Assembly: GCF_031348265.1 (NCBI RefSeq)
Contig: NZ_CP133771.1
Coordinates: 868,001 to 932,000 of the forward strand
DNA length: 64,000 bases
DNA from: Streptomyces collinus
Lineage (GTDB): Bacteria > Actinomycetota > Actinomycetes > Streptomycetales > Streptomycetaceae
Direction: 5' to 3'
Numbering within the stretch: the first letter of the stretch is position 1; each line of letters starts with the position of its first letter. Shown piece by piece: positions 1 through 64,000 of this stretch. A model generated the notes under the pieces. The model was not told where the DNA came from. It saw only the letters and a program-made list of their open reading frames with translations, and did not search any database. The position numbers and the translations under genes were made by a program.

Positions 1-703
1 CGAAGACCAGGGTGGAGTGGCCGTCGACATCGTCGTGCTCGGTGGTGAAGGCGAGCCAGGGGCCCTGGGTGCCCATCAGCTTGCCCGCGTCGGCGTCGGT
101 GTCCGGGGCGAAGACCGTGCCGCCGGTGAAGTCGCGCGGGCCGCGCCACTGGAGTCCGGTGTAGCCGGCCATCTCCCGGCCCGCGGTGGTCGGGGAGCCG
201 AAGACCAGCGGTTCGGAGCGGGTGTTGGTGAGGCGGATCGACCAGTCCAGGGCCCAGGAGCCGGCCTCCTCGTCCACCGAGTGGACGGTCAGGCCGCGCA
301 CCTCGCGCGCCCACTCCTCGCCGCCGTTCTCGATCCAGGTGAGGTTCTCGGTGAAGGCGAGGCGGTCGTCCTCGACGGTGAAGTCCGCGAAGCCGTCGTG
401 CCGCATCGAGCCGACGCGCTCGGGCAGGCGGAGGTAGCCCTGGCCGTGGACGTAGCAGTTGCCGCCCCAGAAGTTCTGGCCGGACAGATGGCTCGCGGTC
501 ATCTGCAGGCCCTTGTGCCAGCGGTGGTCGTTCGGGCGGTAGCCGGTGACCGTGCGGCCCGAGAGGGTGCGCACCGGGTGGGCGTAGGGCTTGCGCGACT
601 CGAAGGGGTCCGGGTCGGGGCGGTAGACGTAGCGGAGGATCTCCGTGCCGCCTGCCGTGACGGCGATGGCCTCGCCGTGCGTGTGGGTGACGCGGATGGT
701 CAT
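1..703 (-). CDS. PmoA-like (DUF6807) protein, 3' end outside window
   Basis: Partial gene of 234 visible codons, running off the left edge. The N-terminus reads MTIRVTHTHGEAIAVTAGG, followed by PDPDPFESRKPYAHPVRTL and a YRPNDHRWHKGL segment. That pattern is typical of the DUF6807 or 'methane oxygenase PmoA' family, which despite its name is usually found beside sugar dehydrogenases and binding-protein genes in actinobacteria. Its ATG overlaps the TGA of the upstream Gfo/Idh gene (ATGA), so the two are translationally coupled. The biochemical role is not established. By context it acts on the same sugar or sugar acid as its partner dehydrogenase. Family call is fairly secure, function is open. 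Confidence 0.72.
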   Translation of the reverse strand, partial: MTIRVTHTHGEAIAVTAGGTEILRYVYRPDPDPFESRKPYAHPVRTLSGRTVTGYRPNDHRWHKGLQMTASHLSGQNFWGGNCYVHGQGYLRLPERVGSMRHDGFADFTVEDDRLAFTENLTWIENGGEEWAREVRGLTVHSVDEEAGSWALDWSIRLTNTRSEPLVFGSPTTAGREMAGYTGLQWRGPRDFTGGTVFAPDTDADAGKLMGTQGPWLAFTTEHDDVDGHSTLVF

Positions 704-1815
704 GCGCGCTCCTTGGGGGCCCAGTCGGGGTACTCGCCGTGCATGGCCTCGTAGAAGGGGTCACCGGGGCCGATCTCCCCCGCGTGCACCGAGCTGCCGG
801 TGAACGCCGCCTTGTACAGGGCGGCGGCGAACTCCAGGGTGGCGCGGGCGTCGCGGCCGCTGCCCGGGGGCCGGGTGCCGGTGTCGTAGGCGTCGAGAAG
901 CGTGCCCAACTGGGCGGTGTGCGAGCTCGGCACGTCGGCCACGGGGGTGCGCCAGGCCGTGGCGCGCTCGGAGGCCACGTGCGGGGCCGGGGTGTAGGCC
1001 CAGCTGTCGTTGCTGTGGCCGTACAGGTGGGTGAGTTCGACCGTGGCGTCCGCGCAGTCGATGCGGATGCGGCTCACCTCGTCCGGGGAGAGCACGCTGT
1101 TGACGACGGTGGCGAGGGCGCCGCTCCTGAACCGCACCAGGGCGGTGGAGACGTCCTCGCTCTCGGTGTCGTGGACCAGGCGCGCGGCCATGGCCCGGAT
1201 CTCCTCCCACTCACCGAGCAGGTGCAGGAGGAGGTCGTACTGGTGGATGCCGTGGCCCATGGTCGGGCCGCCGCCCTCGCTGGCCCACTTCCCGCGCCAC
1301 GGCACCGCGTAGTACGCGGCGTCCCGGCGCCAGGTCGTCTGGCAGTGCGCGACCAGCGGGGCGCCCAGCTCGCCGCTCGCGATCAGCTCGCGGGCGTGCA
1401 CGGCGCCGGAGCCGTAGCGGTGCTGGAAGACGACGGCCGCGTAGGCACCGGAGGCCTCCTCGGCCGCGGCGATCTCGTCGTACTCGGCGAGCGACAGGGT
1501 CAGCGGCTTCTCGCACAGCACCCAGGCGCCCGCCTTCAGCGCGGCCACCGTCTGGTCGCGGTGCAGGGAGGGCGGCGTCCCGATCAGAACCAGGTCGGGG
1601 CGTACGGCGTCCAGCATCGCGTCCATCGAGGTGTACCCGGCGACCTGCTCACCGGCCAGCTCGCGGAAGGCGTCGAGGCGCTCCTGGTCCACGTCGACGG
1701 CGGCCACCAGTTCCACCCGGTCGGAGTGGGCCCGCAGCGCGGGCAGATGGCTGCCGCTGACGATGGCTCCGGTGCCGACGACGGCCACGCGGCGGCGGGT
1801 GGGGGACAAGGACAT
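700..1815 (-). CDS. Gfo/Idh/MocA family oxidoreductase
   Basis: NAD(P)-dependent dehydrogenase of 371 aa, expected to be cytoplasmic and to oxidise or reduce a sugar, inositol or sugar acid. The N-terminal Rossmann motif VAVVGTGAIVSG is at residues 10-21 and the family EKP motif, carrying the catalytic-site lysine, at 102-104. A C-terminal alpha/beta substrate domain follows. I start at the ATG at 1815 because it is preceded by GAGGAG at good spacing and lies directly before the Rossmann fold. An in-frame extension upstream looks like noncoding DNA. The gene is first in a two-gene operon with the DUF6807 gene. A LacI-type half-palindrome lies about 40 bp upstream. Substrate cannot be read from sequence. 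Confidence 0.85.
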   Translation of the reverse strand: MSLSPTRRRVAVVGTGAIVSGSHLPALRAHSDRVELVAAVDVDQERLDAFRELAGEQVAGYTSMDAMLDAVRPDLVLIGTPPSLHRDQTVAALKAGAWVLCEKPLTLSLAEYDEIAAAEEASGAYAAVVFQHRYGSGAVHARELIASGELGAPLVAHCQTTWRRDAAYYAVPWRGKWASEGGGPTMGHGIHQYDLLLHLLGEWEEIRAMAARLVHDTESEDVSTALVRFRSGALATVVNSVLSPDEVSRIRIDCADATVELTHLYGHSNDSWAYTPAPHVASERATAWRTPVADVPSSHTAQLGTLLDAYDTGTRPPGSGRDARATLEFAAALYKAAFTGSSVHAGEIGPGDPFYEAMHGEYPDWAPKERA

Positions 1816-1850
1816 GCGGCGCTCCTCGGACAGCCTGCGGACACGCGCTT

Positions 1851-1866
1851 GGAAAGCGCTTGCACT
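1851..1866. promoter_or_regulatory. Putative LacI-family operator
   Basis: GGAAAGCGCTTGCACT, with the perfect core AAGCGCTT at 1854-1861, lies just upstream of the Gfo/Idh start. GAAAGCGCTTNC is a common LacI/GalR-type operator form in actinobacteria. No cognate regulator gene is visible next to this operon. It may be left of the window or elsewhere. Confidence 0.45.
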
Positions 1867-2155
1867 CGGAAGGGACCCTAGGCGCGAGAGAATGTCTGGA
1901 CAACCCCCCTGCGGCGACCTGCACAAGGTCTGCCCGAGCATTGTCCCAGCTTGGGGCGGAGATTCGGGGCGCCGCCCCCGCTGTGGAAACGGCATTCCAC
2001 CACTTCTCCGGTGGGGCTGACCCCACCACGAACCGGCTGCCAGCCGGAGTGATCGGACGGCGGGCCGTCCCTACCGTTCTGTCGCACAGCACCCCTCGGC
2101 GGCATGTCCCTGCTGGCCCGCCGAGGGGACATCGGCGACAGAAAGGACCCCCCAC

Positions 2156-3700
2156 GTGTTATCCCGCTCCCCGGGAACCGCGAGACGAGCCGTCCTCGCC
2201 CTGACGGCCGCCGCACTGGCCTGCACCGCGCTGACCGCCACGGCCGAGGCGGCCGAGGACCCTCTCGCCCGCTACCACCGGCAGCACCTCACCTGGAAGA
2301 GCTGCGTGCTCGGGCCGGACGACACCACCGGCAAGGAACTGGCGCAGGCGGGCGCCCGCTGCGCCGACGTGACCGTACCGCTCGACTACTCCCACCCCGG
2401 CGGCCGGACGATCACCGTGGCGGTCTCCCGGATCCGCGCCACGGACACCGCCCGCCGCGTCGGTCCCCTGCTCCTCAACGGCGGCGGCCCCGGTGGGACC
2501 TCGCTCGGCGATCCGCCCTGGGTGCGCGAGGCGATGAAGGACATGGCCGCACGGTACGACGTGGTGGGCGTCGACCCCCGTTTCATCGGCCGCAGCACCC
2601 CGCTGGACTGCCGCTGGCCGACCGGATCGGCCTGGCGCGGTGCGGGTGAGGACCGGGCCGGTTTCGACCGCATGGCGGCCTTCTCGAAGGGCCTCGCCGA
2701 CCGCTGCCGCCGCCACGCGGGCGACGCGCTGCCCCACGCCACCACCCGCAACACCGCCCGCGACATGGACGTCGTCCGGGCCGCGCTCGGCGAGCGGCGG
2801 ATCTCCTACCTGGGTTACTCGTACGGCAGTTACCTCGGCCAGGTGTACGCCTCGATGTTCCGGGGCCGCACGGACCGGGTCGTCCTGGACGGTGTGATCG
2901 ACCCGGAGCGCTACAGCGCCCGGCTGTGGCGGGGAACCGAGCCGGCCAACCGCCACGCCCTGAAGGGCTGGGCCTCCTGGGCCGCCGCCCGCGACACGGC
3001 CTACGGGCTGGGCCGTACGCGCGGCGAGGTGCTGGCGACGGTGGAGCGGGTCCGGGCCGCCGCAGCCCGCACCCCGCTGCGGCTCGGCGAGCACCGGCTG
3101 GACGAGCACGTCATGCCCCTCGTCGCCCTCAACGGGCTCTCGCAGCACAACGACGCCGCCTACGGGGACTTCGCCCAGGGCGTGCGGGACATGCTCCGGG
3201 CCTCGCGAGGGGAGCGGGTGACGCCGTCGCCGTGGCTGGCCGGGGTGCTGGAGTTCGTGCTCACCGGCGCCGACTCCCGCTACGGCAGCGCGCAGACGGC
3301 GATCATCTGCGGCGACAACGCCGCGCCGCGTGATCCCGAGGTGTACTGGCGTGACGTCCAGCGCGCCCGCGCCGGGGACCCGCTCTTCGCGCCCGTCACC
3401 GACAACATCAACCCGTGCGCGTTCTGGGACCGGCCGCGCGAGCGGCCCACCAGGATCCGGGACGACCTGCCGGCCCTCCTCGTGAACGCCACCGGGGACC
3501 CGCGCACCTCCTACGACGGCGCCCAGGCCGTCCGCGCGATGTGGCCCTCCTCGCGCCTGGTCACCCTGAAGGGGGCCGACCAGCACGCGGTGTACGGCGT
3601 CTACGGGTCGGCCTGTGCCGACGCCGCGGTCAACGCGTACCTCGCCACGGGGCGGCTGCCGGCGCGGGACGCCGACTGCGCCGCTCACGACACCCACTAG
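2156..3700 (+). CDS. Secreted tripeptidyl aminopeptidase-type alpha/beta hydrolase
   Basis: Exported serine peptidase of 514 aa in the S33 / SlpD-SlpE tripeptidyl aminopeptidase family, which trims tripeptides from protein N-termini outside the cell. A signal peptide occupies about residues 1-33 and ends at the AEAAED region. The nucleophile elbow GYSYGS puts the serine at 222. The acid is probably Asp448 (NATGDPRTS) and the base His477 (GADQHAVYG). The oxyanion region NGGGPGG is also present. The start is the GTG at 2156, with GAAAGGA about 9 bases upstream. It is divergent from the Gfo/Idh operon and followed by a strong hairpin. Family call is secure, exact specificity is inferred. Confidence 0.88.
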   Translation: MLSRSPGTARRAVLALTAAALACTALTATAEAAEDPLARYHRQHLTWKSCVLGPDDTTGKELAQAGARCADVTVPLDYSHPGGRTITVAVSRIRATDTARRVGPLLLNGGGPGGTSLGDPPWVREAMKDMAARYDVVGVDPRFIGRSTPLDCRWPTGSAWRGAGEDRAGFDRMAAFSKGLADRCRRHAGDALPHATTRNTARDMDVVRAALGERRISYLGYSYGSYLGQVYASMFRGRTDRVVLDGVIDPERYSARLWRGTEPANRHALKGWASWAAARDTAYGLGRTRGEVLATVERVRAAAARTPLRLGEHRLDEHVMPLVALNGLSQHNDAAYGDFAQGVRDMLRASRGERVTPSPWLAGVLEFVLTGADSRYGSAQTAIICGDNAAPRDPEVYWRDVQRARAGDPLFAPVTDNINPCAFWDRPRERPTRIRDDLPALLVNATGDPRTSYDGAQAVRAMWPSSRLVTLKGADQHAVYGVYGSACADAAVNAYLATGRLPARDADCAAHDTH

Positions 3701-3753
3701 GTGCGCCGTGCGCGCCAGGCCGTCCGTGCCAGGTGAGCCGTCCGCGACGGCAA

Positions 3754-3799
3754 CCGGCCCTGATGGTCACCGCCCGCGAGCGGTGGCCATCAGGGCCGG
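3754..3799. terminator. Bidirectional hairpin terminator
   Basis: Inverted repeat with 20-base arms at 3754-3773 and 3780-3799, one mismatch and a 6-base loop. It lies between the convergent peptidase and hemerythrin genes and can serve both strands. Confidence 0.8.
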
Positions 3800-3808
3800 C
3801 ATGCCGGT

Positions 3809-4300
3809 TCAGGACTCGACGATCTTGCGGACGTTCTCCACGGAGCCGCAGCCGGCCTTCAGCTGACGCTCGCGCTCCTGCACGAACGCCCGGCCCAGCT
3901 CCTGACGGCGCTGCATCGCCACGTTCTCCCGTGCGCCGTTGAGGATGGTGCGCTCCTCCTCGTCGGCGTGGTGGTTGACGGCCTCCACCAGCTCTTCGAG
4001 TTTGGAGTCCCACTCGTCGGAGCCGACCTCCTCGACCAGGAGGAGCTCCAGGAGGGCCTCGTTGCCCTCGTCGTGCTCGTGCTCGCCGTGCTCGACCTCT
4101 TCGTCATCGATGTTCTTGTACCGCTTGAGCGCCGGGTAGACCTCGGCTTCCTCGGCCTGCGCATGGGCGATCAGCAGGTCCGCGAACTCCCGCAGGGCAC
4201 CCGCCCGGTCGTCCTCGACGCTGCGCATCCGCCGGAAGAGGTCTTCCATGCGCCGGTGGTCCTGAAGAATGAGTTCTACGACGTCTTGTGTATCGGCCAT
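3809..4300 (-). CDS. Hemerythrin HHE domain protein
   Basis: Small acidic helical protein of 163 aa with the hemerythrin-like HHE cation-binding fold. DH at 14-15, HAQAEEAE around 46-53 and NHHADEEE near residue 110 supply the histidine and glutamate ligands expected for a di-iron site. An acidic HGEHEHDE stretch in the middle may bind further metal. In actinobacteria such proteins are linked to oxidative, nitrosative or osmotic stress, but no function can be fixed here. The gene lies about 90 bp downstream of a 56-aa membrane protein on the same strand and ends at the shared hairpin. Confidence 0.85.
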   Translation of the reverse strand: MADTQDVVELILQDHRRMEDLFRRMRSVEDDRAGALREFADLLIAHAQAEEAEVYPALKRYKNIDDEEVEHGEHEHDEGNEALLELLLVEEVGSDEWDSKLEELVEAVNHHADEEERTILNGARENVAMQRRQELGRAFVQERERQLKAGCGSVENVRKIVES

Positions 4301-4393
4301 GGAAAAGGAACGCCTTTCCTGGAAGAGAATCGGGCCATTTTCGTTTACCCCATTCCTGACGTTTTGCTCGCCACAAGGCGGCGATTCGCCGGT

Positions 4394-4564
4394 CTACCAG
4401 CGATACCAGCGGCCCCGGCGGCCACCACTGTCCGCGGTACGCAGCACGAAGCCGAGCAGCCACAGGACCAGCACGATCACCGCGATCCACCAGAGGGCCT
4501 TCAGTGCGAAGCCCGCACCGAAAAGGACCAGGGCCAGCAGCAGGACGAGAAGCAGGGGAACCAT
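4394..4564 (-). CDS. 56-aa hydrophobic membrane protein
   Basis: A very short gene with an excellent ribosome site (GGAGG nine bases before the ATG). The product starts MVPLLLVLLLALVLFGAGF, carries two closely packed hydrophobic segments (about residues 2-20 and 25-42) and ends in an Arg/Trp/Gly tail GGRRGRWYRW. Streptomyces genomes often carry such a 'hydrophobic protein' beside stress genes. It has no known biochemical role. The positively charged C-terminus is expected in the cytoplasm. Confidence 0.75.
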   Translation of the reverse strand: MVPLLLVLLLALVLFGAGFALKALWWIAVIVLVLWLLGFVLRTADSGGRRGRWYRW

Positions 4565-4743
4565 AGTTATCAACCTCCGCTCCCTCTGGTGCCCTGCACA
4601 TGGACGAACACACAGTCGAATTCCCAGGTTTCTTCACAAGGATCACGGGCATGTGAATCGCTTGTGCCGGGCGGGGTCGTCACGCCCCAAGTTCAGCTCG
4701 CCGCAAGGAGCTGTTCTCCACTCGTCGAACCCCCGGCTCTCCC

Positions 4744-6642
4744 TCAGTCCGTCCCCACGACAATCACCTCGTCGTCGGCCGTCCAACGGCGGCGCTCGGA
4801 CTTGGGCGGATTGACCCGCACGCCGTGATCCGGACTCGTGGAGGCGTCGTCGTGGCTCCGGTAGCCGATGGCGCATTCGCCGCGCCCGCGTGCCGCGGCC
4901 ACGACGGTGGCGAAGGCCGTCTCACAGCCGGGCAGCACGTAGTCGCCGGCCGGCCTCAGGCGGATGCCGGTGCCGTCGGCGGAGAAGAGCTCCTCGAAGA
5001 CCGCCGCGAGCCGCCGGTTCTGGGAGATCTGTGCCATGAGCAGGCCGATGAGCTTGCCGCTGATGATCACGTCGGCTCCGGGTCCGAGAGGTGCCAGCGC
5101 CCGGTTGCGGTCGTCCACCAGCTCGGTGACGACGGGTAGTTCACGCCCGGACGCCTCCTCCAGCTGTCGTAGCAACAGCAGGGTGACGAGCGTGCGGTTG
5201 TCGGGTTGGTCCGGGGGCTGTCCGGGAGCGGGGTCCTCGCCCACGACGATCACGCTGTCGTAGGAGTGCACGTCCAGACGCCGGAGGGTCTCGGGGCGGG
5301 TGACGTCCCCCGGGTGGAGGGTGAGGGTCAGGCCGGTGCCTTCGGGCACTTGGGACTCGCGCACCTGCCGGACCGTCGATTCACCGCCGTCCGCCACCAC
5401 GTCGACGACCGACCCGGACCGGGCGCGGCGGCGCAGCTGCTCGACCATGAGCGGCGCCCGGCGGTTCCAGCCGAGCAGCAGGACCCGCTCCGGCCGCGCG
5501 GGCGTCGCGGGTCCGGAGGCCATCGCCGCCTTCTCGACCCACTGCCCGCACTCCCCCGGCCAGGCCGTGTCGTCGTCGCGGGAGATGACGATGAGCAGAT
5601 CGTCCGCGCCGACGGTCGTCTGCGGCGGCGGGTTGAGCAGCGGGGTGTCGCCGTGCACCAGTCCGACGACACTGGACGTCGGATAGGACAGCAGCGCGTC
5701 GCCGAACGGGTGGCCCGTCAGGGACTCCTCGCCGACCAGGTAGAACTCGTCGCCGGCGAAGTCGAGGAGCTCCTGGTGGACCAGGGAGAGCCCGGGGCGG
5801 CGGGCGGCCTGGACGATCAGCCGGGCCGTGACGGTGTCGCTCTCCAGGACGACACCGCCCGGGCCGGCGGCGAGGCCGGCGGCCAGGCGGTAGCGGTCGT
5901 CCCGGACGGCGGCGACGACGGGTGGGGGGTTCTTCAGCCCGGCCAGGGCCGCCCGCAGCGCCAGCAGCGTCTTGACGACCTCGGCATCGGCGTCGGGCTC
6001 GTCGCGGGGCAGGACCAGCACGACACCGGCCGTCGCCGGACTGGTCAGGGTGAGAACGGCCGGGTCGGTGGTGGGGCCGCTGCGGCAGATCAGCCGCGTC
6101 CGGCCGACGGGTCCCACCTTCGTGGCGAGCGCCTCCTCCATCGCGGTCTTGTCGCGGTCGGCCAGCACCGCGACCGCCGCGCGCCGCTGGTTGGCGTTGG
6201 CGGCCACCAGCTCGCCGACGACCGTGAACACCTGCTCCGACCAGCCCAGGACCACGACGTGCCCTTGTTCGAGCACGGTCGACCGGCCGCGCCGCAAGGC
6301 GGTGAGCCGCTCCGTGAGCGCCGTCGTGATCAGGCCGACCAGCGTCGAGACGTACAGCAGCGCCACCAGGGCGAGCAGCACCGACATCGTCACGCGCAGC
6401 GGCGTGCCGGTCGCCCCGCCCAGGCGCAGGGTCTCCCCGGTGAGGCGCCAGACCTGTACCAGCCGGTCCGGCAGGGACTGCGGAGCGTGCGGGTCGGTCC
6501 ACACCACAAGGGCGCTGGCCGGTACGACGACGGTCAGACACAGCAGCGCCATCCAGCCGACCAGGGCCGAGGCACCGCGGGCAAGCGTGCTGTCGAACCA
6601 GTAACGGGCCCGGTCGCCCAACAGAGTGCGCCGCTGCGCCAC
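4744..6642 (-). CDS. CASTOR/POLLUX-related ion channel protein
   Basis: Membrane protein of about 632 aa. Two hydrophobic segments near the N-terminus (ALVGWMALLCLTVVVPAS and LRVTMSVLLALVALLYVST) flank a loop, followed by an RCK-like region starting HVVVLGWSEQVFTVVGEL and a second nucleotide-binding-like region around RVLLLGWNRRAP. This matches bacterial relatives of plant CASTOR/POLLUX ion channels. I start at the GTG at 6642 because the family begins shortly before the first membrane segment. An ATG at 6795 is also in frame, and a much longer in-frame extension is not credible. It is divergent from the amine oxidase gene. Ion selectivity is unknown. Confidence 0.78.
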   Translation of the reverse strand: MAQRRTLLGDRARYWFDSTLARGASALVGWMALLCLTVVVPASALVVWTDPHAPQSLPDRLVQVWRLTGETLRLGGATGTPLRVTMSVLLALVALLYVSTLVGLITTALTERLTALRRGRSTVLEQGHVVVLGWSEQVFTVVGELVAANANQRRAAVAVLADRDKTAMEEALATKVGPVGRTRLICRSGPTTDPAVLTLTSPATAGVVLVLPRDEPDADAEVVKTLLALRAALAGLKNPPPVVAAVRDDRYRLAAGLAAGPGGVVLESDTVTARLIVQAARRPGLSLVHQELLDFAGDEFYLVGEESLTGHPFGDALLSYPTSSVVGLVHGDTPLLNPPPQTTVGADDLLIVISRDDDTAWPGECGQWVEKAAMASGPATPARPERVLLLGWNRRAPLMVEQLRRRARSGSVVDVVADGGESTVRQVRESQVPEGTGLTLTLHPGDVTRPETLRRLDVHSYDSVIVVGEDPAPGQPPDQPDNRTLVTLLLLRQLEEASGRELPVVTELVDDRNRALAPLGPGADVIISGKLIGLLMAQISQNRRLAAVFEELFSADGTGIRLRPAGDYVLPGCETAFATVVAAARGRGECAIGYRSHDDASTSPDHGVRVNPPKSERRRWTADDEVIVVGTD

Positions 6643-6930
6643 CCTTCCCCCTTCGTCGTCCCCGGCTCTCGTGCGGCCCGCCGGCGCCGCGTGCGCGATG
6701 CGCCGGGCGGGACGGCCGGAGATCAGGGTTGTGGATACGCAGTCGCAGTGTGGAGGCCCGTTCGCGGCGGCGGACGCGGTTCGCAGCGCGTTCATCCCTT
6801 CGGGTTCGCCGGGCACGTCGTGGGCGGTGGATCCGCTGTGACGTGAGGGTTTTGCCTCTGATTCGCTCCTTAGGGGCAACGCCGGGGCGAACGGCGGCGG
6901 CCCGTCACGGCCGCCGTTACAAAGATCGCC

Positions 6931-8943
6931 ATGATTGATGATCACGCGATGGTGTGCTCTGAAGATGGTTTCTCCCGGCGGGAGTTCGCGGCGGTGGCCG
7001 GCACGGCCACGGTGGCGACGGTCCTGGCCGGGGGTACCGCCACGGCCCTGCCCGCGTCGGCCGCGCCGCTCGCCCCGGCCCTTCCCGGCGGCGGTCGCGG
7101 CGCCGACTTCGACAGATGCCTCGCCGTCGCCCGTGCCCTGCTCGTCCTGGACTCCGACGACCGCCCCCTCGTTCCGCGCTACGTGCGCGTCCTGAAAGAC
7201 GGACTGCCGGCGCGACGGACCCGCCCCAAGGACGTCCTCGTCATCGGCGCCGGCCCGTCCGGGCTGGTGACCGCCTGGCTGCTGAAGGAGGCGGGGCACC
7301 GGGTGACGGTCCTGGAGGCCAACGGCAACCGGGCGGGCGGCCGCATCAAGACCTTCCGAAAGGGCGGCCACGAAGGTGCCGGGCAGCCCTTCGCGGATCC
7401 CGGCCAGTACGCCGAGGCGGGCGCGATGCGCATCCCCGGCAGCCATCCGCTGGTGATGGAACTCATCGACCGGTTCGATCTGAAGAAGCAGCGCTTCCAC
7501 TACGTCGACGTCGACGAGGAGGGACGTCCCGCCGCGCGCACCTGGATCCACGTCAACGGCATCCGCGTGCGGCGCGCCGACTACGCCCGCTCCCCCCGGC
7601 GCGTGAACCGGTCCTTCGGCGTACCGAAGGCCCATTGGGACATCCCCGCCGCAGCGATCCTGCGTGCCGCGCTGGACCCCGTGCGCGACGAGTTCAGTCA
7701 CGTAGGCCGGGACGGCAAGCGGGTCGACAAACCGCTGCCGGAGCGGCTGCGGGGCTGGGCGCGGGTGGTGAAGCGGTTCGGCGACTGGTCGATGTTCCGT
7801 TTCCTCACCGAGCACGCGGGGCTCGACGAGCGGACCGTCGACCTGATCGGCACCCTGGAGAACCTCACCTCACGTCTCCCGCTGTCCTTCATCCACAGCT
7901 TCATCGGCTCCTCCCTCATCAGCCCCGACACGCCCTTCTACGAGCTGGAGGGCGGCACGGCCGTGCTGCCGGACGCCCTGCTCGAACGCGTGCGCAAGGA
8001 GGTGCGGTTCGACCGGCGGGTGACGCGCATCCAGTACCACCACCCCGACCGGCCCTCCGCGGACGGCGGGCATGTGCGGAGCAAGGGCCCGCACGTGTGG
8101 GTGGACACCGTGTCCGAGGGGCGCGACGGCCCGGTCGTCCGCGAGCAGTTCACGGCCGACGTCGCCGTGGTGACGGTGCCGTTCTCCGGGCTGCGCCATG
8201 TGCAGATCGACCCGCCGCTGTCCTACCGCAAGCGCCGCGCGGTCTGCGAGCTGCACTACGACAGCGCGACCAAGGTGCTGCTCGAGTTCAGCCGCCGCTG
8301 GTGGGAGTTCGACGAGGACGACTGGAAGCGCGAGCTGAACGCCGTCGACCCGGGCCTGTACGACGCCTACCGCAGCGGCAAGGCCCCCGCGGACGGCAGC
8401 CTGCTCGGAGCGCACCCCTCGGTGCCCGGCGGGCACATCACGCAGGCTCAGCGCACCCACTACGCCGCGAACCGCGCGATCGGCCGCGACCAGCCGGAGG
8501 CGGCCGGTGTCGTGGGCGGCGGCTCGGTGTCGGACAACGCCAACCGCTTCATGTTCAACCCGTCCCACCCGGTCCCGGGCAGCGCGGGGGGTGTGGTCCT
8601 GGCGTCCTACAGCTGGGCCGACGATGCCCTGCGCTGGGACTCCCTGGACGACGAGGCGCGGTATCCGCACGCGCTGTGCGGTCTGCAGCAGGTCTACGGC
8701 CGGCGCATCGAGGTGTTCTACACCGGCGCGGGGCGTACCCAGAGCTGGCTGCGCGACCCGTACGCCTACGGGGAGGCGTCGGTGCTGTTGCCCGGGCAGC
8801 ACACGGAGCTGTTGCCCGTCATCCCCCAGCGTGAGGGGCCGTTGCACTTCGCCGGGGACCACACGTCCGTCAAACCGGCGTGGATCGAGGGGGCGTTGGA
8901 GTCGGCCGTGCGGGCCGCCCTGGAGGTCCACACGGATCAGTGA
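6931..8943 (+). CDS. Tat-exported flavin monoamine / L-amino acid oxidase
   Basis: FAD enzyme of 670 aa. A twin-arginine signal is at residues 15-19 (SRREF) with a hydrophobic core to about 45. The FAD-binding motif [17 protein letters not shown] begins near residue 101 and is followed by [11 protein letters not shown]-terminal FAD motif [17 protein letters not shown] sits near the end. This is the flavin amine oxidase family that includes Streptomyces secreted L-amino acid oxidases, which give a 2-oxo acid, ammonia and H2O2. Start ATG 6931 has no clear Shine-Dalgarno. It is a single-gene unit closed by a perfect hairpin. Confidence 0.85.
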
Positions 8944-8954
8944 CCGTTGATCGA

Positions 8955-8984
8955 GGGGCCCCGGCGCGCACGCGCCGGGGCCCC
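8955..8984. terminator. Strong hairpin terminator
   Basis: Perfect 14-bp stem of GGGGCCCCGGCGCG with a 2-base loop, 11 bases after the amine oxidase stop. As is usual in Streptomyces, there is no long T tract. Confidence 0.85.
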
Positions 8985-9155
8985 GTGCGTTCGGCTCGCG
9001 CCCGGCGGCGCTTCCTGCGACCGCAATGACCAAAACCTCCGTTGCTTCCGGAAGGGAGACAGCCCACCGGAGCCCGGGCACCATGTGGCCCACGTCACCC
9101 TCCCCCACAGGGCGTATCCCTACCCGCATCGACGTACCGACAGGTGGTGGCACTC

Positions 9156-10139
9156 GTGCGCCTGCGCACCCCCCTCGCCCTGCTCGGGGCCGCCGTGCTC
9201 GTGCTCGTCGGACCGCCGCTGCTGACGACCGGCAGCGGCTCCGAGACCGGCACACAGATCCCGGGCCTGCGTTTCATGGTCCCCAACACGCCCGGCGGCG
9301 GCTACGACATCACGGCCCGCACGGCCGCGAAGAACGCCGAGGACGCCGGACTCACCCACAACATCGAGGTGTTCAACCTGCCCGGTGCCGGCGGCACGGT
9401 GGGCTTGAGCCGGCTGGTGAGCGAGCACGGCAACGGCAAGCTCGCCATGTCCATGGGCCTCGGAGTCGTGGGCGCCGTCCGTTCCAACGACGCGCCGAAG
9501 ACGCTCGGGGACACCACGCCGATCGCCCGGCTCACCGAGGAGCAGGACGTGGTCGTCGTGGCGAAGGACTCGCCGTACAAGACGATCGACGACCTGATCG
9601 GCGCCTGGAAGGAGAGCCCCGGCAAGCTCCCGGTGGGCGGCGGCTCGTCGCCCGGCGGGCCCGACCACCTCGCGCCGATGCTGATGGCCCGGGCCGCCGG
9701 GATCTCCCCGAAGCAGGTCAACTACATCCCCTTCGACGGCGGCGGCGAACTGCTCGCCTCGATCCTCGGCAACAAGGTCGCCTTCGGTGTCTCCGGGGTG
9801 GGCGAGTACCTGGACCAGATCAAGGCGGGCGAGCTGCGCCTCCTCGCGGTCACCGGCCCGAAGCGCGTCGACGGGCTGGACGCGCCCACGCTGAAGGAGG
9901 CGGGCTACGACGTGAACTTCACCAACTGGCGCGGCATCGTCGCCCCGCCCGGCCTGAACGACGGGGAGCGCGACAAGCTCGTGAAGCTCGTCGAGGAGCT
10001 CCACGACTCGGCTGAGTGGCGCAAGTCGCTGGAGCAGAACGGCTGGGACGACGCCTTCCTCACCGGTGAGAAGTTCGGCGCGTTCCTCGACTCCGAGGAC
10101 AAGCGCGTGGTTTCGGTGCTGAAGGAGCTGGGACTGTGA
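9156..10139 (+). CDS. tctC: Tripartite tricarboxylate transporter substrate-binding protein
   Basis: Extracytoplasmic binding protein of the TctC/Bug family, 327 aa from the chosen GTG. It captures a carboxylate (citrate, tartrate or similar) and delivers it to TctBA. A signal segment LALLGAAVLVLVGPP is followed by the family's first loop VPNTPGGGYDITART and the second loop GGGSSPGGPDH. AGGTGG lies 8-13 bases before the GTG at 9156. A GTG at 9147 and a longer extension to 9042 are possible but would put charged residues before the signal. It is first in a tctC-tctB-tctA operon and its stop overlaps tctB. Confidence 0.86.
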   Translation: MRLRTPLALLGAAVLVLVGPPLLTTGSGSETGTQIPGLRFMVPNTPGGGYDITARTAAKNAEDAGLTHNIEVFNLPGAGGTVGLSRLVSEHGNGKLAMSMGLGVVGAVRSNDAPKTLGDTTPIARLTEEQDVVVVAKDSPYKTIDDLIGAWKESPGKLPVGGGSSPGGPDHLAPMLMARAAGISPKQVNYIPFDGGGELLASILGNKVAFGVSGVGEYLDQIKAGELRLLAVTGPKRVDGLDAPTLKEAGYDVNFTNWRGIVAPPGLNDGERDKLVKLVEELHDSAEWRKSLEQNGWDDAFLTGEKFGAFLDSEDKRVVSVLKELGL

Positions 10140-10675
10140 CGACACAGACCGACATTCCCCCCGCCGAGACCGGCGGCGAGCGGCGCTCGTGGCTGCGGGA
10201 GCACTCCGAACTCGGCGTGTGCGCACTGCTGCTGGCCCTGGGCGTCCTCGTCCTGACCGACGCTCTCACCATGGACGTCGACATCGCCCAGCGCGGCCCG
10301 GTCGGCCCGAAGACCGTGCCGATCGTGGTCGGATCCGGACTGCTGGTCATCGCCGCCCTGCTCGCCCTGGACGTGCTGCGCGGCGGCCGGGGCCAGGCCG
10401 AGGGCGGTGAGGACATCGACCTGTCCGAGCCCGCCGACTGGCGCACCGTGCTGCTGCTCGCCGGGGTGTTCCTCGGCGCGGCCGTGCTGATCGAACCGCT
10501 CGGCTTCCCCATCGCGGGCGCGCTGCTCTTCTGGGGTGCGGCCTACGCGCTGGGCAGCCGCAGGATCGACCGTGATCCGCTCATAGCGGCCGGGCTCTCC
10601 CTCGTCACCTACACCGTCTTCAACAACCTGCTCGGAGTGCCCCTGCCCGGCGGTCCGCTGATGGGAGTGCTGTGA
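10136..10675 (+). CDS. tctB: Tripartite tricarboxylate transporter small membrane subunit TctB
   Basis: Membrane protein of 179 aa with about four hydrophobic segments ([55 protein letters not shown] and the C-terminal pair), the size and layout of the small TctB subunit. Its GTG start overlaps the tctC stop by four bases (GTGA), so translation is coupled. It works with TctA as the membrane part of a secondary, ion-driven carboxylate importer. Confidence 0.88.
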
Positions 10676-10676
10676 C

Positions 10677-12173
10677 ATGGATGCCTTCAACTCCCTTCTG
10701 GACGGCTTCGGTACAGCCCTCACGCCGATCAACCTCCTGTGGGCCGTCATCGGAGTGCTGCTCGGCACGGCGATCGGCGTGCTGCCGGGCATCGGCCCGG
10801 CGATGGCGGTCGCGCTGCTGCTGCCGGTGACGTACGGGCTCGACCCGATCGGCGCGTTCATCATGTTCGCCGGCATCTACTACGGTGCGATGTTCGGCGG
10901 CTCGACCACCTCCATCCTGCTCAACACGCCCGGAGAGAGCGCGGCGGTGGTGGCGGCCATGGAGGGCAACCCCATGGCCAAGTCCGGGCGCGGCGCCCAG
11001 GCCCTCGCGGCGGCCGCCGTCGGGCACTTCGCGGGCGGCCTGATCGGCACGCTGCTGCTGGTGGCGCTCGCGCCGACGGTCGCGAAACTGGCCGTGGACA
11101 TCGGCGCGCCGGACTACTTCGCCATCATGGTGCTGGCGTTCATCGCGGTGACGTCGGTGCTGGGATCGTCCCGCATCCGGGGTCTCGCCTCCCTGCTGAT
11201 CGGCCTCACGCTGGGGCTGGTGGGCCTGGACCAGATGACCGGCCAGCAGCGTCTGACGTTCGGCTCGCTCCAACTGGCCGACGGCATCGACGTGGTGATC
11301 GTCGCGGTCGGGCTCTTCGCGATCGGCGAGGCCCTGTGGGTGGCGGCCCATCTGCGGCGCAGGCCGCCGGAGCCGATCCCGGTGGGGCGTCCCTGGCTCG
11401 GGCGCGACGACGTGAACAGGACCTGGAAGTCGTGGCTGCGCGGCCCGTTCATCGGTTTCCCGTTCGGCGCGATCCCGGCGGGCGGCGCGGAGATACCCAC
11501 CTTCCTGTCGTACGTGACGGAGAAGCGCCTGTCGAAGCACAAGGACGAGTGGGGCAAGGGTGCCATCGAGGGCGTCGCGGGCCCGGAGTCGGCGGCGTCG
11601 GCCTCGGCGGCGGGGACCCTGGTGTCGATGCTGACGCTCGGTCTGCCGACCACGGCGGTCGCGGCCGTGATGCTGGCCGCCTTCCAGCAGTACGGCATCC
11701 AGCCCGGCCCGCTCCTCTTCGAGCGCGAACCCGACCTGGTGTGGGGCCTGATCGCCTCGCTCTTCGTCGGCATGGTGCTGCTGCTCGCGCTGAACCTGCC
11801 GTTGGCACCGGTGTGGGCGAAGCTGCTGCGCATCCCCCGGCCGTACCTGTACGCGGGCATCATGTTCTTCGCGGCGGTCGGCGCGTACGCGGTCGGCGGC
11901 GAGGTGATCGACCTGGTGATCCTGCTGATCATCGGCCTGATCGGCTTCGGGATGCGCCGCTACGGGCTTCCCGTGCTGCCCGCCGTGATCGGTGTGATCC
12001 TCGGCCCGAACGCCGAGCAGCAGCTGCGGCGCGCCCTGCAGATCAGCGACGGCAGTGTGACGGGACTGGTCAACACGCCGTTCGCGGTGACCGTGTACGC
12101 GGTGATCGTGCTGCTGCTGGTGTGGCCGCTGCTGAGGAAGGCGGTGACGCGGGGCCGCGCCGAGGCGGCCTGA
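10677..12173 (+). CDS. tctA: Tripartite tricarboxylate transporter large permease TctA
   Basis: Polytopic membrane protein of 498 aa, the usual TctA length, with about 12 membrane segments. It has the two signature proline/glycine repeats: [17 protein letters not shown] near the N-terminus and the later [15 protein letters not shown] plus [12 protein letters not shown] region. It starts one base after the tctB stop and ends eight bases before the convergent DUF2264 gene. The 15-bp hairpin inside that gene's 3' end may terminate this operon. Substrate is unknown. Confidence 0.9.
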
Positions 12174-12181
12174 CCCGGTTG

Positions 12182-14194
12182 TCACGGCACCCGCTCCCGG
12201 GTGCCGTCCGGGAAGCGGATCTCCACCTCACCGGACACGGCGACCCGTACGCGCGTTCCTGAACCTCGCGCGTACGGGTCGCCGTTCGTCTTTCGGCCGC
12301 CGTTCGTCTCTCGGTCGCCGTTCCTCTCAGGGTCGCCGTTCACGTTCAGGTCGCCGTTCACCTCCGGGTCGGAGCTCAGCACGACGAGGGTGACCAGGAG
12401 GTGGGTGCCGCCCGGGTGTGCGGGCAGGGTGAGGTACGGGGTCGCCGAGTGGTGCCCGTAGGCGTTGGCGCCGGCCGCGTGGGCCACCGCCGCCCGGGCG
12501 TCCAGCCACCCGTGCAGTCCCACGATCGTGCTGGTCAGACCGTCCGTGCGCCGGGCCAGCGCCCTGCCCGGGCCGGTCCTGCCGAGCGGGGGTGCGGTGT
12601 CGTCGGCGACGGCCCATCCCCCCTCGCGTACGGGCGTGCCGGGTGGCGCGTCCACGCGGTGCACGCGTACTTCCCACGGGCCGTGCACCACGCTGACCGT
12701 CTCGACGCGATGCCCTTCGCCGCTGCCGGGGAGCACGGCCCGGTGCCAGGAGGCGGCACGGGCGCCCTCGACGGCGAGGGGGTGGATGCGGCCGCGCCGG
12801 GTGGGTGTGCCGTCGGGGGCCAGCAGGGCGATGTGGTTGTCGGGGCCGGTGTGCGGGGCCGGTGGTGTCTCGGGGGCGGTGGCGCTGGAGTAGGCGAGGC
12901 GGGCGTAGTGCGGGCTGTCGTCCGGTGCCGCCGGCGGGGGCGGCAGGCGGTCGCTGCCGTGGTTGACCAGCCGTACGATCCCGTCGGCCGCGGTGGAGTG
13001 CAGCAGCCAGCCCGGGGCGGGTAACGCGAGGCGGACGTCGCCCGTCTCGACCGGGCCGGGTTCCTCGGGCGCGGTCCACACGGGGTGGTCGGCGGGCAGG
13101 AGCAGGCCGAGGAAGGCCTTGCTCGCCCAGTACGGGGAGGCGGGGCCCGAGTAGCGCTGGGTGACCGGGAGGAAGGGCCGGTACCAGCCGAGCGTGAGCA
13201 GCCCCCGCTCGTCGGGCACGCCCCGCTCCGCGAAGTGCCGCAGCGCCCCGGAGGCGAGGCGGCGGGTACGGCCGGGCGGGAGCGGAGTGGCGTCGGCGAG
13301 CACGCCCGCCCACAGGGGCGCCGTCGTACCGAACCGGTAGGTGAGGGAGCGGCCTTGGTGGACCGGGGCGCCGTCGCCGCCGAAGAAGTGCTGGTGGTCG
13401 TGGAGGAACGTGCGCAGGCGTGCGCGGTGCCCCGCCACCAGCAGGGGATCGGCGCGCGGCCCGGCGATACGGGCCCACAGGACCGGGTACAGGTGCAGGG
13501 CCCAGGCGTTGTAGTAGTCGAACTTGCGGCCGTCGCCGTCGGTGTACCAGCCGTCGCCCCGGTACCAGTCCTCCAGGCGGGCCAGCCCGGCGTCGATCTC
13601 GGCGCGGCTGTGCGGGGCGCCGACGGAGGCGAGGAACTCCTCGGTGATGACCTGGAACAGCCGCCAGTTGGAGTCGTTGACGACCGCTCCGAGGAAGCCT
13701 CCGAGCCAGTCGGCGATCCGCTGCCGTACGCGGTCGTCGAGCCGGTCCCAGATCCAGGGGCGGGTCTCGTGCAGGGCGATCGCGACGGAGGCCGCCTCGA
13801 CCATGGGCTGGCTCCGGTCGGTGACGGGCAGCCAGTGGTCGGGGCTGCGCGGGTCGGTGCCGGACGCCAGCCCGGCCGCGTACCGCTCGATCAGGCCGGG
13901 CGTCTCCCGCCCGCCCGAACCGGCGATGCGGAACGCGGCCAGCAGGAAGGAGCGGGCGAAGCCCTCCAGTCCGTCCGACCAGGGCCCGGAGTGGCTGGGC
14001 CGCCCCGGCAGACGGTACTGGGCCAGGCCCGGCGAGGCGTAGGGCGTCAGGGCGTCCAGAAGGCGGTCGGCGACGGCCTCCCAGTGGGCGCGGGTCCAGC
14101 CGGTGACGGGCGAGGTCAACGGCTCGGCGGGGGGCAGGCGGGGCAGGTTGGGGAGGTGCGTCGGGTCGGGGAGCGACACGTGCGGCGCGCTCAT
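12182..14194 (-). CDS. DUF2264 protein, probable cytoplasmic glycoside hydrolase
   Basis: Protein of 670 aa without a signal peptide. The N-terminal half (HWEAVADRLLDALTPYASPG, then RLFQVITEEFLASVG and FDYYNAWALHLYPVLWARI) matches DUF2264, an (alpha/alpha)6-barrel family. Some members are, as I recall, placed in GH154 with beta-glucuronidase activity. It is the last gene of an lplB-lplC-SBP-lacI operon, so it most likely cleaves an imported oligosaccharide. The C-terminal 60 residues contain five degenerate six-residue NGD-type repeats encoded by 18-bp DNA repeats, unlike the rest of the gene. GGAGG lies 12 bases before the ATG. Confidence 0.75.
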   Translation of the reverse strand: MSAPHVSLPDPTHLPNLPRLPPAEPLTSPVTGWTRAHWEAVADRLLDALTPYASPGLAQYRLPGRPSHSGPWSDGLEGFARSFLLAAFRIAGSGGRETPGLIERYAAGLASGTDPRSPDHWLPVTDRSQPMVEAASVAIALHETRPWIWDRLDDRVRQRIADWLGGFLGAVVNDSNWRLFQVITEEFLASVGAPHSRAEIDAGLARLEDWYRGDGWYTDGDGRKFDYYNAWALHLYPVLWARIAGPRADPLLVAGHRARLRTFLHDHQHFFGGDGAPVHQGRSLTYRFGTTAPLWAGVLADATPLPPGRTRRLASGALRHFAERGVPDERGLLTLGWYRPFLPVTQRYSGPASPYWASKAFLGLLLPADHPVWTAPEEPGPVETGDVRLALPAPGWLLHSTAADGIVRLVNHGSDRLPPPPAAPDDSPHYARLAYSSATAPETPPAPHTGPDNHIALLAPDGTPTRRGRIHPLAVEGARAASWHRAVLPGSGEGHRVETVSVVHGPWEVRVHRVDAPPGTPVREGGWAVADDTAPPLGRTGPGRALARRTDGLTSTIVGLHGWLDARAAVAHAAGANAYGHHSATPYLTLPAHPGGTHLLVTLVVLSSDPEVNGDLNVNGDPERNGDRETNGGRKTNGDPYARGSGTRVRVAVSGEVEIRFPDGTRERVP
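12241..12281. terminator. Hairpin inside the DUF2264 3' end, possible tctA terminator
   Basis: Perfect 15-bp inverted repeat: CGACCCGTACGCGCG at 12241-12255 and its complement at 12267-12281, with an 11-base loop. It lies 68 bases downstream of the tctA stop, inside the opposing coding sequence. It is a good candidate to end the rightward tctCBA transcript. Confidence 0.5.
12281..12370. repeat. Five 18-bp tandem repeats (coding)
   Basis: Units of the form GCCGTTCnnnnnnnnGGTC start at 12281, 12299, 12317, 12335 and 12353. They keep frame and encode Asn-Gly-Asp-rich hexapeptides near the C-terminus of the DUF2264 protein. Confidence 0.85.
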
Positions 14195-14216
14195 GGGGGT
14201 GCGGTTCCTCCGTTGG

Positions 14217-15284
14217 TCACAGGGCGCGCCCGGGCGGGGGCGGGCCGACGCTGTCGCGGACGACGATGTGGGTGCCGAGCAGATGATGGGCCCCGGCGGC
14301 GTGCTCGGGGTCGCGCAGGGCGATGCGCACGGCGGCGCGTCCGAGTTCCTCGGCGGGGGTGCGGACGGTGGTGAGGGGCGGGTTGAAGTCCTCGGCGAGC
14401 GGGATGTCGTTGTAGCCGACGACGGAGATGTCCCCGGGGACGCTCAGCCCGGCGTCGGCGATGGCGCGCAGGGCACCGGCGGCGACCATGTCGTCCCCGG
14501 CGAAGACCGCGGTGAACTCCCGTTCGGCTTTGAGGAGTTCGGTCATCGCCCGGTGGCCGGCGGCGCGGCCGAGTCCGCAGTCGACGACCTGCGCGGCCTC
14601 CGCCGGCAGCCCGTGCTCGGCGAGGGCGGCCCGGTAGCCGGTGACGCGGGCGTCGAGGGCGGTGTTGCCGGGCAGGCCGCCGAGGAAGACGATCCCCCGG
14701 TGCCCGGCCGACAGCAGGTGGCCGGTGACGGCGCGGGCTCCGGCCTCGTTGTCGAACTCCACGACCAGCGCGGGGATCTCGGGCCCTGGCGCGGGCCGGC
14801 CGCAGAGCACGAGCCGGGCTCCGGAGGAGTCGAGGGCGTGGGCGTAGTGGGCGACGCGCTCGCGGTAGGCGTCGTCCTCGACGACCCCGCCGACCAGGAT
14901 GACCAGCCGGGCGCCCTCCTCCCGCATGAGCTGCACGAACTCCATCTCACGCTGCGCGTCGCCGCCGGTGGCGCCGACCACGCACAGCCAGCCGCGGTCG
15001 GCGGCCTCGGCCTCCACCCCCTCGGCGACCTGGGCGTAGAAGGGGCTGGTGACCTGGCGGACCACGACGGCGGCCATCTTGCGGCCGCCGCCGACCAGGG
15101 CGCGGGCGTGCGCGTTGGCGACGTAGTCGAGGTCGCGGGCGGCGCGCAGGACCCGGGCCCTGGTCGCGGCGGGCACCGGGTGGTTGCCGCTGAGGGCGCG
15201 GGAGGCGGTCGCCGTGGACACGCCCGCCCGCTCGGCGACCTCGCGGATCGTGACCCGCCCCTTGGACCCCATGTCGTTCCCCAT
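14217..15284 (-). CDS. LacI family transcriptional regulator
   Basis: Sugar-responsive repressor of 355 aa. The N-terminal helix-turn-helix VTIREVAERAGVSTATASRALSG (about residues 11-33) is followed by the hinge helix ANAHARALVGGG and a periplasmic-binding-protein-like effector domain with VVGYNDIPLAEDFNPPLTTVRTP near the C-terminus. It sits between the SBP gene and DUF2264, on the same strand, so it probably controls this transporter operon. The palindrome AAAACGTTTT upstream of lplB is the likely operator. AGGAG lies nine bases before the chosen ATG. A second ATG four codons later is possible. Confidence 0.9.
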   Translation of the reverse strand: MGNDMGSKGRVTIREVAERAGVSTATASRALSGNHPVPAATRARVLRAARDLDYVANAHARALVGGGRKMAAVVVRQVTSPFYAQVAEGVEAEAADRGWLCVVGATGGDAQREMEFVQLMREEGARLVILVGGVVEDDAYRERVAHYAHALDSSGARLVLCGRPAPGPEIPALVVEFDNEAGARAVTGHLLSAGHRGIVFLGGLPGNTALDARVTGYRAALAEHGLPAEAAQVVDCGLGRAAGHRAMTELLKAEREFTAVFAGDDMVAAGALRAIADAGLSVPGDISVVGYNDIPLAEDFNPPLTTVRTPAEELGRAAVRIALRDPEHAAGAHHLLGTHIVVRDSVGPPPPGRAL

Positions 15285-15315
15285 CCCCCGCGTCTCCTCT
15301 TCCGCCCACCGCTGT

Positions 15316-16965
15316 TCAGGTGTTGGCCGCGTAGTCCTTCGCGTACTCGTCGGCCATTCTGTCGCCGCCCCGGCTCCGCCACTTCTTGACGGCCGCGTCC
15401 CACTCCGACAACGGCAGGCGCCCGGCGATGATCCCGGTCACGGTGTCGTCGAGGAACGTCTTGAGCGTGGCGCCCTGGGAGTTGTTCGTGGGGGACTGGA
15501 GCCCGTAGGAGGCGTCGCGGATGGCGTGCGGCACGACCTTGCGCTGCCAGGTGTGCAGGGCCCGTACGGCGTCGGGCATGCCGGGCACGAACAGCACCTG
15601 GGGTCCTTCGGCGAGGTACTTCAGCGGCAGGTTGGTGTTGTTCTCCACCTCGCCGAGCCGGGTGGGCTCGGGTGAGCCGTCCTTGCCGCGGGTGAAGTGG
15701 ACGCCCTCGACGCCGTAGTGGACGAGTTCCCATTCCTCGCTGCCGAACGGCGCGGCGAGGTAGTCGAGGATGCGCAGCAGCAGCCGGACGCGTTCCTCGT
15801 CCGCCTTTTTGAGGACGGTGTAGCCGAAGGAGCGGCGGGCGGCGACGATGCCGCCGGGCTCGCCGCCCACGCCGTACGGGAGGGCCGGAGCCGGGGTCAT
15901 CTTGCCCCGTGACTCCCGGTACTTGGGCAGGTAGGCGCCGAAGCCGTCCTGCATGGAGCCGACGGTGCCGTTGTAGTAGAGGGTTGTCAGGTCGATCTGG
16001 GAGATGGACGTGGCGTCGGGGTGGTAGGAGCCGTTCTTGCGCAGCCGTGCCTGGAAGGCGATCGAGGCCTTGTAGCGTTCGTCGGCCGCCGCCGTCAGGA
16101 AGGTGCCGTCATCAGTGACGGCCCAGCGCTGGGGCGCGTTGTGGGCGGCGGAGTGGAAGCCGTTGCCGAACAGGGAGCCGTTGGCGGCGCCGAGCATGTG
16201 CGTCTTCCCACGGGTGCCCCTCCTCGCTACGGCGGTGAAGTCCTCAGCGCTCCAGCCCGCCTTCATGCCCGAGTCGGCGAACATGTCCTGGTTGATCCAC
16301 AGGGTCGAGCCGGGCAGCGGGCGTTCGAGCGGGACTCCGTGGATACGCCCGCCGATACGGCCCATGTCGCGCCAGGCGTGGGTGGGGATGTTGGCGAGGT
16401 TGGGGTAGTCGGTGATCGCGTCGCCCGACAGGTACGGCGTGAGGTCCTCGGCGCGGCGCTGCACGAACTGCGCCTCCCTGGGCAGGGTGAAGCCGGTGAA
16501 CATGTTGATGATGTCGGGCAGCGCGTCGGCGTCGCCCGCCATGACGGTGGCCATCTTCTTCTGGTAGTCGGCCTGGGAGATGATCGTGTACTCGATCTTC
16601 ACGCCGAGGGCCTTCTCGACGGCCGCCCAGAACCGGTTCGCGGAGGCGGGCTTGGGCGGCGTACCGAAGGAGACGGTCATGACGCGGACGGTGGAGCCGT
16701 CGCCGGGGGTGCGGGAGACGGACTTGACCAGGTCGGAGGGGTAGGAGGTGTATCCGGCCTGGACACCGGCGGCGGTGGGGGCGAGATCGGGCTTCGGACC
16801 CGTCGCGGGCCGGTACGACGGCCACGGCGCGAGCTTCTTCCCGGCGTTGGAGACGTCGCCGTCACCGGAGCCCGAGGAGCAGGCGGTCAGCAGGACGGGG
16901 GCGGAGACGGCGGCGCCGCCCACGGCCAGGGAGCGCAGGAGGGTGCGTCGGGACATGCTGGGCAT
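15316..16965 (-). CDS. Oligosaccharide ABC transporter binding lipoprotein (LplA-like)
   Basis: Solute-binding lipoprotein of 549 aa, the long type that pairs with LplB/LplC permeases. The signal MPSMSRRTLLRSLAVGGAA leads to the lipobox LTAC, with a twin-arginine-like SRRTLL. The mature part contains SBP features such as PDIINMFTGF and LWINQDMFADSGM. It binds a sugar oligomer at the outer membrane face and delivers it to the two downstream-named permeases. GAGG is 11 bases before the ATG at 16965. A much longer in-frame extension runs through lplC and is not coding. No ATPase is encoded nearby, so a shared MsiK-type ATPase is likely. Confidence 0.87.
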   Translation of the reverse strand: MPSMSRRTLLRSLAVGGAAVSAPVLLTACSSGSGDGDVSNAGKKLAPWPSYRPATGPKPDLAPTAAGVQAGYTSYPSDLVKSVSRTPGDGSTVRVMTVSFGTPPKPASANRFWAAVEKALGVKIEYTIISQADYQKKMATVMAGDADALPDIINMFTGFTLPREAQFVQRRAEDLTPYLSGDAITDYPNLANIPTHAWRDMGRIGGRIHGVPLERPLPGSTLWINQDMFADSGMKAGWSAEDFTAVARRGTRGKTHMLGAANGSLFGNGFHSAAHNAPQRWAVTDDGTFLTAAADERYKASIAFQARLRKNGSYHPDATSISQIDLTTLYYNGTVGSMQDGFGAYLPKYRESRGKMTPAPALPYGVGGEPGGIVAARRSFGYTVLKKADEERVRLLLRILDYLAAPFGSEEWELVHYGVEGVHFTRGKDGSPEPTRLGEVENNTNLPLKYLAEGPQVLFVPGMPDAVRALHTWQRKVVPHAIRDASYGLQSPTNNSQGATLKTFLDDTVTGIIAGRLPLSEWDAAVKKWRSRGGDRMADEYAKDYAANT

Positions 16966-16982
16966 GGATGAACCACCTCGTG

Positions 16983-17870
16983 TCAGCTCTTGACGGCGCC
17001 GGTGAGCACGCCCTTGGTGAAGTACTTCTGCAGGAAGGGATAGACCAGAAGGATCGGCACGGTGGCGATCACGAGCACCGCCATCTGCACGGTCTGCGGG
17101 GCGGTGACGGTGGCCTCCCCGGTGGTCGCGTCGGTGAGCCCGGCCCCGGCCACCACATAGGTGCGCAGCACCTGCTGGAGCGGCCAGTGGTCGCTCTCCA
17201 GGTACAGCGACGCGTAGAACCAGGAGTTCCAGTAGGCGACGGCGTAGAACAGGCCGACGACGGCGAGCGCGGCCTTGGACAGCGGCAGCACCACCGACAC
17301 CAGCACCCGCCAGTCCCCCGCCCCGTCCAGCCGGGCCGCCTCGTACAGCTCCTCGGGGATCGACTGGAAGAAGCCGCGCAGGACGACCAGGTTGAACACG
17401 TTGACCAGGACGGGCAGGACCAGCGAGGCGTAGGAGTCGAGCAGGCCGAGTTCCTTGACGAGCAGGAAACTCGGGATCATGCCGGGCGGGAAGAGGAACG
17501 TGAACAGCACCAGCAGCAGGACGGGCTTGCCGCCGAAGACACCGGGCCGGGACAGCGCGTAGGCCAGGGTGACCGTGCAGGCGAGGCTGAGCAGGGTGCC
17601 GGCGATCGTCACTCCGGCGCTGACGCCGAGGGCGTGGGTGACGATGCCGCCGTCGAAGATGTCGCGGTAGGCGTCGAGCGTGGGCTCCGTGGGCCACAGC
17701 ACCCAGCCGCCGTTGTCGACGACCTCCTGGGTGGAGGCCAGGGAGGTCGACACGATCACCAGGAACGGCACGCACACCAGCAGCACGACCGCGGTCAGGG
17801 CGAGGGCCTTGGCGGCCTGGGTGAGGGGCCGTGGTTTCTCCATCCAGCCGGGCCGGGCGGACGCGCTCAC
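16983..17870 (-). CDS. Carbohydrate ABC transporter permease (LplC/YtcP-like)
   Basis: Inner-membrane permease of 295 aa with six membrane segments. The cytoplasmic EAA loop reads ELYEAARLDGAGDWRVLVSVVLPLS and the family C-terminus QKYFTKGVLTGAVKS is intact. The GTG start at 17870 overlaps the lplB stop by four bases (GTGA), which fixes the start. It forms a heterodimer with LplB to import the ligand of the LplA-like lipoprotein. Confidence 0.9.
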   Translation of the reverse strand: MSASARPGWMEKPRPLTQAAKALALTAVVLLVCVPFLVIVSTSLASTQEVVDNGGWVLWPTEPTLDAYRDIFDGGIVTHALGVSAGVTIAGTLLSLACTVTLAYALSRPGVFGGKPVLLLVLFTFLFPPGMIPSFLLVKELGLLDSYASLVLPVLVNVFNLVVLRGFFQSIPEELYEAARLDGAGDWRVLVSVVLPLSKAALAVVGLFYAVAYWNSWFYASLYLESDHWPLQQVLRTYVVAGAGLTDATTGEATVTAPQTVQMAVLVIATVPILLVYPFLQKYFTKGVLTGAVKS

Positions 17871-18847
17871 CGGTAGACCCCCTGTTCGCCGAGGCGGTGG
17901 GCGACCTTGTTGGCCGCGTAGACGAGGAGGGCGCCGACGAGCCCCTTGAACAGCCCGGCCGCCGCAGCGAACCCGTAGTCGCCGCCGACGATGCCCTGGT
18001 GGTAGACGAAGGTGTCGATGACCTCGGCGGCCTCGGGGCCCACCGCGTCGCGTTGCAGCAGCATCTGCTCGAAGCCGACGGAGAGGATGTCGCCGAGCCG
18101 CATGATGAGCAGCAGCACGACCACCGGGCGGATGGCGGGCAGGGTGACGTGCCAGAACCGCCGCCAGGGCCCGGCGCCGTCGATGGCGGCCGCCTCGTAC
18201 TGCTGCTCGTCGACCTGGGCGAGCGCGGCGAGGAAGATGATCGTGCCCCAGCCGGCGTCCTTCCAGATGACCTGGGCGACGACGAGCGGCTTGAAGGCGT
18301 CCGGATCGCCGATGATGTCGACCGTGTGCAGACCGGCCCCACTCAGGCCGCTGTTGAGCAGGCCGGTGTCGCCGAGCACCTGCTGGAACAGCGCGACGAC
18401 GATCACCCATGAGATGAAGTGCGGCAGATACGCCACGGACTGCACGAACCGGCGCACCGAGCTCCAGGTGAGGGTGTGCAGCAACAGGGCGAGGCCGAGC
18501 GGCACCGGGAAGTAGAAGACCAACTGGAGGACGGCGATCCAGAGGGTGTTGAGGACCGCGTCCCAGAAGGCCTCGTCCTCGAACATGCGCCGGAAGTTGC
18601 CGGACCCCACCCAGGGGCTGCCCCACAGGCCGTCGAACGGAACGTACTCCTTGAACGCGATGACGTTGCCCACGAGTGCGCCGTAGTGGAACAGCAGGAA
18701 GTAGGCGACGCCGGGGAGCATGAGCAGGAACAGCGTCCTGTTCTTACAGCTCTGAAAACCTTTACGCGCGCCCTGCGCCCCTCCGGAGGGGCGGCGGCTG
18801 GGACTCACCCCCTTCGCACCTGCTCGTTCCCGTAAGCCAGTTGCCAC
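17867..18847 (-). CDS. Carbohydrate ABC transporter permease (LplB-like)
   Basis: Inner-membrane permease of 326 aa. A basic, Ser/Arg-rich N-terminus of about 35 residues precedes LFLLMLPGVAYFLLFHYG, the conserved first membrane segment of the LplB group. The EAA loop is QYEAAAIDGAGPWRRFWHVTLPAIRP. It is first gene of the operon lplB-lplC-SBP-lacI-DUF2264. Relatives import complex plant oligosaccharides. The particular sugar cannot be deduced. Confidence 0.9.
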   Translation of the reverse strand: MATGLRERAGAKGVSPSRRPSGGAQGARKGFQSCKNRTLFLLMLPGVAYFLLFHYGALVGNVIAFKEYVPFDGLWGSPWVGSGNFRRMFEDEAFWDAVLNTLWIAVLQLVFYFPVPLGLALLLHTLTWSSVRRFVQSVAYLPHFISWVIVVALFQQVLGDTGLLNSGLSGAGLHTVDIIGDPDAFKPLVVAQVIWKDAGWGTIIFLAALAQVDEQQYEAAAIDGAGPWRRFWHVTLPAIRPVVVLLLIMRLGDILSVGFEQMLLQRDAVGPEAAEVIDTFVYHQGIVGGDYGFAAAAGLFKGLVGALLVYAANKVAHRLGEQGVYR

Positions 18848-18883
18848 GGTTCCCCCTCACGTCGGCGTGTCCGGTGAAGGGAA

Positions 18884-18899
18884 GCTAAAACGTTTTCAA
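18884..18899. promoter_or_regulatory. Putative LacI operator of the lplB operon
   Basis: GCTAAAACGTTTTCAA contains the perfect 10-bp palindrome AAAACGTTTT at 18887-18896, about 40 bp upstream of lplB. LacI-family sites centred on ACGT or CG fit this form. The natural candidate is the LacI regulator encoded in the same operon. Confidence 0.55.
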
Positions 18900-18952
18900 T
18901 GCGCGGTCAACACCTCCGGCACGGACGGGACTTCGGGCCGGGCCTCGGCGCG

Positions 18953-20281
18953 TCAGGCCGAAAGCAGCCCCCTGCCGAGCCAGTCGGAGGAGTCCCGCAC
19001 GCCGGGCAGGGCGAAGAAGTAGCCGCCACCGGTCGGGGAGATGTAGTCGACGAGCGGCTCGTCGATCAGCCGGGTCTGCGTGGCCTCGAACTGGCGGCGC
19101 ACGTCCTGCTGGTAGCAGCAGAAGACCAGTCCCATGTCGAGGTCGCCGACGTCGTCGACGCCCCGGTCGTAGTTGTAACCCCGGCGCAGAAGCCGGGAGT
19201 TGTCGGTCTTCGCGGTGCGCGGGTTGGCGAGCCGGATGTGCGCGTCGAGCGGGATCGCGGTGCCGCGCGGGTCCTTGGCGTAGTTCGGGCTGTCGGTCTC
19301 GCGGGCGCCGTCCAGCGGGGCGCCGGTGTCCTTGCGCCGGCCGAGCATCAGCTCCTGTTCGGACAGCGAGACCCGGTCCCAGAACTCCACGAGCATCCGG
19401 ATGATCCGGACGACCTGGTAGCTGCCGCCGGCCGCCCAGGAGGGCTCACCCTGTCCCTCGCCGACCCACACCAGGTGGTCCATCTCGCGGGCCGAGGCGA
19501 CGTCCGGGTTCACGATGCCGTCCTTGAAGCCCAGCAGGTTGCGCTGGGTGCCGCTGGGCCGGGGCACGTTCTGGAACCCGTCGACGCGCCACCGGATCTG
19601 CAGCGCGCCCCGGGTGTGCTTGGCGATGTCGCGCAGCGCGTGCAGCACGGTGTCCTGGCGGGCCGCGCAGATCTGCAGGGACAGGTCGCCGTGGCACTCG
19701 GCGGGATTCAGGTTGTCGTTGGGGAAGGTCCGCATGGGCGTGAGCCGGCGCGGCTTGGCCCGGGCGAGCCCGAACCGGTCGTCGAACAGGGAGGCGCCGA
19801 CACCCACGGTGACGGTGAGCGCGTCGGCCGGGACGACCGGACCGAGGATGCCGTTGTCCGAGGGCGGGGCACCGACACCGAGATCCTCGGGCGTGCCGCC
19901 TGAGGTGAGGAAGCGGGCCCGGTCGGTGAGCGTTCGCAGCAACTCGGTCAGGCCCTTGCGGCTCTCGGCGATGACGTCGAAGGAGACGAATGCCGCGGCG
20001 GCCTGCGCGGGGGTGAGGATCCCCGCCTGGTGGGTGCCGTGGAAGGCCACCGGGGCGGCGCTCTGCTGCTCGGCCGCATGGGCTCTCGCGCCGCCGCTCC
20101 CGGCGAGTGCGACTCCGCCCCCGGCCAGGACGGCTCCGGCCGCCCCGGCGCCCAGGGCCGTCTTCACGAAGGAGCGGCGGCCGGCGTGGGCGGGGCAGCC
20201 CGGCGGCGGCGTGTCGGCGGACGGCATCAGGGGGTTCCCTTCGGAGTCTTCTGCGGGGTGGTCGCGTCGCCCGGCGCTCAT
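18953..20281 (-). CDS. efeB: EfeB, Dyp-type heme peroxidase / deferrochelatase
   Basis: Exported heme peroxidase of 442 aa in the EfeUOB ferrous-iron system. A twin-arginine-like signal ([18 protein letters not shown]) is near residues 34-51. The Dyp signature [11 protein letters not shown] supplies the catalytic aspartate, and the heme-ligand histidine is expected in the C-terminal domain. The ATG at 20281 overlaps the efeUO stop (ATGA). An alternative ATG at 20227 with AAGGG upstream would give a shorter leader. EfeB is thought to help oxidise Fe(II) or recover iron from heme for the permease. Confidence 0.9.
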
Positions 20282-22458
20282 GCGGACTTCCTGACTTCGA
20301 GCAGGTCCGGCACCGGCGAGAGGTCTTCGAGGAGCTGCCCCGTGGCTCCGTCGAGCCGGGCCTTCGCCGCGTGGTCGAGCCGGTCGACGGGGGTCCAGCC
20401 GGTCCCGTGGTGAGCGGAGTCGAGCAGCTTCTGCAGCCGCGCGATGTCCGCGTCGACGGTGGGCAGCAGACGGGGGGCGCGCGTGGTGAGCAACGGCTTG
20501 AGTACGGCGAGCAGTTCGCGTGTGCCGGCGAGGTTGGCGTCGGCGGTGGCCAGTCCGGTGCCGCTGCCCTGGTCGGTGTCGCCGGTCAGTTCGAACTGGA
20601 GGGTGTTCTCCAGGATCTCGTGGGCGCGCAGGGGCAGGTCGGAGGAGTCGAAGTCCTGGTGCGGGAAGGCCTTTCGCAGTCCGGCGCCGTCCTCGGCCAA
20701 CTGCTGCGCCACGCCCTTGAGTCCGGCCGCCGGCTCACCGTGCCACAGCCCGTACTCGATGCGGAGGAAGCCGGTGAAGTCCTTGTCGTGCACGCCGCCC
20801 GGCAGACCGTCGGGACGCCCGTCGATCTTCTGGTCGAAGTCCTCGAAGGTGCCGTAGGCGGCGCCGAGGGAGGCGTAGGTGCGGTGGGCCGTCAGCCAGT
20901 CGGCGCGGGCGGTGCCCAGGTGCCCGGCGCGGATGTCGTCACTGAGCTTCCCGGTCTGGGTGACGAGGGTCGCCAGCCCCCGGTCCACGTACGCCCGGTA
21001 CGCCTTGAGCGGCGCGGCCAGATCCCGCTCGGAGACGGGGACGACGGCGTAGGCGCCGGCGGCGCCGCCGACCCGGACCACCTTGGAGGTGACGGCCTTG
21101 CCGTCGGCCGGCACACAGCGCCAGGCGTACGTCCCGCCCGACACGGTGGCGACCAGGTCCCGGGTGGTACCGGGGGCCAGCCCCTCGATCTCGCCGTAGA
21201 CCGCGTTCGAGGTCGGGTCGATCAGATACACCTCGGAGGTCTGGTTCCCCGTGTTGTGCATCAGGAAGTCCTGCCGCCCTGGTTCGGGAGCGGTGAACCC
21301 CTGCCCGCAGGCCGTTTCGGAGACGGCGACGGTCTCGCCGGCGGCGGGCTTGGGGTCCGCCAGGGCGACGACAAGGCCGGCCAGGAGAGCCGGGACGGCG
21401 ACTACGGCGACGGGGATCAGCCAGGCGGGGCGGCGGCGGGTGGGTGCGGTGGTGGGGGTGGGTGCGCTGGTGAGGGTGGGCGGCGGCTCGGCGGCGGGGG
21501 GCCGGGCGGACGGCGGGTCGGCCGGTGGGGCCGCACGGGGGGCCGCCGCACGCTTCCCGCCGGCGACCGCCCCGCCGGAGCCCACACGCTGACCGGCACC
21601 GGCATCGGCACCGGCACCGGCAGGGGCGCCCGCACCCGCACCCGACTGTTCCCGCACTTCCCGCACGAACAGCGTCATCACCACGGCGAGATACCCGACG
21701 TACCCGGCCACTTGGAGCCAGGTCATCGCCGGAGTCAGGTTGAGCACGCCCTGGAGCAGCGTGCTGTACCAGGCTCCGGCGTCGACGCTGCCGCTCAAGT
21801 CGAAGGCGTAGGCCGTCCCGCCGGGCAGGACCGTGCCCTCCTGGAGGTCGCGCAACCCGTAGCCGAGCACGCCCGCGGCGATGACGATGAGCACCACGCC
21901 CGTGGCGGTGAAGAAGCGGGTGAGGTTGATGCGCAGGACCCGCCGGTACAACCCCCAGCACAGGGCCGCAGCCAGGACGAGTCCGATGCCGGCGCCGGTG
22001 AGGGGCCCGGCCGACTCGTTCGCCGCGCGGGCCGTGGTCCACAGGAACAGCGCGGTCTCCAGGCCCTCGCGCCCCACCGCGAGGAAGGAGGTGAGGACCA
22101 GGACACCGGCGCCCATGGCCAGGGCCCCGGTGACCTTCTCCCTGATCTCGCCCGCGAGACCGCGGGCGGATCGCCGCATCCAGAACACCATCGCGGTGAC
22201 GAAGGCGACGGCGACGATGCTCAGCGTTCCGCCGAAGGCCTCATGCGCGGTGGTGGGCAGGGAGGCCGCTGTGAAGGTCAGAACCGCACCGAAGCTCATC
22301 GACAGCGCGATCGCCGCCAGCACCCCGGTCCACACCTGCGGCAGTCGCGACCTGGCCCCGGCCCGTACGAGGGTGGCGACCAGCACGGAGACGATGAGCC
22401 CGGCTTCGAGTCCTTCCCTCAGCCCGATCAGAAAGCTCGGAAACGCGTCGCCCCACAT
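20278..22458 (-). CDS. EfeU-EfeO fusion: FTR1 iron permease joined to EfeO
   Basis: Single 726-aa reading frame joining two normally separate proteins. Residues 1 to about 270 are an FTR1/EfeU permease with two REGLE iron-binding motifs (14-18 and 130-134). Next comes an Ala/Gly/Pro-rich linker of about 75 residues and one further membrane segment ([21 protein letters not shown]). The rest is EfeO: a cupredoxin-like domain, then an M75/imelysin domain with [15 protein letters not shown] and [16 protein letters not shown]. No stop or frameshift is seen at the joint. The start at 22458 has GGGAGG nine bases upstream and lies just below a candidate iron box. It is coupled to efeB. Confidence 0.88.
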
Positions 22459-22501
22459 GTACCGGCCCTCCCGGCCCAACGCCCCGGCCCCGCACAGGCG
22501 G

Positions 22502-22523
22502 GTTAGCCAAGGCATGCCTTACC
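22502..22523 (-). promoter_or_regulatory. Putative DmdR/IdeR-type iron box
   Basis: GTTAGCCAAGGCATGCCTTACC contains the perfect palindrome AAGGCATGCCTT and TTAG..CCTTA flanks, matching roughly 11 of 19 positions of the actinobacterial iron box. It lies 44 bp upstream of the efeUO start, where an iron repressor would be expected. Confidence 0.5.
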
Positions 22524-22728
22524 AACGCCGACCATCATGGACTCGACTCCCTGGGCATCCGGTCATGAATGCCTCATGGCCCGGCAAAAGTCCTGGCGGT
22601 TTCCGGCCAACGGGCGGGGCCCTCTTCCGGCTTCCCCGCCGGCACTTCCGCGTGCGCGGTGGCGGAAACTCCCTTGCGGAGCCGTCCGGGGGCGCGATAC
22701 CCAGCATCGGGACGACAAGGAGCACGAG

Positions 22729-23440
22729 ATGACGACCCGTCCGGGTTCATTGAACGAGTTCTGCTGGATGGACCTCAAAACCCGCGACCCGGCCGGCACC
22801 GCCGCCTTCTTGTCCACGACGCTCGGCTGGAGCTTCGCGGTGGACGAGGAGGACTGGCGCAAGGCCATCAAGATGTCCGTCGACGGCCGACCGATCGGTG
22901 GCGTCAGCGACGTGGCGAGCCCGGCCTACCCTCCAGGTACACCCGCCCACATCGCCTACTACCTGGCGGTGGACGACATCGAGCGCCGTGTCGAAGCGGC
23001 GACGGCCCATGGCGCTCGCCTTGTCGTATCCCCCTTCGACGCGGGCGGTCAGGGCCGCATCGCGACACTGACCGACCCTGAGGGCGCCGCCTTCTCCCTC
23101 TGGCAGCGGCGCCACTTCCCAGGATGGAGCTTCCCTCCCGGCCTGGCGGGCGCTCCGCATCGCATGGTCCTCGCCTGCGATCGGCCCGACGAGGCCCGGC
23201 ACTTCTACGAGAAGACGACCGGAGCGCCCCTGTTCTGCGCCGACTTCATCGCCGCGGCGGAGCCCGGTGCATCCACCCCGCAGTGGGAACTGGTGGTCGC
23301 CTCGATGATCTGGACAACGTCATCCGAGCACACGATGACGGCCGGGCCTCGGTCACCTCTTCCGAGAGCACGGCCGTCGCGTGGTGCGGCTGAGCAGCCC
23401 GGAGGGACTGTCCTTCCTGCTGCGTCATAGGGAGCTGTGA
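22729..23440 (+). pseudogene. VOC/glyoxalase-like two-domain protein, frameshifted
   Basis: Starts well (AAGGAG before the ATG) and encodes MTTRPGSLNEFCWMDLKTRD, a two-module vicinal-oxygen-chelate protein of the type seen beside antibiotic or aldehyde detoxification genes. The first frame reads correctly to QWELVV near 23298. Homology then moves to a second frame (LDDLDNVIRAHDDGRASVTSS, about 23301-23365) and to a third (EHGRRVVRLSSPEGLSFLLRHREL, 23366-23437, stop at 23440). Two small indels within 80 bases explain this. Read as it stands, the gene would stop at 23430 with a nonsense tail. It is either genuine decay or two sequencing errors. Confidence 0.7.
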
Positions 23441-23550
23441 CTCGATCACAGGCCGCACCTGCGAGAAGTCCGCTGCCCGCCGGGCCTTCGAGGCCCCCGG
23501 GCCCGCCGTCGGGACGCCACACCTCTTGACGCGTCAATGACAAGGATGGC

Positions 23551-23582
23551 TTGATGAGGTGGGAGCGCTCCCACCTCATCAA
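23551..23582. promoter_or_regulatory. CebR-type operator in a 32-bp perfect palindrome
   Basis: The left arm TTGATGAGGTGGGAGC (23551-23566) is perfectly complementary to 23567-23582. Its core TGGGAGCGCTCCCA at 23560-23573 is the known Streptomyces CebR box, bound by the cellobiose-responsive LacI repressor. It ends 14 bases before the esterase ATG and would block transcription of the esterase and mannanase genes. Confidence 0.85.
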
Positions 23583-23596
23583 GGGAAGGGACCACC

Positions 23597-24706
23597 ATGC
23601 ACAGAACCCCCCACTCGTCCCCGCACTTACGCGCCATGTCCGTTCTCGGCCTCCTGGCCACCCTGCTCCTCCCCCTCGGCATGACGTTCGCCCCGGGAGC
23701 GCTGGCCGCGCCCACGGCGGACCCCGTGCGCGTCATGCCGCTCGGCGATTCGATCACCGGCTCGCCGGGCTGCTGGCGGGCCGTGCTGTGGAACCGGCTG
23801 GCCAGCAGCGGATACCAGGACATCGACTTCGTCGGCACCCTCCCCCCGCAGGGCTGCGGCCAGGCGCACGACGGGGACAACGAGGGGCACGGCGGCGAAC
23901 TGGTCACCAACGTGGCGGACCAGAACCTGCTGCCCGGCCGGCTGGCCTCCACCCGCCCGGACATCGTTGTCATGCACTTCGGCACGAACGACGTGTGGAG
24001 CAGCATCGCCCCCGACCGCATCCTCGCCGCCTACACCAAGCTCGTGGCGCAGATGAGGGCCTCCAACCCGGACATGCGGATCCTCGTCGCGCAGCTCATC
24101 CCCATGAACCCGAGCAGTTGCGCCGGCTGCGCACAGCGGGTCGTCGACTTCAACGCGCGGATTCCCGGCTGGGCCCGGGCGACCGGCACCGACCGCTCCC
24201 CCGTCACGGTGGTCGACCAGTGGACCGGCTTCAGCACGGCCGCCGACACCTACGACGGCGTGCACCCCAACGCCTCCGGCGACGACAAGATCGCCGCCCG
24301 CTGGTTCCCGGCCCTGTCGGCGGTTCTCGACGCCGGCGTCCCGCAGGATCCGGACGATCCGGGTGACCCGGGCGAGGACCCCGCGGCCTGCACCGCGCGT
24401 TTCCGGGCCGTCTCCTCCTGGCAGGGCGGCTACCAGGGCGAGGTGACGGTGACGAACACGTCGGCCTCCGCCGTCCGCGGCTGGACCGCGACCGTCGTAC
24501 CGGCGAACGGAGCGCGTCTCACCCAGCTCTGGAACGGCAGCCTCTCCACGGCCGCCGACGGCACGGCCACCGTCAGGAACGCGGCGTGGAACGGCGCCCT
24601 CGCTCCCGGCGCGAGCGCCTCCTTCGGATTCGTCGCCACCGCCCCGGCAACGGCCGGCACCCCGGCGGCGACCGTCACCTGCACGGGGGCCGCACCGGCC
24701 GCATGA
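23597..24706 (+). CDS. Secreted CE3-like SGNH esterase with CBM2
   Basis: Exported carbohydrate esterase of 369 aa, probably an acetyl xylan esterase. A signal peptide spans about 1-38. The SGNH block MPLGDSITGSPG gives catalytic Ser52. HFGTNDVW carries the Asn block and DGVHPN gives Asp220 and His223. A PDDPGDPGED linker leads to a C-terminal family 2 cellulose-binding module (about 271-369) with ARFRAVSSWQGGYQGEVTV and ENTS-like TNTSASAVRGWT. GGGAAGGG lies just before the start and a CebR box immediately upstream, consistent with induction by cellulose breakdown products. It removes acetyl groups from hemicellulose bound to cellulose. Confidence 0.87.
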   Translation: MHRTPHSSPHLRAMSVLGLLATLLLPLGMTFAPGALAAPTADPVRVMPLGDSITGSPGCWRAVLWNRLASSGYQDIDFVGTLPPQGCGQAHDGDNEGHGGELVTNVADQNLLPGRLASTRPDIVVMHFGTNDVWSSIAPDRILAAYTKLVAQMRASNPDMRILVAQLIPMNPSSCAGCAQRVVDFNARIPGWARATGTDRSPVTVVDQWTGFSTAADTYDGVHPNASGDDKIAARWFPALSAVLDAGVPQDPDDPGDPGEDPAACTARFRAVSSWQGGYQGEVTVTNTSASAVRGWTATVVPANGARLTQLWNGSLSTAADGTATVRNAAWNGALAPGASASFGFVATAPATAGTPAATVTCTGAAPAA

Positions 24707-24850
24707 CGGCCGTACGACAGCCGCGCCGGGCCGGACGCCCCCGGTGACGGGCCTCTCCGCACCGACCCCGCCGGCAGGACCCGTTCAGCACGGCAGCACC
24801 ACAGCGCGACCGGCAACGTGCCCCGACCGACCCCCACCGATGGAGCCGTC

Positions 24851-26488
24851 ATGAGACTCCGCCCCACCCCCACCCCTCCACGCCTGGCCACCGTGGCCGC
24901 CACCCTGTTCGCCCTCTTCGTGTCCTTCCTCGTCCTCACCCCGCCGGCCCAGGCCGCCCCCGCCGGCTTCCGGGTGCAGAACGGCCGGCTGCTGGAGGCG
25001 GGCGGGAACGACTTCGTGATGCGGGGCGTCAACCACGCCCACACCTGGTATCCGGACCGGATCAGTTCCCTCTCCCACATCAAGGCCAAGGGCGCCAACA
25101 CCGTCCGCGTGGTCCTGTCCAACGGTGACCGCTGGACCCGCAACGACGCCGCCGACGTGACGAACGTGATCTCCCAGTGCAAGCAGAACCGGCTGATCTG
25201 CGTCCTGGAGGTGCACGACACCACGGGCTACGGCGAGCAGAGCGGAGCGACCACCCTGTCCCGCGCGGCCGACTACTGGATCAGCCTGCAGAGCGCCCTG
25301 GCCGGCCAGGAGGACTACGTCATCGTCAACATCGGCAACGAGCCGTACGGCAACACCAACTACACGGCGTGGACGGCCGACACCAAGGCCGCGATCCAGA
25401 AGCTCCGCAACGCCGGGCTCGACCACACGATCATGGTCGACGCACCCAACTGGGGCCAGGACTGGGCATTCACGATGCGCGACAACGCCGCCTCGGTCTT
25501 CGCCGCCGACCCCGACGCCAACACGGTCTTCTCGATCCACATGTATGGCGTCTTCGACACCGCCGCCGAGATCACCGACTACCTGAACCGCTTCGTGACC
25601 GCCAAACTGCCCGTCGTCGTCGGCGAGTTCGGCCACGACCACTCGGACGGCAACCCCGACGAGGACACCATCCTGGCCGTCACCCAGCAGCTCCGCCTCG
25701 GCTACCTCGGCTGGTCGTGGAGCGGCAACGGCGGCGGGGTCGAGTACCTGGACATGGTCACGAACTTCGACCCGGACCAGCTGACCAGCTGGGGCCGGCG
25801 GCTCTTCAACGGCGCGAACGGCATCGCCGCCACCGCCAAGGAGGCCGCGATCTACTCCGGCAACGGCGGCGACGCCACTCCCCCGACCGCTCCCGGCACC
25901 CCGACCGCCTCCGGGGTGACCTCCTCGTCGGCCACCCTGACCTGGGCCGCCGCCTCCGACGCGACCGGCGTCACCGGCTACGACGTCGTGCGGATCAGCG
26001 GCGGCACCGAGACGGCCGTCACCAGCAGCACCCGGACCACCGCCACCCTCACCGGCCTGTCCCCCGCGACCTCCCACACCTTCGCCGTCTACGCCCGCGA
26101 CGCCGCCGGCAACCGCTCGCCCCGCTCCGGCACGGTGACGGTCACGACCTCCCCCGGCGGCTCACCGTCGGCCTGCGGTGTCGGCTACCGGGTGACGGGC
26201 AGCTGGCCGGGCGGCTTCCAGGGCGAGATCGTCCTCCGCAACACCGGCACCTCGGCGATCAACGGCTGGACGCTGCGCTGGACCTTCCCGGACAGCCAGC
26301 GCATCACCAACCTGTGGGGCGGTACGGCGACCCAGAGCGGATCCGAGGTGAGCGTCGCGGCCGCCTCGTACACGGCGACGATCCCCGCGTCGGGCTCGGT
26401 CACCCTCGGCTTCACGGCCACCCGGCCGGCCGCGAACCCCAGCCCGACGGCCTTCACTCTCAACGGCGCGGACTGCGCCGTGAGCTGA
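24851..26488 (+). CDS. Secreted GH5 endo-beta-1,4-mannanase with FN3 and CBM2
   Basis: Secreted glycosidase of 545 aa. A signal peptide (about 1-36) is followed by a GH5 subfamily 8-type catalytic domain beginning GFRVQNGRLLEAGGNDFVMRG with MRGVNHAHTWYP. Catalytic residues are the acid/base Glu164 (NIGNEPYGN) and nucleophile Glu259 (VGEFGHDH). A fibronectin type III module (about 352-435, PPTAPGTPTASGVTSSSATLTW) and a CBM2 (about 440-545, GYRVTGSWPGGFQGEIVLRN) follow. The catalytic core closely resembles Streptomyces ManA proteins as I know them, so mannan is the best substrate guess over cellulose. GGAG is eight bases before the ATG. It probably shares the CebR-controlled transcript of the esterase 144 bp upstream. 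Confidence 0.88.
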   Translation: MRLRPTPTPPRLATVAATLFALFVSFLVLTPPAQAAPAGFRVQNGRLLEAGGNDFVMRGVNHAHTWYPDRISSLSHIKAKGANTVRVVLSNGDRWTRNDAADVTNVISQCKQNRLICVLEVHDTTGYGEQSGATTLSRAADYWISLQSALAGQEDYVIVNIGNEPYGNTNYTAWTADTKAAIQKLRNAGLDHTIMVDAPNWGQDWAFTMRDNAASVFAADPDANTVFSIHMYGVFDTAAEITDYLNRFVTAKLPVVVGEFGHDHSDGNPDEDTILAVTQQLRLGYLGWSWSGNGGGVEYLDMVTNFDPDQLTSWGRRLFNGANGIAATAKEAAIYSGNGGDATPPTAPGTPTASGVTSSSATLTWAAASDATGVTGYDVVRISGGTETAVTSSTRTTATLTGLSPATSHTFAVYARDAAGNRSPRSGTVTVTTSPGGSPSACGVGYRVTGSWPGGFQGEIVLRNTGTSAINGWTLRWTFPDSQRITNLWGGTATQSGSEVSVAAASYTATIPASGSVTLGFTATRPAANPSPTAFTLNGADCAVS

Positions 26489-26501
26489 CCGCGCCCTGGC
26501 G

Positions 26502-26541
26502 CGGCGGTGCCGTCGTGCTCCGGGCACGGGCGGCACCGCCG
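26502..26541. terminator. Hairpin terminator after mannanase
   Basis: Perfect 11-bp arms CGGCGGTGCCG (26502-26512) and CGGCACCGCCG (26531-26541), 14 bases past the mannanase stop. Confidence 0.75.
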
Positions 26542-26696
26542 TTGCTGTGATCCGCGCTACACCGCACGGGAAAGCGGTTTACGTCGTTCCGCAGTGGTCA
26601 GGCGGCGGGGATGTCGCACCGGCACCCCACCGCCGCACCCCCGGCACAACGCGCAGGCACTCGTCCGGGTTGCCCGAACCCCGCACGGGAGGCGTG

Positions 26697-27821
26697 ATGA
26701 GCGAGGACACCCTGCGCATGCGCGCGGTCACGGCCGGCGGGACGGAACGGCGAGCGCCGCAGCCCGTACCGGCCTCGGAACCGGCCGGCCGGCGGGACGC
26801 GTTCTTCGACAACGCCAAGTACCTGGCGATCGTGCTGGTGGCGATCGGGCACGCCTGGGAGCCGTTGCGGGACGGCAGCCGGGCGGCCGGCGCGCTCTAC
26901 ATGGTGGTGTACGCCTTCCACATGCCGGCGTTCATCGTCATCTCCGGCTACTTCTCGCGCTCGTTCGACGCGAGCCCGGGGCGGATCAGGCGCCTGGTCA
27001 CCGGGCTCGCCGTGCCGTACCTCGTCTTCGAGACGGCGTACACCCTGTTCACCCGGTGGACCGACCAGGAGCCGGACCGGCCGGTCACCCTGCTGGACCC
27101 CCTCTACCTGACCTGGTTCCTGGCGGCCCTGTTCATCTGGCGGCTGACGACGCCCATCTGGCAGCGCGTGCGGTGGCCGCTGCCGATCGCCCTCGTCGTC
27201 GCGATGCTGGCGACGCTCTCGCCGTCCATCGGCAACGACCTCGATCTGCAGCGCACGCTGCAGTTCCTGCCGTACTTCGTCCTGGGTCTGCTGCTGCGGC
27301 CCGAGCACTTCCATCTGGTGCGGCGCCGCGCGGCGCGGATCCTGGCCGTGCCGGTCTTCGCCGGCGCGCTCGCGGTGGCCTACTGGGCCGTGCCGCGGAT
27401 GAGCGGCGCCTGGTTCTACCACCGCGACAGCGCCGAGGAACTCGCCGCCCCCTCCTGGTACGGGCCCGTCATGACGCTGGCGACCTTCGGCTGCTCGCTG
27501 GTGCTGGTCGCCTGCTTCCTCGCCTGGGTGCCCGGCCGCCACACCTGGTTCACCGCGCTGGGCGCGGGCACGCTCTACGGCTACCTGCTGCACGGCTTCG
27601 TCGCGCAGGGGTCCAAGTTCTGGGGCTGGTACGAGCCGGCGTGGGTGCACCGGCCCCTGGGCGAGATCCTCGTGACGGTCGCCGCCGCGGTGCTCGTGAC
27701 CGCACTGTGCACTCCGCCGGTGCGACGGGTCTTCCGCTGGGTGATGGAACCCGACATGGCGTGGGCGTTCCGCCGGGACGCGGGCGATCGGGCGCGGGAG
27801 CGGAACGCCGTACGGGCGTGA
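26697..27821 (+). CDS. Acyltransferase 3 family membrane protein
   Basis: Integral membrane O-acyltransferase of 374 aa with about ten membrane segments. FDNAKYLAIVLVAIGHAWEPL holds the conserved family histidine, and MPAFIVISGYFSRSF the second family block. Members acetylate sugars, peptidoglycan or secondary metabolites on the outer membrane face. The start at 26697 has GGGAGG five bases upstream, and the longer in-frame extension is noncoding. It stands alone between the mannanase hairpin and the convergent alpha-galactosidase. The acceptor is unknown. Confidence 0.83.
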   Translation: MSEDTLRMRAVTAGGTERRAPQPVPASEPAGRRDAFFDNAKYLAIVLVAIGHAWEPLRDGSRAAGALYMVVYAFHMPAFIVISGYFSRSFDASPGRIRRLVTGLAVPYLVFETAYTLFTRWTDQEPDRPVTLLDPLYLTWFLAALFIWRLTTPIWQRVRWPLPIALVVAMLATLSPSIGNDLDLQRTLQFLPYFVLGLLLRPEHFHLVRRRAARILAVPVFAGALAVAYWAVPRMSGAWFYHRDSAEELAAPSWYGPVMTLATFGCSLVLVACFLAWVPGRHTWFTALGAGTLYGYLLHGFVAQGSKFWGWYEPAWVHRPLGEILVTVAAAVLVTALCTPPVRRVFRWVMEPDMAWAFRRDAGDRARERNAVRA

Positions 27822-27831
27822 GCGGACCGTC

Positions 27832-29964
27832 TCACGGCTCCTGACCGAGCCGGATCAGCAACACCCCCAGCGTGCGCGGCACGGACACCGTCAGCCCCTC
27901 CCCGTCCCAGACGGCCCCGCCCGCATCCGCCGACGACGGATGCAGGACATCCACCCGGACGTCCCTGCCCGCCAGGTGCCGGACGGGGATACGGAGTCGC
28001 GCCGGTCCGCCGCGCCGCCAGACGGAGAGGTACGCCGTGCCGTCCCCGGGGGCCCGCAGCCCCAGGGCCAGCCACTCGTCCGTCCAGCCGGGCAGGCCCA
28101 GCGGCCAGAACGGCAGGGCCCGGGCGAGGTCGCCGCGGATCGACTTGTAGACGTCGACGGCGTCCCGGACGAGGGCGCGCTGGTGATCCGACATGCGGTT
28201 CAGGTGTCCGGAGAGGTGGATGCGACCGAGGAGGGCCCCGCCGAGGGTCCAGGCGATCAGGTCGTCGTCGTACTCGGGCTGCGGGTAGGCCCAGACGGCG
28301 CCCTGCTCGGGCGGGACCACGGCGGGCGCCGAGGCGGCGATGGGCGGGTAGCTCAGCGGGTCCTGCTGGTCGCTGGTGGACTGGAGCTGGGCGACGGCGA
28401 GGGTGGCGCCGTCCATGCGCATGCCGCCGGAGGCGCAGTTCTCGACGACGAGGCCGGGGTGGCGGTCCAGGACTGCGGAGAGCCAGTCCAGGTAGGCCTG
28501 GGCGTGCCCGAGCAGGCCCGCTCCCGGTGCGAGGTCGTCGGCGGCCTGGGTGCCGGGATCGACGACGATGTTGTAATCCAGCTTGAGGTAGCCCACGCCC
28601 CAGTCGCCGGCGATCCGGTCGACGGTCTTGTCGAGGTGGGCGCGGGCGGCCGGGTGCCGCAGGTCCAGCTGGTGGCGGCCCTGCTCGGTGAGGCGTACGC
28701 CGTCGCGCTGGAAGAACGCCTCGGGCGGCAGCTCGGCCGCGACGGGGCTGCGCACGCCGACGACCTCCGGCTCCAGCCACAGCCCGGGCACCATGCCGCG
28801 TTCCCGGATCCGGTCCAGGACGGCCCGGATGCCGCCGTCGGGGAAGCGCCGCGGTGAGGGCTGCCACGCGCCGACGCTGTCCCACCAGCCCCGGGTGTCG
28901 TCGTCGTACCAGCCGGAGTCGATGCAGAAGTACTCGGCGCCCGCGTCGGCGGCGGCGTCGATCAGCGGCAGCAGCTTGGCCGTGGTCGGGTCGCCCATGA
29001 GGGTGTTCATGTAGTCGTTGAAGACGACGGGGAGAACGGTGTGGTCGGGGTGCGGGCGGCGGATCGCCCGGCGGTAGGAGGTGAGGGCGCCCAGCGCGGT
29101 GTCGAGGTCCGGCCCGAGGGCCAGGGCACCGGGGACGGTGGTGAACTCCTCGCCCGGTTCGAGACGGATCCGCCACTGGTGCTCCGCGTCCGTGGGGCCG
29201 TTCAGCGCCAGGTAGGTGCCGTGTGCGCGTTCGCCGAGGTCCCAGCGCCAGCCTGCTGGGGACTCGACCTGCCACGCCCAGGCCCGGCCGCCGTCCCGCT
29301 CGGTCAGCGCGCCCATGGCCAGATGGCCGTCGGTGGGCCAGCTGCCGCGCCCGGTGAGGGCGAGGGCGGCCCGGCTGTCGTGCTCGTGGACGTCGGTGTT
29401 GATGTCGGCGACGGACGCGCGCAGCGGCTCGGCGTACCAACGGCACTCGGCGAGCCAGTCGTTGCGGGCCCGGTGGACGTCGAGGGCGTCGGGGGCGGGC
29501 AGGCCGCCGAGCAGCAGGCTGCTGACGGACTGGACGACCAGGCGCGCACGGCCGTCGTTGCGGAGCCGGACGCGGGAGCGCAGGACGGGCAGGCCGACCG
29601 GTGAGGTGAGTTCGACGAAGGCCGTCAACCCGGTTGCCGGGTCGTGGAGTTCGGCGGTCAGCCACTCCCAGCCGTCGCGGCTGCCGATCAGGTGGTTCCG
29701 GTAGGCGAGCCGCGCGCCGAAAGCCGTGCCGGTGAAGCGGGGGCCGGACCAGCCGCTGCCGTGGCCGAGGGCGGTGAGCTCGACGAGCGGGAGCGCGGAG
29801 TGCGGGTCGGCGCGGCGATCATCGCCGGGGTGGGTCAGCCGGAGCAGTCGCAAGGTCCCGTCGGCGGCGACGGCGAACCGGGCAGCGAGTGTCTCGTGCC
29901 CCCAAGTGAAGTCACTGTGCCGCTGGTTGGAGGCCATGTGCGCCGCATCCGCCGTGCCGGTCAA
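27832..29964 (-). CDS. GH36 alpha-galactosidase
   Basis: Cytoplasmic glycosidase of 710 aa without a signal peptide, releasing terminal alpha-galactose from imported oligosaccharides. GH36 blocks are present: CIDSGWYDDDTRGWWDS, PGLWLEPEVVG, nucleophile Asp463 in YLKLDYN, the ENCASGGMRMD block, and acid/base Asp532 in STSDQQD. The start is a TTG at 29964, chosen because GGAGGGGGAG lies just upstream, whereas the ATG nine codons later has no ribosome site. It is divergent from the LacI regulator, whose two operators lie about 90-125 bp upstream, so it should be derepressed with the ABC importer. Active-site blocks make the family assignment strong. Confidence 0.9.
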   Translation of the reverse strand: MTGTADAAHMASNQRHSDFTWGHETLAARFAVAADGTLRLLRLTHPGDDRRADPHSALPLVELTALGHGSGWSGPRFTGTAFGARLAYRNHLIGSRDGWEWLTAELHDPATGLTAFVELTSPVGLPVLRSRVRLRNDGRARLVVQSVSSLLLGGLPAPDALDVHRARNDWLAECRWYAEPLRASVADINTDVHEHDSRAALALTGRGSWPTDGHLAMGALTERDGGRAWAWQVESPAGWRWDLGERAHGTYLALNGPTDAEHQWRIRLEPGEEFTTVPGALALGPDLDTALGALTSYRRAIRRPHPDHTVLPVVFNDYMNTLMGDPTTAKLLPLIDAAADAGAEYFCIDSGWYDDDTRGWWDSVGAWQPSPRRFPDGGIRAVLDRIRERGMVPGLWLEPEVVGVRSPVAAELPPEAFFQRDGVRLTEQGRHQLDLRHPAARAHLDKTVDRIAGDWGVGYLKLDYNIVVDPGTQAADDLAPGAGLLGHAQAYLDWLSAVLDRHPGLVVENCASGGMRMDGATLAVAQLQSTSDQQDPLSYPPIAASAPAVVPPEQGAVWAYPQPEYDDDLIAWTLGGALLGRIHLSGHLNRMSDHQRALVRDAVDVYKSIRGDLARALPFWPLGLPGWTDEWLALGLRAPGDGTAYLSVWRRGGPARLRIPVRHLAGRDVRVDVLHPSSADAGGAVWDGEGLTVSVPRTLGVLLIRLGQEP

Positions 29965-30035
29965 GGTGCTCCCCCTCCTGGCCCCGCCCCGTTGCCGGGG
30001 AGCGGAGGTCCGCGTGAATCCCTCGTTACGGTCTC

Positions 30036-30064
30036 TTGACGACCCAAGTGTGACCGGTCACAAT
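30036..30064 (+). promoter_or_regulatory. Promoter of the lacI-ABC operon, probably leaderless
   Basis: TTGACG (-35, 30036-30041), 17-bp spacer, CACAAT (-10, 30059-30064). The expected start point, seven bases on, coincides with the ATG at 30071, which has no Shine-Dalgarno. This suggests a leaderless message. Confidence 0.5.
30049..30062. promoter_or_regulatory. LacI-family operator O1
   Basis: Perfect 14-bp palindrome TGTGACCGGTCACA lying between and over the -35/-10 elements of the regulator promoter. Confidence 0.8.
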
Positions 30065-30070
30065 CCTGGC

Positions 30071-31108
30071 ATGAATGTGACCGGTCACACAAGGCGCCCG
30101 GCGAGCATCAGGGACGTCGCCACGGCCGCCGGGGTCTCGTACCAGACGGTCTCGCGGGTCATCAACGGCCATCCCAGCGTCCGGCCGGCCACCCGCGAGC
30201 GGGTGCTGGCCGCCATCGAGGAGCTGGGCTTCCGGCGCAACGCCACCGCCCTCGCCCTGGCCAGCGGGCGCACCCGCACCGTGACCGTGCTCACCGCGAA
30301 CACCACCCACTACGGCTACGCCTCGATCCTCCAGGGCATCGAGGAGTCCGCCCGGGCCGCGTCCTACGCGGTCGGCATCGGCGTGCTGGAATCCGCCGAG
30401 GACGCGGCCGTCGCCGCCGAGGTGCAACGCGCGACGGACGCCGGCGGCGGGATCATCGTGATCGCCTACGATCCGGCCGGTGTGCGGGCGCTGGATGCCG
30501 TGCCCGACGGGCTGCCGGTGGTGGGCGTGGTCGAGACCCCGGCGAGCCCGCCCGGCGGCGAGAGCCCGTGGGTGTGGACCGACGACCGCGAGGCCGCCTA
30601 CCAGGCGACCCGGCATCTGCTCTCCCTCGGCCACGAGACCGTGCACTACGTCGCCATCCCCTCCAGCACCCGCCGCACCAGTGCCCGCACCAGCGGCTGG
30701 CGGCAGGCGCTGAAGGAGGCGGGCGCCCCGGAACCCCGCCCGGTGCAGAGCAGTTGGGGTCCTGCGGGCGGACACGCGGCGGCGCTGAAGCTGGCCGGGG
30801 ACCCGTCCGTCACCGCGATCCTGTGCGGCAACGACGACCTCGCCCTCGGCGTGCTCCGCGCCCTGCACGAGAGGGGCCGCGCGGTGCCGGGCGAGGTCAG
30901 CGTGGCCGGGTTCGACGACGCCCCGCACTCCGCCTTCCTCACCCCGTCCCTGACGACCGTGCGCCTGGACTTCACCGGCCTCGGCCGGGCCGCCTTCGCC
31001 CTGCTGCACGGGGCGCTGGAGGAGTCCGCGCCGGTCGCCCCGCATCCGGTGTCCGTACCGGAACTGGTGGTGCGGGAAAGCTCGGGCCCTCCGCCCTCCG
31101 GCACCTGA
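30071..31108 (+). CDS. LacI family regulator of the alpha-galactoside locus
   Basis: Repressor of 345 aa. The helix-turn-helix PASIRDVATAAGVSYQTVSRVING (about 10-33) and hinge segment NATALALASGRTRTV precede an effector-binding domain ending VSVAGFDDAPHSAFLTPSLTTVR. It heads the SBP-permease-permease-glycosidase gene set and diverges from the alpha-galactosidase gene. Two identical operators overlap its promoter and its own first codons, so it should repress itself and the locus until an inducer, probably a galactoside, binds. The start is the ATG at 30071, which lacks a ribosome site and fits leaderless translation. Confidence 0.88.
   Translation: MNVTGHTRRPASIRDVATAAGVSYQTVSRVINGHPSVRPATRERVLAAIEELGFRRNATALALASGRTRTVTVLTANTTHYGYASILQGIEESARAASYAVGIGVLESAEDAAVAAEVQRATDAGGGIIVIAYDPAGVRALDAVPDGLPVVGVVETPASPPGGESPWVWTDDREAAYQATRHLLSLGHETVHYVAIPSSTRRTSARTSGWRQALKEAGAPEPRPVQSSWGPAGGHAAALKLAGDPSVTAILCGNDDLALGVLRALHERGRAVPGEVSVAGFDDAPHSAFLTPSLTTVRLDFTGLGRAAFALLHGALEESAPVAPHPVSVPELVVRESSGPPPSGT
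30076..30089. promoter_or_regulatory. LacI-family operator O2, inside the lacI coding start
   Basis: Second perfect copy of TGTGACCGGTCACA, centred 27 bp from the first and covering codons 2-7 of the regulator. Confidence 0.8.
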
Positions 31109-31179
31109 ACGTCCCCCGTGAGCACCTCAGTTGTGAGTCCCGCTTCCTGAACCGAACCGCCTGCTCGGAAAGGCTCGAG

Positions 31180-32505
31180 ATGAACAGAAGAGTTCTCCCC
31201 GCCCTGGCGCTGATATGTGCCGCGGGGCTGGCCGCCACCGCGTGCAGTGATCCCACCGCCGGGGACTCCGGTGCGGGCGACGCCGAGCAGACGGCGGTGA
31301 ACCCGACCGCGCGGCTGGACGGCGTGAAGCTGACCATGTGGACCGCGCAGAACACGGTCAACGCGCCCAAGCAGGTCATCGACGCCTTCGAGAAGGCCAC
31401 CGGCGCCGAGGTCGACACCCAGGCGATCCCGGACCTCTACGAGCAGAACGTGCCGACGAAACTGGCCTCCGGCGACCGTCCCGACCTGATGTTCTGGCAG
31501 CCGTCCATCTCCACGCTGCCGTTCGTCCAGCCAGGGCAGAACCTCCTCACGCTCGACGGCGAGCCCTGGGTCTCGAAGCTCGGCGACACGGAGAAGTCCC
31601 TCGGCGTCATCGACGGCAAGCGCTACGCGGCGATCGTCACCAGCCCGGCCATGCTCGGCGTCTACTACAACAAGGACGTCTTCAAGCAGGCGGGCATCGC
31701 CGAGAAGGACTTCCCCCAGTCCTACGACGAGCTGCTCGCACTCGGCCACAAGGTCGCAGACAAGACCGACGCGGCCGCCTTCTACGAGGCCGGCGGCGAC
31801 AAGTGGCCGCTCCAGTGGCAGATGCAGGTCCAGCTCACCGACCTCGACCGGCAGTGGTGGGCGGACCTGAACGCCGGCAGGAAGAAGTGGACCGACCCGG
31901 TCGTGGTCGGCGCGGTCAAGAAGTACAAGGACAAGCTGCTCGGCGCCGGGCTCGCCCAGAAGAACTACCGCACGGGCACGTTCACCGGGCAGGCCGACGC
32001 CCTGTGGAAGGGCGAGGCCGGCATGGTCCTCAACGTCACCTCCTTCCAGAGCCAGTTGCAGGCCAAGTACTCCACCGCCGAGATCGACAAGAAGATCGGC
32101 TGGTTCCCGGTCGCCAACTCCTCGGCGACCGGCCTGTACTCCCCCGACCAGACCAACGGGGTCGTCGCCTTCAAGACCGGTGACGAGAAGCGGCAGAACG
32201 CGGCCCGGCAGTTCCTCGCCTTCTGGCTCGGCCCGGACTACCCGGACTACATCAAGGCGATGAAGATCCCGTCCGTGCAGCCGTCCGTGCCCACCCCCGG
32301 CGGGCTGCCCGAGACGTCCAAGGCCCAGGTCGCGGCCCTGCCGAAGGCCATCGGCGTGTTCCAGGCCAAGGCCATCGTCGCCCCCGACACGCACCTCTAC
32401 CTGGCCGACATGATCTTCGGCAAGAAGAGCCCGCAGCAGGTCGCGCAGGCGATCCAGGACCAGTTCGCGCAGGTGGCCAAGGCCCAGGGCGCACCCGGGT
32501 TCTGA
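31180..32505 (+). CDS. Sugar ABC transporter binding lipoprotein
   Basis: Family 1 solute-binding lipoprotein of 441 aa. The signal MNRRVLPALALICAAGLAATAC ends in a lipobox with the acylated cysteine at residue 22. The mature part has the SBP features KLTMWTAQNTVNAPKQVID, DLMFWQPSIS and GVYYNKDVFKQAGI. It captures the sugar outside the membrane for the two permeases that follow at gaps of 2 and -4 bases. GGAAAGG is seven bases before the ATG. No ATPase is encoded here. Confidence 0.88.
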   Translation: MNRRVLPALALICAAGLAATACSDPTAGDSGAGDAEQTAVNPTARLDGVKLTMWTAQNTVNAPKQVIDAFEKATGAEVDTQAIPDLYEQNVPTKLASGDRPDLMFWQPSISTLPFVQPGQNLLTLDGEPWVSKLGDTEKSLGVIDGKRYAAIVTSPAMLGVYYNKDVFKQAGIAEKDFPQSYDELLALGHKVADKTDAAAFYEAGGDKWPLQWQMQVQLTDLDRQWWADLNAGRKKWTDPVVVGAVKKYKDKLLGAGLAQKNYRTGTFTGQADALWKGEAGMVLNVTSFQSQLQAKYSTAEIDKKIGWFPVANSSATGLYSPDQTNGVVAFKTGDEKRQNAARQFLAFWLGPDYPDYIKAMKIPSVQPSVPTPGGLPETSKAQVAALPKAIGVFQAKAIVAPDTHLYLADMIFGKKSPQQVAQAIQDQFAQVAKAQGAPGF

Positions 32506-32507
32506 CG

Positions 32508-33431
32508 ATGGCGGACACGGTCGTACGGACACGCAAGCAGCCATCGGCAGCCGGCCCGCCCAGGAGCGTCGGACGGCTCCCGCGCGCCGCGGTGCACCAC
32601 CCCTGGTGGTTCGCTCTCCCCGCGATCGCCGTCTTCGCGGGGTTCTTCCTGGTGCCCAACCTGCTCAACTTCTACTACCCGTTCACCGACTGGTCGTCGT
32701 ACCACGCGGACATCGCCTTCACGGGCCTGGACAACTTCCGGACCATCGCCGACGACGGTTCGCTGCTGCGCGCGATCCGCACGACGCTGGTGTACGCGCT
32801 GCTGGCGGCGGTGTTCCAGAACGGTTTCGGGCTGGTGCTGGCGCTGCTGCTGGAGGACGACAGCCGCTTCAACCGGTTCTTCCGGGCCGTCTTCTTCCTG
32901 CCGGTGCTGATCTCGGCCCTCGCGACCGGGTACGTCTTCCAGGCGCTCCTCGACCAGGACGGAGCCGTCAACTCGGTGCTGGGCACCGACATCCCGTGGC
33001 TGGGCTCGACGACCTGGACGCTGGTGATCGTCACCCTGATCCACGGCTGGAAGTGGATGGGCCTGGCCATGCTGATCTATCTGGCGGGGCTGAAGGGCAT
33101 CCCGGGCGACATGCTCGAAGCCGCCCGGATCGACGGGGCCGGGCCGTGGCGGACGTTCTGGTCGGTGCGCTGGCCGATGCTCGCGCCGGCCGTCACCTTC
33201 AACGTCACCACGGCGCTGATCGGTTCGATGAACACCTTCGACATCGTGCAGGCCACGACCGGCGGCGGGCCCGCGGCCTCCACCGAGGTCTTCAACATCT
33301 ACATGTTCCGGATCTTCGGTCAGGGCCTGTACGCGCAGGCCTCCGCGATGAGTCTCGTGCTCTTCCTCGTCGTGGTCGCCGTGGCGATCCCGCTGGTCGT
33401 GGGACTCCGGCGAAGGGAGCAGCTGCTGTGA
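32508..33431 (+). CDS. Sugar ABC transporter permease (MalF/UgpA type)
   Basis: Permease of 307 aa with six membrane segments and a basic N-terminal tail. The EAA loop reads DMLEAARIDGAGPWRTFWSVRWPML. It starts two bases after the SBP stop and overlaps the next permease by four bases. It forms the transmembrane pore with its partner. Confidence 0.9.
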   Translation: MADTVVRTRKQPSAAGPPRSVGRLPRAAVHHPWWFALPAIAVFAGFFLVPNLLNFYYPFTDWSSYHADIAFTGLDNFRTIADDGSLLRAIRTTLVYALLAAVFQNGFGLVLALLLEDDSRFNRFFRAVFFLPVLISALATGYVFQALLDQDGAVNSVLGTDIPWLGSTTWTLVIVTLIHGWKWMGLAMLIYLAGLKGIPGDMLEAARIDGAGPWRTFWSVRWPMLAPAVTFNVTTALIGSMNTFDIVQATTGGGPAASTEVFNIYMFRIFGQGLYAQASAMSLVLFLVVVAVAIPLVVGLRRREQLL

Positions 33432-34252
33432 CCCCGGTGTGGCGCTACGGCCGTCCCGCCCTGGTCCTGCTGCTGGCCGGGCTGGCGGTGGGCGTGCCGC
33501 TGTGGCTGGTCGCCGTCACCTCGGCCAAGCCGCAGGCTGAGGCGATCAAGCCGAACCTGGACCTGCCCCGGCACTGGCAGCCCGCCGCCAACTATGCGGA
33601 CGCCCTGGCCGAGGGCGAGATGCTGCGCGGCTTCCTCAACTCCCTGCTGGTCGTGGTGCCTTCCGTGGTCCTGGTGCTGATCCTGGGCGCTGGTGCCGCC
33701 TGGGTGTTCGCGCGCCGGAAGTCGAGGCTGGTGTCGGCGGCGTACGCGCTGTGCATCAGCGGGCTGCTGCTGCCGCCGGCCGTCATCACCATCGTGATGG
33801 AGCTGCGCCAGCTCGGTCTGGCCGGCACCCGGCCCGGCATGATCGCCGTCTACACCGGCATGTACCTGTCGACGTCGATCTTCTTCATGACGGGCTTCAT
33901 CCGCGCCATCCCCATGGAACTTGAGGAGGCGGCCCGGATGGACGGGGCGACGCCGTCGCGGATCTTCTGGCGGATCGTCCTGCCGCTGCTCCGGCCGGTC
34001 ATCGCCACGGCGACGATCATGGTGACGCTCTACGCCTGGAGCGACGTCTTCTACGCGTTCTTCGTCCTCGGCGGCGGAGACCGGGCGACCCTGCCGCTCA
34101 ACCTGTACCAGGTCGCCAGCGCCCAGCTCTACCTCAACAACTGGCATCTCGTCTTCGCGTACGTCGTGGTGATGAGCCTGCCCATGGTCGCCGTGTTCCT
34201 CGTCGGCCAGCGAAAGATCGTGTCCGGAATCACCAGTGGAGCCGTCAAATGA
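33428..34252 (+). CDS. Sugar ABC transporter permease (MalG/UgpB type)
   Basis: Permease of 274 aa. The GTG start overlaps the previous stop (GTGA). The EAA loop reads ELEEAARMDGATPSRIFWRIVLPLL, and the C-terminus GQRKIVSGITSGAVK is the usual MalG-type ending. It completes the importer made of this lipoprotein and the two permeases. A housekeeping ATPase such as MsiK would energise it. Confidence 0.9.
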   Translation: MTPVWRYGRPALVLLLAGLAVGVPLWLVAVTSAKPQAEAIKPNLDLPRHWQPAANYADALAEGEMLRGFLNSLLVVVPSVVLVLILGAGAAWVFARRKSRLVSAAYALCISGLLLPPAVITIVMELRQLGLAGTRPGMIAVYTGMYLSTSIFFMTGFIRAIPMELEEAARMDGATPSRIFWRIVLPLLRPVIATATIMVTLYAWSDVFYAFFVLGGGDRATLPLNLYQVASAQLYLNNWHLVFAYVVVMSLPMVAVFLVGQRKIVSGITSGAVK

Positions 34253-34268
34253 CTGGAGGTCCAGCAGC

Positions 34269-36809
34269 GTGATCACCCCCACCCGCACGAGATCCCGTAC
34301 CAGAACCGCCCTGTTCGCAGCACTACTTGGAGCAGCCGCCATGGCAGCCACCCTTCCCGCGGCCGGTCCCGCGGCAGCCGCAGCCGATCCGCAGCGCCTC
34401 ACCGTCGACCTCGGCGCCTCCGAGGGCCCCGTGATGCTCGGCGCCAACGGCTCCCTCTACGGGCTCAGCGACGACGGGGTGCCCAGCGACGCCGTGATGG
34501 AGCCCCTGAAGATCACCAGCATCTCGCAGAAGCCGGAGGGCGGCGCCCAGCACCCCAACGGCGACGCGCTCACGGTCTCGAAGTCGTTCTTCCGCAGCGG
34601 CGGCGGCGAGATCAACGTGATGATGCAGGACATCTACGCCAAGTGGCCGTACGAGGACCTCGGCATCGACGACTACCTCCCCAAGGTCGACAAGATCGTC
34701 AAGGAGATATCGGCCGACCGGAACAGCGAACGCTTCGTCTACATCCCCTTCAACGAGCCCGACCAGATCTGGTACAAGCTCGACGTCCAGGACCAGGTCC
34801 AGTACGAGAAGAACCGCGACCGGTTCTTCAAGGACTGGAAGACGGTGTACCAGCGGATCCGCGCGATCGACCCGGACGCGCGTATCGCCGGACCCAACGA
34901 AGCCGCCTATCACACACGTCTGCTGAAGGACTTCCTCGCCTTCACCAAGCGGGAGAACGTGGTGCCCCAGGTGATGACCTGGCACGAACTCGGCTCCGGC
35001 TCCCTGCGTGACTTCCAGGCCCACTACGACGACTACCGCAGGCTGGAGCGCGAGGCGGGCATCGCCCCCCTGAAGATCAACATCGACGAGTACGCCAACC
35101 GCCGCGACCTGTCCGTGCCCGGGCAGCTCGTGCAGTGGGTGTCGATGTTCGAGCGCAACAAGGTGTTCGCCAACATGGCGTACTGGGACGCCGCCGGCAA
35201 TCTCAGCGGCCATGTGGTGCGTTCCAACATCCCCAACGGCGGCTGGTGGCTGTTCCGCTGGTACGCGGGCCTGACCGGGAACACCGTGAAGGTGACGCCG
35301 CCGCAGCCGAACACCGTCGACACCCTCCAGGGACTCGCTTCCCTGGACACCTCCCGCCGCCAGGCCCAGGTGCTGCTCGGCGGTGCGGACGGCGACTCGG
35401 ACGTGGTCGTGAAGAACGTCCCCCGGTCCGTGTTCGGCCGTACGGTCACGGCGACCGTCGCCGAGGCGGCCTGGTCGGGGTACGAGGGGCAGCACGCGGC
35501 GCCGCGGGTCCTGGCGCGCACCAAGGTGAAGGTCGCGGACGACGGCTCGGCGACGGTCCCGCTGCGCGGGCTGCACAAGATGTCGGCGTACCGGATCGTC
35601 CTCACCCCCGGCGGCTCGGGCAGCCCGGCCGCCGCCTCCGTCCCGTGGTCGGCGTCGTACGAGGCCGAGAACGCCGCCATCACCGACGGCAAGGTCTACA
35701 CCCAGGGCACGGTGAGCAACGCCAACGGCTACGCCGCCTCCGGCACCCAGGACGTCGGCTCCCTCAACCAGCCCGGCAGCAAGGTCGCGTTCACGGTGAA
35801 CGTGCCGAAGGACGGCACCTACGACCTGGCGGTCCTCTACGGCAACCAGTCCGGCGGCCCCGCCACACAGAAGCTGACCGTCGACGGCGCCGACCCGGTG
35901 ACGGTCACCTACCCCTCGACCGAGAACTGGACCTACCGCGCGAAGAACGACGTCCGCATCCAGCTGAAGGCGGGGGAACACCAGTTGGTGTTGTCCAAGG
36001 GTGACGCCGAGGTCACGCTCGACCGGATCGACCTGACGAGCGACACCGGCGCGGCCTCCGCGTCGTACGAGGCCACCCTGGCGGACATCAGCGGCAAGCC
36101 GTCGTACGACTACTCGTCCTCGTCCGGCGTGGGCACGGGTGCCCTGGTGCTGCGCTCCGGCGACAAGGCCGTCTTCGACGTGTACGCCCCGCGGGACGGC
36201 TACTACACGGTGACTCCGCGGACCTCGGCGGCGGTGGGGCTCGCCCTGCACGGCGAGAGGGTCACGGCGGCGCCCGGCCGCCCGCTGCGGCTGTACCTCG
36301 TCGCGGGCAACAACCGGGTCGCGATGACGTCGGGCCATGCCGCGGTCCGCTCCCTCGACGTCTCCGGCGACGGCTCAACCTCCGGCACGCTTTCCTACGA
36401 GGGGGCCTCGGCCACGCTCGCGGGTGGCGCGAAGCTCGTGGACAGCCCGCACGCGTCCGCCGGCTCCTACATCGGCTGGCTCGGCAACAGCCCTTCCAGC
36501 ACCGCCGAGTTCACGGTGACCGCGCCGAGGTCCGGACGCTATGTGATGGTCGTCCACTACGCCCACAACGACCGCCGGGACAACGGCCACGCCTACAACA
36601 CGGACATCATGTCCCGTACGGCGGACATCAGGGTCGGGGACGCCGCACCGCGGAAGGTCACGTTCAAGAACACCTGGAGCTGGGACGACTACTGGACGGT
36701 CGGCGTCCCGGTCGATCTGGCGAAGGGCGCGAACAAGGTGACGTTCGGCAACGCCGCCGCCTGGGCGCCGAACATAGACCGGATCGAGCTGGGCCGGGTC
36801 GTGGGCTGA
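34269..36809 (+). CDS. Secreted GH39-like glycosidase with CBM35-like modules
   Basis: Exported protein of 846 aa. A basic signal region RTRSRTRTALFAALLGAAA precedes an alanine-rich cleavage area near residue 40. The catalytic half resembles clan GH-A/GH39 folds: the probable acid/base is Glu163 in PFNEPDQIW and the likely nucleophile Glu274 in INIDEYANRR. Two CBM35/CBM6-like modules follow (SYEAENAAITDGKVY from about residue 470 and YEGASATLAGGAKLV near 705), with another beta-sandwich between. It is last in the lacI-ABC set, so it probably produces the imported sugar. GGAGG lies before the GTG at 34269. Substrate is unknown. Confidence 0.7.
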   Translation: MITPTRTRSRTRTALFAALLGAAAMAATLPAAGPAAAAADPQRLTVDLGASEGPVMLGANGSLYGLSDDGVPSDAVMEPLKITSISQKPEGGAQHPNGDALTVSKSFFRSGGGEINVMMQDIYAKWPYEDLGIDDYLPKVDKIVKEISADRNSERFVYIPFNEPDQIWYKLDVQDQVQYEKNRDRFFKDWKTVYQRIRAIDPDARIAGPNEAAYHTRLLKDFLAFTKRENVVPQVMTWHELGSGSLRDFQAHYDDYRRLEREAGIAPLKINIDEYANRRDLSVPGQLVQWVSMFERNKVFANMAYWDAAGNLSGHVVRSNIPNGGWWLFRWYAGLTGNTVKVTPPQPNTVDTLQGLASLDTSRRQAQVLLGGADGDSDVVVKNVPRSVFGRTVTATVAEAAWSGYEGQHAAPRVLARTKVKVADDGSATVPLRGLHKMSAYRIVLTPGGSGSPAAASVPWSASYEAENAAITDGKVYTQGTVSNANGYAASGTQDVGSLNQPGSKVAFTVNVPKDGTYDLAVLYGNQSGGPATQKLTVDGADPVTVTYPSTENWTYRAKNDVRIQLKAGEHQLVLSKGDAEVTLDRIDLTSDTGAASASYEATLADISGKPSYDYSSSSGVGTGALVLRSGDKAVFDVYAPRDGYYTVTPRTSAAVGLALHGERVTAAPGRPLRLYLVAGNNRVAMTSGHAAVRSLDVSGDGSTSGTLSYEGASATLAGGAKLVDSPHASAGSYIGWLGNSPSSTAEFTVTAPRSGRYVMVVHYAHNDRRDNGHAYNTDIMSRTADIRVGDAAPRKVTFKNTWSWDDYWTVGVPVDLAKGANKVTFGNAAAWAPNIDRIELGRVVG

Positions 36810-36845
36810 GCGACGCGACTGCTGACACCGGGTCAGCGGGTCCGG

Positions 36846-36880
36846 GTGCCGCAGTCCGCCGTGGAGGCGGGCTGCGGCAC
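36846..36880. terminator. Hairpin terminator after the GH39-like gene
   Basis: 15-base arms at 36846-36860 and 36866-36880 with one G-T pair, 36 bases past the stop. It closes the alpha-galactoside transcript. Confidence 0.75.
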
Positions 36881-36956
36881 TGTCGCGTCGGGGGTGCCCC
36901 CTTCTCGGCCGATCCCGCCACGCGGGGACGCTCGGCGCGACCTCCCTCCGCCCGCA

Positions 36957-37141
36957 CCCCCTGCCACGGGCACGAGGCCGGGCACCGCGAAGGCCGCCGC
37001 TCGGGGCCGGGCATGGGCACGGCCGTCGCTGCGGGTGCGGCGGGACTCGCGGCCGGCGTCGGCGGCGGCATGGTCGCGGGCGAAGTCGTCGACGAGGTCG
37101 GGGACTTCTTCGAGGGTGACGAGGAGGAAGAGGAGGGCTGA
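36957..37141 (+). pseudogene. 3' remnant of a Spo0M-like sporulation-control gene
   Basis: One frame shows a His/Gly-rich stretch (CHGHEAGHREGRRSGPGMG), then TAVAAGAAGLAAGVGGGMVAG, EVVDEVGDFFEGD and a run of glutamates before the TGA at 37139-37141. That is the kind of C-terminus found on Streptomyces Spo0M-type proteins. No body of such a gene exists upstream, where the GH39-like gene and its terminator lie. An ATG at 37013 without a ribosome site would give only 42 aa. I read it as the tail of a lost gene. A tiny intact gene cannot be excluded. Confidence 0.4.
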
Positions 37142-37614
37142 GGCCGGGCCCCGGCGGCTCCCGGGGTGGAACTTCCCGTTGCCTGCCGGGTGCGGCGCCG
37201 TTGCGGCCTGTCGCGCAGTTCCCCGCGCCCCTCAGGGCCCGCCGCGCAGAGGAAGGAAGGGCTGACGCCGGACCCCGGCGGCTCCCGGGGTGGAACTTCC
37301 CGATGCCTGCCGGGTGCGGCGCCGTTGCGGCCTGTCGCGCAGTTCCCCGCGCCCCTCAGGGCCCGCCGCGCAGAGGAAGAGGAAGGGCTGACGCCGGGCC
37401 CCGGCGGCTCCCGGGGTGGAACTTCCCGATGCCTGCCGGGTGCGGCGCCGTTGCGGCCTGTCGCGCAGTTCCCCGCGCCCCTCAGGGCCCGCCGCGCAGA
37501 GGAAGAGGAAGGGCTGACGCCGGACCCCGGCGGCTCCCGGGGTGGAACTTCCCGATACCTGCCGGGTGCGGCGCCGTTGCGGCCTGTCGCGCAGTTCCCC
37601 GCGCCCCTCAGGGC
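37125..37614. repeat. Four-copy tandem array, 124-126 bp period
   Basis: Corresponding points fall at 37171, 37295, 37421 and 37547, so the period is 124, 126 and 126 bp. Each unit begins with GAGGAAGAGGAAGGGCTGA, a copy of the last codons and stop of the remnant gene at 36957-37141. It then carries a GGAACTTCCCG segment and the widespread Streptomyces intergenic motif CGCAGTTCCCCGCGCCCCT. Copies 1 and 3 share a GGGCCCC variant and copies 2 and 4 GGACCCC, as if a dimer had been duplicated. Several reading frames cross it with repeated peptides, but I see no coding evidence. Confidence 0.9.
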
Positions 37615-37639
37615 GCGCCCTACCGCTCGGGCGCGCTGG

Positions 37640-38608
37640 TCAGAGCGGTGTCGCCGCGTGCAGGATGAGGAACATCGTCACGGCCGCGTTCGCGGACGAC
37701 ATCGCCGAGACGGCTGTACCCGCCGCCGCGCCCCACGCGGCCAGTCCGACCGCCGTGAACGCCGGCGGCCAAGGGCGCACGGCGGGGGCCGGGCCGAGCA
37801 GCGCCGCCACCCGGCGCGGCACCGGGCCGGGAGCCGCGAGTCCCGCGAGGGTGGGCAGCGGGGTGCCCCGCGAGACGAGCGCGGCCGTGCCGATCGCCCT
37901 CGCCACGGTGCGGCGGCTGCCGATCACCCGGGCCGCCTCCTCGTCCGCCCACCGCTCCGCCGTGTACGCCACGGCGGTGGGCAGCGGCCGCAGGAAGGGG
38001 TTGGCGCGGGCCGCCAGTTGCACGGCGAGCAGGTAGCGGTCGTGCCGTGCGGCGAGGTGCGCCCGCTCGTGGGCGAACAGGGCACGGCGCTCGGCCGGCG
38101 GGAGCCGGTCCAGCAGGGCCGTGGTCACCACGACACGGCCACGCCCGGCGCCGGCGCGCGACACCCCACCGCCCCGGCGGCCTCCGGGCGGCAGCGCGTA
38201 CGCATAGGGCACGGCGTCGGGGAGCACCGCCACCTCCGTCTCCCGCAGCCCGGCCAGGGCGCGATGCGCCTGACGGCGTACCCGCCCGTGCCGCCGCACC
38301 GTCCGGACACAGGCGACGACGACCGCGCACAGCGCGGGAATCGCGGCCTTGCCCACGACCTCGTCGTAGGGCACCGCCGCGCGCACCTCGGGGTCGGACC
38401 AGCCGTCCGGCAGCGGGTTGCCGGGCAGTTGCGCGGTGCCGACCACCATCACCAGCGCCAGGCACACCGTGCTGCACAGCGCCAGCACCACGGCCAGCAC
38501 GGTCAGCAGGCGGGTCGCGGTGCGCGGATGCAGATGCTGTTCGGCGAGGCGGGCGACCGGCCAGGCGGTGAGCGGCAGGATCAGTGGCAGAAAGACGAAG
38601 ACCCCCAT
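37640..38608 (-). CDS. M56 family (BlaR1-like) membrane metallopeptidase
   Basis: Integral membrane zinc peptidase of 322 aa. Membrane segments at about 4-20, 33-57 and 85-102 are followed by a cytoplasmic catalytic domain with HExxH at His180-Glu181-x-x-His184 (AHERAHLAARHD) and a further ERWADEEAARV glutamate. It is six bases downstream of a BlaI-family repressor, the standard pair in which the peptidase senses a cell-envelope signal and triggers repressor cleavage. No beta-lactam sensor domain is attached, so the signal is unknown. Confidence 0.87.
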   Translation of the reverse strand: MGVFVFLPLILPLTAWPVARLAEQHLHPRTATRLLTVLAVVLALCSTVCLALVMVVGTAQLPGNPLPDGWSDPEVRAAVPYDEVVGKAAIPALCAVVVACVRTVRRHGRVRRQAHRALAGLRETEVAVLPDAVPYAYALPPGGRRGGGVSRAGAGRGRVVVTTALLDRLPPAERRALFAHERAHLAARHDRYLLAVQLAARANPFLRPLPTAVAYTAERWADEEAARVIGSRRTVARAIGTAALVSRGTPLPTLAGLAAPGPVPRRVAALLGPAPAVRPWPPAFTAVGLAAWGAAAGTAVSAMSSANAAVTMFLILHAATPL

Positions 38609-38614
38609 GAGGCT

Positions 38615-39001
38615 TCAGTCTTCCCCTTCACTCTGGGCCTGATCCAGCAGGTCGCGCAGCAGCCGCTCCTCGTCCGGGCCGAGGCCGGTGACGAAGCTGG
38701 CCAGCACGGCCCCTCGGTCGCTCTCGGCGTCCAGCACCTTGCGCATCTTGCGGGCGGCCAGGCCCGCCTGGTCCGAGGCCGGTGTCCAGGCGAAGGACCG
38801 GCCGACCCGCTCCCGGGTGACCGCGCTCTTGCCCAGCAGCCGGGTCAGGATCGTGATCACCGTCGTGTACGCCAGGTCACCGCCGAGGCGTTCCTGCACC
38901 CAGCCGGCCGTGGCCGGGCCGTCCGCCTCCCGCAGCGCCGACAGCACCAGCGCCTCCAGCTCGCCCTGTCCCCGCCGGGGACGCTGCCCGGGACCCGTCA
39001 C
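38615..39001 (-). CDS. BlaI/MecI/CopY family transcriptional repressor
   Basis: Winged-helix repressor of 128 aa. [27 protein letters not shown] and [29 protein letters not shown] give the DNA-binding domain. The C-terminal part dimerises and is the site cleaved in this family. The GTG start at 39001 has GGGAGG upstream. It controls itself and the M56 peptidase. A TCTACA-TTGC-TGTAGA dyad in the gap to terD is the likely operator. Confidence 0.88.
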
Positions 39002-39077
39002 CGCCCCGCCTCCCTTTCACCGCCCTGCGTTGCCCTTGCGGACATCGTATAGATCCGTCGGGCCGATGCCGCCTGCT

Positions 39078-39093
39078 TCTACATTGCTGTAGA
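39078..39093. promoter_or_regulatory. Putative BlaI-family operator between blaI and terD
   Basis: TCTACATTGCTGTAGA is a perfect 6+6 dyad with a 4-base spacer, matching the TACA...TGTA core of BlaI/MecI/CopY sites. It lies 77 bp upstream of the repressor and 63 bp upstream of terD. Confidence 0.6.
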
Positions 39094-39156
39094 TTCAGAG
39101 TGACATCCGCAGTGGCATCCACACCGCACACGTCAACGCTCAAGAAGGAGTACCCC

Positions 39157-39732
39157 GTGGGAGTTTCCCTGTCCAAGGGCGGCAACGTCTCGCTCAGCAA
39201 GGAGGCGCCCGGCCTGACCGCCGTCCTGGTCGGCCTGGGCTGGGACGTCCGCACGACCACCGGCACCGACTACGACCTCGACGCATCCGCCCTGCTCCTG
39301 GACGCGTCCGGCAAGGTCCCCTCGGACCAGCACTTCGTCTTCTACAACAACCTCAAGAGCCCCGACGGTTCGGTCGAGCACACCGGCGACAACCTCACCG
39401 GCGAGGGCGAGGGCGACGACGAGTCCGTCAAGGTGAGCCTCGCCGCCGTGCCGGCCGAGATCGACAAGATCGTCTTCCCGGTGTCCATTCACGACGCCGA
39501 GAACCGCGGCCAGAGCTTCGGGCAGGTCCGCAACGCGTTCATCCGGGTCGTCAACCAGGCGGGCGGCCAGGAGATCGCCCGCTACGACCTGTCGGAGGAC
39601 GCCTCGACCGAGACCGCGATGGTCTTCGGCGAGCTCTACCGGCACGGCGCCGAGTGGAAGTTCCGTGCGGTCGGCCAGGGCTACGCCTCGGGTCTCGCCG
39701 GTATCGCCGCCGACTTCGGCGTCAACGTCTGA
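39157..39732 (+). CDS. terD: TerD family protein
   Basis: Calcium-binding stress protein of 191 aa, the standard TerD length. It begins [21 protein letters not shown] and contains [23 protein letters not shown] plus [27 protein letters not shown], all diagnostic. The GTG start at 39157 is fixed by AAGGAG six bases upstream. TerD proteins act at the membrane in tellurite and other stress responses and in Streptomyces affect differentiation. It is divergent from blaI. Confidence 0.93.
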
Positions 39733-39808
39733 CGGACCACCGCGCCGCCGGGCCCGACCGCGTGCGGCCGGGCCCGGCGACCGCATCAGCAACCGACCGG
39801 GAGACCAT

Positions 39809-40466
39809 GTGGCCGACCCGTCCCGCCTCCGCCCGGACGACCGCGCGGACTTCGAAGCCGTACTGCACCACGCGCTGGGCACCGCGGACATCCGTGGCGC
39901 CCTGGGCACCGACCCGGGCGGCCGGGCGGCAGCGCACCTGCGCGCTCGCCCATGCCGACGACATCGCGGCGGCGGCCGAAGTGCCGTACCGCTCCTACCT
40001 CACCGTGCGCAGGGCCGCCCGGCACGAGACGCGGGGTCCGCTGGACACCGGCAGTCTGCTGCCGGCCCTCGCGGTGCTCACACCGCTCGTGGCGGGCACG
40101 TCCGCCGCGGCGCTGCTCCTGACCGGCGGTCTGCTGCACCTCGCCGACGCCCTCGGCCCGCTGCCCGGATCGCTCGTCGCGGCCGGCTGGACCCTGGCGC
40201 TCGTGGCGGCCGTGACCGGCCTCGGAACCCTGGCCGCCCTGCTGCACACGGCCCTGCGACGGCGCGGCGTGCCCCCGGCCGCCGACCAGGTGGAGCACGC
40301 CCGGCTGGTCTGGCGGCAGGAGCTGCTCGACCGCGGGATGCTGCCGCACCTGCGCCGGCACCTGCTGCCGCATCCCGATACGGCGATCACACCGTGTTCG
40401 CCGCCCGATACGCTCTCGCCGTGCCCGGCCCGGGCGAGAGAGGACAGGACACCATGTTCGGACTGA
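39809..40466 (+). pseudogene. Membrane protein gene with an internal frameshift
   Basis: GGGAG precedes a GTG at 39809 whose frame reads VADPSRLRPDDRADFEAVLHHALGT down to about 39945. The continuation ALAHADDIAAAAEVPYRSYL, then two membrane segments (LPALAVLTPLVAGTSAAALLL and VAAGWTLALVAAVTGLGTLAALL) and a basic tail are in the next frame, to the stop at 40466. Adding one base near 39947 (CGCTCGCCCATG) would join them. The 3' end overlaps tatA by 13 bases. I do not recognise the family. Damage or sequencing error are equally possible. Confidence 0.6.
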
Positions 40467-40705
40467 GCGAGTTCGCGATCATTCTCATCGTCGTCATAGC
40501 GGTCATCGGGATCAAGAAGCTCCCCGAGCTGACCCGCTCGGCCGGCAAGGCGGCCCGCATCCTCAAGGCCGAGGCCCGCGCGGCGAAGGACGAGGAGGCC
40601 GGGACGGCCCCCGCGCCGCGGGTGGTCCAGGGCGAGATCGTCCCGCCCGGCACCGGCACGACCCCGCCCGGTGCCCGGACGGCGGGCACCCCGGACCACC
40701 CCTGA
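40454..40705 (+). CDS. tatA: TatA/E family twin-arginine translocase subunit
   Basis: Small protein of 83 aa starting MFGLSEFAIILIVVIAVIG. A single N-terminal membrane segment, the FG hinge just before a charged amphipathic helix (KKLPELTRSAGKAARILKAEA), and a Pro-rich disordered tail are all as in TatA. TatA multimers form the protein channel of the Tat system. It is not beside tatC here, so it is probably a supernumerary copy. It ends 12 bases before the convergent htpG. Confidence 0.85.
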   Translation: MFGLSEFAIILIVVIAVIGIKKLPELTRSAGKAARILKAEARAAKDEEAGTAPAPRVVQGEIVPPGTGTTPPGARTAGTPDHP

Positions 40706-40717
40706 TCCGCCCAGTGG

Positions 40718-42616
40718 CTACAGCGTGCGCTCCAGGCGGTCGGCCACGAGCTTGACGAAACGCGCCGGGTCCTTGGGCTGGCCACCCTCCGCGAGCACCG
40801 CCAGGGTGTGGAGCAGCTCGGCGGACTCGGCGAGCTCCGTGCGGTCCCCGCTCGCCCCGTACGCCTCGTGCAGGCCCTTCACCAGCGGGTGGCCGGGGTT
40901 GAGCTCCAGGATCCGCTTGGTGCGCGGCACCTCCTGGCCCATCGCCCGGTACATGTTCTCCAGGGCCGGGGTCAGGTCGTGCGCGTCCGAGACGACACAG
41001 GCCGGGGAGACCGTGAGCCGCGTGGAGAGGCGGACCTCCTTGATGTCCTCGTCGAGCTGCTCGCGCATCCAGCCGAGCAGCCCGGCGTACTCCTCGGCCT
41101 GCTTCTCGCGCTCCTGGCCGGCCTTCTCCCCGCCCTCGCCGTCGAGGTCGATCTCGCCCTTGGTGACGGACCGCAGCCTCTTGCCCTCGTATTCGCCGAC
41201 GGCGTCGACCCAGACCTCGTCGACGGCGTCGGTGAGCAGCAGGACCTCGATGCCCTTGTCACGGAACGCCTCCATGTGCGGCGAGTTCTCGATGCTCTGC
41301 CGGGACTCTCCGGTGATGAACCAGATGTCGTCCTGCCCCTCCTTCATCCGCTCCACGTACTGCGCGAGCGTCGTCGGCTCGTCGTCGGAGTGGGTGGTCG
41401 CGAACGAGGACACCGCGAGGATCGCGTCACGGTTCTCGGAGTCGGTGACCAGGCCCTCCTTCAGGGCGGTGCCGAACTCGCGCCAGAACGTGGCGTAGCG
41501 GTCGGCGTCCTTGGCCTTGATCTCCTTGACCGTCGAGAGCACCTTCTTGGTCAGCCGGCGCTGCATCATCCGGATGTGCCGGTCCTGCTGGAGGATCTCG
41601 CGGGAGACGTTCAGCGAGAGGTCCTGCGCGTCGACGACCCCCTTGACGAAGCGGAGGTACGGCGGCAGCAGCTCCTCGCAGTCGTCCATGATGAAGACGC
41701 GCTTCACGTACAGCTGGACGCCGCGCTTGAAGTCCCGCGTGAACAGGTCGTGCGGGGCGTGCGAGGGGACGAAGAGCAGGGCCTGGTACTCGAAGGTGCC
41801 CTCGGCCTGGAGCCGGACCGTCTCCAGGGGCTCGCGCCAGTCGTGGCTGATGTGCTTGTACAGCTCGTGGTACTCGCCGTCGGACACCTCGTCGCGCGAA
41901 CGCGCCCACAGGGCCTTCATGGAGTTCAGCGTCTCGGGTTCGGGCGCGCCCTCGCCGTCCTTCGCCTCCGGGACCATCCGGATCGGCCAGGTGATGAAGT
42001 CCGAGTAGCGCTTGACGATCTCCCGGATCGTCCACTCGGAGGTGTAGTCGTGCAGCTGGTTCTCGGGGTCGGCGGGCTTGAGGTGGAGCGTGACGGACGT
42101 ACCCTGCGGCGCGTCGTCGACCCTCTCCAGGGTGTACGTGGCCTCGCCGCGTGACGTCCAGCGGGTCCCCTGGCCCTCGCCGGCGCGCCGGGTCACCAGC
42201 GTCACCTCGTCCGCCGCCATGAAGCCGGAGTAGAAGCCGACGCCGAACCGGCCGATGAGCCCCTCGGCCCCGGCCGCGTCCTTGGCCTCCTTCAGCTCCT
42301 CCAGGAACGCGGCCGTCCCGGAGTTGGCGATGGTGCCGATGAGCCGCCCGACCTCGTCGTACGACATGCCGATGCCGTTGTCCCGCACCGTGAGGGTGCG
42401 GGCCTCCTTGTCGATGTCGAGCTCGATGTGCAGGTCCGACACATCGGCGTCGAGGGAGTCGTCCCGCAGCTTCTCCAGACGCAGCTTGTCGAGCGCGTCG
42501 GAGGCGTTGGAGACGAGCTCCCGCAGGAAGACATCCTTGTTCGAGTAGACCGAGTGGATCATCAGCTGGAGCAGCTGACGCGCCTCTACCTGGAACTCAA
42601 ACGTTTCGGTCGTCAT
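40718..42616 (-). CDS. htpG: HtpG, Hsp90 family chaperone
   Basis: Cytosolic ATP-dependent chaperone of 632 aa. The N-terminal GHKL ATPase has [26 protein letters not shown] and [17 protein letters not shown]. The middle domain carries [26 protein letters not shown] with the [10 protein letters not shown] block, and the C-terminal dimerisation domain runs to the end. The start at 42616 begins [19 protein letters not shown], with GAGGG upstream. The nine-codon-longer frame is unlikely. Single gene, convergent with tatA. Confidence 0.96.
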
Positions 42617-42699
42617 GGTTCGCGAATCCCTCACAGGTCCCACAGTCGCCTGAACTGGATGTCACTGTAAAACACCAAGTCAGGCCGCGGCCCCGGAAG

Positions 42700-43479
42700 T
42701 CAGACGAGGCGGGCGAAGACGACCAGGTTCTCGGTGTAGTCCCGGGCCTGACGGTCGTAGGCACCCGCGCAGGTGATGAGCCGGACCTGGGCGTCCGGTG
42801 TGTCGCCGTAGACGCGGTCGCTGGGGAAGGCGTCCTTCTCGAACGACTCCGTGGCGTAGACGACGAAGGTCGCCTTGCCGCCGTCGGCCCGCGCCACCTG
42901 GAACCGGTCGCCCTTCCTCAGCTCGCTGAGCCCGGCGAAGACGGCCGGGGAGGTCGCGGTGTCCACGTGCCCCGCGATGATCGCGGTACCCGCCTCTCCG
43001 GGGGTGTGGCCCTTGGCGTACCAGCCGACGAGGTTGGTGTCGTGCGACGGCGGGGGCTCCAGCTGGCCCGAGCTGCCGATGGCGAGGTCGGTGAAGGGCG
43101 CGTCGACGGAGATCTTGGGGATGAGCAGGCGGACCGGCCGGGACCGCGGCAGATGCCGGCCGGCGCCGGCCGCGGCGGACCGTTGCGGCGCGGCGGACCG
43201 TTGCGGCGCGGCGGACCGTTGAGGCGCGGCGGACCGTTGCGGCGCGGCGGACGTGGGCGGCGTGGCGGGCACCTCGGGGACGGCCGGGCTCGCGGCCACG
43301 GCCGGCGGGGCGTGCGGCGGGCCTGCGGCGTCGGACGACCCACCGCGGCCGCCGACCAGGCTCACGGCCAGGACGAGGGCGGCCACCGCCCACAGCACCG
43401 ACACGACGGTGCGCAGCCGCCGCTTCGACTGTTCGGGGCCGGGGTCTGGGCCGGGGAGAGCGGGGGGACTGGCTGCCAT
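42700..43479 (-). CDS. Class F sortase
   Basis: Membrane-anchored transpeptidase of 259 aa. An N-terminal membrane anchor (VVSVLWAVAALVLAVSLVG) is followed by a Pro/Ala/Ser stalk with four AAPQRS repeats, then the sortase beta-barrel (PVRLLIPKISVDAPFTDLAI). Catalytic His171 lies in IIAGHVDT and Cys237 in LITCAGAYDRQARDY, with the arginine at 243 or 246. The ATG at 43479 has GAGGTGG upstream. It lies downstream of a secreted repeat protein on the same strand, which is its probable substrate or partner. Class F sortases are typical of actinobacteria, and their signals are poorly defined. Confidence 0.88.
   Translation of the reverse strand: MAASPPALPGPDPGPEQSKRRLRTVVSVLWAVAALVLAVSLVGGRGGSSDAAGPPHAPPAVAASPAVPEVPATPPTSAAPQRSAAPQRSAAPQRSAAPQRSAAAGAGRHLPRSRPVRLLIPKISVDAPFTDLAIGSSGQLEPPPSHDTNLVGWYAKGHTPGEAGTAIIAGHVDTATSPAVFAGLSELRKGDRFQVARADGGKATFVVYATESFEKDAFPSDRVYGDTPDAQVRLITCAGAYDRQARDYTENLVVFARLV
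43180..43250. repeat. Four 18-bp coding repeats in sortase stalk
   Basis: Tandem units of about GGCGGACCGTTGCGGCGC encode AAPQRS four times between the membrane anchor and catalytic domain of the sortase. Confidence 0.8.
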
Positions 43480-43595
43480 CAAGGACCACCTCATTCGGGC
43501 ACGGCAGCGGGCACGGAACGCGGGACGACGAGCCGGGCCGCCGCGACGCGAGGTGCGCGTGCGGCGGCCACGGCTGCTGTGGGATCAGGCGTCGG

Positions 43596-44369
43596 TCACA
43601 CCGTGCCGCGCGAGGCCTTCTGGCGTCGCAGCGCGTACAGACCGGTGCCGGCCACCGCCAGCACGGCCATCCCGCCCGCGGTCACGCCCGGCGCGGAGGC
43701 CAGCCCGCCACCACCGGTGTGCATGCCGCCGCGCGGCTTGTCGTGCTTGCCGTGCTTGTCGTGCTTGCCCTCCCAGGAGCCCTTGTCGTGCTTACCGCCC
43801 CAGTCGTCCTCCTTGAAGGTGTCCGTGTCGTGCTTGGAGTTGCCCCAGTCGTCGGAGTTCACCGCGGAGAGGGCTCCGCCACCGGTGTGCATCCCGCCGT
43901 GCGGCTTGTGGTGCTTGCCCTTCCAGGAGCCCTTCTCGTGCCCCTTCTCCTTGCCGTGCTCCTCTTCCTTGCCCCCGTGGTCGCCCTTGTCGCCGTCCCA
44001 CTCGTCGTCCGCGGTCACCGCGGCCAGGGCTCCGCCGCCGGTGTGCATCCCGCCGTGCGGCTTGTGGTGCTTGCCCTTCCAGGAGCCCTTCTCGTGCCCC
44101 TTCTCCTTGCCGTGCTCCTCTTCCTTGCCCCCGTGGTCGCCCTTGTCGCCGTCCCACTCGTCGTCCGCGGTCACCGCGGCCAGGGCTCCGCCACCCGTGT
44201 GTACGCCGCCGCGCGGCTCGTGGTGCTTGCCGTCCTTGTGGTGCTCCTTGCTGTAGGAACTGGAGTCGTTGTCCCAGTCACCCATTGCCTCGGCGTAGGC
44301 GGCGGGCGCGGTGATCGCGAGGGCGGCCGTGGCGGTGGCCGTTGCGAGCAGCATGCGGGCAGAGCGCAT
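43596..44369 (-). CDS. Secreted repeat protein with C-terminal anchor, sortase partner
   Basis: Exported protein of 257 aa. A signal peptide MRSARMLLATATATAALAI ends around PAAYAEA. Two 52-residue repeats follow, then a third partial unit. Each contains GGALAAVTADDEWDGDKGD, Lys/Glu/His/Gly-rich HGKEKGHEKGSWKGK and PHGGMHTGGG. HTGGG occurs four times, the last (MHTGGGGLASAPG) just before a C-terminal membrane segment (GGMAVLAVAGTGLYAL) and a basic RRQKASR tail. That layout is a cell-wall sorting signal without LPXTG. The start at 44369 fits the signal peptide. The gene is 116 bp upstream of the sortase. I know no function for it. Confidence 0.78.
   Translation of the reverse strand: MRSARMLLATATATAALAITAPAAYAEAMGDWDNDSSSYSKEHHKDGKHHEPRGGVHTGGGALAAVTADDEWDGDKGDHGGKEEEHGKEKGHEKGSWKGKHHKPHGGMHTGGGALAAVTADDEWDGDKGDHGGKEEEHGKEKGHEKGSWKGKHHKPHGGMHTGGGALSAVNSDDWGNSKHDTDTFKEDDWGGKHDKGSWEGKHDKHGKHDKPRGGMHTGGGGLASAPGVTAGGMAVLAVAGTGLYALRRQKASRGTV
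43873..44184. repeat. Two near-identical 156-bp coding repeats
   Basis: Units start at 43873 and 44029 and a partial third at 44185. They keep frame (52 codons) and are almost identical in DNA as well as protein, implying recent duplication or gene conversion. Confidence 0.9.
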
Positions 44370-44561
44370 CGGTGAGTCCTTCCGTCGCGACCCGGGCAGC
44401 TGACGCCTCGCCAGCTCACGAGACCCGGCCTCGACTGAACCACCGTCAGTCATGCCGGGCGGCCCCACCATCCAGGGCGTTCACACGGGTTACGACGGCA
44501 CTCCGACGGCGGAACGCCCCGGTGTCCCGGGGGCGCCGGAGGGGCCCGGAGGCCCTCCCCG

Positions 44562-44849
44562 TCAACGCCGTCCGAAGCCCCGGTGCGCCATGCGGGCCGG
44601 GTCCGGATCGGCCAGCTGGGCCGCCATGCCGACGAGGACCAGCCCGCCCGCGATGAGCAGCCCCTGGGCCAGGGCGATGCCGCAGGCCAGCACGGCGACG
44701 CCGAGTGCCAGCCCCCACCAGGCGCCGGTACGCCGGTACTCCCGGGGCCGGGCGGGGCGGCCGGATCTCATGGCCCGGGTGAACCGGGGGTCCTCCTGCT
44801 CGAGTCGTGCTTCGAGATCGACGAGGCGGTGGTCTTCGGACTGGGGCAC
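44562..44849 (-). CDS. DUF3040 membrane protein
   Basis: Protein of 95 aa starting MPQSEDHRLVDLEARLEQEDPRF, the DUF3040 signature, with two membrane segments (TGAWWGLALGVAVLACGIAL and LLIAGGLVLVGMAAQL) and a short basic tail. The GTG start has AAGGAG seven bases upstream. It is a small actinobacterial family of unknown function. Single gene. Confidence 0.82.
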   Translation of the reverse strand: MPQSEDHRLVDLEARLEQEDPRFTRAMRSGRPARPREYRRTGAWWGLALGVAVLACGIALAQGLLIAGGLVLVGMAAQLADPDPARMAHRGFGRR

Positions 44850-45292
44850 GGCTTCTCCTTCCCGGAACCCGAGCGCTTCGAGGCAGGCACGACCGAGGTC
44901 ATGACAAGTCCTGGGGTGTCGGGCCCTGCGGCGGTACGGAGGGAGACGGGCCGCCGATACGCCGGTGCGGCCGGCCGCGGCTGTCTCACCAGGGCTTCAG
45001 CTTCTCCCTCCTCCAACGGCTTACGCCATCGGGCCCCATGCTCATTCTTCCCGGTGGCCGACCCTCATGAACGCCGGTCCGGAAAGGGGGTGTTCGGGTC
45101 GGGGATGGGTGCTGTCACGGATGGCCGCGTGGGGCCGGGCAGGGCACGCGTCCGGCGCGCGCCATGGCGACGGTCGCATGGAGCGGCGCCGCGCCGACCT
45201 GCTCGTGAGGCCTGCCTGACGGACCGCCTGGGATCGCCGCCCCGCTACGCCACCCGCGTCGGGCTGATCGGGCCCTCAGCGCCGCAGCACGC
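44850..45292. other. Intergenic region, no gene recognised
   Basis: 443 bases of high-GC sequence between DUF3040 and the antiporter gene. Open frames cross it on both strands, but none has a ribosome site or recognisable protein. It presumably holds the DUF3040 promoter and the 3' region of the antiporter gene. Confidence 0.6.
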
Positions 45293-46552
45293 CTAGCGCT
45301 CGGCCTCGGCGTGCTGGGGAGCGGCGGGTGGGGCGGTGTGCTCGGGCTCGGTGCCGGGCGCCGGGGACGTGCCGCGGGGCAGGAAGCCCTGCCCCGCCCG
45401 GAGCGCACGGGCGAGCAGGTGTGCGCGTCCGGCGGCGATGGGGCCGAGGACCGCGAGGACGAGGACGTACCCGGCGATGAACGGGGCGAGCCGGGCGTCG
45501 AGTCCGGCGCCGGCGGCCATGGCTGCCAGGATGAGCGCGAACTCGCCCCGGGCGACGAGGGTGGTCGCGATCTCGGCGGCGGGGTCGGTGCCGTAGCCGT
45601 ACACGCGGGCGACGAGCAGACCCGCGAGGACGTTCATGACGAGGGTCAGTGCGGCCGCGGCGGCGACCGGTCCGACGACGGAGACGATGTCGCCGGGGTC
45701 GATGGAGAGACCGAAGGCGAAGAAGAAGATGGCCGCGAAGGCGTCGCGCAGTGGATGCACGAGGTCCCTGATGCGCGGGCCGGAGGGGGTACCGGCCAGG
45801 ATCAGGCCGACCATGAACGCGCCGATGGCGTCGGCGACGCCGAGGACCTCGGAGACCCCTGCCACCAGGACGGCCACGCCGAGGAAGCTGATGACGAGCA
45901 GTTCGTTGTCACGGGTCGCGATGAGCCGCCCGACCGGTTTCGTGCCGTAGCGGGCCGCCGCGGCCAGCAGCAGCAGGAAACCGAAGGCCTTGGCACCTTG
46001 CAGGACCATGTCGCCGACGCCCTGGGCGCCGCTGATGACCGGCTGGAGGGCGGCCAGGTACAGGGCGAGGAAGATGTCCTCGACCACGATGACGCCCAGG
46101 ATGAGGCGCGTCTCCGGGCGGCCGATGCGGCCCAGGTCGATGAGGACCTTGGTGACGATGGCGGACGAGGAGATGCCGAGGACACCGGCGAGGACCAGCG
46201 CCTCCCGGAGGCCCCAGCCCAGGGCGAAGCCGAATCCCAGCCCCGCGCCGACGTTGAGCAGCAGGTAGATCCCACCCGCCGTCAGCAGGCGCCGGCCGCC
46301 GCTCCTGAGATCGTCGAGGTGGAACTCCAGGCCCAGGTAGAACAGCAGCAGCACCAGGCCGAGCGCGGCAAGCATCTCGAAGTCGTGTGCGTCCTCGACG
46401 ATGACGAGGCCCGGAGTGTGGGGGCCGAGCAGGATGCCCGCGAGCATGAACAGCGGGATGGTGGGGAGTCCGATCCTGCCGCCGAGGCGGGCGAGGAGGG
46501 CGGCGGCCAGGAAGGCTCCTCCCATGGCGAGAAGGCTGTCAGCGTGTCCCAC
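45293..46552 (-). CDS. CPA2 family cation/proton antiporter (KefB-like)
   Basis: Membrane antiporter of 419 aa with about 12 segments and the Na+/H+ exchanger fold: LPTIPLFMLAGILLGPHTPG, LLLFYLGLEFHLDDL, GISSSAIVTKVLIDLGR and AIGAFMVGLILAGTP. A Pro/Glu-rich cytoplasmic tail ends the protein and no TrkA-N domain is attached. The GTG start has AGGTGG upstream. It exchanges K+ or Na+ for protons. The TrkA-C regulatory partner often seen beside such genes is absent from the neighbouring DNA. Confidence 0.86.
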   Translation of the reverse strand: MGHADSLLAMGGAFLAAALLARLGGRIGLPTIPLFMLAGILLGPHTPGLVIVEDAHDFEMLAALGLVLLLFYLGLEFHLDDLRSGGRRLLTAGGIYLLLNVGAGLGFGFALGWGLREALVLAGVLGISSSAIVTKVLIDLGRIGRPETRLILGVIVVEDIFLALYLAALQPVISGAQGVGDMVLQGAKAFGFLLLLAAAARYGTKPVGRLIATRDNELLVISFLGVAVLVAGVSEVLGVADAIGAFMVGLILAGTPSGPRIRDLVHPLRDAFAAIFFFAFGLSIDPGDIVSVVGPVAAAAALTLVMNVLAGLLVARVYGYGTDPAAEIATTLVARGEFALILAAMAAGAGLDARLAPFIAGYVLVLAVLGPIAAGRAHLLARALRAGQGFLPRGTSPAPGTEPEHTAPPAAPQHAEAER

Positions 46553-46810
46553 GGATCACCACCTTCGAGGGCGCGCAGACGGATCGTTTCACCGGGCAGG
46601 GATGGATAGGGGCTCCTCCTTCAGGGGCCTTGAGGGGTGGCGTGGTGCGCCTCTCGGCGCGATCCGGGGCCGCGGCCGTGACGGCCGGTGCGGCGGTCCG
46701 GGCGGTGCTGCCAGCCTCACACGGGCACCGGTGGCGTCGCCATCGGTGCCGGTACCCATCTCCGGGTGGTGACGACACCCACCCGTCCTCTCCCTCCGTG
46801 GAAGAGACGA
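46553..46810. other. Intergenic region left of the biosynthetic locus
   Basis: About 260 bases with no convincing gene. It carries the antiporter promoter region and a GC-rich GGTGCCGGTACC-type palindromic patch near 46745-46760. Confidence 0.5.
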
Positions 46811-46843
46811 GTCTCCCCGCCGGACGCGAACCGGCGGGGAGAC
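46811..46843. terminator. Hairpin terminator closing the biosynthetic operon
   Basis: Perfect 13-bp stem GTCTCCCCGCCGG with a 7-base loop, 46 bases beyond the stop of the last leftward gene of the locus. Confidence 0.85.
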
Positions 46844-46889
46844 GACCGGGGCGAGCCCGGTGAGCAGACGGGTGCCGTGGGTAGGTGCG

Positions 46890-47192
46890 TCAGGCGAGGG
46901 GTTCGGAGACGAGCTGGACCACCGTCGCCGGGCCGGCCCTGAACGCGGTGGCGGCCGCGTCGGCCTCGACCATGTGCGGGCTGACGTCGTGCGCGGCGAG
47001 CGCTTCCTCGGACGACCACCGCTCGATCAGGACGAAGCGGTCGGGGGCGTCACACACCTGGTGCATGTCGTACTGGAGGCATCCCTCTTCGGCCCGCACG
47101 AGCGGGGCGGTCCGCTCGAAGGCGGCGATCTGGTCCTTCCCCCGGCCCGGGAGCGTGGTGATGTGGATGACGAGCCGTATCGGCTGGGACAT
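46890..47192 (-). CDS. Antibiotic biosynthesis monooxygenase (ABM) domain protein
   Basis: Small ferredoxin-like-fold protein of 100 aa. MSQPIRLVIHITTLPGRG, EEGCLQYDMHQ and FVLIERWSSEEALAAH are the usual ABM/YgiN blocks. Such proteins are cofactor-free oxygenases of quinol or polyketide intermediates, or simply binding proteins. It is last in the biosynthetic operon, 85 bp after hom, so an accessory oxidation role is possible. The start at 47192 is chosen over a longer Arg-rich extension. Confidence 0.82.
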   Translation of the reverse strand: MSQPIRLVIHITTLPGRGKDQIAAFERTAPLVRAEEGCLQYDMHQVCDAPDRFVLIERWSSEEALAAHDVSPHMVEADAAATAFRAGPATVVQLVSEPLA

Positions 47193-47277
47193 CTGTCGAA
47201 CCCTTCTTCTCCTGCTGTGGCCCGGCGGGTTCGCCGGGGCCCTGGTCACATGTCGCGGGGCGCCGGAACGCCGGCCG

Positions 47278-48570
47278 CTAGGTGTAGATGCGCAGCACCC
47301 GGCCGACCGCCCGGACGTGGTCCAGGTCGTGCAGCTCCTCCAGCGCGTCGTGGAGTGCGTGCTCGGGTGCCGGGAAGGTGAGGAACACGATGCGTGCCTG
47401 GGACTCCGAACCGTGCTGGTCCACTGTGCGGATCGACACGCCGTGCCGCCCGAACACCCCGGTCACCTCGGACAGCACGCCCGGTGCCTCGTCGACGTCG
47501 GCCCGGATGTAGTAGGAGTGCACCAGGTCCCGTGTGGGCCGCAGGGCCGCCGGCCGGCCGACGGGGACGCGCCGGTGGGTCCCGCGCGCCAGGTGTTCCG
47601 CGGCGCCGACGACATCGCCCAGGATCGCCGACGCCGAGGGGCGGGGGCCGGCGCCGTGCCCGTAGAACATGAGCTCACCGGCCGCGGACGTGGTCACGAA
47701 GACCGCGTTGAAGCTCTCCCGCACGCTCGCCAGCGGGTGATCGCGCGAGATCAGCGCGGGGAAGACCTGTGCGCCGATCGTGCCCCGCGCATCCGGCGGG
47801 CCGGTGAAGCGCTCGGCGACCGCCAGGAGTTTGATGTCGAATCCGAACCGGGCGGCCAGTTCGAAGTCCTCGGCGAGGAGGCCGGTGATGCCCTCCCGGC
47901 TGACGTCGTCGGCCACGACGGACCGGTTGAACGCCAGCGAGGCGAGGATGGCGATCTTGGACGCCGCGTCGGCGCCCTCCACATCGGCACTCGCGTCGGG
48001 TTCGGCGTATCCGAGTTCCTGGGCCTTCGCCAGTGCCTCCTCGAAGCCCAGACCGTCGGCCGTCATGCGGGTGAGCATGTAGTTCGTGGTGCCGTTGACG
48101 ATACCGGCGACGCGCGTCACGTCCTCGGCCAGCAGCGACTCCCGGACGGGCCGCAGGAGGGGCACGGCGGCCACCGCGGCCGCCTCGAAGAAGAGGTCCA
48201 CGCCCGCCCGGTCGGCCGCGGCGAACAGGTCGGGACCCGCGCTCGCGACGAGTTCCTTGTTCGCGGTCACGACCGGCTTCCCGGCGTTCAGCGCGGCCGT
48301 CACCAGCTCACCGGCCGGTGAGGTGCCGCCGATCAACTCGACCACGAGGTCGACGTCCTCGGCCTTGACGACGTCGTAGGCGTTGGTGGTGAAGACCGCC
48401 GGGTCCAGTGCCACGGAGCGCGGCTTGCCGGGATCGCGCACCGCGACCCGTACCAGTTCCAGGGAGATCCCGGCGACGTCCTCGATCGCGGATCGCCGTT
48501 CGAGAAGCAGTCCGGCGAACTCCTCCCCGACGGTTCCGCAGCCGAGCAGTCCGATGCGGATGTTCCTCAT
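47278..48570 (-). CDS. hom: Homoserine dehydrogenase, biosynthetic-locus copy
   Basis: NAD(P)-dependent enzyme of 430 aa reducing aspartate semialdehyde to homoserine. The Rossmann motif GLLGCGTVG (7-15), TANKELVA with Lys105, catalytic GADAASKIAIL (Asp201, Lys205) and a C-terminal ACT domain (about 340-425) are all intact, so it looks fully active. Its ATG overlaps the flavin reductase stop (ATGA), placing it inside the NRPS-PKS operon rather than in a hom-thrC-thrB cluster. It is either a self-resistance copy of a drug target or a precursor enzyme. Confidence 0.93.
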   Translation of the reverse strand: MRNIRIGLLGCGTVGEEFAGLLLERRSAIEDVAGISLELVRVAVRDPGKPRSVALDPAVFTTNAYDVVKAEDVDLVVELIGGTSPAGELVTAALNAGKPVVTANKELVASAGPDLFAAADRAGVDLFFEAAAVAAVPLLRPVRESLLAEDVTRVAGIVNGTTNYMLTRMTADGLGFEEALAKAQELGYAEPDASADVEGADAASKIAILASLAFNRSVVADDVSREGITGLLAEDFELAARFGFDIKLLAVAERFTGPPDARGTIGAQVFPALISRDHPLASVRESFNAVFVTTSAAGELMFYGHGAGPRPSASAILGDVVGAAEHLARGTHRRVPVGRPAALRPTRDLVHSYYIRADVDEAPGVLSEVTGVFGRHGVSIRTVDQHGSESQARIVFLTFPAPEHALHDALEELHDLDHVRAVGRVLRIYT

Positions 48571-49091
48571 TCCGGCGCCCTCACGCTCTCGGTCAGGCCG
48601 TGCGGCCGGTGGGTTCCGAAGCTGCGCCGGTGGTAGACCAGCGGTGCTTCGCCCCCGGCGGCCTCCGCCGCGTCGACGCGGCCGAGCACGATGACGTGGT
48701 CACCGCCGTCCACCAGGCCGGCCACGGTCGACGCGATCCAGGCCGAGCTCCGCGCCAGGCGCGGGACTCCGTGGTCGACGTCCCAGGAGGTGTCACGGAA
48801 CTTGTCGGTCCCGCTCCTGGTCGCGAAGGACATCGCCAGGTCGTCCTGGTCGGCGCCGAGGACGTTGAGGCCGAAGCGCCCCGAGTCGCGTATCGCGGCG
48901 AGCGTCCGCGACCCCCTGTCCAGACTGGCCATCACCATGGCCGGCGTGACCGACAGCGAGGCGAACGCGCTGACGGTCGCTCCGCACGGCGCGCCGTCGC
49001 GCGGCATGGCCGTCACGATGGACACGGGTGTGGCCACGCAGGCCATGACGTCCTTGAACGCCTCCTGCACGGTGGTTTCAGTGATGTTCAT
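48567..49091 (-). CDS. Flavin reductase family protein
   Basis: Protein of 174 aa with the flavin reductase-like split-barrel: FKDVMACVATPVSIVTAM, GATVSAFASLSVTPAMVMASLD and FGLNVLGADQ. It uses NAD(P)H to supply reduced FMN or FAD to a partner oxygenase, here very probably the luciferase-like monooxygenase four genes upstream. It overlaps the binding-protein gene by 14 bases and hom by four, so it is tightly coupled. Confidence 0.9.
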   Translation of the reverse strand: MNITETTVQEAFKDVMACVATPVSIVTAMPRDGAPCGATVSAFASLSVTPAMVMASLDRGSRTLAAIRDSGRFGLNVLGADQDDLAMSFATRSGTDKFRDTSWDVDHGVPRLARSSAWIASTVAGLVDGGDHVIVLGRVDAAEAAGGEAPLVYHRRSFGTHRPHGLTESVRAPE

Positions 49092-49935
49092 CGAATCCGC
49101 CTGTTCCCATCGCCAGGGTCTCCCCCGTTTCGGCAGGGTGCTTCCCCGTCTTCCTCGTCCGCGGCACGAAGGCCTCGTCCGCGGGATCCATGCCCAGGCC
49201 GAAGCCGAGACCGGGCAGTTCGTCGACGAACCAGCGCTCGACGAGCCGGGTGTACTCCTCGGACGCGAACACGTCGGCGAGGGCGTCGTCGACGGCGCGG
49301 ACGAACGCCGCGTCCTCGTGCCGCATCATGAATCCGTAGTTCTCCCCGCCGAGGCGCACGTCCAGAAGTTCCGTGCCCGCCGGCGCGCCGGAGCCGCGCA
49401 GCAGTGCGCGGAGGATCACCTCGTCCGCCACCATGGCGTCGATCTGCCGGTCTGCCAGGAAGGCGTCCCTGGCCTCGCCGATGGACCGGACCCCGACGAA
49501 GGCGTGGTCGAAGCCCAGGTCCGCGTGGCTCTCCAGGGCGGCCTGGCTCGTCGAGCCCTGGATGCCGACCACGCGCGGCCGGCCCGCCGTCAGGTCCGCG
49601 CCGGGCTTCAGGGCGATCCGGTGCGCGGTGCGGAACACCGGCCGGCTGAAGGCGCAGCGCCGCGAGCGTTCCCGCGTGATGGTCGTCGACCCGCATTCGA
49701 TGTCGATGCGGCGCTCTGCCAGCAGCCTCTGTCTCGTCGAGGAGGTGACCTCGACCGCATCCAGCGGCGGTACCCCGCCCGCTCCGGAGAAGACCCGGTC
49801 GAGGGCCAGCCGCGCCAAGTCGACGGAGTAGCCGACGGGACGGAATTCCGCCGTCGGGGCGTAGGAGAACGGTGGCGTGCTGCGCTGCAGCCCCACCCGC
49901 ACCGTCGTGCCGTCGTGTGGGTCAGTGAACAACAC
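49078..49935 (-). CDS. Signal-less family 3 solute-binding-like protein
   Basis: Protein of 285 aa with the family 3 amino-acid-binding fold: VRVGLQRSTPPFSYAPTAEFRPVGYSVDLARLALDRVF, ERRIDIECGSTTITRERS, and GYSVDL/NYGFMMRHEDAAFVRAVDDALADV. No signal peptide or lipobox exists: the GTG start lies inside the end of the thioesterase gene and residue 12 is already in the first beta-strand. No permease or ATPase is nearby. It therefore probably works in the cytoplasm, binding or modifying an amino-acid-like intermediate. The role is open. Confidence 0.78.
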   Translation of the reverse strand: MLFTDPHDGTTVRVGLQRSTPPFSYAPTAEFRPVGYSVDLARLALDRVFSGAGGVPPLDAVEVTSSTRQRLLAERRIDIECGSTTITRERSRRCAFSRPVFRTAHRIALKPGADLTAGRPRVVGIQGSTSQAALESHADLGFDHAFVGVRSIGEARDAFLADRQIDAMVADEVILRALLRGSGAPAGTELLDVRLGGENYGFMMRHEDAAFVRAVDDALADVFASEEYTRLVERWFVDELPGLGFGLGMDPADEAFVPRTRKTGKHPAETGETLAMGTGGFDEHH

Positions 49936-50692
49936 CGATCACCCTGTCTGTCGTGCCGTGGACCGCCAGTTCCCCGACCAGGTCGAGGACGGGCTCCGGA
50001 TTCGTCAGGAGGTACATGTGTCCCCCTGGCACCGTCCGCCGTGAGAAGCGCCGGGTCGTCAGCGACGCCCAGCCGGCCATGTCCCCGGGTGCCAGCAGCG
50101 GGTCCCGGTCGGCCGCCAGGCAGTGCACGTCGACCGGCAGCGGCCGTGGGACCAGCGCGGGGAACTCGCGTGCCATCCAGGCCAGGTCAGCGGCCAGGAG
50201 ACGCGCGTGGAACGCGTCGGCGGCACTGGTCAGGGTGTCGCCGCAGGCTCCCGGGTCCTCCGCGGGGCGGTCGTGGTCCGCTGGCGGCGGCTGCCGGCCG
50301 ACCTGGTCCGTGTACGGCGGCGGGGCCTGGGCCGACAGCACCACACGCGCGCGCCGCCGGTAGACCGCCCACATCGCGTCGGCAACCGCCCACGCGACGG
50401 TCGCGCCCATGCTGTGGCCGACGAGCAGGATCTCGTCGTAGGGCATCTCGCAGATCCCCCGGGCGATGCGCACGGCGAGCTCACCGAGGTCGTCGGTGAG
50501 CGGTTCCGCGGTGCGGTCCTCGCGCCCCTTGAGCTGGACCAGGACCACGTCCACGTGCGTGCGGAGCCGATCCGCCCAGCCGCGGTAGGACGACATGCCA
50601 CCGCCCGCGTGGTGGAAGCAGACGGCCACCTGCCGGTGACCGGGCCCGTACCGTCTGAGCAGTCGCGCTTCCTCGGAAGTGACCTGCTCCAT
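49922..50692 (-). CDS. Type II thioesterase
   Basis: Alpha/beta hydrolase of 256 aa in the GrsT-type thioesterase family. CFHHAGGGMSSYRGWADRL is the oxyanion region, LKGREDRTAEPLTDDL the family block, GHSMGA the nucleophile elbow (Ser94), with His225 in PGGHMYLL and an aspartate in AADRDPLL. It hydrolyses acyl groups from carrier proteins, either clearing mis-primed PCP/ACP or, as no TE domain is present in the synthases, releasing the product. Its ATG overlaps the previous stop by one base (ATGA-like TGATG). Confidence 0.9.
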   Translation of the reverse strand: MEQVTSEEARLLRRYGPGHRQVAVCFHHAGGGMSSYRGWADRLRTHVDVVLVQLKGREDRTAEPLTDDLGELAVRIARGICEMPYDEILLVGHSMGATVAWAVADAMWAVYRRRARVVLSAQAPPPYTDQVGRQPPPADHDRPAEDPGACGDTLTSAADAFHARLLAADLAWMAREFPALVPRPLPVDVHCLAADRDPLLAPGDMAGWASLTTRRFSRRTVPGGHMYLLTNPEPVLDLVGELAVHGTTDRVIGVVH

Positions 50693-51255
50693 CAGACAGC
50701 GGCCCGTGTCCGGGGCTGCTCGTGGCCCGCCGCTTCGACCCGGCGCAGTCCGGTGCGGTACTGCGCGGCGAGTTCCCGGTACTCGGCGGCCGTCTCGTCC
50801 AGCACCGACACGTCGCTGTCGCTCAGCGTCATCAGGACGGAGGGCGGCGTGCCCGCGATGAGGCTCCGGGGCGGGTAGACGGGGCCGGCGCTGAGCACCG
50901 CGCCCGCCGACACCCGGCAGCTCTCGCCGACCGAGACGCCGTTCAGCAGCATCGCGCCGATCCCGACGACCGTACCGGAGCCGACCGAGCAGCCGTGCAG
51001 AACCGCGCTGTGGGCGACCGTGACGTCCCGTCCGATGTCCAGCGGAGCGCCTGGGTCCGAGTGCAGCATCGCGTGGTCCTGGATGTTGGAGCCCCGGCCG
51101 ATCCGCACCGTCCCCTTGTCCCCGCGAACGGTGACGCCCGGCCAGAGACTGACGTCCTCCCCGATCTCGACGTCCCCGATCACCACGACGTCGTCGAACG
51201 CGTAGACGCTCGGGTGAACGCGCGGCTCGATGCCCTGGAAGCTGTACGTGCGCAC
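50692..51255 (-). CDS. Gamma-carbonic-anhydrase-like hexapeptide protein
   Basis: Left-handed beta-helix protein of 187 aa. NIQDHAMLHSD and VAHSAVLHGC supply the histidines that bind zinc in gamma-class enzymes (about His65, His82, His87). VVGIGAMLLNGVSVGESC and LIAGTPPSVL follow the usual YrdA/CaiE pattern. In this operon it may hydrate CO2, act on an acyl or aminoacyl intermediate, or serve as a trimeric scaffold. The GTG start is three bases after the monooxygenase stop, with GGGAG upstream. Confidence 0.8.
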   Translation of the reverse strand: MRTYSFQGIEPRVHPSVYAFDDVVVIGDVEIGEDVSLWPGVTVRGDKGTVRIGRGSNIQDHAMLHSDPGAPLDIGRDVTVAHSAVLHGCSVGSGTVVGIGAMLLNGVSVGESCRVSAGAVLSAGPVYPPRSLIAGTPPSVLMTLSDSDVSVLDETAAEYRELAAQYRTGLRRVEAAGHEQPRTRAAV

Positions 51256-51258
51256 AGG

Positions 51259-52413
51259 TCAGGCTCCCTTCTGAAGTAGCTGCGAGAGCCGGCCGAGGCT
51301 GGCCAGCACCTCGTCTTTGGACAGTCCGAAGTCCACGAGGCACGCGACCTCGTCCACCCCCATGTCGCGAAATCCCTCCAGCGTCTGCCGGGCCTGCTTC
51401 ACATCGCCGATGAGGGAGCTGGAGGAGACGTACCGCTGGAACACCATCTCCAGGAATTCGTCCCGGTCCGCGTCGAGGTTCTGCAGGGTCCGCGCCTTGT
51501 CCTGGGCCTCCGCCTGTCCCGACGTCGCGTGCTGCGTGACGAAGGAACCCAGGTACTCGATCATCGGCCCCCGGACGCGTTCCACGGCCTCGTAGGTGTC
51601 GGCGCCGACGTAGGTGTGCAGCATCAAGGAGACGACACCGGCCTCGGGGTCGAGTCCGGCCCGGGCGCGTGCCTCGCGGTAGATGCCGATGCGGTTCTGG
51701 AGCTCGGCCGGCCCGAAGTTGATGAGCGCCGTCAGGACGTTGAGGCCCTGCTCCCCCGCGAAGCGCCAGGAGTCGACGCTCTTCGACGAGGTGAGCCAGA
51801 GGGGGAGGTCCGGCTGCACGGGCCGGGGGAAGGTCAGGATGTCGTGGCGCTCCCCGGCGGGGTCGGTGCGCTCGACGGCGACGCCGCGCCAGAGCTTGCG
51901 CAGCTCCTCCCGTGACTCGTTGAGCACCTGGCCCCTGGTCTCGTACGCCTCGGGCTTGAGGACGAAGTCCCGTGAATGCCAGCCGGGCGCCACCGCCAGA
52001 TCGACGCGCCCGCCCGACAGGTTGTCGACGAGGGCCCATTCCTCCGCCACCCGCAGGGTGTCGTGCAGCGGGAGGTTCACGCTTCCGGAGCGGATGCGAA
52101 CGTTCTCGGTGATCACGGCGACGGCCGCGCCCAGGAGCGCCGGATTGGGATAGGCGCCGCCGACCTCGGTGAAGTGCCGCTCCGGCGTCCAGACCGCGTT
52201 GTAGCCCGCGCGGTCGACGAACCGGGAGACCTCGACCAGGAGGTCGTAGGGATCGCTGTCGCCGCTCAGTCCGGAGAAGAAGATGACGCCCAGTTCGGGA
52301 AGGGCCGGCGCCGGTGGCCGCTGGTCTCCGGCTGGTGCGGGTGCGTCCCCCGACCTCAGTTTCGCTTTCAGGCGTGCCAGTTGTCCGGCGTCCAGGAGGG
52401 AGTCGTCAGACAT
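51259..52413 (-). CDS. MupA-type luciferase-like monooxygenase
   Basis: FMN-dependent monooxygenase of 384 aa in the luciferase-like subfamily linked to NRPS/PKS pathways (MupA/Atu6756 type). After a charged N-terminus (LKAKLRSGD) it shows LGVIFFSGLSGDSDPYDLL, AVWTPERHFTEVGG, NLSGGRVDLAVAPGWHS and LWLTSSKSVDSWRFAGEQGLNVLTAL. Relatives hydroxylate the alpha-carbon of a carrier-bound beta-keto thioester. Its start overlaps the PKS stop by eight bases, and a flavin reductase is in the same operon, so a two-component system is likely. Confidence 0.88.
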   Translation of the reverse strand: MSDDSLLDAGQLARLKAKLRSGDAPAPAGDQRPPAPALPELGVIFFSGLSGDSDPYDLLVEVSRFVDRAGYNAVWTPERHFTEVGGAYPNPALLGAAVAVITENVRIRSGSVNLPLHDTLRVAEEWALVDNLSGGRVDLAVAPGWHSRDFVLKPEAYETRGQVLNESREELRKLWRGVAVERTDPAGERHDILTFPRPVQPDLPLWLTSSKSVDSWRFAGEQGLNVLTALINFGPAELQNRIGIYREARARAGLDPEAGVVSLMLHTYVGADTYEAVERVRGPMIEYLGSFVTQHATSGQAEAQDKARTLQNLDADRDEFLEMVFQRYVSSSSLIGDVKQARQTLEGFRDMGVDEVACLVDFGLSKDEVLASLGRLSQLLQKGA

Positions 52414-55405
52414 GTGCGGGCTCCTCCCGCAGCAGTGCCGTGACCACCTGGGTGGTCGCCGTGACCGAGCTGTTCTCGTAGAAGTCACGGACGGAGAAGT
52501 CCAGCTGGAATGTCTCCCGCAGCTTGTTGATCAGCTGGATGGCCATGAGCGAGTTGCCGCCGAGCTCGAAGAAGCCCCGGTTGTCGGCTGCGGCGGCCTC
52601 CCCGAGGAAGCCTTCGAAGATCCGCCCGACGACGCGCCGGATCTCCTCGGTCGGATCGTCCGGGTCCGGCGGGCCGTCGGCCGGCGTGGTCGTCGCGTTC
52701 TGGACCCGGTCGCCGTCGAGGACGGCCTCGGCGGTGCCCGTCGGTACGGTGCGGGGCGGGGCCTCCTGCTCACCGGCGCGGTCGTCGGCCGCGAAGCCCA
52801 GAGTCGGCTCGACCCAGTGGACGCGGCGTTCGAACGCGTAGGTGGGAAGGGACGTCATCCGCGCGGCGGTCGCGTACCTGCCGAGGGGAACCTCCGAGTC
52901 TGTGGCCCAGCCGAGCGCGACGGCGTCCGCGAAGGACTCGTCCTCGTGCTCCCGCTCCCCCAGCGCCTGGGCCAGCTGGAGGTTCTGGGAGGCGTCGGGC
53001 CCGTAGCCCGCCCGCACCAGGTTGCTCATCGACCGGCCCGGGCCGATCTCGACGAACCTGCTCACGCCGGAGTCCCGCAGCGTCTGCACCGATGCGGCGA
53101 AGTCGACCGTACGGAGCAGGTGGTCGGCCCAGTAGTGGGGGCTGCGGGCCTCGTACTCCGTGAGGAACCGTCCGGTGACGTTCGACACCAGCGGAATGCG
53201 CGGTGCCCGGAAGTCGCGGGGCTTGAGGAACTCCAGGAAGTCGTCAGCGGCCTGCCGCATGAGCGGCGAGTGGAAGGCGTGCGAGGTCGCCAGCCGCTGG
53301 TGGTGCGTTCCGGCCTCGGCGGCTCGTGCCGCTGCCGTGGCGATCGCCTCGTGGGTGCCCGACAGCACGTACTGCTGGGGGGAGTTGGTAGCCGCCACGA
53401 CGAGGGAGGCGTCGTCGAGCAGGTCCGTGAACGGCTCCAGGCGGTCGACCGCGAGCATGGCTCCGGTCTCGCACCGCCCCATCAGCCGTGCCCGCGTCGC
53501 GACGAACTCGGCCGCCGCCTCCAGGTCGAACACGCCGGCGACGGTCGCGGCGACGATCTCGCCGAGGCTGTGCCCGAAGACGTACCGGGGCCGGACACCC
53601 GAGTCGATCAGGGCGGACGCCAGCGCGTGCTCCACGGCGAACAGCAGGGGCTGTGCCACGGAGGTGTCGATGCCGTCGACCTGGGAGTCGGGGCCGAGGA
53701 ACGCGGTCACATCGACGTCGGTGTGCTGGTTGACCGCGGCGGTCGCCTCGGCGAGCCGGCGCGAGAAGTGCTCGTTGTTCGCGGCGAGCACGGCTCCCAT
53801 CGCCTGGCGTTGCGTCCCCTGCCCCGCGAAGACGAACGCGATCTCGTCCGGGCCCGCTTCCGTACCCCTGTGGTACCGCCCGGCCCTCAGGCGGGAGACC
53901 GCCTCCGTCCGGTCGATCGCGGCCAGCGACGCCCGGTGGGGGTGCCGTGTCCGTCCCTCGCGCAGCGTGTAGGCGTACTCGGCGAGCGAACCGTCCGGGT
54001 GCGCGGCTAGGTGCCGTGCGAGTGCGGCCGCCTGGCCTTCGAGGGCTTCCTCCGTGCGTGCCGAGAACGTGAGGATGCTCGGGCCGTCGGCGGGCGCCGC
54101 GGGCTCTGCGGGTGCCTGCTCGAAGCTCTTGAGGATGACATGGCCGTTGGTGCCGCCCATGCCGAAGGCGCTGACGGCGGCCCAGGTCTCGGTGTCGCTG
54201 TCCAGGGGCCGCCCCTCGGTGGTCACGAAGTAGCGGGAGCCGTCCAGTTCGAGCGCCGGGTTGACCTCACCGACGTTGACCGTCGGCGGCACGTACCGGT
54301 GCTTGAGGACCAGGGCCGTCTTGATCAGCCCGATGATGCCGGCGGCGATGTTGACGTGTCCGAAGTTGCCCTTGAGCGAACCGATCCCGCACGGGGCCCC
54401 GTCGACGCCGTACGCCTGCTTGATGGCCTCGATCTCGATGGGGTCGCCCAGCGCCGTGCCCGTGCCGTGCGCCTCGATGTAGGAGACGTCCGTCTGCTTG
54501 GCGCCCGAGACCTGGAGGGCGTCGCTGAGCACCGCGACCTGGCCGGAGACGCTCGGCGCGGTGAAACTGACCTTCTGCGCACCGTCGTTGTTCACCGACG
54601 AGCCGGCGATCACCGCGTGCACCTCGTCCCCGTCGGCGATCGCGTCGCGCAGCCGCTTCAGCAGGACGAGCCCGAGCCCGTTGGTGAAGAGCGTGCCGTT
54701 CGCGCCGGAGTCGAACGGGCGGCACACCCCGTCCGGCGACAGCACGCCGCCCACCTGGTACTGGTACCCGGACTCCTGCGGAACGCGGATGTGGACCGCT
54801 CCGGCGATGGCCGCGTCGCATTCGTTCAGCAGGAGGCTCTGCACCGCCGAGTGGACGGCCACGAGCCCGGTCGAGCACGCCGTCTGCACGTTCACGCTGG
54901 GTCCGCGCAGGTTCAGCTTGTAGGAGATGCGGGTCGCCAGGAAGTCCTTGTCGTTGCCGTGCCGGACGACCATCTCGCCCAGCGACTCGACCAGGTCACT
55001 GCGGCGCAGCGCACCGAAGAGGTAGGTGCTCATCCCGGAGCCGGCGAAGACGCCGATCCGCTGCTCGGTGCGCTGCGGATCGATGTTGGCCCGCTCCAGC
55101 AGGGACACCGACGATTCGAGCATGAGGCGCTGCTGGACATCGAGGACGTCCGCTTCGCGGGGGGAGTATCCGAAGTACGCGGAGTCGAACTCGGCGACGC
55201 CTTCGAGGACTCCGGCCCTGTTGACGTAGTCCCGGCGCGACCGCTGCTCGGCCGGCACCCCGGCGGACGCGACCTCCGGGTCCGAGAGGTCTCTGATGAC
55301 GGTCTCGCCGTTCACCAGCTTCTGCCAGAACGCGTCGACGTCCGGCGCCTCGGGCAGGCGGCATTGCATCGAGACGATCGCGATCAGCTCGTCATCGTTT
55401 TCCAT
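52406..55405 (-). CDS. Single-module PKS, KS-AT-ACP
   Basis: Polyketide synthase of 999 aa without reductive domains. KS about 1-428: Cys177 in TACSTGL, His313 in EAHGTGT, His350 in GNFGHVN. AT about 520-825: Ser613 in GHSLGE and the HAFH motif (709-712) typical of malonyl-CoA. ACP about 920-990: Ser952 in ELGGNSLM. It extends an aminoacyl-PCP with one malonate and leaves a beta-keto group. No docking or TE domain is seen. The ATG at 55405 is preferred over the one at 55411 because AAGGA then has five-base spacing. Confidence 0.93.
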   Translation of the reverse strand: MENDDELIAIVSMQCRLPEAPDVDAFWQKLVNGETVIRDLSDPEVASAGVPAEQRSRRDYVNRAGVLEGVAEFDSAYFGYSPREADVLDVQQRLMLESSVSLLERANIDPQRTEQRIGVFAGSGMSTYLFGALRRSDLVESLGEMVVRHGNDKDFLATRISYKLNLRGPSVNVQTACSTGLVAVHSAVQSLLLNECDAAIAGAVHIRVPQESGYQYQVGGVLSPDGVCRPFDSGANGTLFTNGLGLVLLKRLRDAIADGDEVHAVIAGSSVNNDGAQKVSFTAPSVSGQVAVLSDALQVSGAKQTDVSYIEAHGTGTALGDPIEIEAIKQAYGVDGAPCGIGSLKGNFGHVNIAAGIIGLIKTALVLKHRYVPPTVNVGEVNPALELDGSRYFVTTEGRPLDSDTETWAAVSAFGMGGTNGHVILKSFEQAPAEPAAPADGPSILTFSARTEEALEGQAAALARHLAAHPDGSLAEYAYTLREGRTRHPHRASLAAIDRTEAVSRLRAGRYHRGTEAGPDEIAFVFAGQGTQRQAMGAVLAANNEHFSRRLAEATAAVNQHTDVDVTAFLGPDSQVDGIDTSVAQPLLFAVEHALASALIDSGVRPRYVFGHSLGEIVAATVAGVFDLEAAAEFVATRARLMGRCETGAMLAVDRLEPFTDLLDDASLVVAATNSPQQYVLSGTHEAIATAAARAAEAGTHHQRLATSHAFHSPLMRQAADDFLEFLKPRDFRAPRIPLVSNVTGRFLTEYEARSPHYWADHLLRTVDFAASVQTLRDSGVSRFVEIGPGRSMSNLVRAGYGPDASQNLQLAQALGEREHEDESFADAVALGWATDSEVPLGRYATAARMTSLPTYAFERRVHWVEPTLGFAADDRAGEQEAPPRTVPTGTAEAVLDGDRVQNATTTPADGPPDPDDPTEEIRRVVGRIFEGFLGEAAAADNRGFFELGGNSLMAIQLINKLRETFQLDFSVRDFYENSSVTATTQVVTALLREEPAHV

Positions 55406-55471
55406 GGTCATCCTTGGGTCGTGCCAGTGGGGCGGGCGCGCAGCGGGCGCGTCGGGGAGGGGCGGCCGGGC

Positions 55472-57304
55472 TCAGCGCCGGCAGGTGCGCCGGGACGACA
55501 GGACACGGCTGCGTGCGGCGCGGGCCGTCGCCGCCGTACGGCCGGGCACCCGGCCGTACGGCTCCTCGGACAGGGAGTCGAGGAACCGGCACTGCGCGTT
55601 GAAGGAGGCGTACTCGAAGAGCCGGACGAGCGGGAAGCGCACGTCGAACTCGCTCTGGATCTCCGAGTGGAGAGCCACGATGGTCAGCGAAGTCCCGCCG
55701 ATGTCGAAGAAGTTCGACTCACGGTCGGCCAGGGACGAGGTCCCGCCACCGGCCACGGAGAGCCAGATGCGCTCCAGCCGGGCGGCGGCCGGCCCGCTCC
55801 TGGCACCGGCGCGCCGATCGCTGTCCGCGCGCCGTGCCTGCACGTGGCCGCGGGCGATCTCGGTCAGTGCCGTGCGGTCGGTCTTGCCGTTGGGGAGCTT
55901 CGGCAACTCGGGGAGGTAGAGGAAGGCCGAGGGCAGCATGGCGCTCATCAGCCGCTCGCTCAGGTGGTCCCGCAGGGCCCGTTCCGCCGCCGCGTCCCCC
56001 TCGACGATCGCCACGATGGTCTTGGTGAACCGGTCCTCCGGCGCGCAGACGAAAGCGTCCCGGATGCTCGGGTGGGACTGGACGGCGGACCGTACCTCCT
56101 GCAGCTCGATCCGGACGCCCGCGATCTTCACCTGGTCGTCTGCCCGGCCGAGGATCTCCAGGACGCCGTCCGCGCCGTACCGTCCGAGGTCCCCGGTCGG
56201 GTAGGCGAGGACCCGCTCACCGCCGAGGTGGAGCTCGACGAACGGGGAGACGATCCGGCCGTCGACGAGGTAGCCGTACGAGGGGTGGTCAGCCGCGATG
56301 TGGATCTGGCCCGAGACTCCGTCCGCGCAGGGTTGGCCGCTCTCGTCCAGGACGTGGCTGCGCGACCGGGGAAGGTTGTGTCCCACGGGCTGTATCCCGG
56401 GGGCCGGGGGCCGGGGCACCCGGTGGAAGTGCTGGGCCAGGGTCGTCTCGGTCGGCCCGTAGAGATTCACCACCTGGCAGTGCGGAAAGAGGTCGTGCCA
56501 CCTGTTCACCAGGGCGCCGTCCAGGGGCTCCCCCGCGAAGAAGGACAGGCGGACTCCCGGTATCGGCTCGCTCTCCTCCGGGCCCGACAGCCACACCTTG
56601 CCCAGTGACGGGACCAGGTGGAATGCGGTGATCTCCTCCGCGCGCAGGAAGTCCCGCACCGCGGTGCCGTCCAGGTGCCGTCCATCCGGGATGCACAGCG
56701 TGGCCCCTGAGATCAGCGGCGTGAGTGCGTCCCGGAACCAGACGTCGAAAGAGAGGTTGGTGAAATGGGCGAAGCGATCCTGCGGGCCGATGCCGAATTC
56801 GCCGGACTGCCACTCCAGGAACCGGGACAGGCCCTCGTGGCTTCCGACGATCGCCTTGGGCTTCCCGGTGGATCCGGAGGTGAAGGCGATGTAGGCGTAG
56901 TCGTCGTGATGGTGGAGCGCCCCGGCCGGGCCGCCTCCCGGCAGGGGTTCGGAGCCGGGCCGCGACTCGATCCGGTGGCCGTTCGCGCAGTCGACGGTCG
57001 CCCGCGCGCGGCCGGAGGCCAGCATGGTCTCGCGGCGCACCTCGGGGAGCGCGTCATCGACGAGCATGACGGTCGCGCCGGCCTTCCACACCGCGAACAC
57101 GGCCGTGATCACCGACGCGCTGCGCCTGCCGAGCACAGCGACGACATCGCCGGCCCCGATGTCCCGCGCCCGCAGGTCGTCCGCCAAGGCCCCGGCGCGG
57201 GCGGACAGTTCGGAGAACCGGACGGACTCCGAGGCACAGCGGATCGCGGTCGCGTCAGCGAATTTCTCACAGGCCTGCTGTAACAGGGTGTCGGCCTTTT
57301 GCAC
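55472..57304 (-). CDS. NRPS initiation module, adenylation-PCP didomain
   Basis: Protein of 610 aa that activates one amino acid and loads it on its own carrier. A domain: FTSGSTGKPKAI (142-), SFDVWFRD, NLYGPTETTL, GELGRYG-like PTGDLGRYG and PNGKTDR. PCP: FFDIGGTSL with Ser539. Pocket residues by alignment to GrsA are D187, V188, R191, H229, F255, A257, L281, L289, A290 and K. This resembles the serine code except for an arginine at the 239 position, so an acidic or otherwise unusual amino acid is likely. Codon 8 is TTA, implying bldA dependence. GTG start with GGAGAG upstream. Confidence 0.92.
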   Translation of the reverse strand: MQKADTLLQQACEKFADATAIRCASESVRFSELSARAGALADDLRARDIGAGDVVAVLGRRSASVITAVFAVWKAGATVMLVDDALPEVRRETMLASGRARATVDCANGHRIESRPGSEPLPGGGPAGALHHHDDYAYIAFTSGSTGKPKAIVGSHEGLSRFLEWQSGEFGIGPQDRFAHFTNLSFDVWFRDALTPLISGATLCIPDGRHLDGTAVRDFLRAEEITAFHLVPSLGKVWLSGPEESEPIPGVRLSFFAGEPLDGALVNRWHDLFPHCQVVNLYGPTETTLAQHFHRVPRPPAPGIQPVGHNLPRSRSHVLDESGQPCADGVSGQIHIAADHPSYGYLVDGRIVSPFVELHLGGERVLAYPTGDLGRYGADGVLEILGRADDQVKIAGVRIELQEVRSAVQSHPSIRDAFVCAPEDRFTKTIVAIVEGDAAAERALRDHLSERLMSAMLPSAFLYLPELPKLPNGKTDRTALTEIARGHVQARRADSDRRAGARSGPAAARLERIWLSVAGGGTSSLADRESNFFDIGGTSLTIVALHSEIQSEFDVRFPLVRLFEYASFNAQCRFLDSLSEEPYGRVPGRTAATARAARSRVLSSRRTCRR

Positions 57305-57454
57305 GGATGACTCTCCATCATCTGGTGAGTTTTAAATCGAGGGAGGACTCGGAGATGAGAAATACCGCGGAAACAATGGGCGGGTGTATACCTCTGCCGC
57401 AGAGCTCCGCGACTCCGATCGAGATGCTTCCAGCGGAAAGGGAGCACCGTCAAG

Positions 57455-57470
57455 CGGCAATAATGTGCCG
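57455..57470. promoter_or_regulatory. Dyad site 1, putative regulator binding site
   Basis: CGGCAATAATGTGCCG: five-base arms CGGCA/TGCCG around a six-base AT-rich centre. It matches the layout of dyad site 2, 121 bp away. Confidence 0.5.
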
Positions 57471-57573
57471 CCCAGGCGGAGAAGCGGCCTCACACAACAC
57501 GCCCTCTGAATTCATTTGCCCAGCACCCGACAAGCGGACAGCCCGCGGGCAGACTCCGTTCATCCCGCGTCAA

Positions 57574-57593
57574 CCGGCAAATATTTGCCGGTC
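57574..57593. promoter_or_regulatory. Dyad site 2, perfect 20-bp palindrome
   Basis: ACCGGCAAATATTTGCCGGT is a perfect palindrome. Its core CGGCAAATATTTGCCG shares arms and spacing with site 1. It lies 180 bp upstream of the regulator and 270 bp upstream of the A-PCP start. Confidence 0.65.
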
Positions 57594-57772
57594 GTTCGAC
57601 TGTCCCGAAGCTCACTCGCTCATCGACGGAACCGTGAGGTGGCCGGGACGGGAGATCATCTTGCGCCATGCGAATGGTCCGGTAGCATGCAGTGGAGTCG
57701 CGACGCTCCTCTATCGCGGGCCGCCAACGGAGTTCGGCCTCTGACTGCAATACAGAGAGGTAATTCCAGCCG

Positions 57773-58588
57773 GTGCACCACCCCACTAGGCTTCCCGACT
57801 TACTCCGCGCTTGGCGGGCTGCGGCGGGAAAGAAAATGCAGCGCGGCAAGCCGCTCCCCCAGAAGGAAGTCGCCCAGCGCATGGAAGTGAGCGAGCGCTG
57901 GTATCGCAACCTGGAGAGCAACGTCGGCGCCCCCCTCACCCCCGAAGCGCTGATACGCCTTTCCACCGCGCTCGCACTCGGCCCGGACGAACGCCTGGCC
58001 CTGTACAGACACGTACACGCGAACACCAAGCTGGGTGCGCCGGAACCGGAGGAAGTGGAAGAGGCCCGCGACGCGCTCACCCACCTGCTCGCCACGCACG
58101 AGCGGTACCCGGCCTACGTCGTCGACCACGCGTGGAACATGCTCGACTGCACGGCCCCCATGGCGTCCTGGTTCCCCTGGGTCCGTGAACCGGAGGCCAA
58201 CCTCCTGCGCTGGGCCCTCACCGCACCGGAGGCACGCGAGCAGCTCAGCGACTGGCCCAGGCATGCCGCTCTCTATCTCGCCCAGTTGCGCTTCGCCCTG
58301 GTCAGCAGCCAAGACCACGAGCAACTCGGCGCGATACTCGACGAAGCGCTCGCCGACCCCGAGTGCCGGAGGCTGTGGGACCTGGAGACCAAGGTCGTCG
58401 CCTACCGGCAGGGGCATCGTTTCCGCCTTCGGCTCCCGCATGTCGCCGGACATGAGATCACCGTCACGTCCCAGGTTCTGCTGCCCGCGCACCAGCAGGA
58501 ACTCCGCTACGTCCTGCTGCTGCCCGAGTCCGGTTCGGCGCCGGGGGCGAGCCGGATCGAGCACGACCCCGCGCAGTGCCGCTGTTGA
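57773..58588 (+). CDS. MmyB-type XRE helix-turn-helix regulator
   Basis: Regulator of 271 aa. The N-terminal helix-turn-helix (LPQKEVAQRMEVSERWYRNLES, about 28-49) is followed by an MmyB-like ligand-binding domain (YPAYVVDHAWNMLDCTAPMASWF). The family often controls nearby secondary-metabolite genes and may sense a fatty acid or pathway product. It is divergent from the A-PCP gene across a 468-bp region with two dyads and followed by the EamA exporter. Codon 10 is TTA (57800-57802), so its translation should need the bldA tRNA. GTG start with GAGAGG about 11 bases upstream. Confidence 0.88.
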   Translation: MHHPTRLPDLLRAWRAAAGKKMQRGKPLPQKEVAQRMEVSERWYRNLESNVGAPLTPEALIRLSTALALGPDERLALYRHVHANTKLGAPEPEEVEEARDALTHLLATHERYPAYVVDHAWNMLDCTAPMASWFPWVREPEANLLRWALTAPEAREQLSDWPRHAALYLAQLRFALVSSQDHEQLGAILDEALADPECRRLWDLETKVVAYRQGHRFRLRLPHVAGHEITVTSQVLLPAHQQELRYVLLLPESGSAPGASRIEHDPAQCRC

Positions 58589-58658
58589 GGACGGTGGCCG
58601 GCCCGTACGTCGAACACGCGCGCACAGAGCACGCGAAGAACATCAGGAGGACACCATC

Positions 58659-59696
58659 GTGAGCCGACAGCCGGGAACCACTTCGGCGGCCGGTGGGGCA
58701 CCGCCCTCCGGCACGATGGACGGGCGGGCACTCGTCGCGGCATCCGTCACCGTGGTGCTGTGGGCATCGTCGTTCATCTCGATCCGCAGCTCCGCCGCGC
58801 ACTTCGACCCGGGGCCGCTCGCCTTCGGCAGACTGGCGGTGGCCTCGATCGTTCTGGGCGCCATCGCGCTGGTCCGGCGCGCGGGTTTCCCGCCCCGCGA
58901 GGCGTGGCCCGGCATCGCCGCCTCCGGGGTCCTGTGGTTCGGCGCGTACATGGTCGCGTTGAACTGGGGTGAGCGGGAGGTGGACGCGGGCACGGCCGCC
59001 ATGGTCGTCAACGTGGGCCCGATCCTGATGGCTCTGCTGGGCGGCTGGCTGCTCAAGGAGGGGTTCCCGCCCCGGCTGATGGCGGGCGTGGCGGTGTCGT
59101 TCGCCGGCGCCGTGATCGTCGGCGTGGCCACGTCCGGCGGGGAGGACACGTCCGTCCTCGGCGTGCTGCTGTGCCTGCTCGCGGCGGTGGTGTACGCGGT
59201 GGGCGTCGTGGTGCAGAAGCCCACCTTGAAGCACGCGACTCCCTTGCAGGTCACGACGTTCGGCGCACTCGTGGGGGCGCTGGCCTGCCTGCCGTTCGCC
59301 GGCCAGTTCGCGTCGCAGGTCAGCAGAGCTCCTGCGGCTGCCTCTCTGCAGGTGGTGTACCTGGGCATCTTCCCGACGGCTCTCGCGTTCAGCACGTGGG
59401 CCTATGCGATATCGCGCACCACGGCGGGGAAGATGGGCGCCACGACCTATGCAGTGCCGGTGATCGTCGTCTTCATGTCGTGGCTGTTCCTCGATGAGGT
59501 GCCCAACTGGCTCTCGCTGCTGGGTGGTCTGCTGTGCCTGTGCGGGGTCGCGGTGTCGCGGATGGGGGGAAGTGCGCCGGACCGGTCTCCGCGAGAGGTG
59601 CCGCCCAGCCGGACGGCCGACGGGGCCCCGCAGGAGTCCGTCCTCCACGGGTCGAGCGCGCCCGGTACCGATGGGAACGACCGGGGCGCGAGGTGA
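58659..59696 (+). CDS. EamA/DMT family exporter
   Basis: Membrane transporter of 345 aa with ten predicted segments in two EamA repeats (TVVLWASSFISIRSSAAHF and VLGVLLCLLAAVVYAVGVVV). Family members such as RhtA export amino acids and related metabolites. AGGAGG lies eight bases before the GTG. It is directly downstream of the regulator gene and probably co-transcribed, making it the leading candidate to export the product of the locus. The long hydrophilic C-terminal tail carries no motif that I recognise. Confidence 0.88.
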   Translation: MSRQPGTTSAAGGAPPSGTMDGRALVAASVTVVLWASSFISIRSSAAHFDPGPLAFGRLAVASIVLGAIALVRRAGFPPREAWPGIAASGVLWFGAYMVALNWGEREVDAGTAAMVVNVGPILMALLGGWLLKEGFPPRLMAGVAVSFAGAVIVGVATSGGEDTSVLGVLLCLLAAVVYAVGVVVQKPTLKHATPLQVTTFGALVGALACLPFAGQFASQVSRAPAAASLQVVYLGIFPTALAFSTWAYAISRTTAGKMGATTYAVPVIVVFMSWLFLDEVPNWLSLLGGLLCLCGVAVSRMGGSAPDRSPREVPPSRTADGAPQESVLHGSSAPGTDGNDRGAR

Positions 59697-59730
59697 CGGT
59701 TCCCGCTTGAACCGGGTCCTTCCGCGACCG

Positions 59731-59763
59731 TGCCCACCAGGCAGCTTCGGCAGCCGGTGGGCA
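59731..59763. terminator. Hairpin between exporter and permease
   Basis: Arms TGCCCACC and GGTGGGCA with a 17-base loop, between two convergent genes. Confidence 0.55.
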
Positions 59764-59794
59764 CGTTGGCGTTTCCCTTGCCCTCGTGACGAGC

Positions 59795-61240
59795 TCAGTC
59801 TGCCGTGCCGTCGGTGCCGGCCCGTGGGCGGCCCGGCTTGCGGACCAGTGCGACGGCCAGCACCACGGCGGCGACCAGCAGGGACAGCAGAACGGTCCGG
59901 CGCCCGTCGTGTTCGGCGTCGGTGAGCATGTACCCGAGGACGAAGACGATCACCGCCGCCGTCGCCCAGGTCAGATACGGGTACAGCCACATCTTCACGA
60001 CGAGCCTCTCCGGTGCCTCCCGCTGGAGGATCTTGCGCATCCGCAGGTGTGAGAAGCAGATCACCAGCCAGACGAACAGGGCCACCGCGCCACTGGAGTT
60101 GACGAGGAAGAGGAACACCGTCTCCGGAAACCGGTAGTTGAGGAAGACGGCGACGAACCCGAACATCACGGAGGCGATGATCGCGGTTCGCGGGACTCCG
60201 CGGTCGGTGACGCGGGCGAAGGCGCCGGGCGCGTCCCCGCGCTCCCCCAGCGAGTAGGCCATCCGGGAAGCCGTGTACACGCCCGAGTTGAGGCACGACA
60301 GCACCGATGCCAGCACGATGACGTTCATGATCTGGCCGGTGTGCGGGATCCCGAGACTGTCGAGGGCGGCCACGTAGGAGCCCTTGTCCGTGACCGCCTC
60401 GCTGTCCCAGGGCACCAGGCAGACGACGACGAAGATCGACCCGAGGTAGAACACGGCGATGCGCCAGATGATGCTGTTGGTCGATGTGGTCACCGCCCGC
60501 CTCGGGTCCTCCGACTCGGCAGCCGCCAGGGTCGCGATCTCACTGCCCATGAAGGAGAAGACGACCAGGGTCACACCGGTGAGGACCGCGCCGGGCCCGT
60601 TGGGCAGGAAGCCGCCGTGCCCCGTCAGGTTGCCGAGCCCGGCCTGGGGGCTGTCGACACCCGGCAGCACGTGGAAGACCGCCAGCGCGCCGATGACGAT
60701 GAACGCCCCGATGGCGACGACCTTGATGCCGGCGAACCAGAACTCGAACTCACCGTAGGAGCCGACCGAGACGAGGTTCGTGGCGGTCAGCACCACCATC
60801 ACGACGAGCGACCACGCCCATTGGGGCACGGCGGGTATCCAGCCCTCCAGGATCACGGCTCCCGCGGTCGCCTCGATGGCGAGGACCACGACCCAGAAGA
60901 ACCAGTACAACCAGCCGATGGTGAACCCGGCCCAGGGCCCGAGTGCCCGGTCGGCGTGGGCGGAGAAGGAGCCGGAGGCGGGGTGGGCCGCGGACATCTC
61001 GCCGAGCATGCGCAGCACGCAGACGACGAGCAGACCCACCAGGGCGTACGACAGGAGGATGCCGGGCCCCGTGATCGCGATGCTGGTGCTGGAGCCGACG
61101 AAGAGACCGGCGCCGATGACACCGCCGATGGCGATCATCGACAGGTGGCGGTTCTTCAGCCCGGCTTTCAGGGCCGGAGCGGCCGGTTCGTGCGGGGGCG
61201 CGCCGGGCTGAGCGGCGACCTTGTCGGGTGAAGCGGTCAT
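59795..61240 (-). CDS. Amino acid permease (GabP/AnsP type)
   Basis: APC-superfamily transporter of 481 aa with 12 membrane segments. NRHLSMIAIGGVIGAGLFVGSS is the conserved first segment, with LSYALVGLLVVCVLRMLGEM and PASGSFSAHADRALGPWAGF following. It probably imports GABA, asparagine or a similar amino acid by proton symport. Its place at the biosynthetic locus suggests precursor uptake or product recycling. The ATG at 61240 is preceded by GAGGA. An upstream in-frame extension of 36 codons is Arg/Pro-rich and unlikely. Confidence 0.9.
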   Translation of the reverse strand: MTASPDKVAAQPGAPPHEPAAPALKAGLKNRHLSMIAIGGVIGAGLFVGSSTSIAITGPGILLSYALVGLLVVCVLRMLGEMSAAHPASGSFSAHADRALGPWAGFTIGWLYWFFWVVVLAIEATAGAVILEGWIPAVPQWAWSLVVMVVLTATNLVSVGSYGEFEFWFAGIKVVAIGAFIVIGALAVFHVLPGVDSPQAGLGNLTGHGGFLPNGPGAVLTGVTLVVFSFMGSEIATLAAAESEDPRRAVTTSTNSIIWRIAVFYLGSIFVVVCLVPWDSEAVTDKGSYVAALDSLGIPHTGQIMNVIVLASVLSCLNSGVYTASRMAYSLGERGDAPGAFARVTDRGVPRTAIIASVMFGFVAVFLNYRFPETVFLFLVNSSGAVALFVWLVICFSHLRMRKILQREAPERLVVKMWLYPYLTWATAAVIVFVLGYMLTDAEHDGRRTVLLSLLVAAVVLAVALVRKPGRPRAGTDGTAD

Positions 61241-61774
61241 GGAACGTCCTCGGATGCGTCGTTGGGGTGGGGTGCGCCCCGGCGGGTCGACTCCGGCCGC
61301 CGGGTGGTTCAACCGGCCGTCGGGTGGATCAAGGGCGTGGCCGCGCACCGTGGTTGCGCGGGGGCCCGGCCGGTCGGGCCCCCGCGCGGCGTGCGGACCG
61401 GCCGACCGGTCTCCCGCGCGGCCTGCGGACCGGCCTGCCGGTCCCCGCGCGGCGTGCTGCCGACGGGGCGGCCCCGTCGTCTTCCTTGTGCGGCGGCGGT
61501 GGGCCGTGCCGGGGGGACAACCAGCCTAGGAGGGCTGCGCATCGATCTGGAAGGCCAGTTTCTTCGCAGAGGCAGGCACTGCGGGACATCCCATGACAAC
61601 CTGTGCATGCACTCTTTCTTTATGCCCCCCTAAACAAAAGCGACCTACAGGAAATCCTGGGTCCTCTGAAAAGATGGGCCGGGCGTGCACCACAACTCCC
61701 GTAGCCCGCTCCGTTTCTGATGCAACGGCGCGGGCTCGCACGCTCAAAGAGAACCGTGGATAGAGGCGATTGTT
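61241..61774. other. Intergenic region with GC-rich repeats
   Basis: 534 bases between the permease and tRNA-editing genes. 61241-61510 is extremely GC-rich and repetitive. 61540-61770 is more balanced, with an A-rich patch near 61628-61665, and should hold the promoter of the editing gene. No gene is recognised. Confidence 0.65.
61381..61464. repeat. 32-bp degenerate tandem repeats
   Basis: CCCGCGCGGCNTGCGGACCG-type units start at 61381, 61413 and 61444 (spacing 32 and 31 bp). Each also contains internal CCGGCCNNCCGG dyads. Confidence 0.75.
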
Positions 61775-62461
61775 GTGACCGAGCAGAGCCAGATCTACCT
61801 GGCGGACACCTACGCGTACGAGGCCGACACCGAAATCATCGGAATCGACGCGTCCTCCGCGCGAGTACGGATTGCTCTCGCTCGGAACATCTTTCATCCG
61901 CAGGGAGGGGGGCAGCCCCATGACCGCGGCACAGTCGCGGGCATGGAGGTCACCCCCTGCAAGGACGCGGCATCCGGATGGGTCTGGCTGACGCTCCCGG
62001 CCGGTACCGAATGGCCGGCAGGGCAGCCGGCCGAGGGCGTCGAGGTGCACAGCCGCATCGACCCCGGCCTGCGTCGACTGCACGCGGCCCTGCACACGGC
62101 CGGACATCTGGTGGACGCCCTGGCCCGCCCGCACGGCTTCCAGCACACGGGCAACAATCATTTCCCGGGCCAGGCCCGCATCGAATACGCGGTCGACGGC
62201 GCCGAGTTCGACAAGGACGAGCTGGCGGCCACCCTCACCACCGGGCTGGACAAGGCCATCGCGGAAGCTCTGCCCGTCACCGCCGGAGAGCAGGACGGAC
62301 GACGCACCATCACCATCGAGGGCCTTGCTACGGAATTCTGCGGCGGCACTCACGTCACCGATCTCGGGCTCCTGACGGACGTCGCCGTCCGTTCCGTCAA
62401 GGTGAAGTCCGGGCGCCTGCGGATCGGCTACACCGCGGAGCATGCCGAGAGCGCGATCTAG
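61775..62461 (+). CDS. AlaX-type alanyl-tRNA editing protein
   Basis: Freestanding editing domain of 228 aa that hydrolyses mischarged aminoacyl-tRNA. ARNIFHPQGGGQPHDRG is the alanyl-tRNA synthetase editing signature. Zinc ligands are in HTAGH (HxxxH) and FCGGTHVTDL (CxxxH). The GTG start has GAGGCG upstream. Classical AlaX removes serine or glycine from tRNA-Ala. Here, beside an NRPS-PKS locus whose product looks like an amino acid, it may protect the producer from a misincorporated analogue. It stands alone between a permease and a convergent LysR gene. Confidence 0.88.
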   Translation: MTEQSQIYLADTYAYEADTEIIGIDASSARVRIALARNIFHPQGGGQPHDRGTVAGMEVTPCKDAASGWVWLTLPAGTEWPAGQPAEGVEVHSRIDPGLRRLHAALHTAGHLVDALARPHGFQHTGNNHFPGQARIEYAVDGAEFDKDELAATLTTGLDKAIAEALPVTAGEQDGRRTITIEGLATEFCGGTHVTDLGLLTDVAVRSVKVKSGRLRIGYTAEHAESAI

Positions 62462-62465
62462 GGCC

Positions 62466-63476
62466 CTAGCTGCCGCGCTCGCTGCCGACAGGTGTGTCCG
62501 GCCGCCGGTGGAGTCCCTCCGAAGGCGGGCCGGGCGGGACCGGGTCCGGGACCGGGCGGTGATCGCCGGGCGCCTGAGCGAAGGCCTTCTGCAGCATGCG
62601 GCGTGCCGTGCGCAGCAGCGGAGTGTTGTCCGAGGAACGCCACAACAGGCTGACTGTGCGGTGCAGTGCGGGAGAGGCGAACCGGCGCGTGCTGATGGGG
62701 GCGGGACTCGCGTCCGCCGCCATGCGCGGCACACAGGCCGCACCGACTCCGCTGCTGGCGAGCGCGCACGCCACCGAGTAGTTCGACGTCTCGAAAGCGA
62801 CCAGGGGAGGCGCCATGGACCTGCTGGAGAACAGGGCCTCCAGCGCCTCACGATTCGCCAGTCCGGGACGTCCGCTGATCAGCGCGACGCCCGCCAGCTC
62901 CGACCAGTGCAAGGGAGAGTCGTCGGACATGAGGGGGTGCCCGGCTTCCGCGACCAGGACCAGTTCCTCGTCCAGCAGCGTCTCGGAGCACAGCCCGGCC
63001 GGCACGGGGTGCTGGTGGCCGTGCAGGTACGAGTGGGTCAGGAGGAGATCGATCTCGCCTTCCACGAGCGGGTCGTACCCTTCGGGCGGCTCGAACTCCT
63101 GCATGGAGATGGCGATTCCGGGATGCCGTCCGCGCAGTTCCGCGAGGACCGGCGGCAGCAGATGAATACCACCGGTGGTGAAACTCCCGATGCGGAGGTG
63201 GCCCCCGGACATGTCCTGGAACTGCATGAGTTCCAGTTCCGCGGTGCGCAGGATCTCGTCGATCTCGCGAGTCCGCTGGACCAGCAGTTCACCGGCCGCG
63301 GTGAGCCGCGCGCCCCTGCGGTGCCGCACCAGCAGCGGCATGCGCGCCTCCCGCTCCAGTTTGGCCATCTGCTGGCTCAGGGCGGGCGGTGTGTATCCGA
63401 GTCTGGCCGCCGCGGCGGAGATCGAACCGGTTTCCGCAACCGCCACCAGCGCGAGCAGGCGGTTCAGGTCCTGCAT
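62466..63476 (-). CDS. LysR family transcriptional regulator
   Basis: Regulator of 336 aa. The helix-turn-helix DLNRLLALVAVAETGSISAAAARLGYTPPALSQQMAKLE covers about 3-41, followed by a LysR substrate domain (GHLRIGSFTTGGIHLLPPVL). A Pro/Arg-rich tail of about 40 residues after APGDHRPVP is unusual for the family. It is divergent from the LysE-type exporter, the classic LysG-LysE arrangement in which the regulator activates export when an amino acid accumulates. Confidence 0.9.
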   Translation of the reverse strand: MQDLNRLLALVAVAETGSISAAAARLGYTPPALSQQMAKLEREARMPLLVRHRRGARLTAAGELLVQRTREIDEILRTAELELMQFQDMSGGHLRIGSFTTGGIHLLPPVLAELRGRHPGIAISMQEFEPPEGYDPLVEGEIDLLLTHSYLHGHQHPVPAGLCSETLLDEELVLVAEAGHPLMSDDSPLHWSELAGVALISGRPGLANREALEALFSSRSMAPPLVAFETSNYSVACALASSGVGAACVPRMAADASPAPISTRRFASPALHRTVSLLWRSSDNTPLLRTARRMLQKAFAQAPGDHRPVPDPVPPGPPSEGLHRRPDTPVGSERGS

Positions 63477-63724
63477 GAAAAGCTCCCACTCTCCTGCGTC
63501 CGGGCCGGTGCCTTGCAGCCGCCGCCGGCTGAACAGGGGGCCTCCCGGCCGACGTCATCACGCGTCGAAGTCGTGGCGGGGCCTGCTCTTCGGAGCCCCG
63601 GCCCCCGGCGACCCGCGCGAGACGCCCCGTTCTTCATGTTCTTCCATCTTCCGTCTTCCCGGAGGCCGGCCGCACACGGAGTGAAGCCCGCGGCGGCCCC
63701 GGAGCCGCATTTCGCGAGGTGCCG
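63477..63724. promoter_or_regulatory. Divergent promoter region of LysR and LysE genes
   Basis: 248 bases with no open gene. It should contain LysR-type T-N11-A sites and both promoters, but I could not single out a specific dyad. Confidence 0.5.
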
Positions 63725-64000
63725 ATGATCAGCGAAATCCTTACCTTCTCGGGAGTGGCCGCCGGCATCATCGTGATGCCGGGGGCCGACCTCGCCGTGG
63801 TGTTGCGCAATGCCCTGGCCTCGCGTCGGGCCGGGCTGGCGACGGCCGTCGGCATCGTCTGCGGACTGGCACTGCACACGGCGCTCGCGGCGGCCGGCCT
63901 CGCGGCGCTCCTGGTCACCTCGGACCTGCTGTTCACAGCGCTGAAGCTGGTCGGCGCGGGATATCTGCTCTATCTGGGCGGGAAGGCACTCGCGGCCTGT
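63725..64000 (+). CDS. LysE family amino acid exporter, 3' end outside window
   Basis: First 92 codons only: MISEILTFSGVAAGIIVMPG, then ADLAVVLRNALASRRAGLATAVGI, the LysE/RhtB fold with the conserved PG-D-AV-R pattern after the first membrane segment. GAGG lies about seven bases before the ATG. It exports amino acids or analogues. With the divergent LysR regulator it forms a sensing-and-export pair that may belong to the neighbouring biosynthetic locus. Confidence 0.87.
   Translation, partial: MISEILTFSGVAAGIIVMPGADLAVVLRNALASRRAGLATAVGIVCGLALHTALAAAGLAALLVTSDLLFTALKLVGAGYLLYLGGKALAAC

Follow-up and report, generated by a model that had tools for sequence, protein, structure and literature searches.

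Streptomyces akiyoshiensis is a proven producer of 5-hydroxy-4-oxo-L-norvaline (HON, RI-331). HON has been known for decades as an antifungal amino acid, and the accessible part of one report describes its inactivation of homoserine dehydrogenase through C5 of HON (PMC9293202), in line with the inhibitor role given in an earlier sequence-only reading of the locus discussed here. Among the titles listed by our literature search, with most subscription journals outside its coverage, there was no publication on a HON gene cluster and no labelling result placing aspartate plus an acetate carbon in HON. In the mupirocin system, MupA hydroxylates a β-keto acyl-ACP and not the β-hydroxy one and requires an FMN reductase, and the homologue OocM needed a KS0 partner according to a study cited in the same source (PMC10952193, available text). 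For AfcQ and VinN, the model given in the available portion of PMC12186527 is that a pocket arginine binds the α-carboxylate of aspartate and turns its β-carboxylate to the catalytic lysine.

The window, by which we mean the whole 64,000-nucleotide stretch of Streptomyces collinus DNA that was analyzed, contains a minus-strand operon of nine genes (46890-57304) with a divergent regulator and an exporter beside it:

55472-57304, minus strand: A-PCP, a stand-alone NRPS loading protein (Pfam AMP-binding, AMP-binding_C, PP-binding)
52406-55411, minus strand: KS-AT-ACP, a single PKS module (Pfam)
51259-52413, minus strand: MupA/Atu3671-family FMN-dependent luciferase-like monooxygenase (NCBIfam TIGR04020)
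50692-51255, minus strand: hexapeptide γ-carbonic-anhydrase/PaaY-like protein (Pfam Hexapep)
49922-50677, minus strand: free-standing thioesterase (Pfam Thioesterase)
49078-49935, minus strand: SBP_bac_3 protein (Pfam SBP_bac_3)
48567-49091, minus strand: flavin reductase (Pfam Flavin_Reduct)
47278-48570, minus strand: homoserine dehydrogenase (Hom), second copy (Pfam/NCBIfam)
46890-47249, minus strand: ABM-domain protein (Pfam ABM)
57773-58588, plus strand: divergent MmyB-like regulator (Pfam MLTR_LBD)
58614-59696, start approximate, plus strand: EamA exporter (Pfam EamA)

For the monooxygenase, whose longest ORF extends to 52488, an internal ATG was taken as the start. Pfam and NCBIfam models confirmed that A-PCP, KS-AT-ACP, the MupA-type monooxygenase, the flavin reductase, the thioesterase, and Hom lie in one operon, as had been read from the letters, and supplied three operon genes that had been overlooked (the hexapeptide, SBP_bac_3, and ABM proteins). 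With A, PCP, and KS-AT-ACP present and their catalytic residues intact, the operon has the makeup of a hybrid NRPS-PKS biosynthetic gene cluster. From its gene content, its conservation, the A-domain code, and the divergence of Hom, we infer with a probability of roughly 65% that the operon makes HON through side-chain activation of aspartate, with Hom as self-resistance; substrate, regiochemistry, and export are likewise predicted.

A search for the co-occurring gene set, a check proposed with the sequence-only reading, found the core order in a further seven genomes, two belonging to another genus, which makes eight Streptomyces-family carriers in all and argues that the arrangement is not due to chance. 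By tblastn, a seven-gene core (A-PCP, PKS, monooxygenase, hexapeptide protein, binding protein, flavin reductase, and hom) is present in all eight loci, and the cluster proteins, co-conserved in this way, would act jointly on one chain. The thioesterase gene is found in six carriers (not in L015 and L060), the ABM protein gene in five, and the MmyB-like regulator gene in four within the stretches covered. No genome of the HON producer S. akiyoshiensis was identified among the hits of the sequence searches. G292 was considered as a hidden carrier and rejected, its second hom being a 362-residue ORF with hom alone among the queries in the surrounding 20 kb. G170 was also set aside, as its A domain sits in a multi-module NRPS even though the code is identical to that of A-PCP.

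In terms of substrate selection, the A-domain code, read via motif anchors as DVRHFALLAK, is invariant in all eight carriers. Arginine at position 239 occurs in one of 34 comparison A domains, namely that of G170, a 41% relative with the same code DVRHFALLA, and plasmid records contained six distant A domains with a best identity of 38.7%. What stands of the aspartate-activating domain proposed earlier is an acid-compatible pocket (R239, H278) conserved in 8/8 carriers, while L-aspartate and the side-chain carboxyl would be the amino acid and the site of activation. The codes of two microcystin synthetase domains, those for D-MeAsp and D-Glu in iso linkage, and of ACV synthetase (α-aminoadipate) likewise have arginine at 239, and both microcystin synthetase codes have histidine at 278 as well, but most other positions differ from those of A-PCP and these domains belong to large peptide synthetases. 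No printed specificity codes for the microcystin or ACV synthetase domains were found in the literature search. ACV synthetase condenses via the side-chain carboxyl, according to the accessible part of PMC13338154, and the searchable text of PMC6122825 and PMC13126170 held no useful passage on position 239.

A pocket arginine alone cannot separate α- from β-carboxyl activation. If aspartate were activated at the α-carboxyl, the product would be the HON isomer 3-amino-5-hydroxy-4-oxopentanoic acid, and Hom would be there for some other reason or as a weaker target; we consider this unlikely. In its favor, D235, presumably the residue that usually contacts the α-amine, is retained, and the side-chain carboxylate could be bound by R239; however, α-Asp codes (DLTKVGHI) are unlike DVRHFALLA, the product would be less like homoserine or aspartate semialdehyde, and both the conserved hom (8/8) and the homoserine-efflux-like exporter would go unexplained. 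Use of serine or some other small amino acid by the A domain, leading to a different hydroxymethyl ketone, for example 3-amino-1,4-dihydroxybutan-2-one, is improbable. Five of nine code positions (D235, V236, H278, F299, and L322) are shared with the DVWHFSLVD codes of the comparison set, which we take to be of the Ser type, yet all eight carriers have R in place of W239 and A in place of D331, presumably with loss of serine contacts and gain of positive charge, and the hom copy would be left without a clear reason.

The extra homoserine dehydrogenase has NAD-binding, catalytic, and ACT domains along with the motif residues that we take to be catalytic, so the enzyme is probably active. Despite the retention of these motifs, an otherwise conserved loop has been rewritten: it reads FEAAAVAAVP[IL]LR in all eight cluster copies versus YEAAVA[GA]AIPL in 28/28 housekeeping copies, among which it is constant save for one G/A change. 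The cluster Hom proteins form one distinct clade (support 100/100), and hom is linked to the cluster in 8/8 loci, the other hom copy of the S. collinus genome being located elsewhere beside PALP and GHMP-kinase genes. A second hom was found in 7/7 carrier genomes searched, a genome-wide count that leaves out KL109B, versus 11 of 148 non-carriers; second copies without the operon also occur in G292 among 18 non-carriers and in G1132 among 3. Self-resistance through hom had been suggested earlier, and the extra, conserved, and divergent copy is there, with the changed loop pointing to an insensitive target copy. The available passages of PMC3958823 do not give the HON contact residues. It is rather improbable that hom serves precursor supply instead, with the pathway using homoserine or shifting aspartate-family flux toward a product that does not inhibit homoserine dehydrogenase. 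An enzyme with its catalytic motifs kept would suit such a role, but neither an aspartate kinase nor a semialdehyde dehydrogenase is encoded among the nine operon genes, Hom has kept its ACT domain, and the rewriting of a near-constant housekeeping loop in every cluster copy is what target modification would predict.

Returning to the HON pathway, the PKS module carries the KS motifs TACSTG, EAHGTGT, and KGNFGH, the AT motif SHAFHS, and, with A-PCP, both carrier-protein serines. Catalytic residues of the PKS are present in 8/8 loci, L014 reading ESHGTGT for EAHGTGT, and the HAFH of the AT domain is what we take to be the malonyl type. Pfam found no KR, DH, ER, or TE domain in KS-AT-ACP; because no ketoreductase is present, the β-ketone would stay in place. 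The monooxygenase scored 402.9 bits against TIGR04020 (cut-off 244.45), which places it in the MupA/Atu3671 family, and by analogy it would be an α-hydroxylase of β-ketoacyl-ACP, with the flavin reductase probably supplying FMNH2. The α-hydroxylation of β-keto thioesters that had been ascribed to MupA-type enzymes agrees with the need of MupA for a β-keto acyl-ACP, as described in the accessible text of PMC10952193, and such a substrate would come from this assembly line. No KS0 partner for the monooxygenase was seen in the operon. Other chemistry (Baeyer-Villiger oxidation or no hydroxylation, leading to 4-oxonorvaline or another aspartate-derived ketone) is very unlikely, for although Baeyer-Villiger activity is ascribed to two other trans-acting PKS monooxygenases, OocK and LmbC_OX, this protein lies well above the cut-off of a family whose member MupA is an α-hydroxylase of β-ketoacyl-ACP (PMC10952193, same portion). 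These alternatives overlap, and their odds need not sum to one with those of the HON reading.

Since the thioesterase is missing from two of eight loci, its role as an obligatory release enzyme is not supported; it is possibly of type II. The hexapeptide protein scored 148.3 bits against the NCBIfam γ-CA model (cut-off 250) and 127.7 against PaaY (cut-off 319.6), and because both scores fall under the curated cut-offs we name it γ-CA-like. A part in release, in decarboxylation, or with CO2/bicarbonate is possible. For the SBP_bac_3 protein, the best NCBIfam model is a Glu/Asp-binding protein (PRK10797) at 72.1 bits, far below the cut-off of 375, and the closest PDB chain is 2ia4/2vha. Inspection showed no signal-peptide leader in any of the eight proteins, and cyclohexadienyl dehydratases are enzyme relatives within the same fold (E of about 2e-5). 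A simple scheme does not call for the hexapeptide, binding, or ABM protein.

An EamA exporter gene is found in five of eight loci; in the remaining three, EamA was not found within the stretch covered and a LysE/RhtB-like exporter lies directly upstream of A-PCP. The RhtB homoserine efflux model (PRK10520) is the best model for all three LysE-type exporters, though their scores of 166.2 (L017), 168.2 (L059), and 167.7 (L060) bits are below the cut-off of 209. Exporters and an amino-acid permease had been placed beside the operon, and of these one exporter (EamA) was identified, while the permease (59795-61348) was matched only in L013, the nearest relative, among seven other loci and for that reason probably lies outside the unit. 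By tblastn, the Na/H exchanger (45293-46552) has a match only in L013, and AlaX (61775-62461) and LysR (62466-63476) were matched in 0/7, so none was retained as a member, in a flank comparison where some of the seven loci end before the positions of these three genes and the permease.

In the proposed pathway, the A domain would activate L-aspartate via the side-chain carboxyl and load the PCP, and KS-AT-ACP would add one malonate and leave the β-ketone. Drawing FMNH2 from the flavin reductase, the MupA-type monooxygenase would hydroxylate the α carbon of the ACP-bound β-keto thioester. Release by the thioesterase, or by the hexapeptide protein in loci without one, followed by loss of CO2 would give HOOC-CH(NH2)-CH2-CO-CH2OH. 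The extra Hom would sustain threonine and methionine synthesis in the presence of HON, the EamA or RhtB-like exporter would remove HON, and the binding protein of the Glu/Asp type may retain the product or an intermediate in the cytosol. The HON reading first made from the letters has gained from the A pocket, the divergent extra hom, the homoserine-efflux-like exporters of three loci, and the MupA requirement, with HON itself the predicted product. A more elaborate version is tentative and somewhat doubtful: the cluster would carry layered protection by an insensitive Hom, homoserine-type exporters, and an intracellular, signal-less binding protein acting as a HON sponge or as a releasing or decarboxylating enzyme. 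If the HON reading is true, it provides the genes behind an antifungal amino acid and shows how a side-chain carboxyl becomes a reactive hydroxymethyl ketone on a minimal, one-plus-one NRPS-PKS line, and the insensitive Hom loop would reveal how enzymes escape a mechanism-based inhibitor. The gene set is a ready probe to find producers.

Compared with known systems, the operon Hom belongs to the same enzyme family as yeast homoserine dehydrogenase, whose structure (PDB 1q7g) presumably contains HON; the yeast enzyme is a sensitive target, whereas the operon Hom has a changed loop and is predicted to be insensitive. With the mupirocin α-hydroxylation system the operon shares the monooxygenase family, a separate flavin reductase, and a β-ketone kept for hydroxylation. 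It differs in that the substrate would be built by a single module carrying its own AT, neither a KS0 nor a bimodule being seen, and in a product that would be released and then decarboxylate. The likeness to VinN and AfcQ lies in the predicted β-carboxyl activation of L-Asp with a pocket arginine holding the α-carboxylate, as modeled in the available part of PMC12186527. In contrast to those enzymes, the arginine of A-PCP is at code position 239 and not at the Arg331 position of VinN, the A domain is fused to its PCP, and the operon is without an α-decarboxylase.

We infer, with a probability of about 0.65, that the operon makes 5-hydroxy-4-oxo-L-norvaline (HON, RI-331), an antifungal amino acid. 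The sequence-only reading had proposed HON as a possible product of a compact operon encoding A-PCP, KS-AT-ACP (PKS), a MupA-type monooxygenase, a flavin reductase, a thioesterase, and homoserine dehydrogenase (Hom). All of these parts were borne out within a nine-gene set whose adjacent genes overlap or lie at most about 60 bases apart. The window covers positions 868001-932000 of the single 8.87 Mb contig that makes up the source genome.

Genes of the operon (window positions)
57304-55472, minus strand, A-PCP (first gene)
55411-52406, minus strand, KS-AT-ACP
52413-51259, minus strand, MupA-family monooxygenase
51255-50692, minus strand, hexapeptide gamma-carbonic-anhydrase-like protein
50677-49922, minus strand, thioesterase
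49935-49078, minus strand, SBP_bac_3 (SBP) protein
49091-48567, minus strand, flavin reductase
48570-47278, minus strand, homoserine dehydrogenase
47249-46890, minus strand, ABM protein (last gene)

On the plus strand beside these genes are an MmyB-like regulator and then an EamA exporter. The active-site motifs of KS, AT, ACP, and PCP are all present, and a domain search found no ketoreductase or condensation domain in the A-PCP and KS-AT-ACP proteins.

Relatives were sought by tblastn with the window's proteins. The operon was found in S. massasporeus JCM 4139 (locus L013; genome G425 is the same, as its contig coordinates coincide), Streptomyces sp. KL109B (L014), three further genomes of the genus (L015, L016, and L017), and two genomes from another genus of the family (L059 and L060), for a total of eight loci with the window included. 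The database search for the co-occurring gene set that had been suggested from sequence returned a shared core in seven other loci. All eight loci carry its seven genes, which encode A-PCP, PKS, monooxygenase, hexapeptide protein, SBP protein, flavin reductase, and Hom. The thioesterase is present in six, the ORFs flanking its place overlapping each other directly in L015 and L060, and the ABM gene in five. The operon is rare among the sampled genomes. In samples that overlap one another, A-PCP matches (own genome included) came from 4/392 genomes of the genus at E <= 1e-100 and, at E <= 1e-90, from two close and one distant of 391 in the order, four close and four distant of 394 in the family, and the own genome only among 394 in the class. 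A pattern scan of genome contigs, which detects close relatives only, gave two loci.

In excerpts of PMC9293202, HON is a mechanism-based inhibitor whose C5 bonds to the NAD nicotinamide on homoserine dehydrogenase. The genome's other hom lies elsewhere, adjoining PALP- and GHMP-kinase-domain genes in a thr-operon-like setting. The cluster Homs are 42-49% identical to 28 housekeeping copies that are at least 80% identical to each other, and in the tree a branch with 100/100 support has all the cluster Homs on one side. They keep ANK, GYAE, the D..G.DAA.K stretch, and NGTTN, which we take to be catalytic motifs. A loop that presumably borders the active site reads FEAAAVAAVP in 8/8 cluster Homs versus YEAAVA[GA]AIP in 28/28 housekeeping copies, and all five solved enzymes compared (the best 5 of 14) have V at the cluster's A position. 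Two hom copies occur in 7/7 carriers searched genome-wide (all but KL109B). Among the 148 non-carriers of a 150-genome genus sample with two carriers, 11 have at least two (two or three Homoserine_dh-domain genes), 134 have one, and none was detected in three. Two were also found in G292, among 18 non-carriers of a second comparison, and in G1132, among three of a third, where the second copy is weak at 108.7 bits. A second hom is therefore constant in the carriers searched, yet not unique to them. The extra copy of G292 (L051, 9402-10490), an ORF of 362 residues, shares about 38% identity with the cluster Hom where the two match. Some extra copies in non-carriers could mark other pathways making homoserine dehydrogenase inhibitors.

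According to excerpts of PMC10952193, MupA acts on a beta-ketoacyl-ACP, is inactive on a beta-hydroxy substrate or free beta-ketoacyl pantetheine, and requires an FMN reductase. The parts required by this chemistry are all encoded in the operon. An alpha-hydroxy-beta-keto acid, once released, loses CO2 to give a hydroxymethyl ketone, and the operon's line would end in this way. Since 2/8 loci lack the thioesterase, an editing role for it is conceivable, and the hexapeptide protein, kept in all eight, is a candidate for release; both ideas are speculative.

EamA is present in 5/8 loci, opposite in strand to the operon and past the regulator where there is one. It was not found in the stretches covered at L017, L059, and L060, the last two reaching only about 3 kb upstream. 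In these three loci a LysE-family exporter gene immediately precedes A-PCP on the same strand (L017 5897-7267; L059 1681-2754; L060 15771-16580), suggesting that the cluster is served by exporters unrelated to one another. The best NCBIfam model for the LysE proteins is a homoserine/homoserine-lactone efflux protein, with a score under the cut-off. For the SBP protein it is a glutamate/aspartate-binding protein, far under the cut-off; the closest PDB entries are 2ia4/2vha, and no signal peptide was seen by eye in the eight sequences. Exporters and SBP protein, individually weak indications, point separately to a small aspartate- or homoserine-like amino acid. Between the permease and the LysR regulator, the window also encodes an AlaX-like alanyl-tRNA editing protein (61775-62461; NCBIfam 81.7 bits against a cut-off of 300), which was not found in the other seven loci, some of whose stretches end short of its position.

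The A-domain code, read via motif anchors, is DVRHFALLAK in the window, five relatives, L059, and L060. A code for an unrelated amino acid would have spoken against HON, and it is not plainly that; however, five of nine positions match what we take to be a Ser-type code, which counts against the Asp reading. In our reading, the pocket is Ser-like, with an arginine in place of W239 and an alanine in place of D331 giving room for a carboxylate. R239 occurs in one of 34 other A domains of a nonrandom check set (30 loci picked from among the top scores of five genomes, plus four L050 domains, with codes that include presumable Ser, Thr, and Gly types); it is domain three of the NRPS in G170. Distant A domains that lie in longer open frames, of 1127-2881 residues, number four: L050 (10122-11852, in G170), L056, L057, and L058. 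They are 38-41% identical to the window's and read DVRHFALLAK or, once, with a one-letter difference, DVRHFALMAK; these domains may represent a broader group that activates acids. Further genes of the G170 cluster encode a split transketolase, an aspartyl/asparaginyl beta-hydroxylase-family protein, and an arginase-family protein.

The HON proposal survived two challenges, hom as a stray neighbor and a code plainly for an unrelated amino acid, and the product is still what we infer. No paper pairing 5-hydroxy-4-oxonorvaline with a biosynthetic gene cluster was found in the literature searched, which covers few subscription journals, and the name and topic matches listed dealt, judging by title, with targets and inhibitors or with other subjects. 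An earlier description of a HON cluster may exist in the subscription journals, most of which lie outside that literature.

R239 is also part of the codes of ACV synthetase and of the microcystin synthetase domains for iso-linked MeAsp and Glu; no printed version of these codes was found in the literature searched. The MupA homologue OocM required a KS0 domain in a study cited in excerpts of PMC10952193, whereas no KS0 was seen in the operon. In the AfcQ/VinN model of L-Asp side-chain activation, as excerpted from PMC12186527, the pocket arginine that binds the alpha-carboxylate (VinN Arg331) sits at a different position from R239 of the window's domain.
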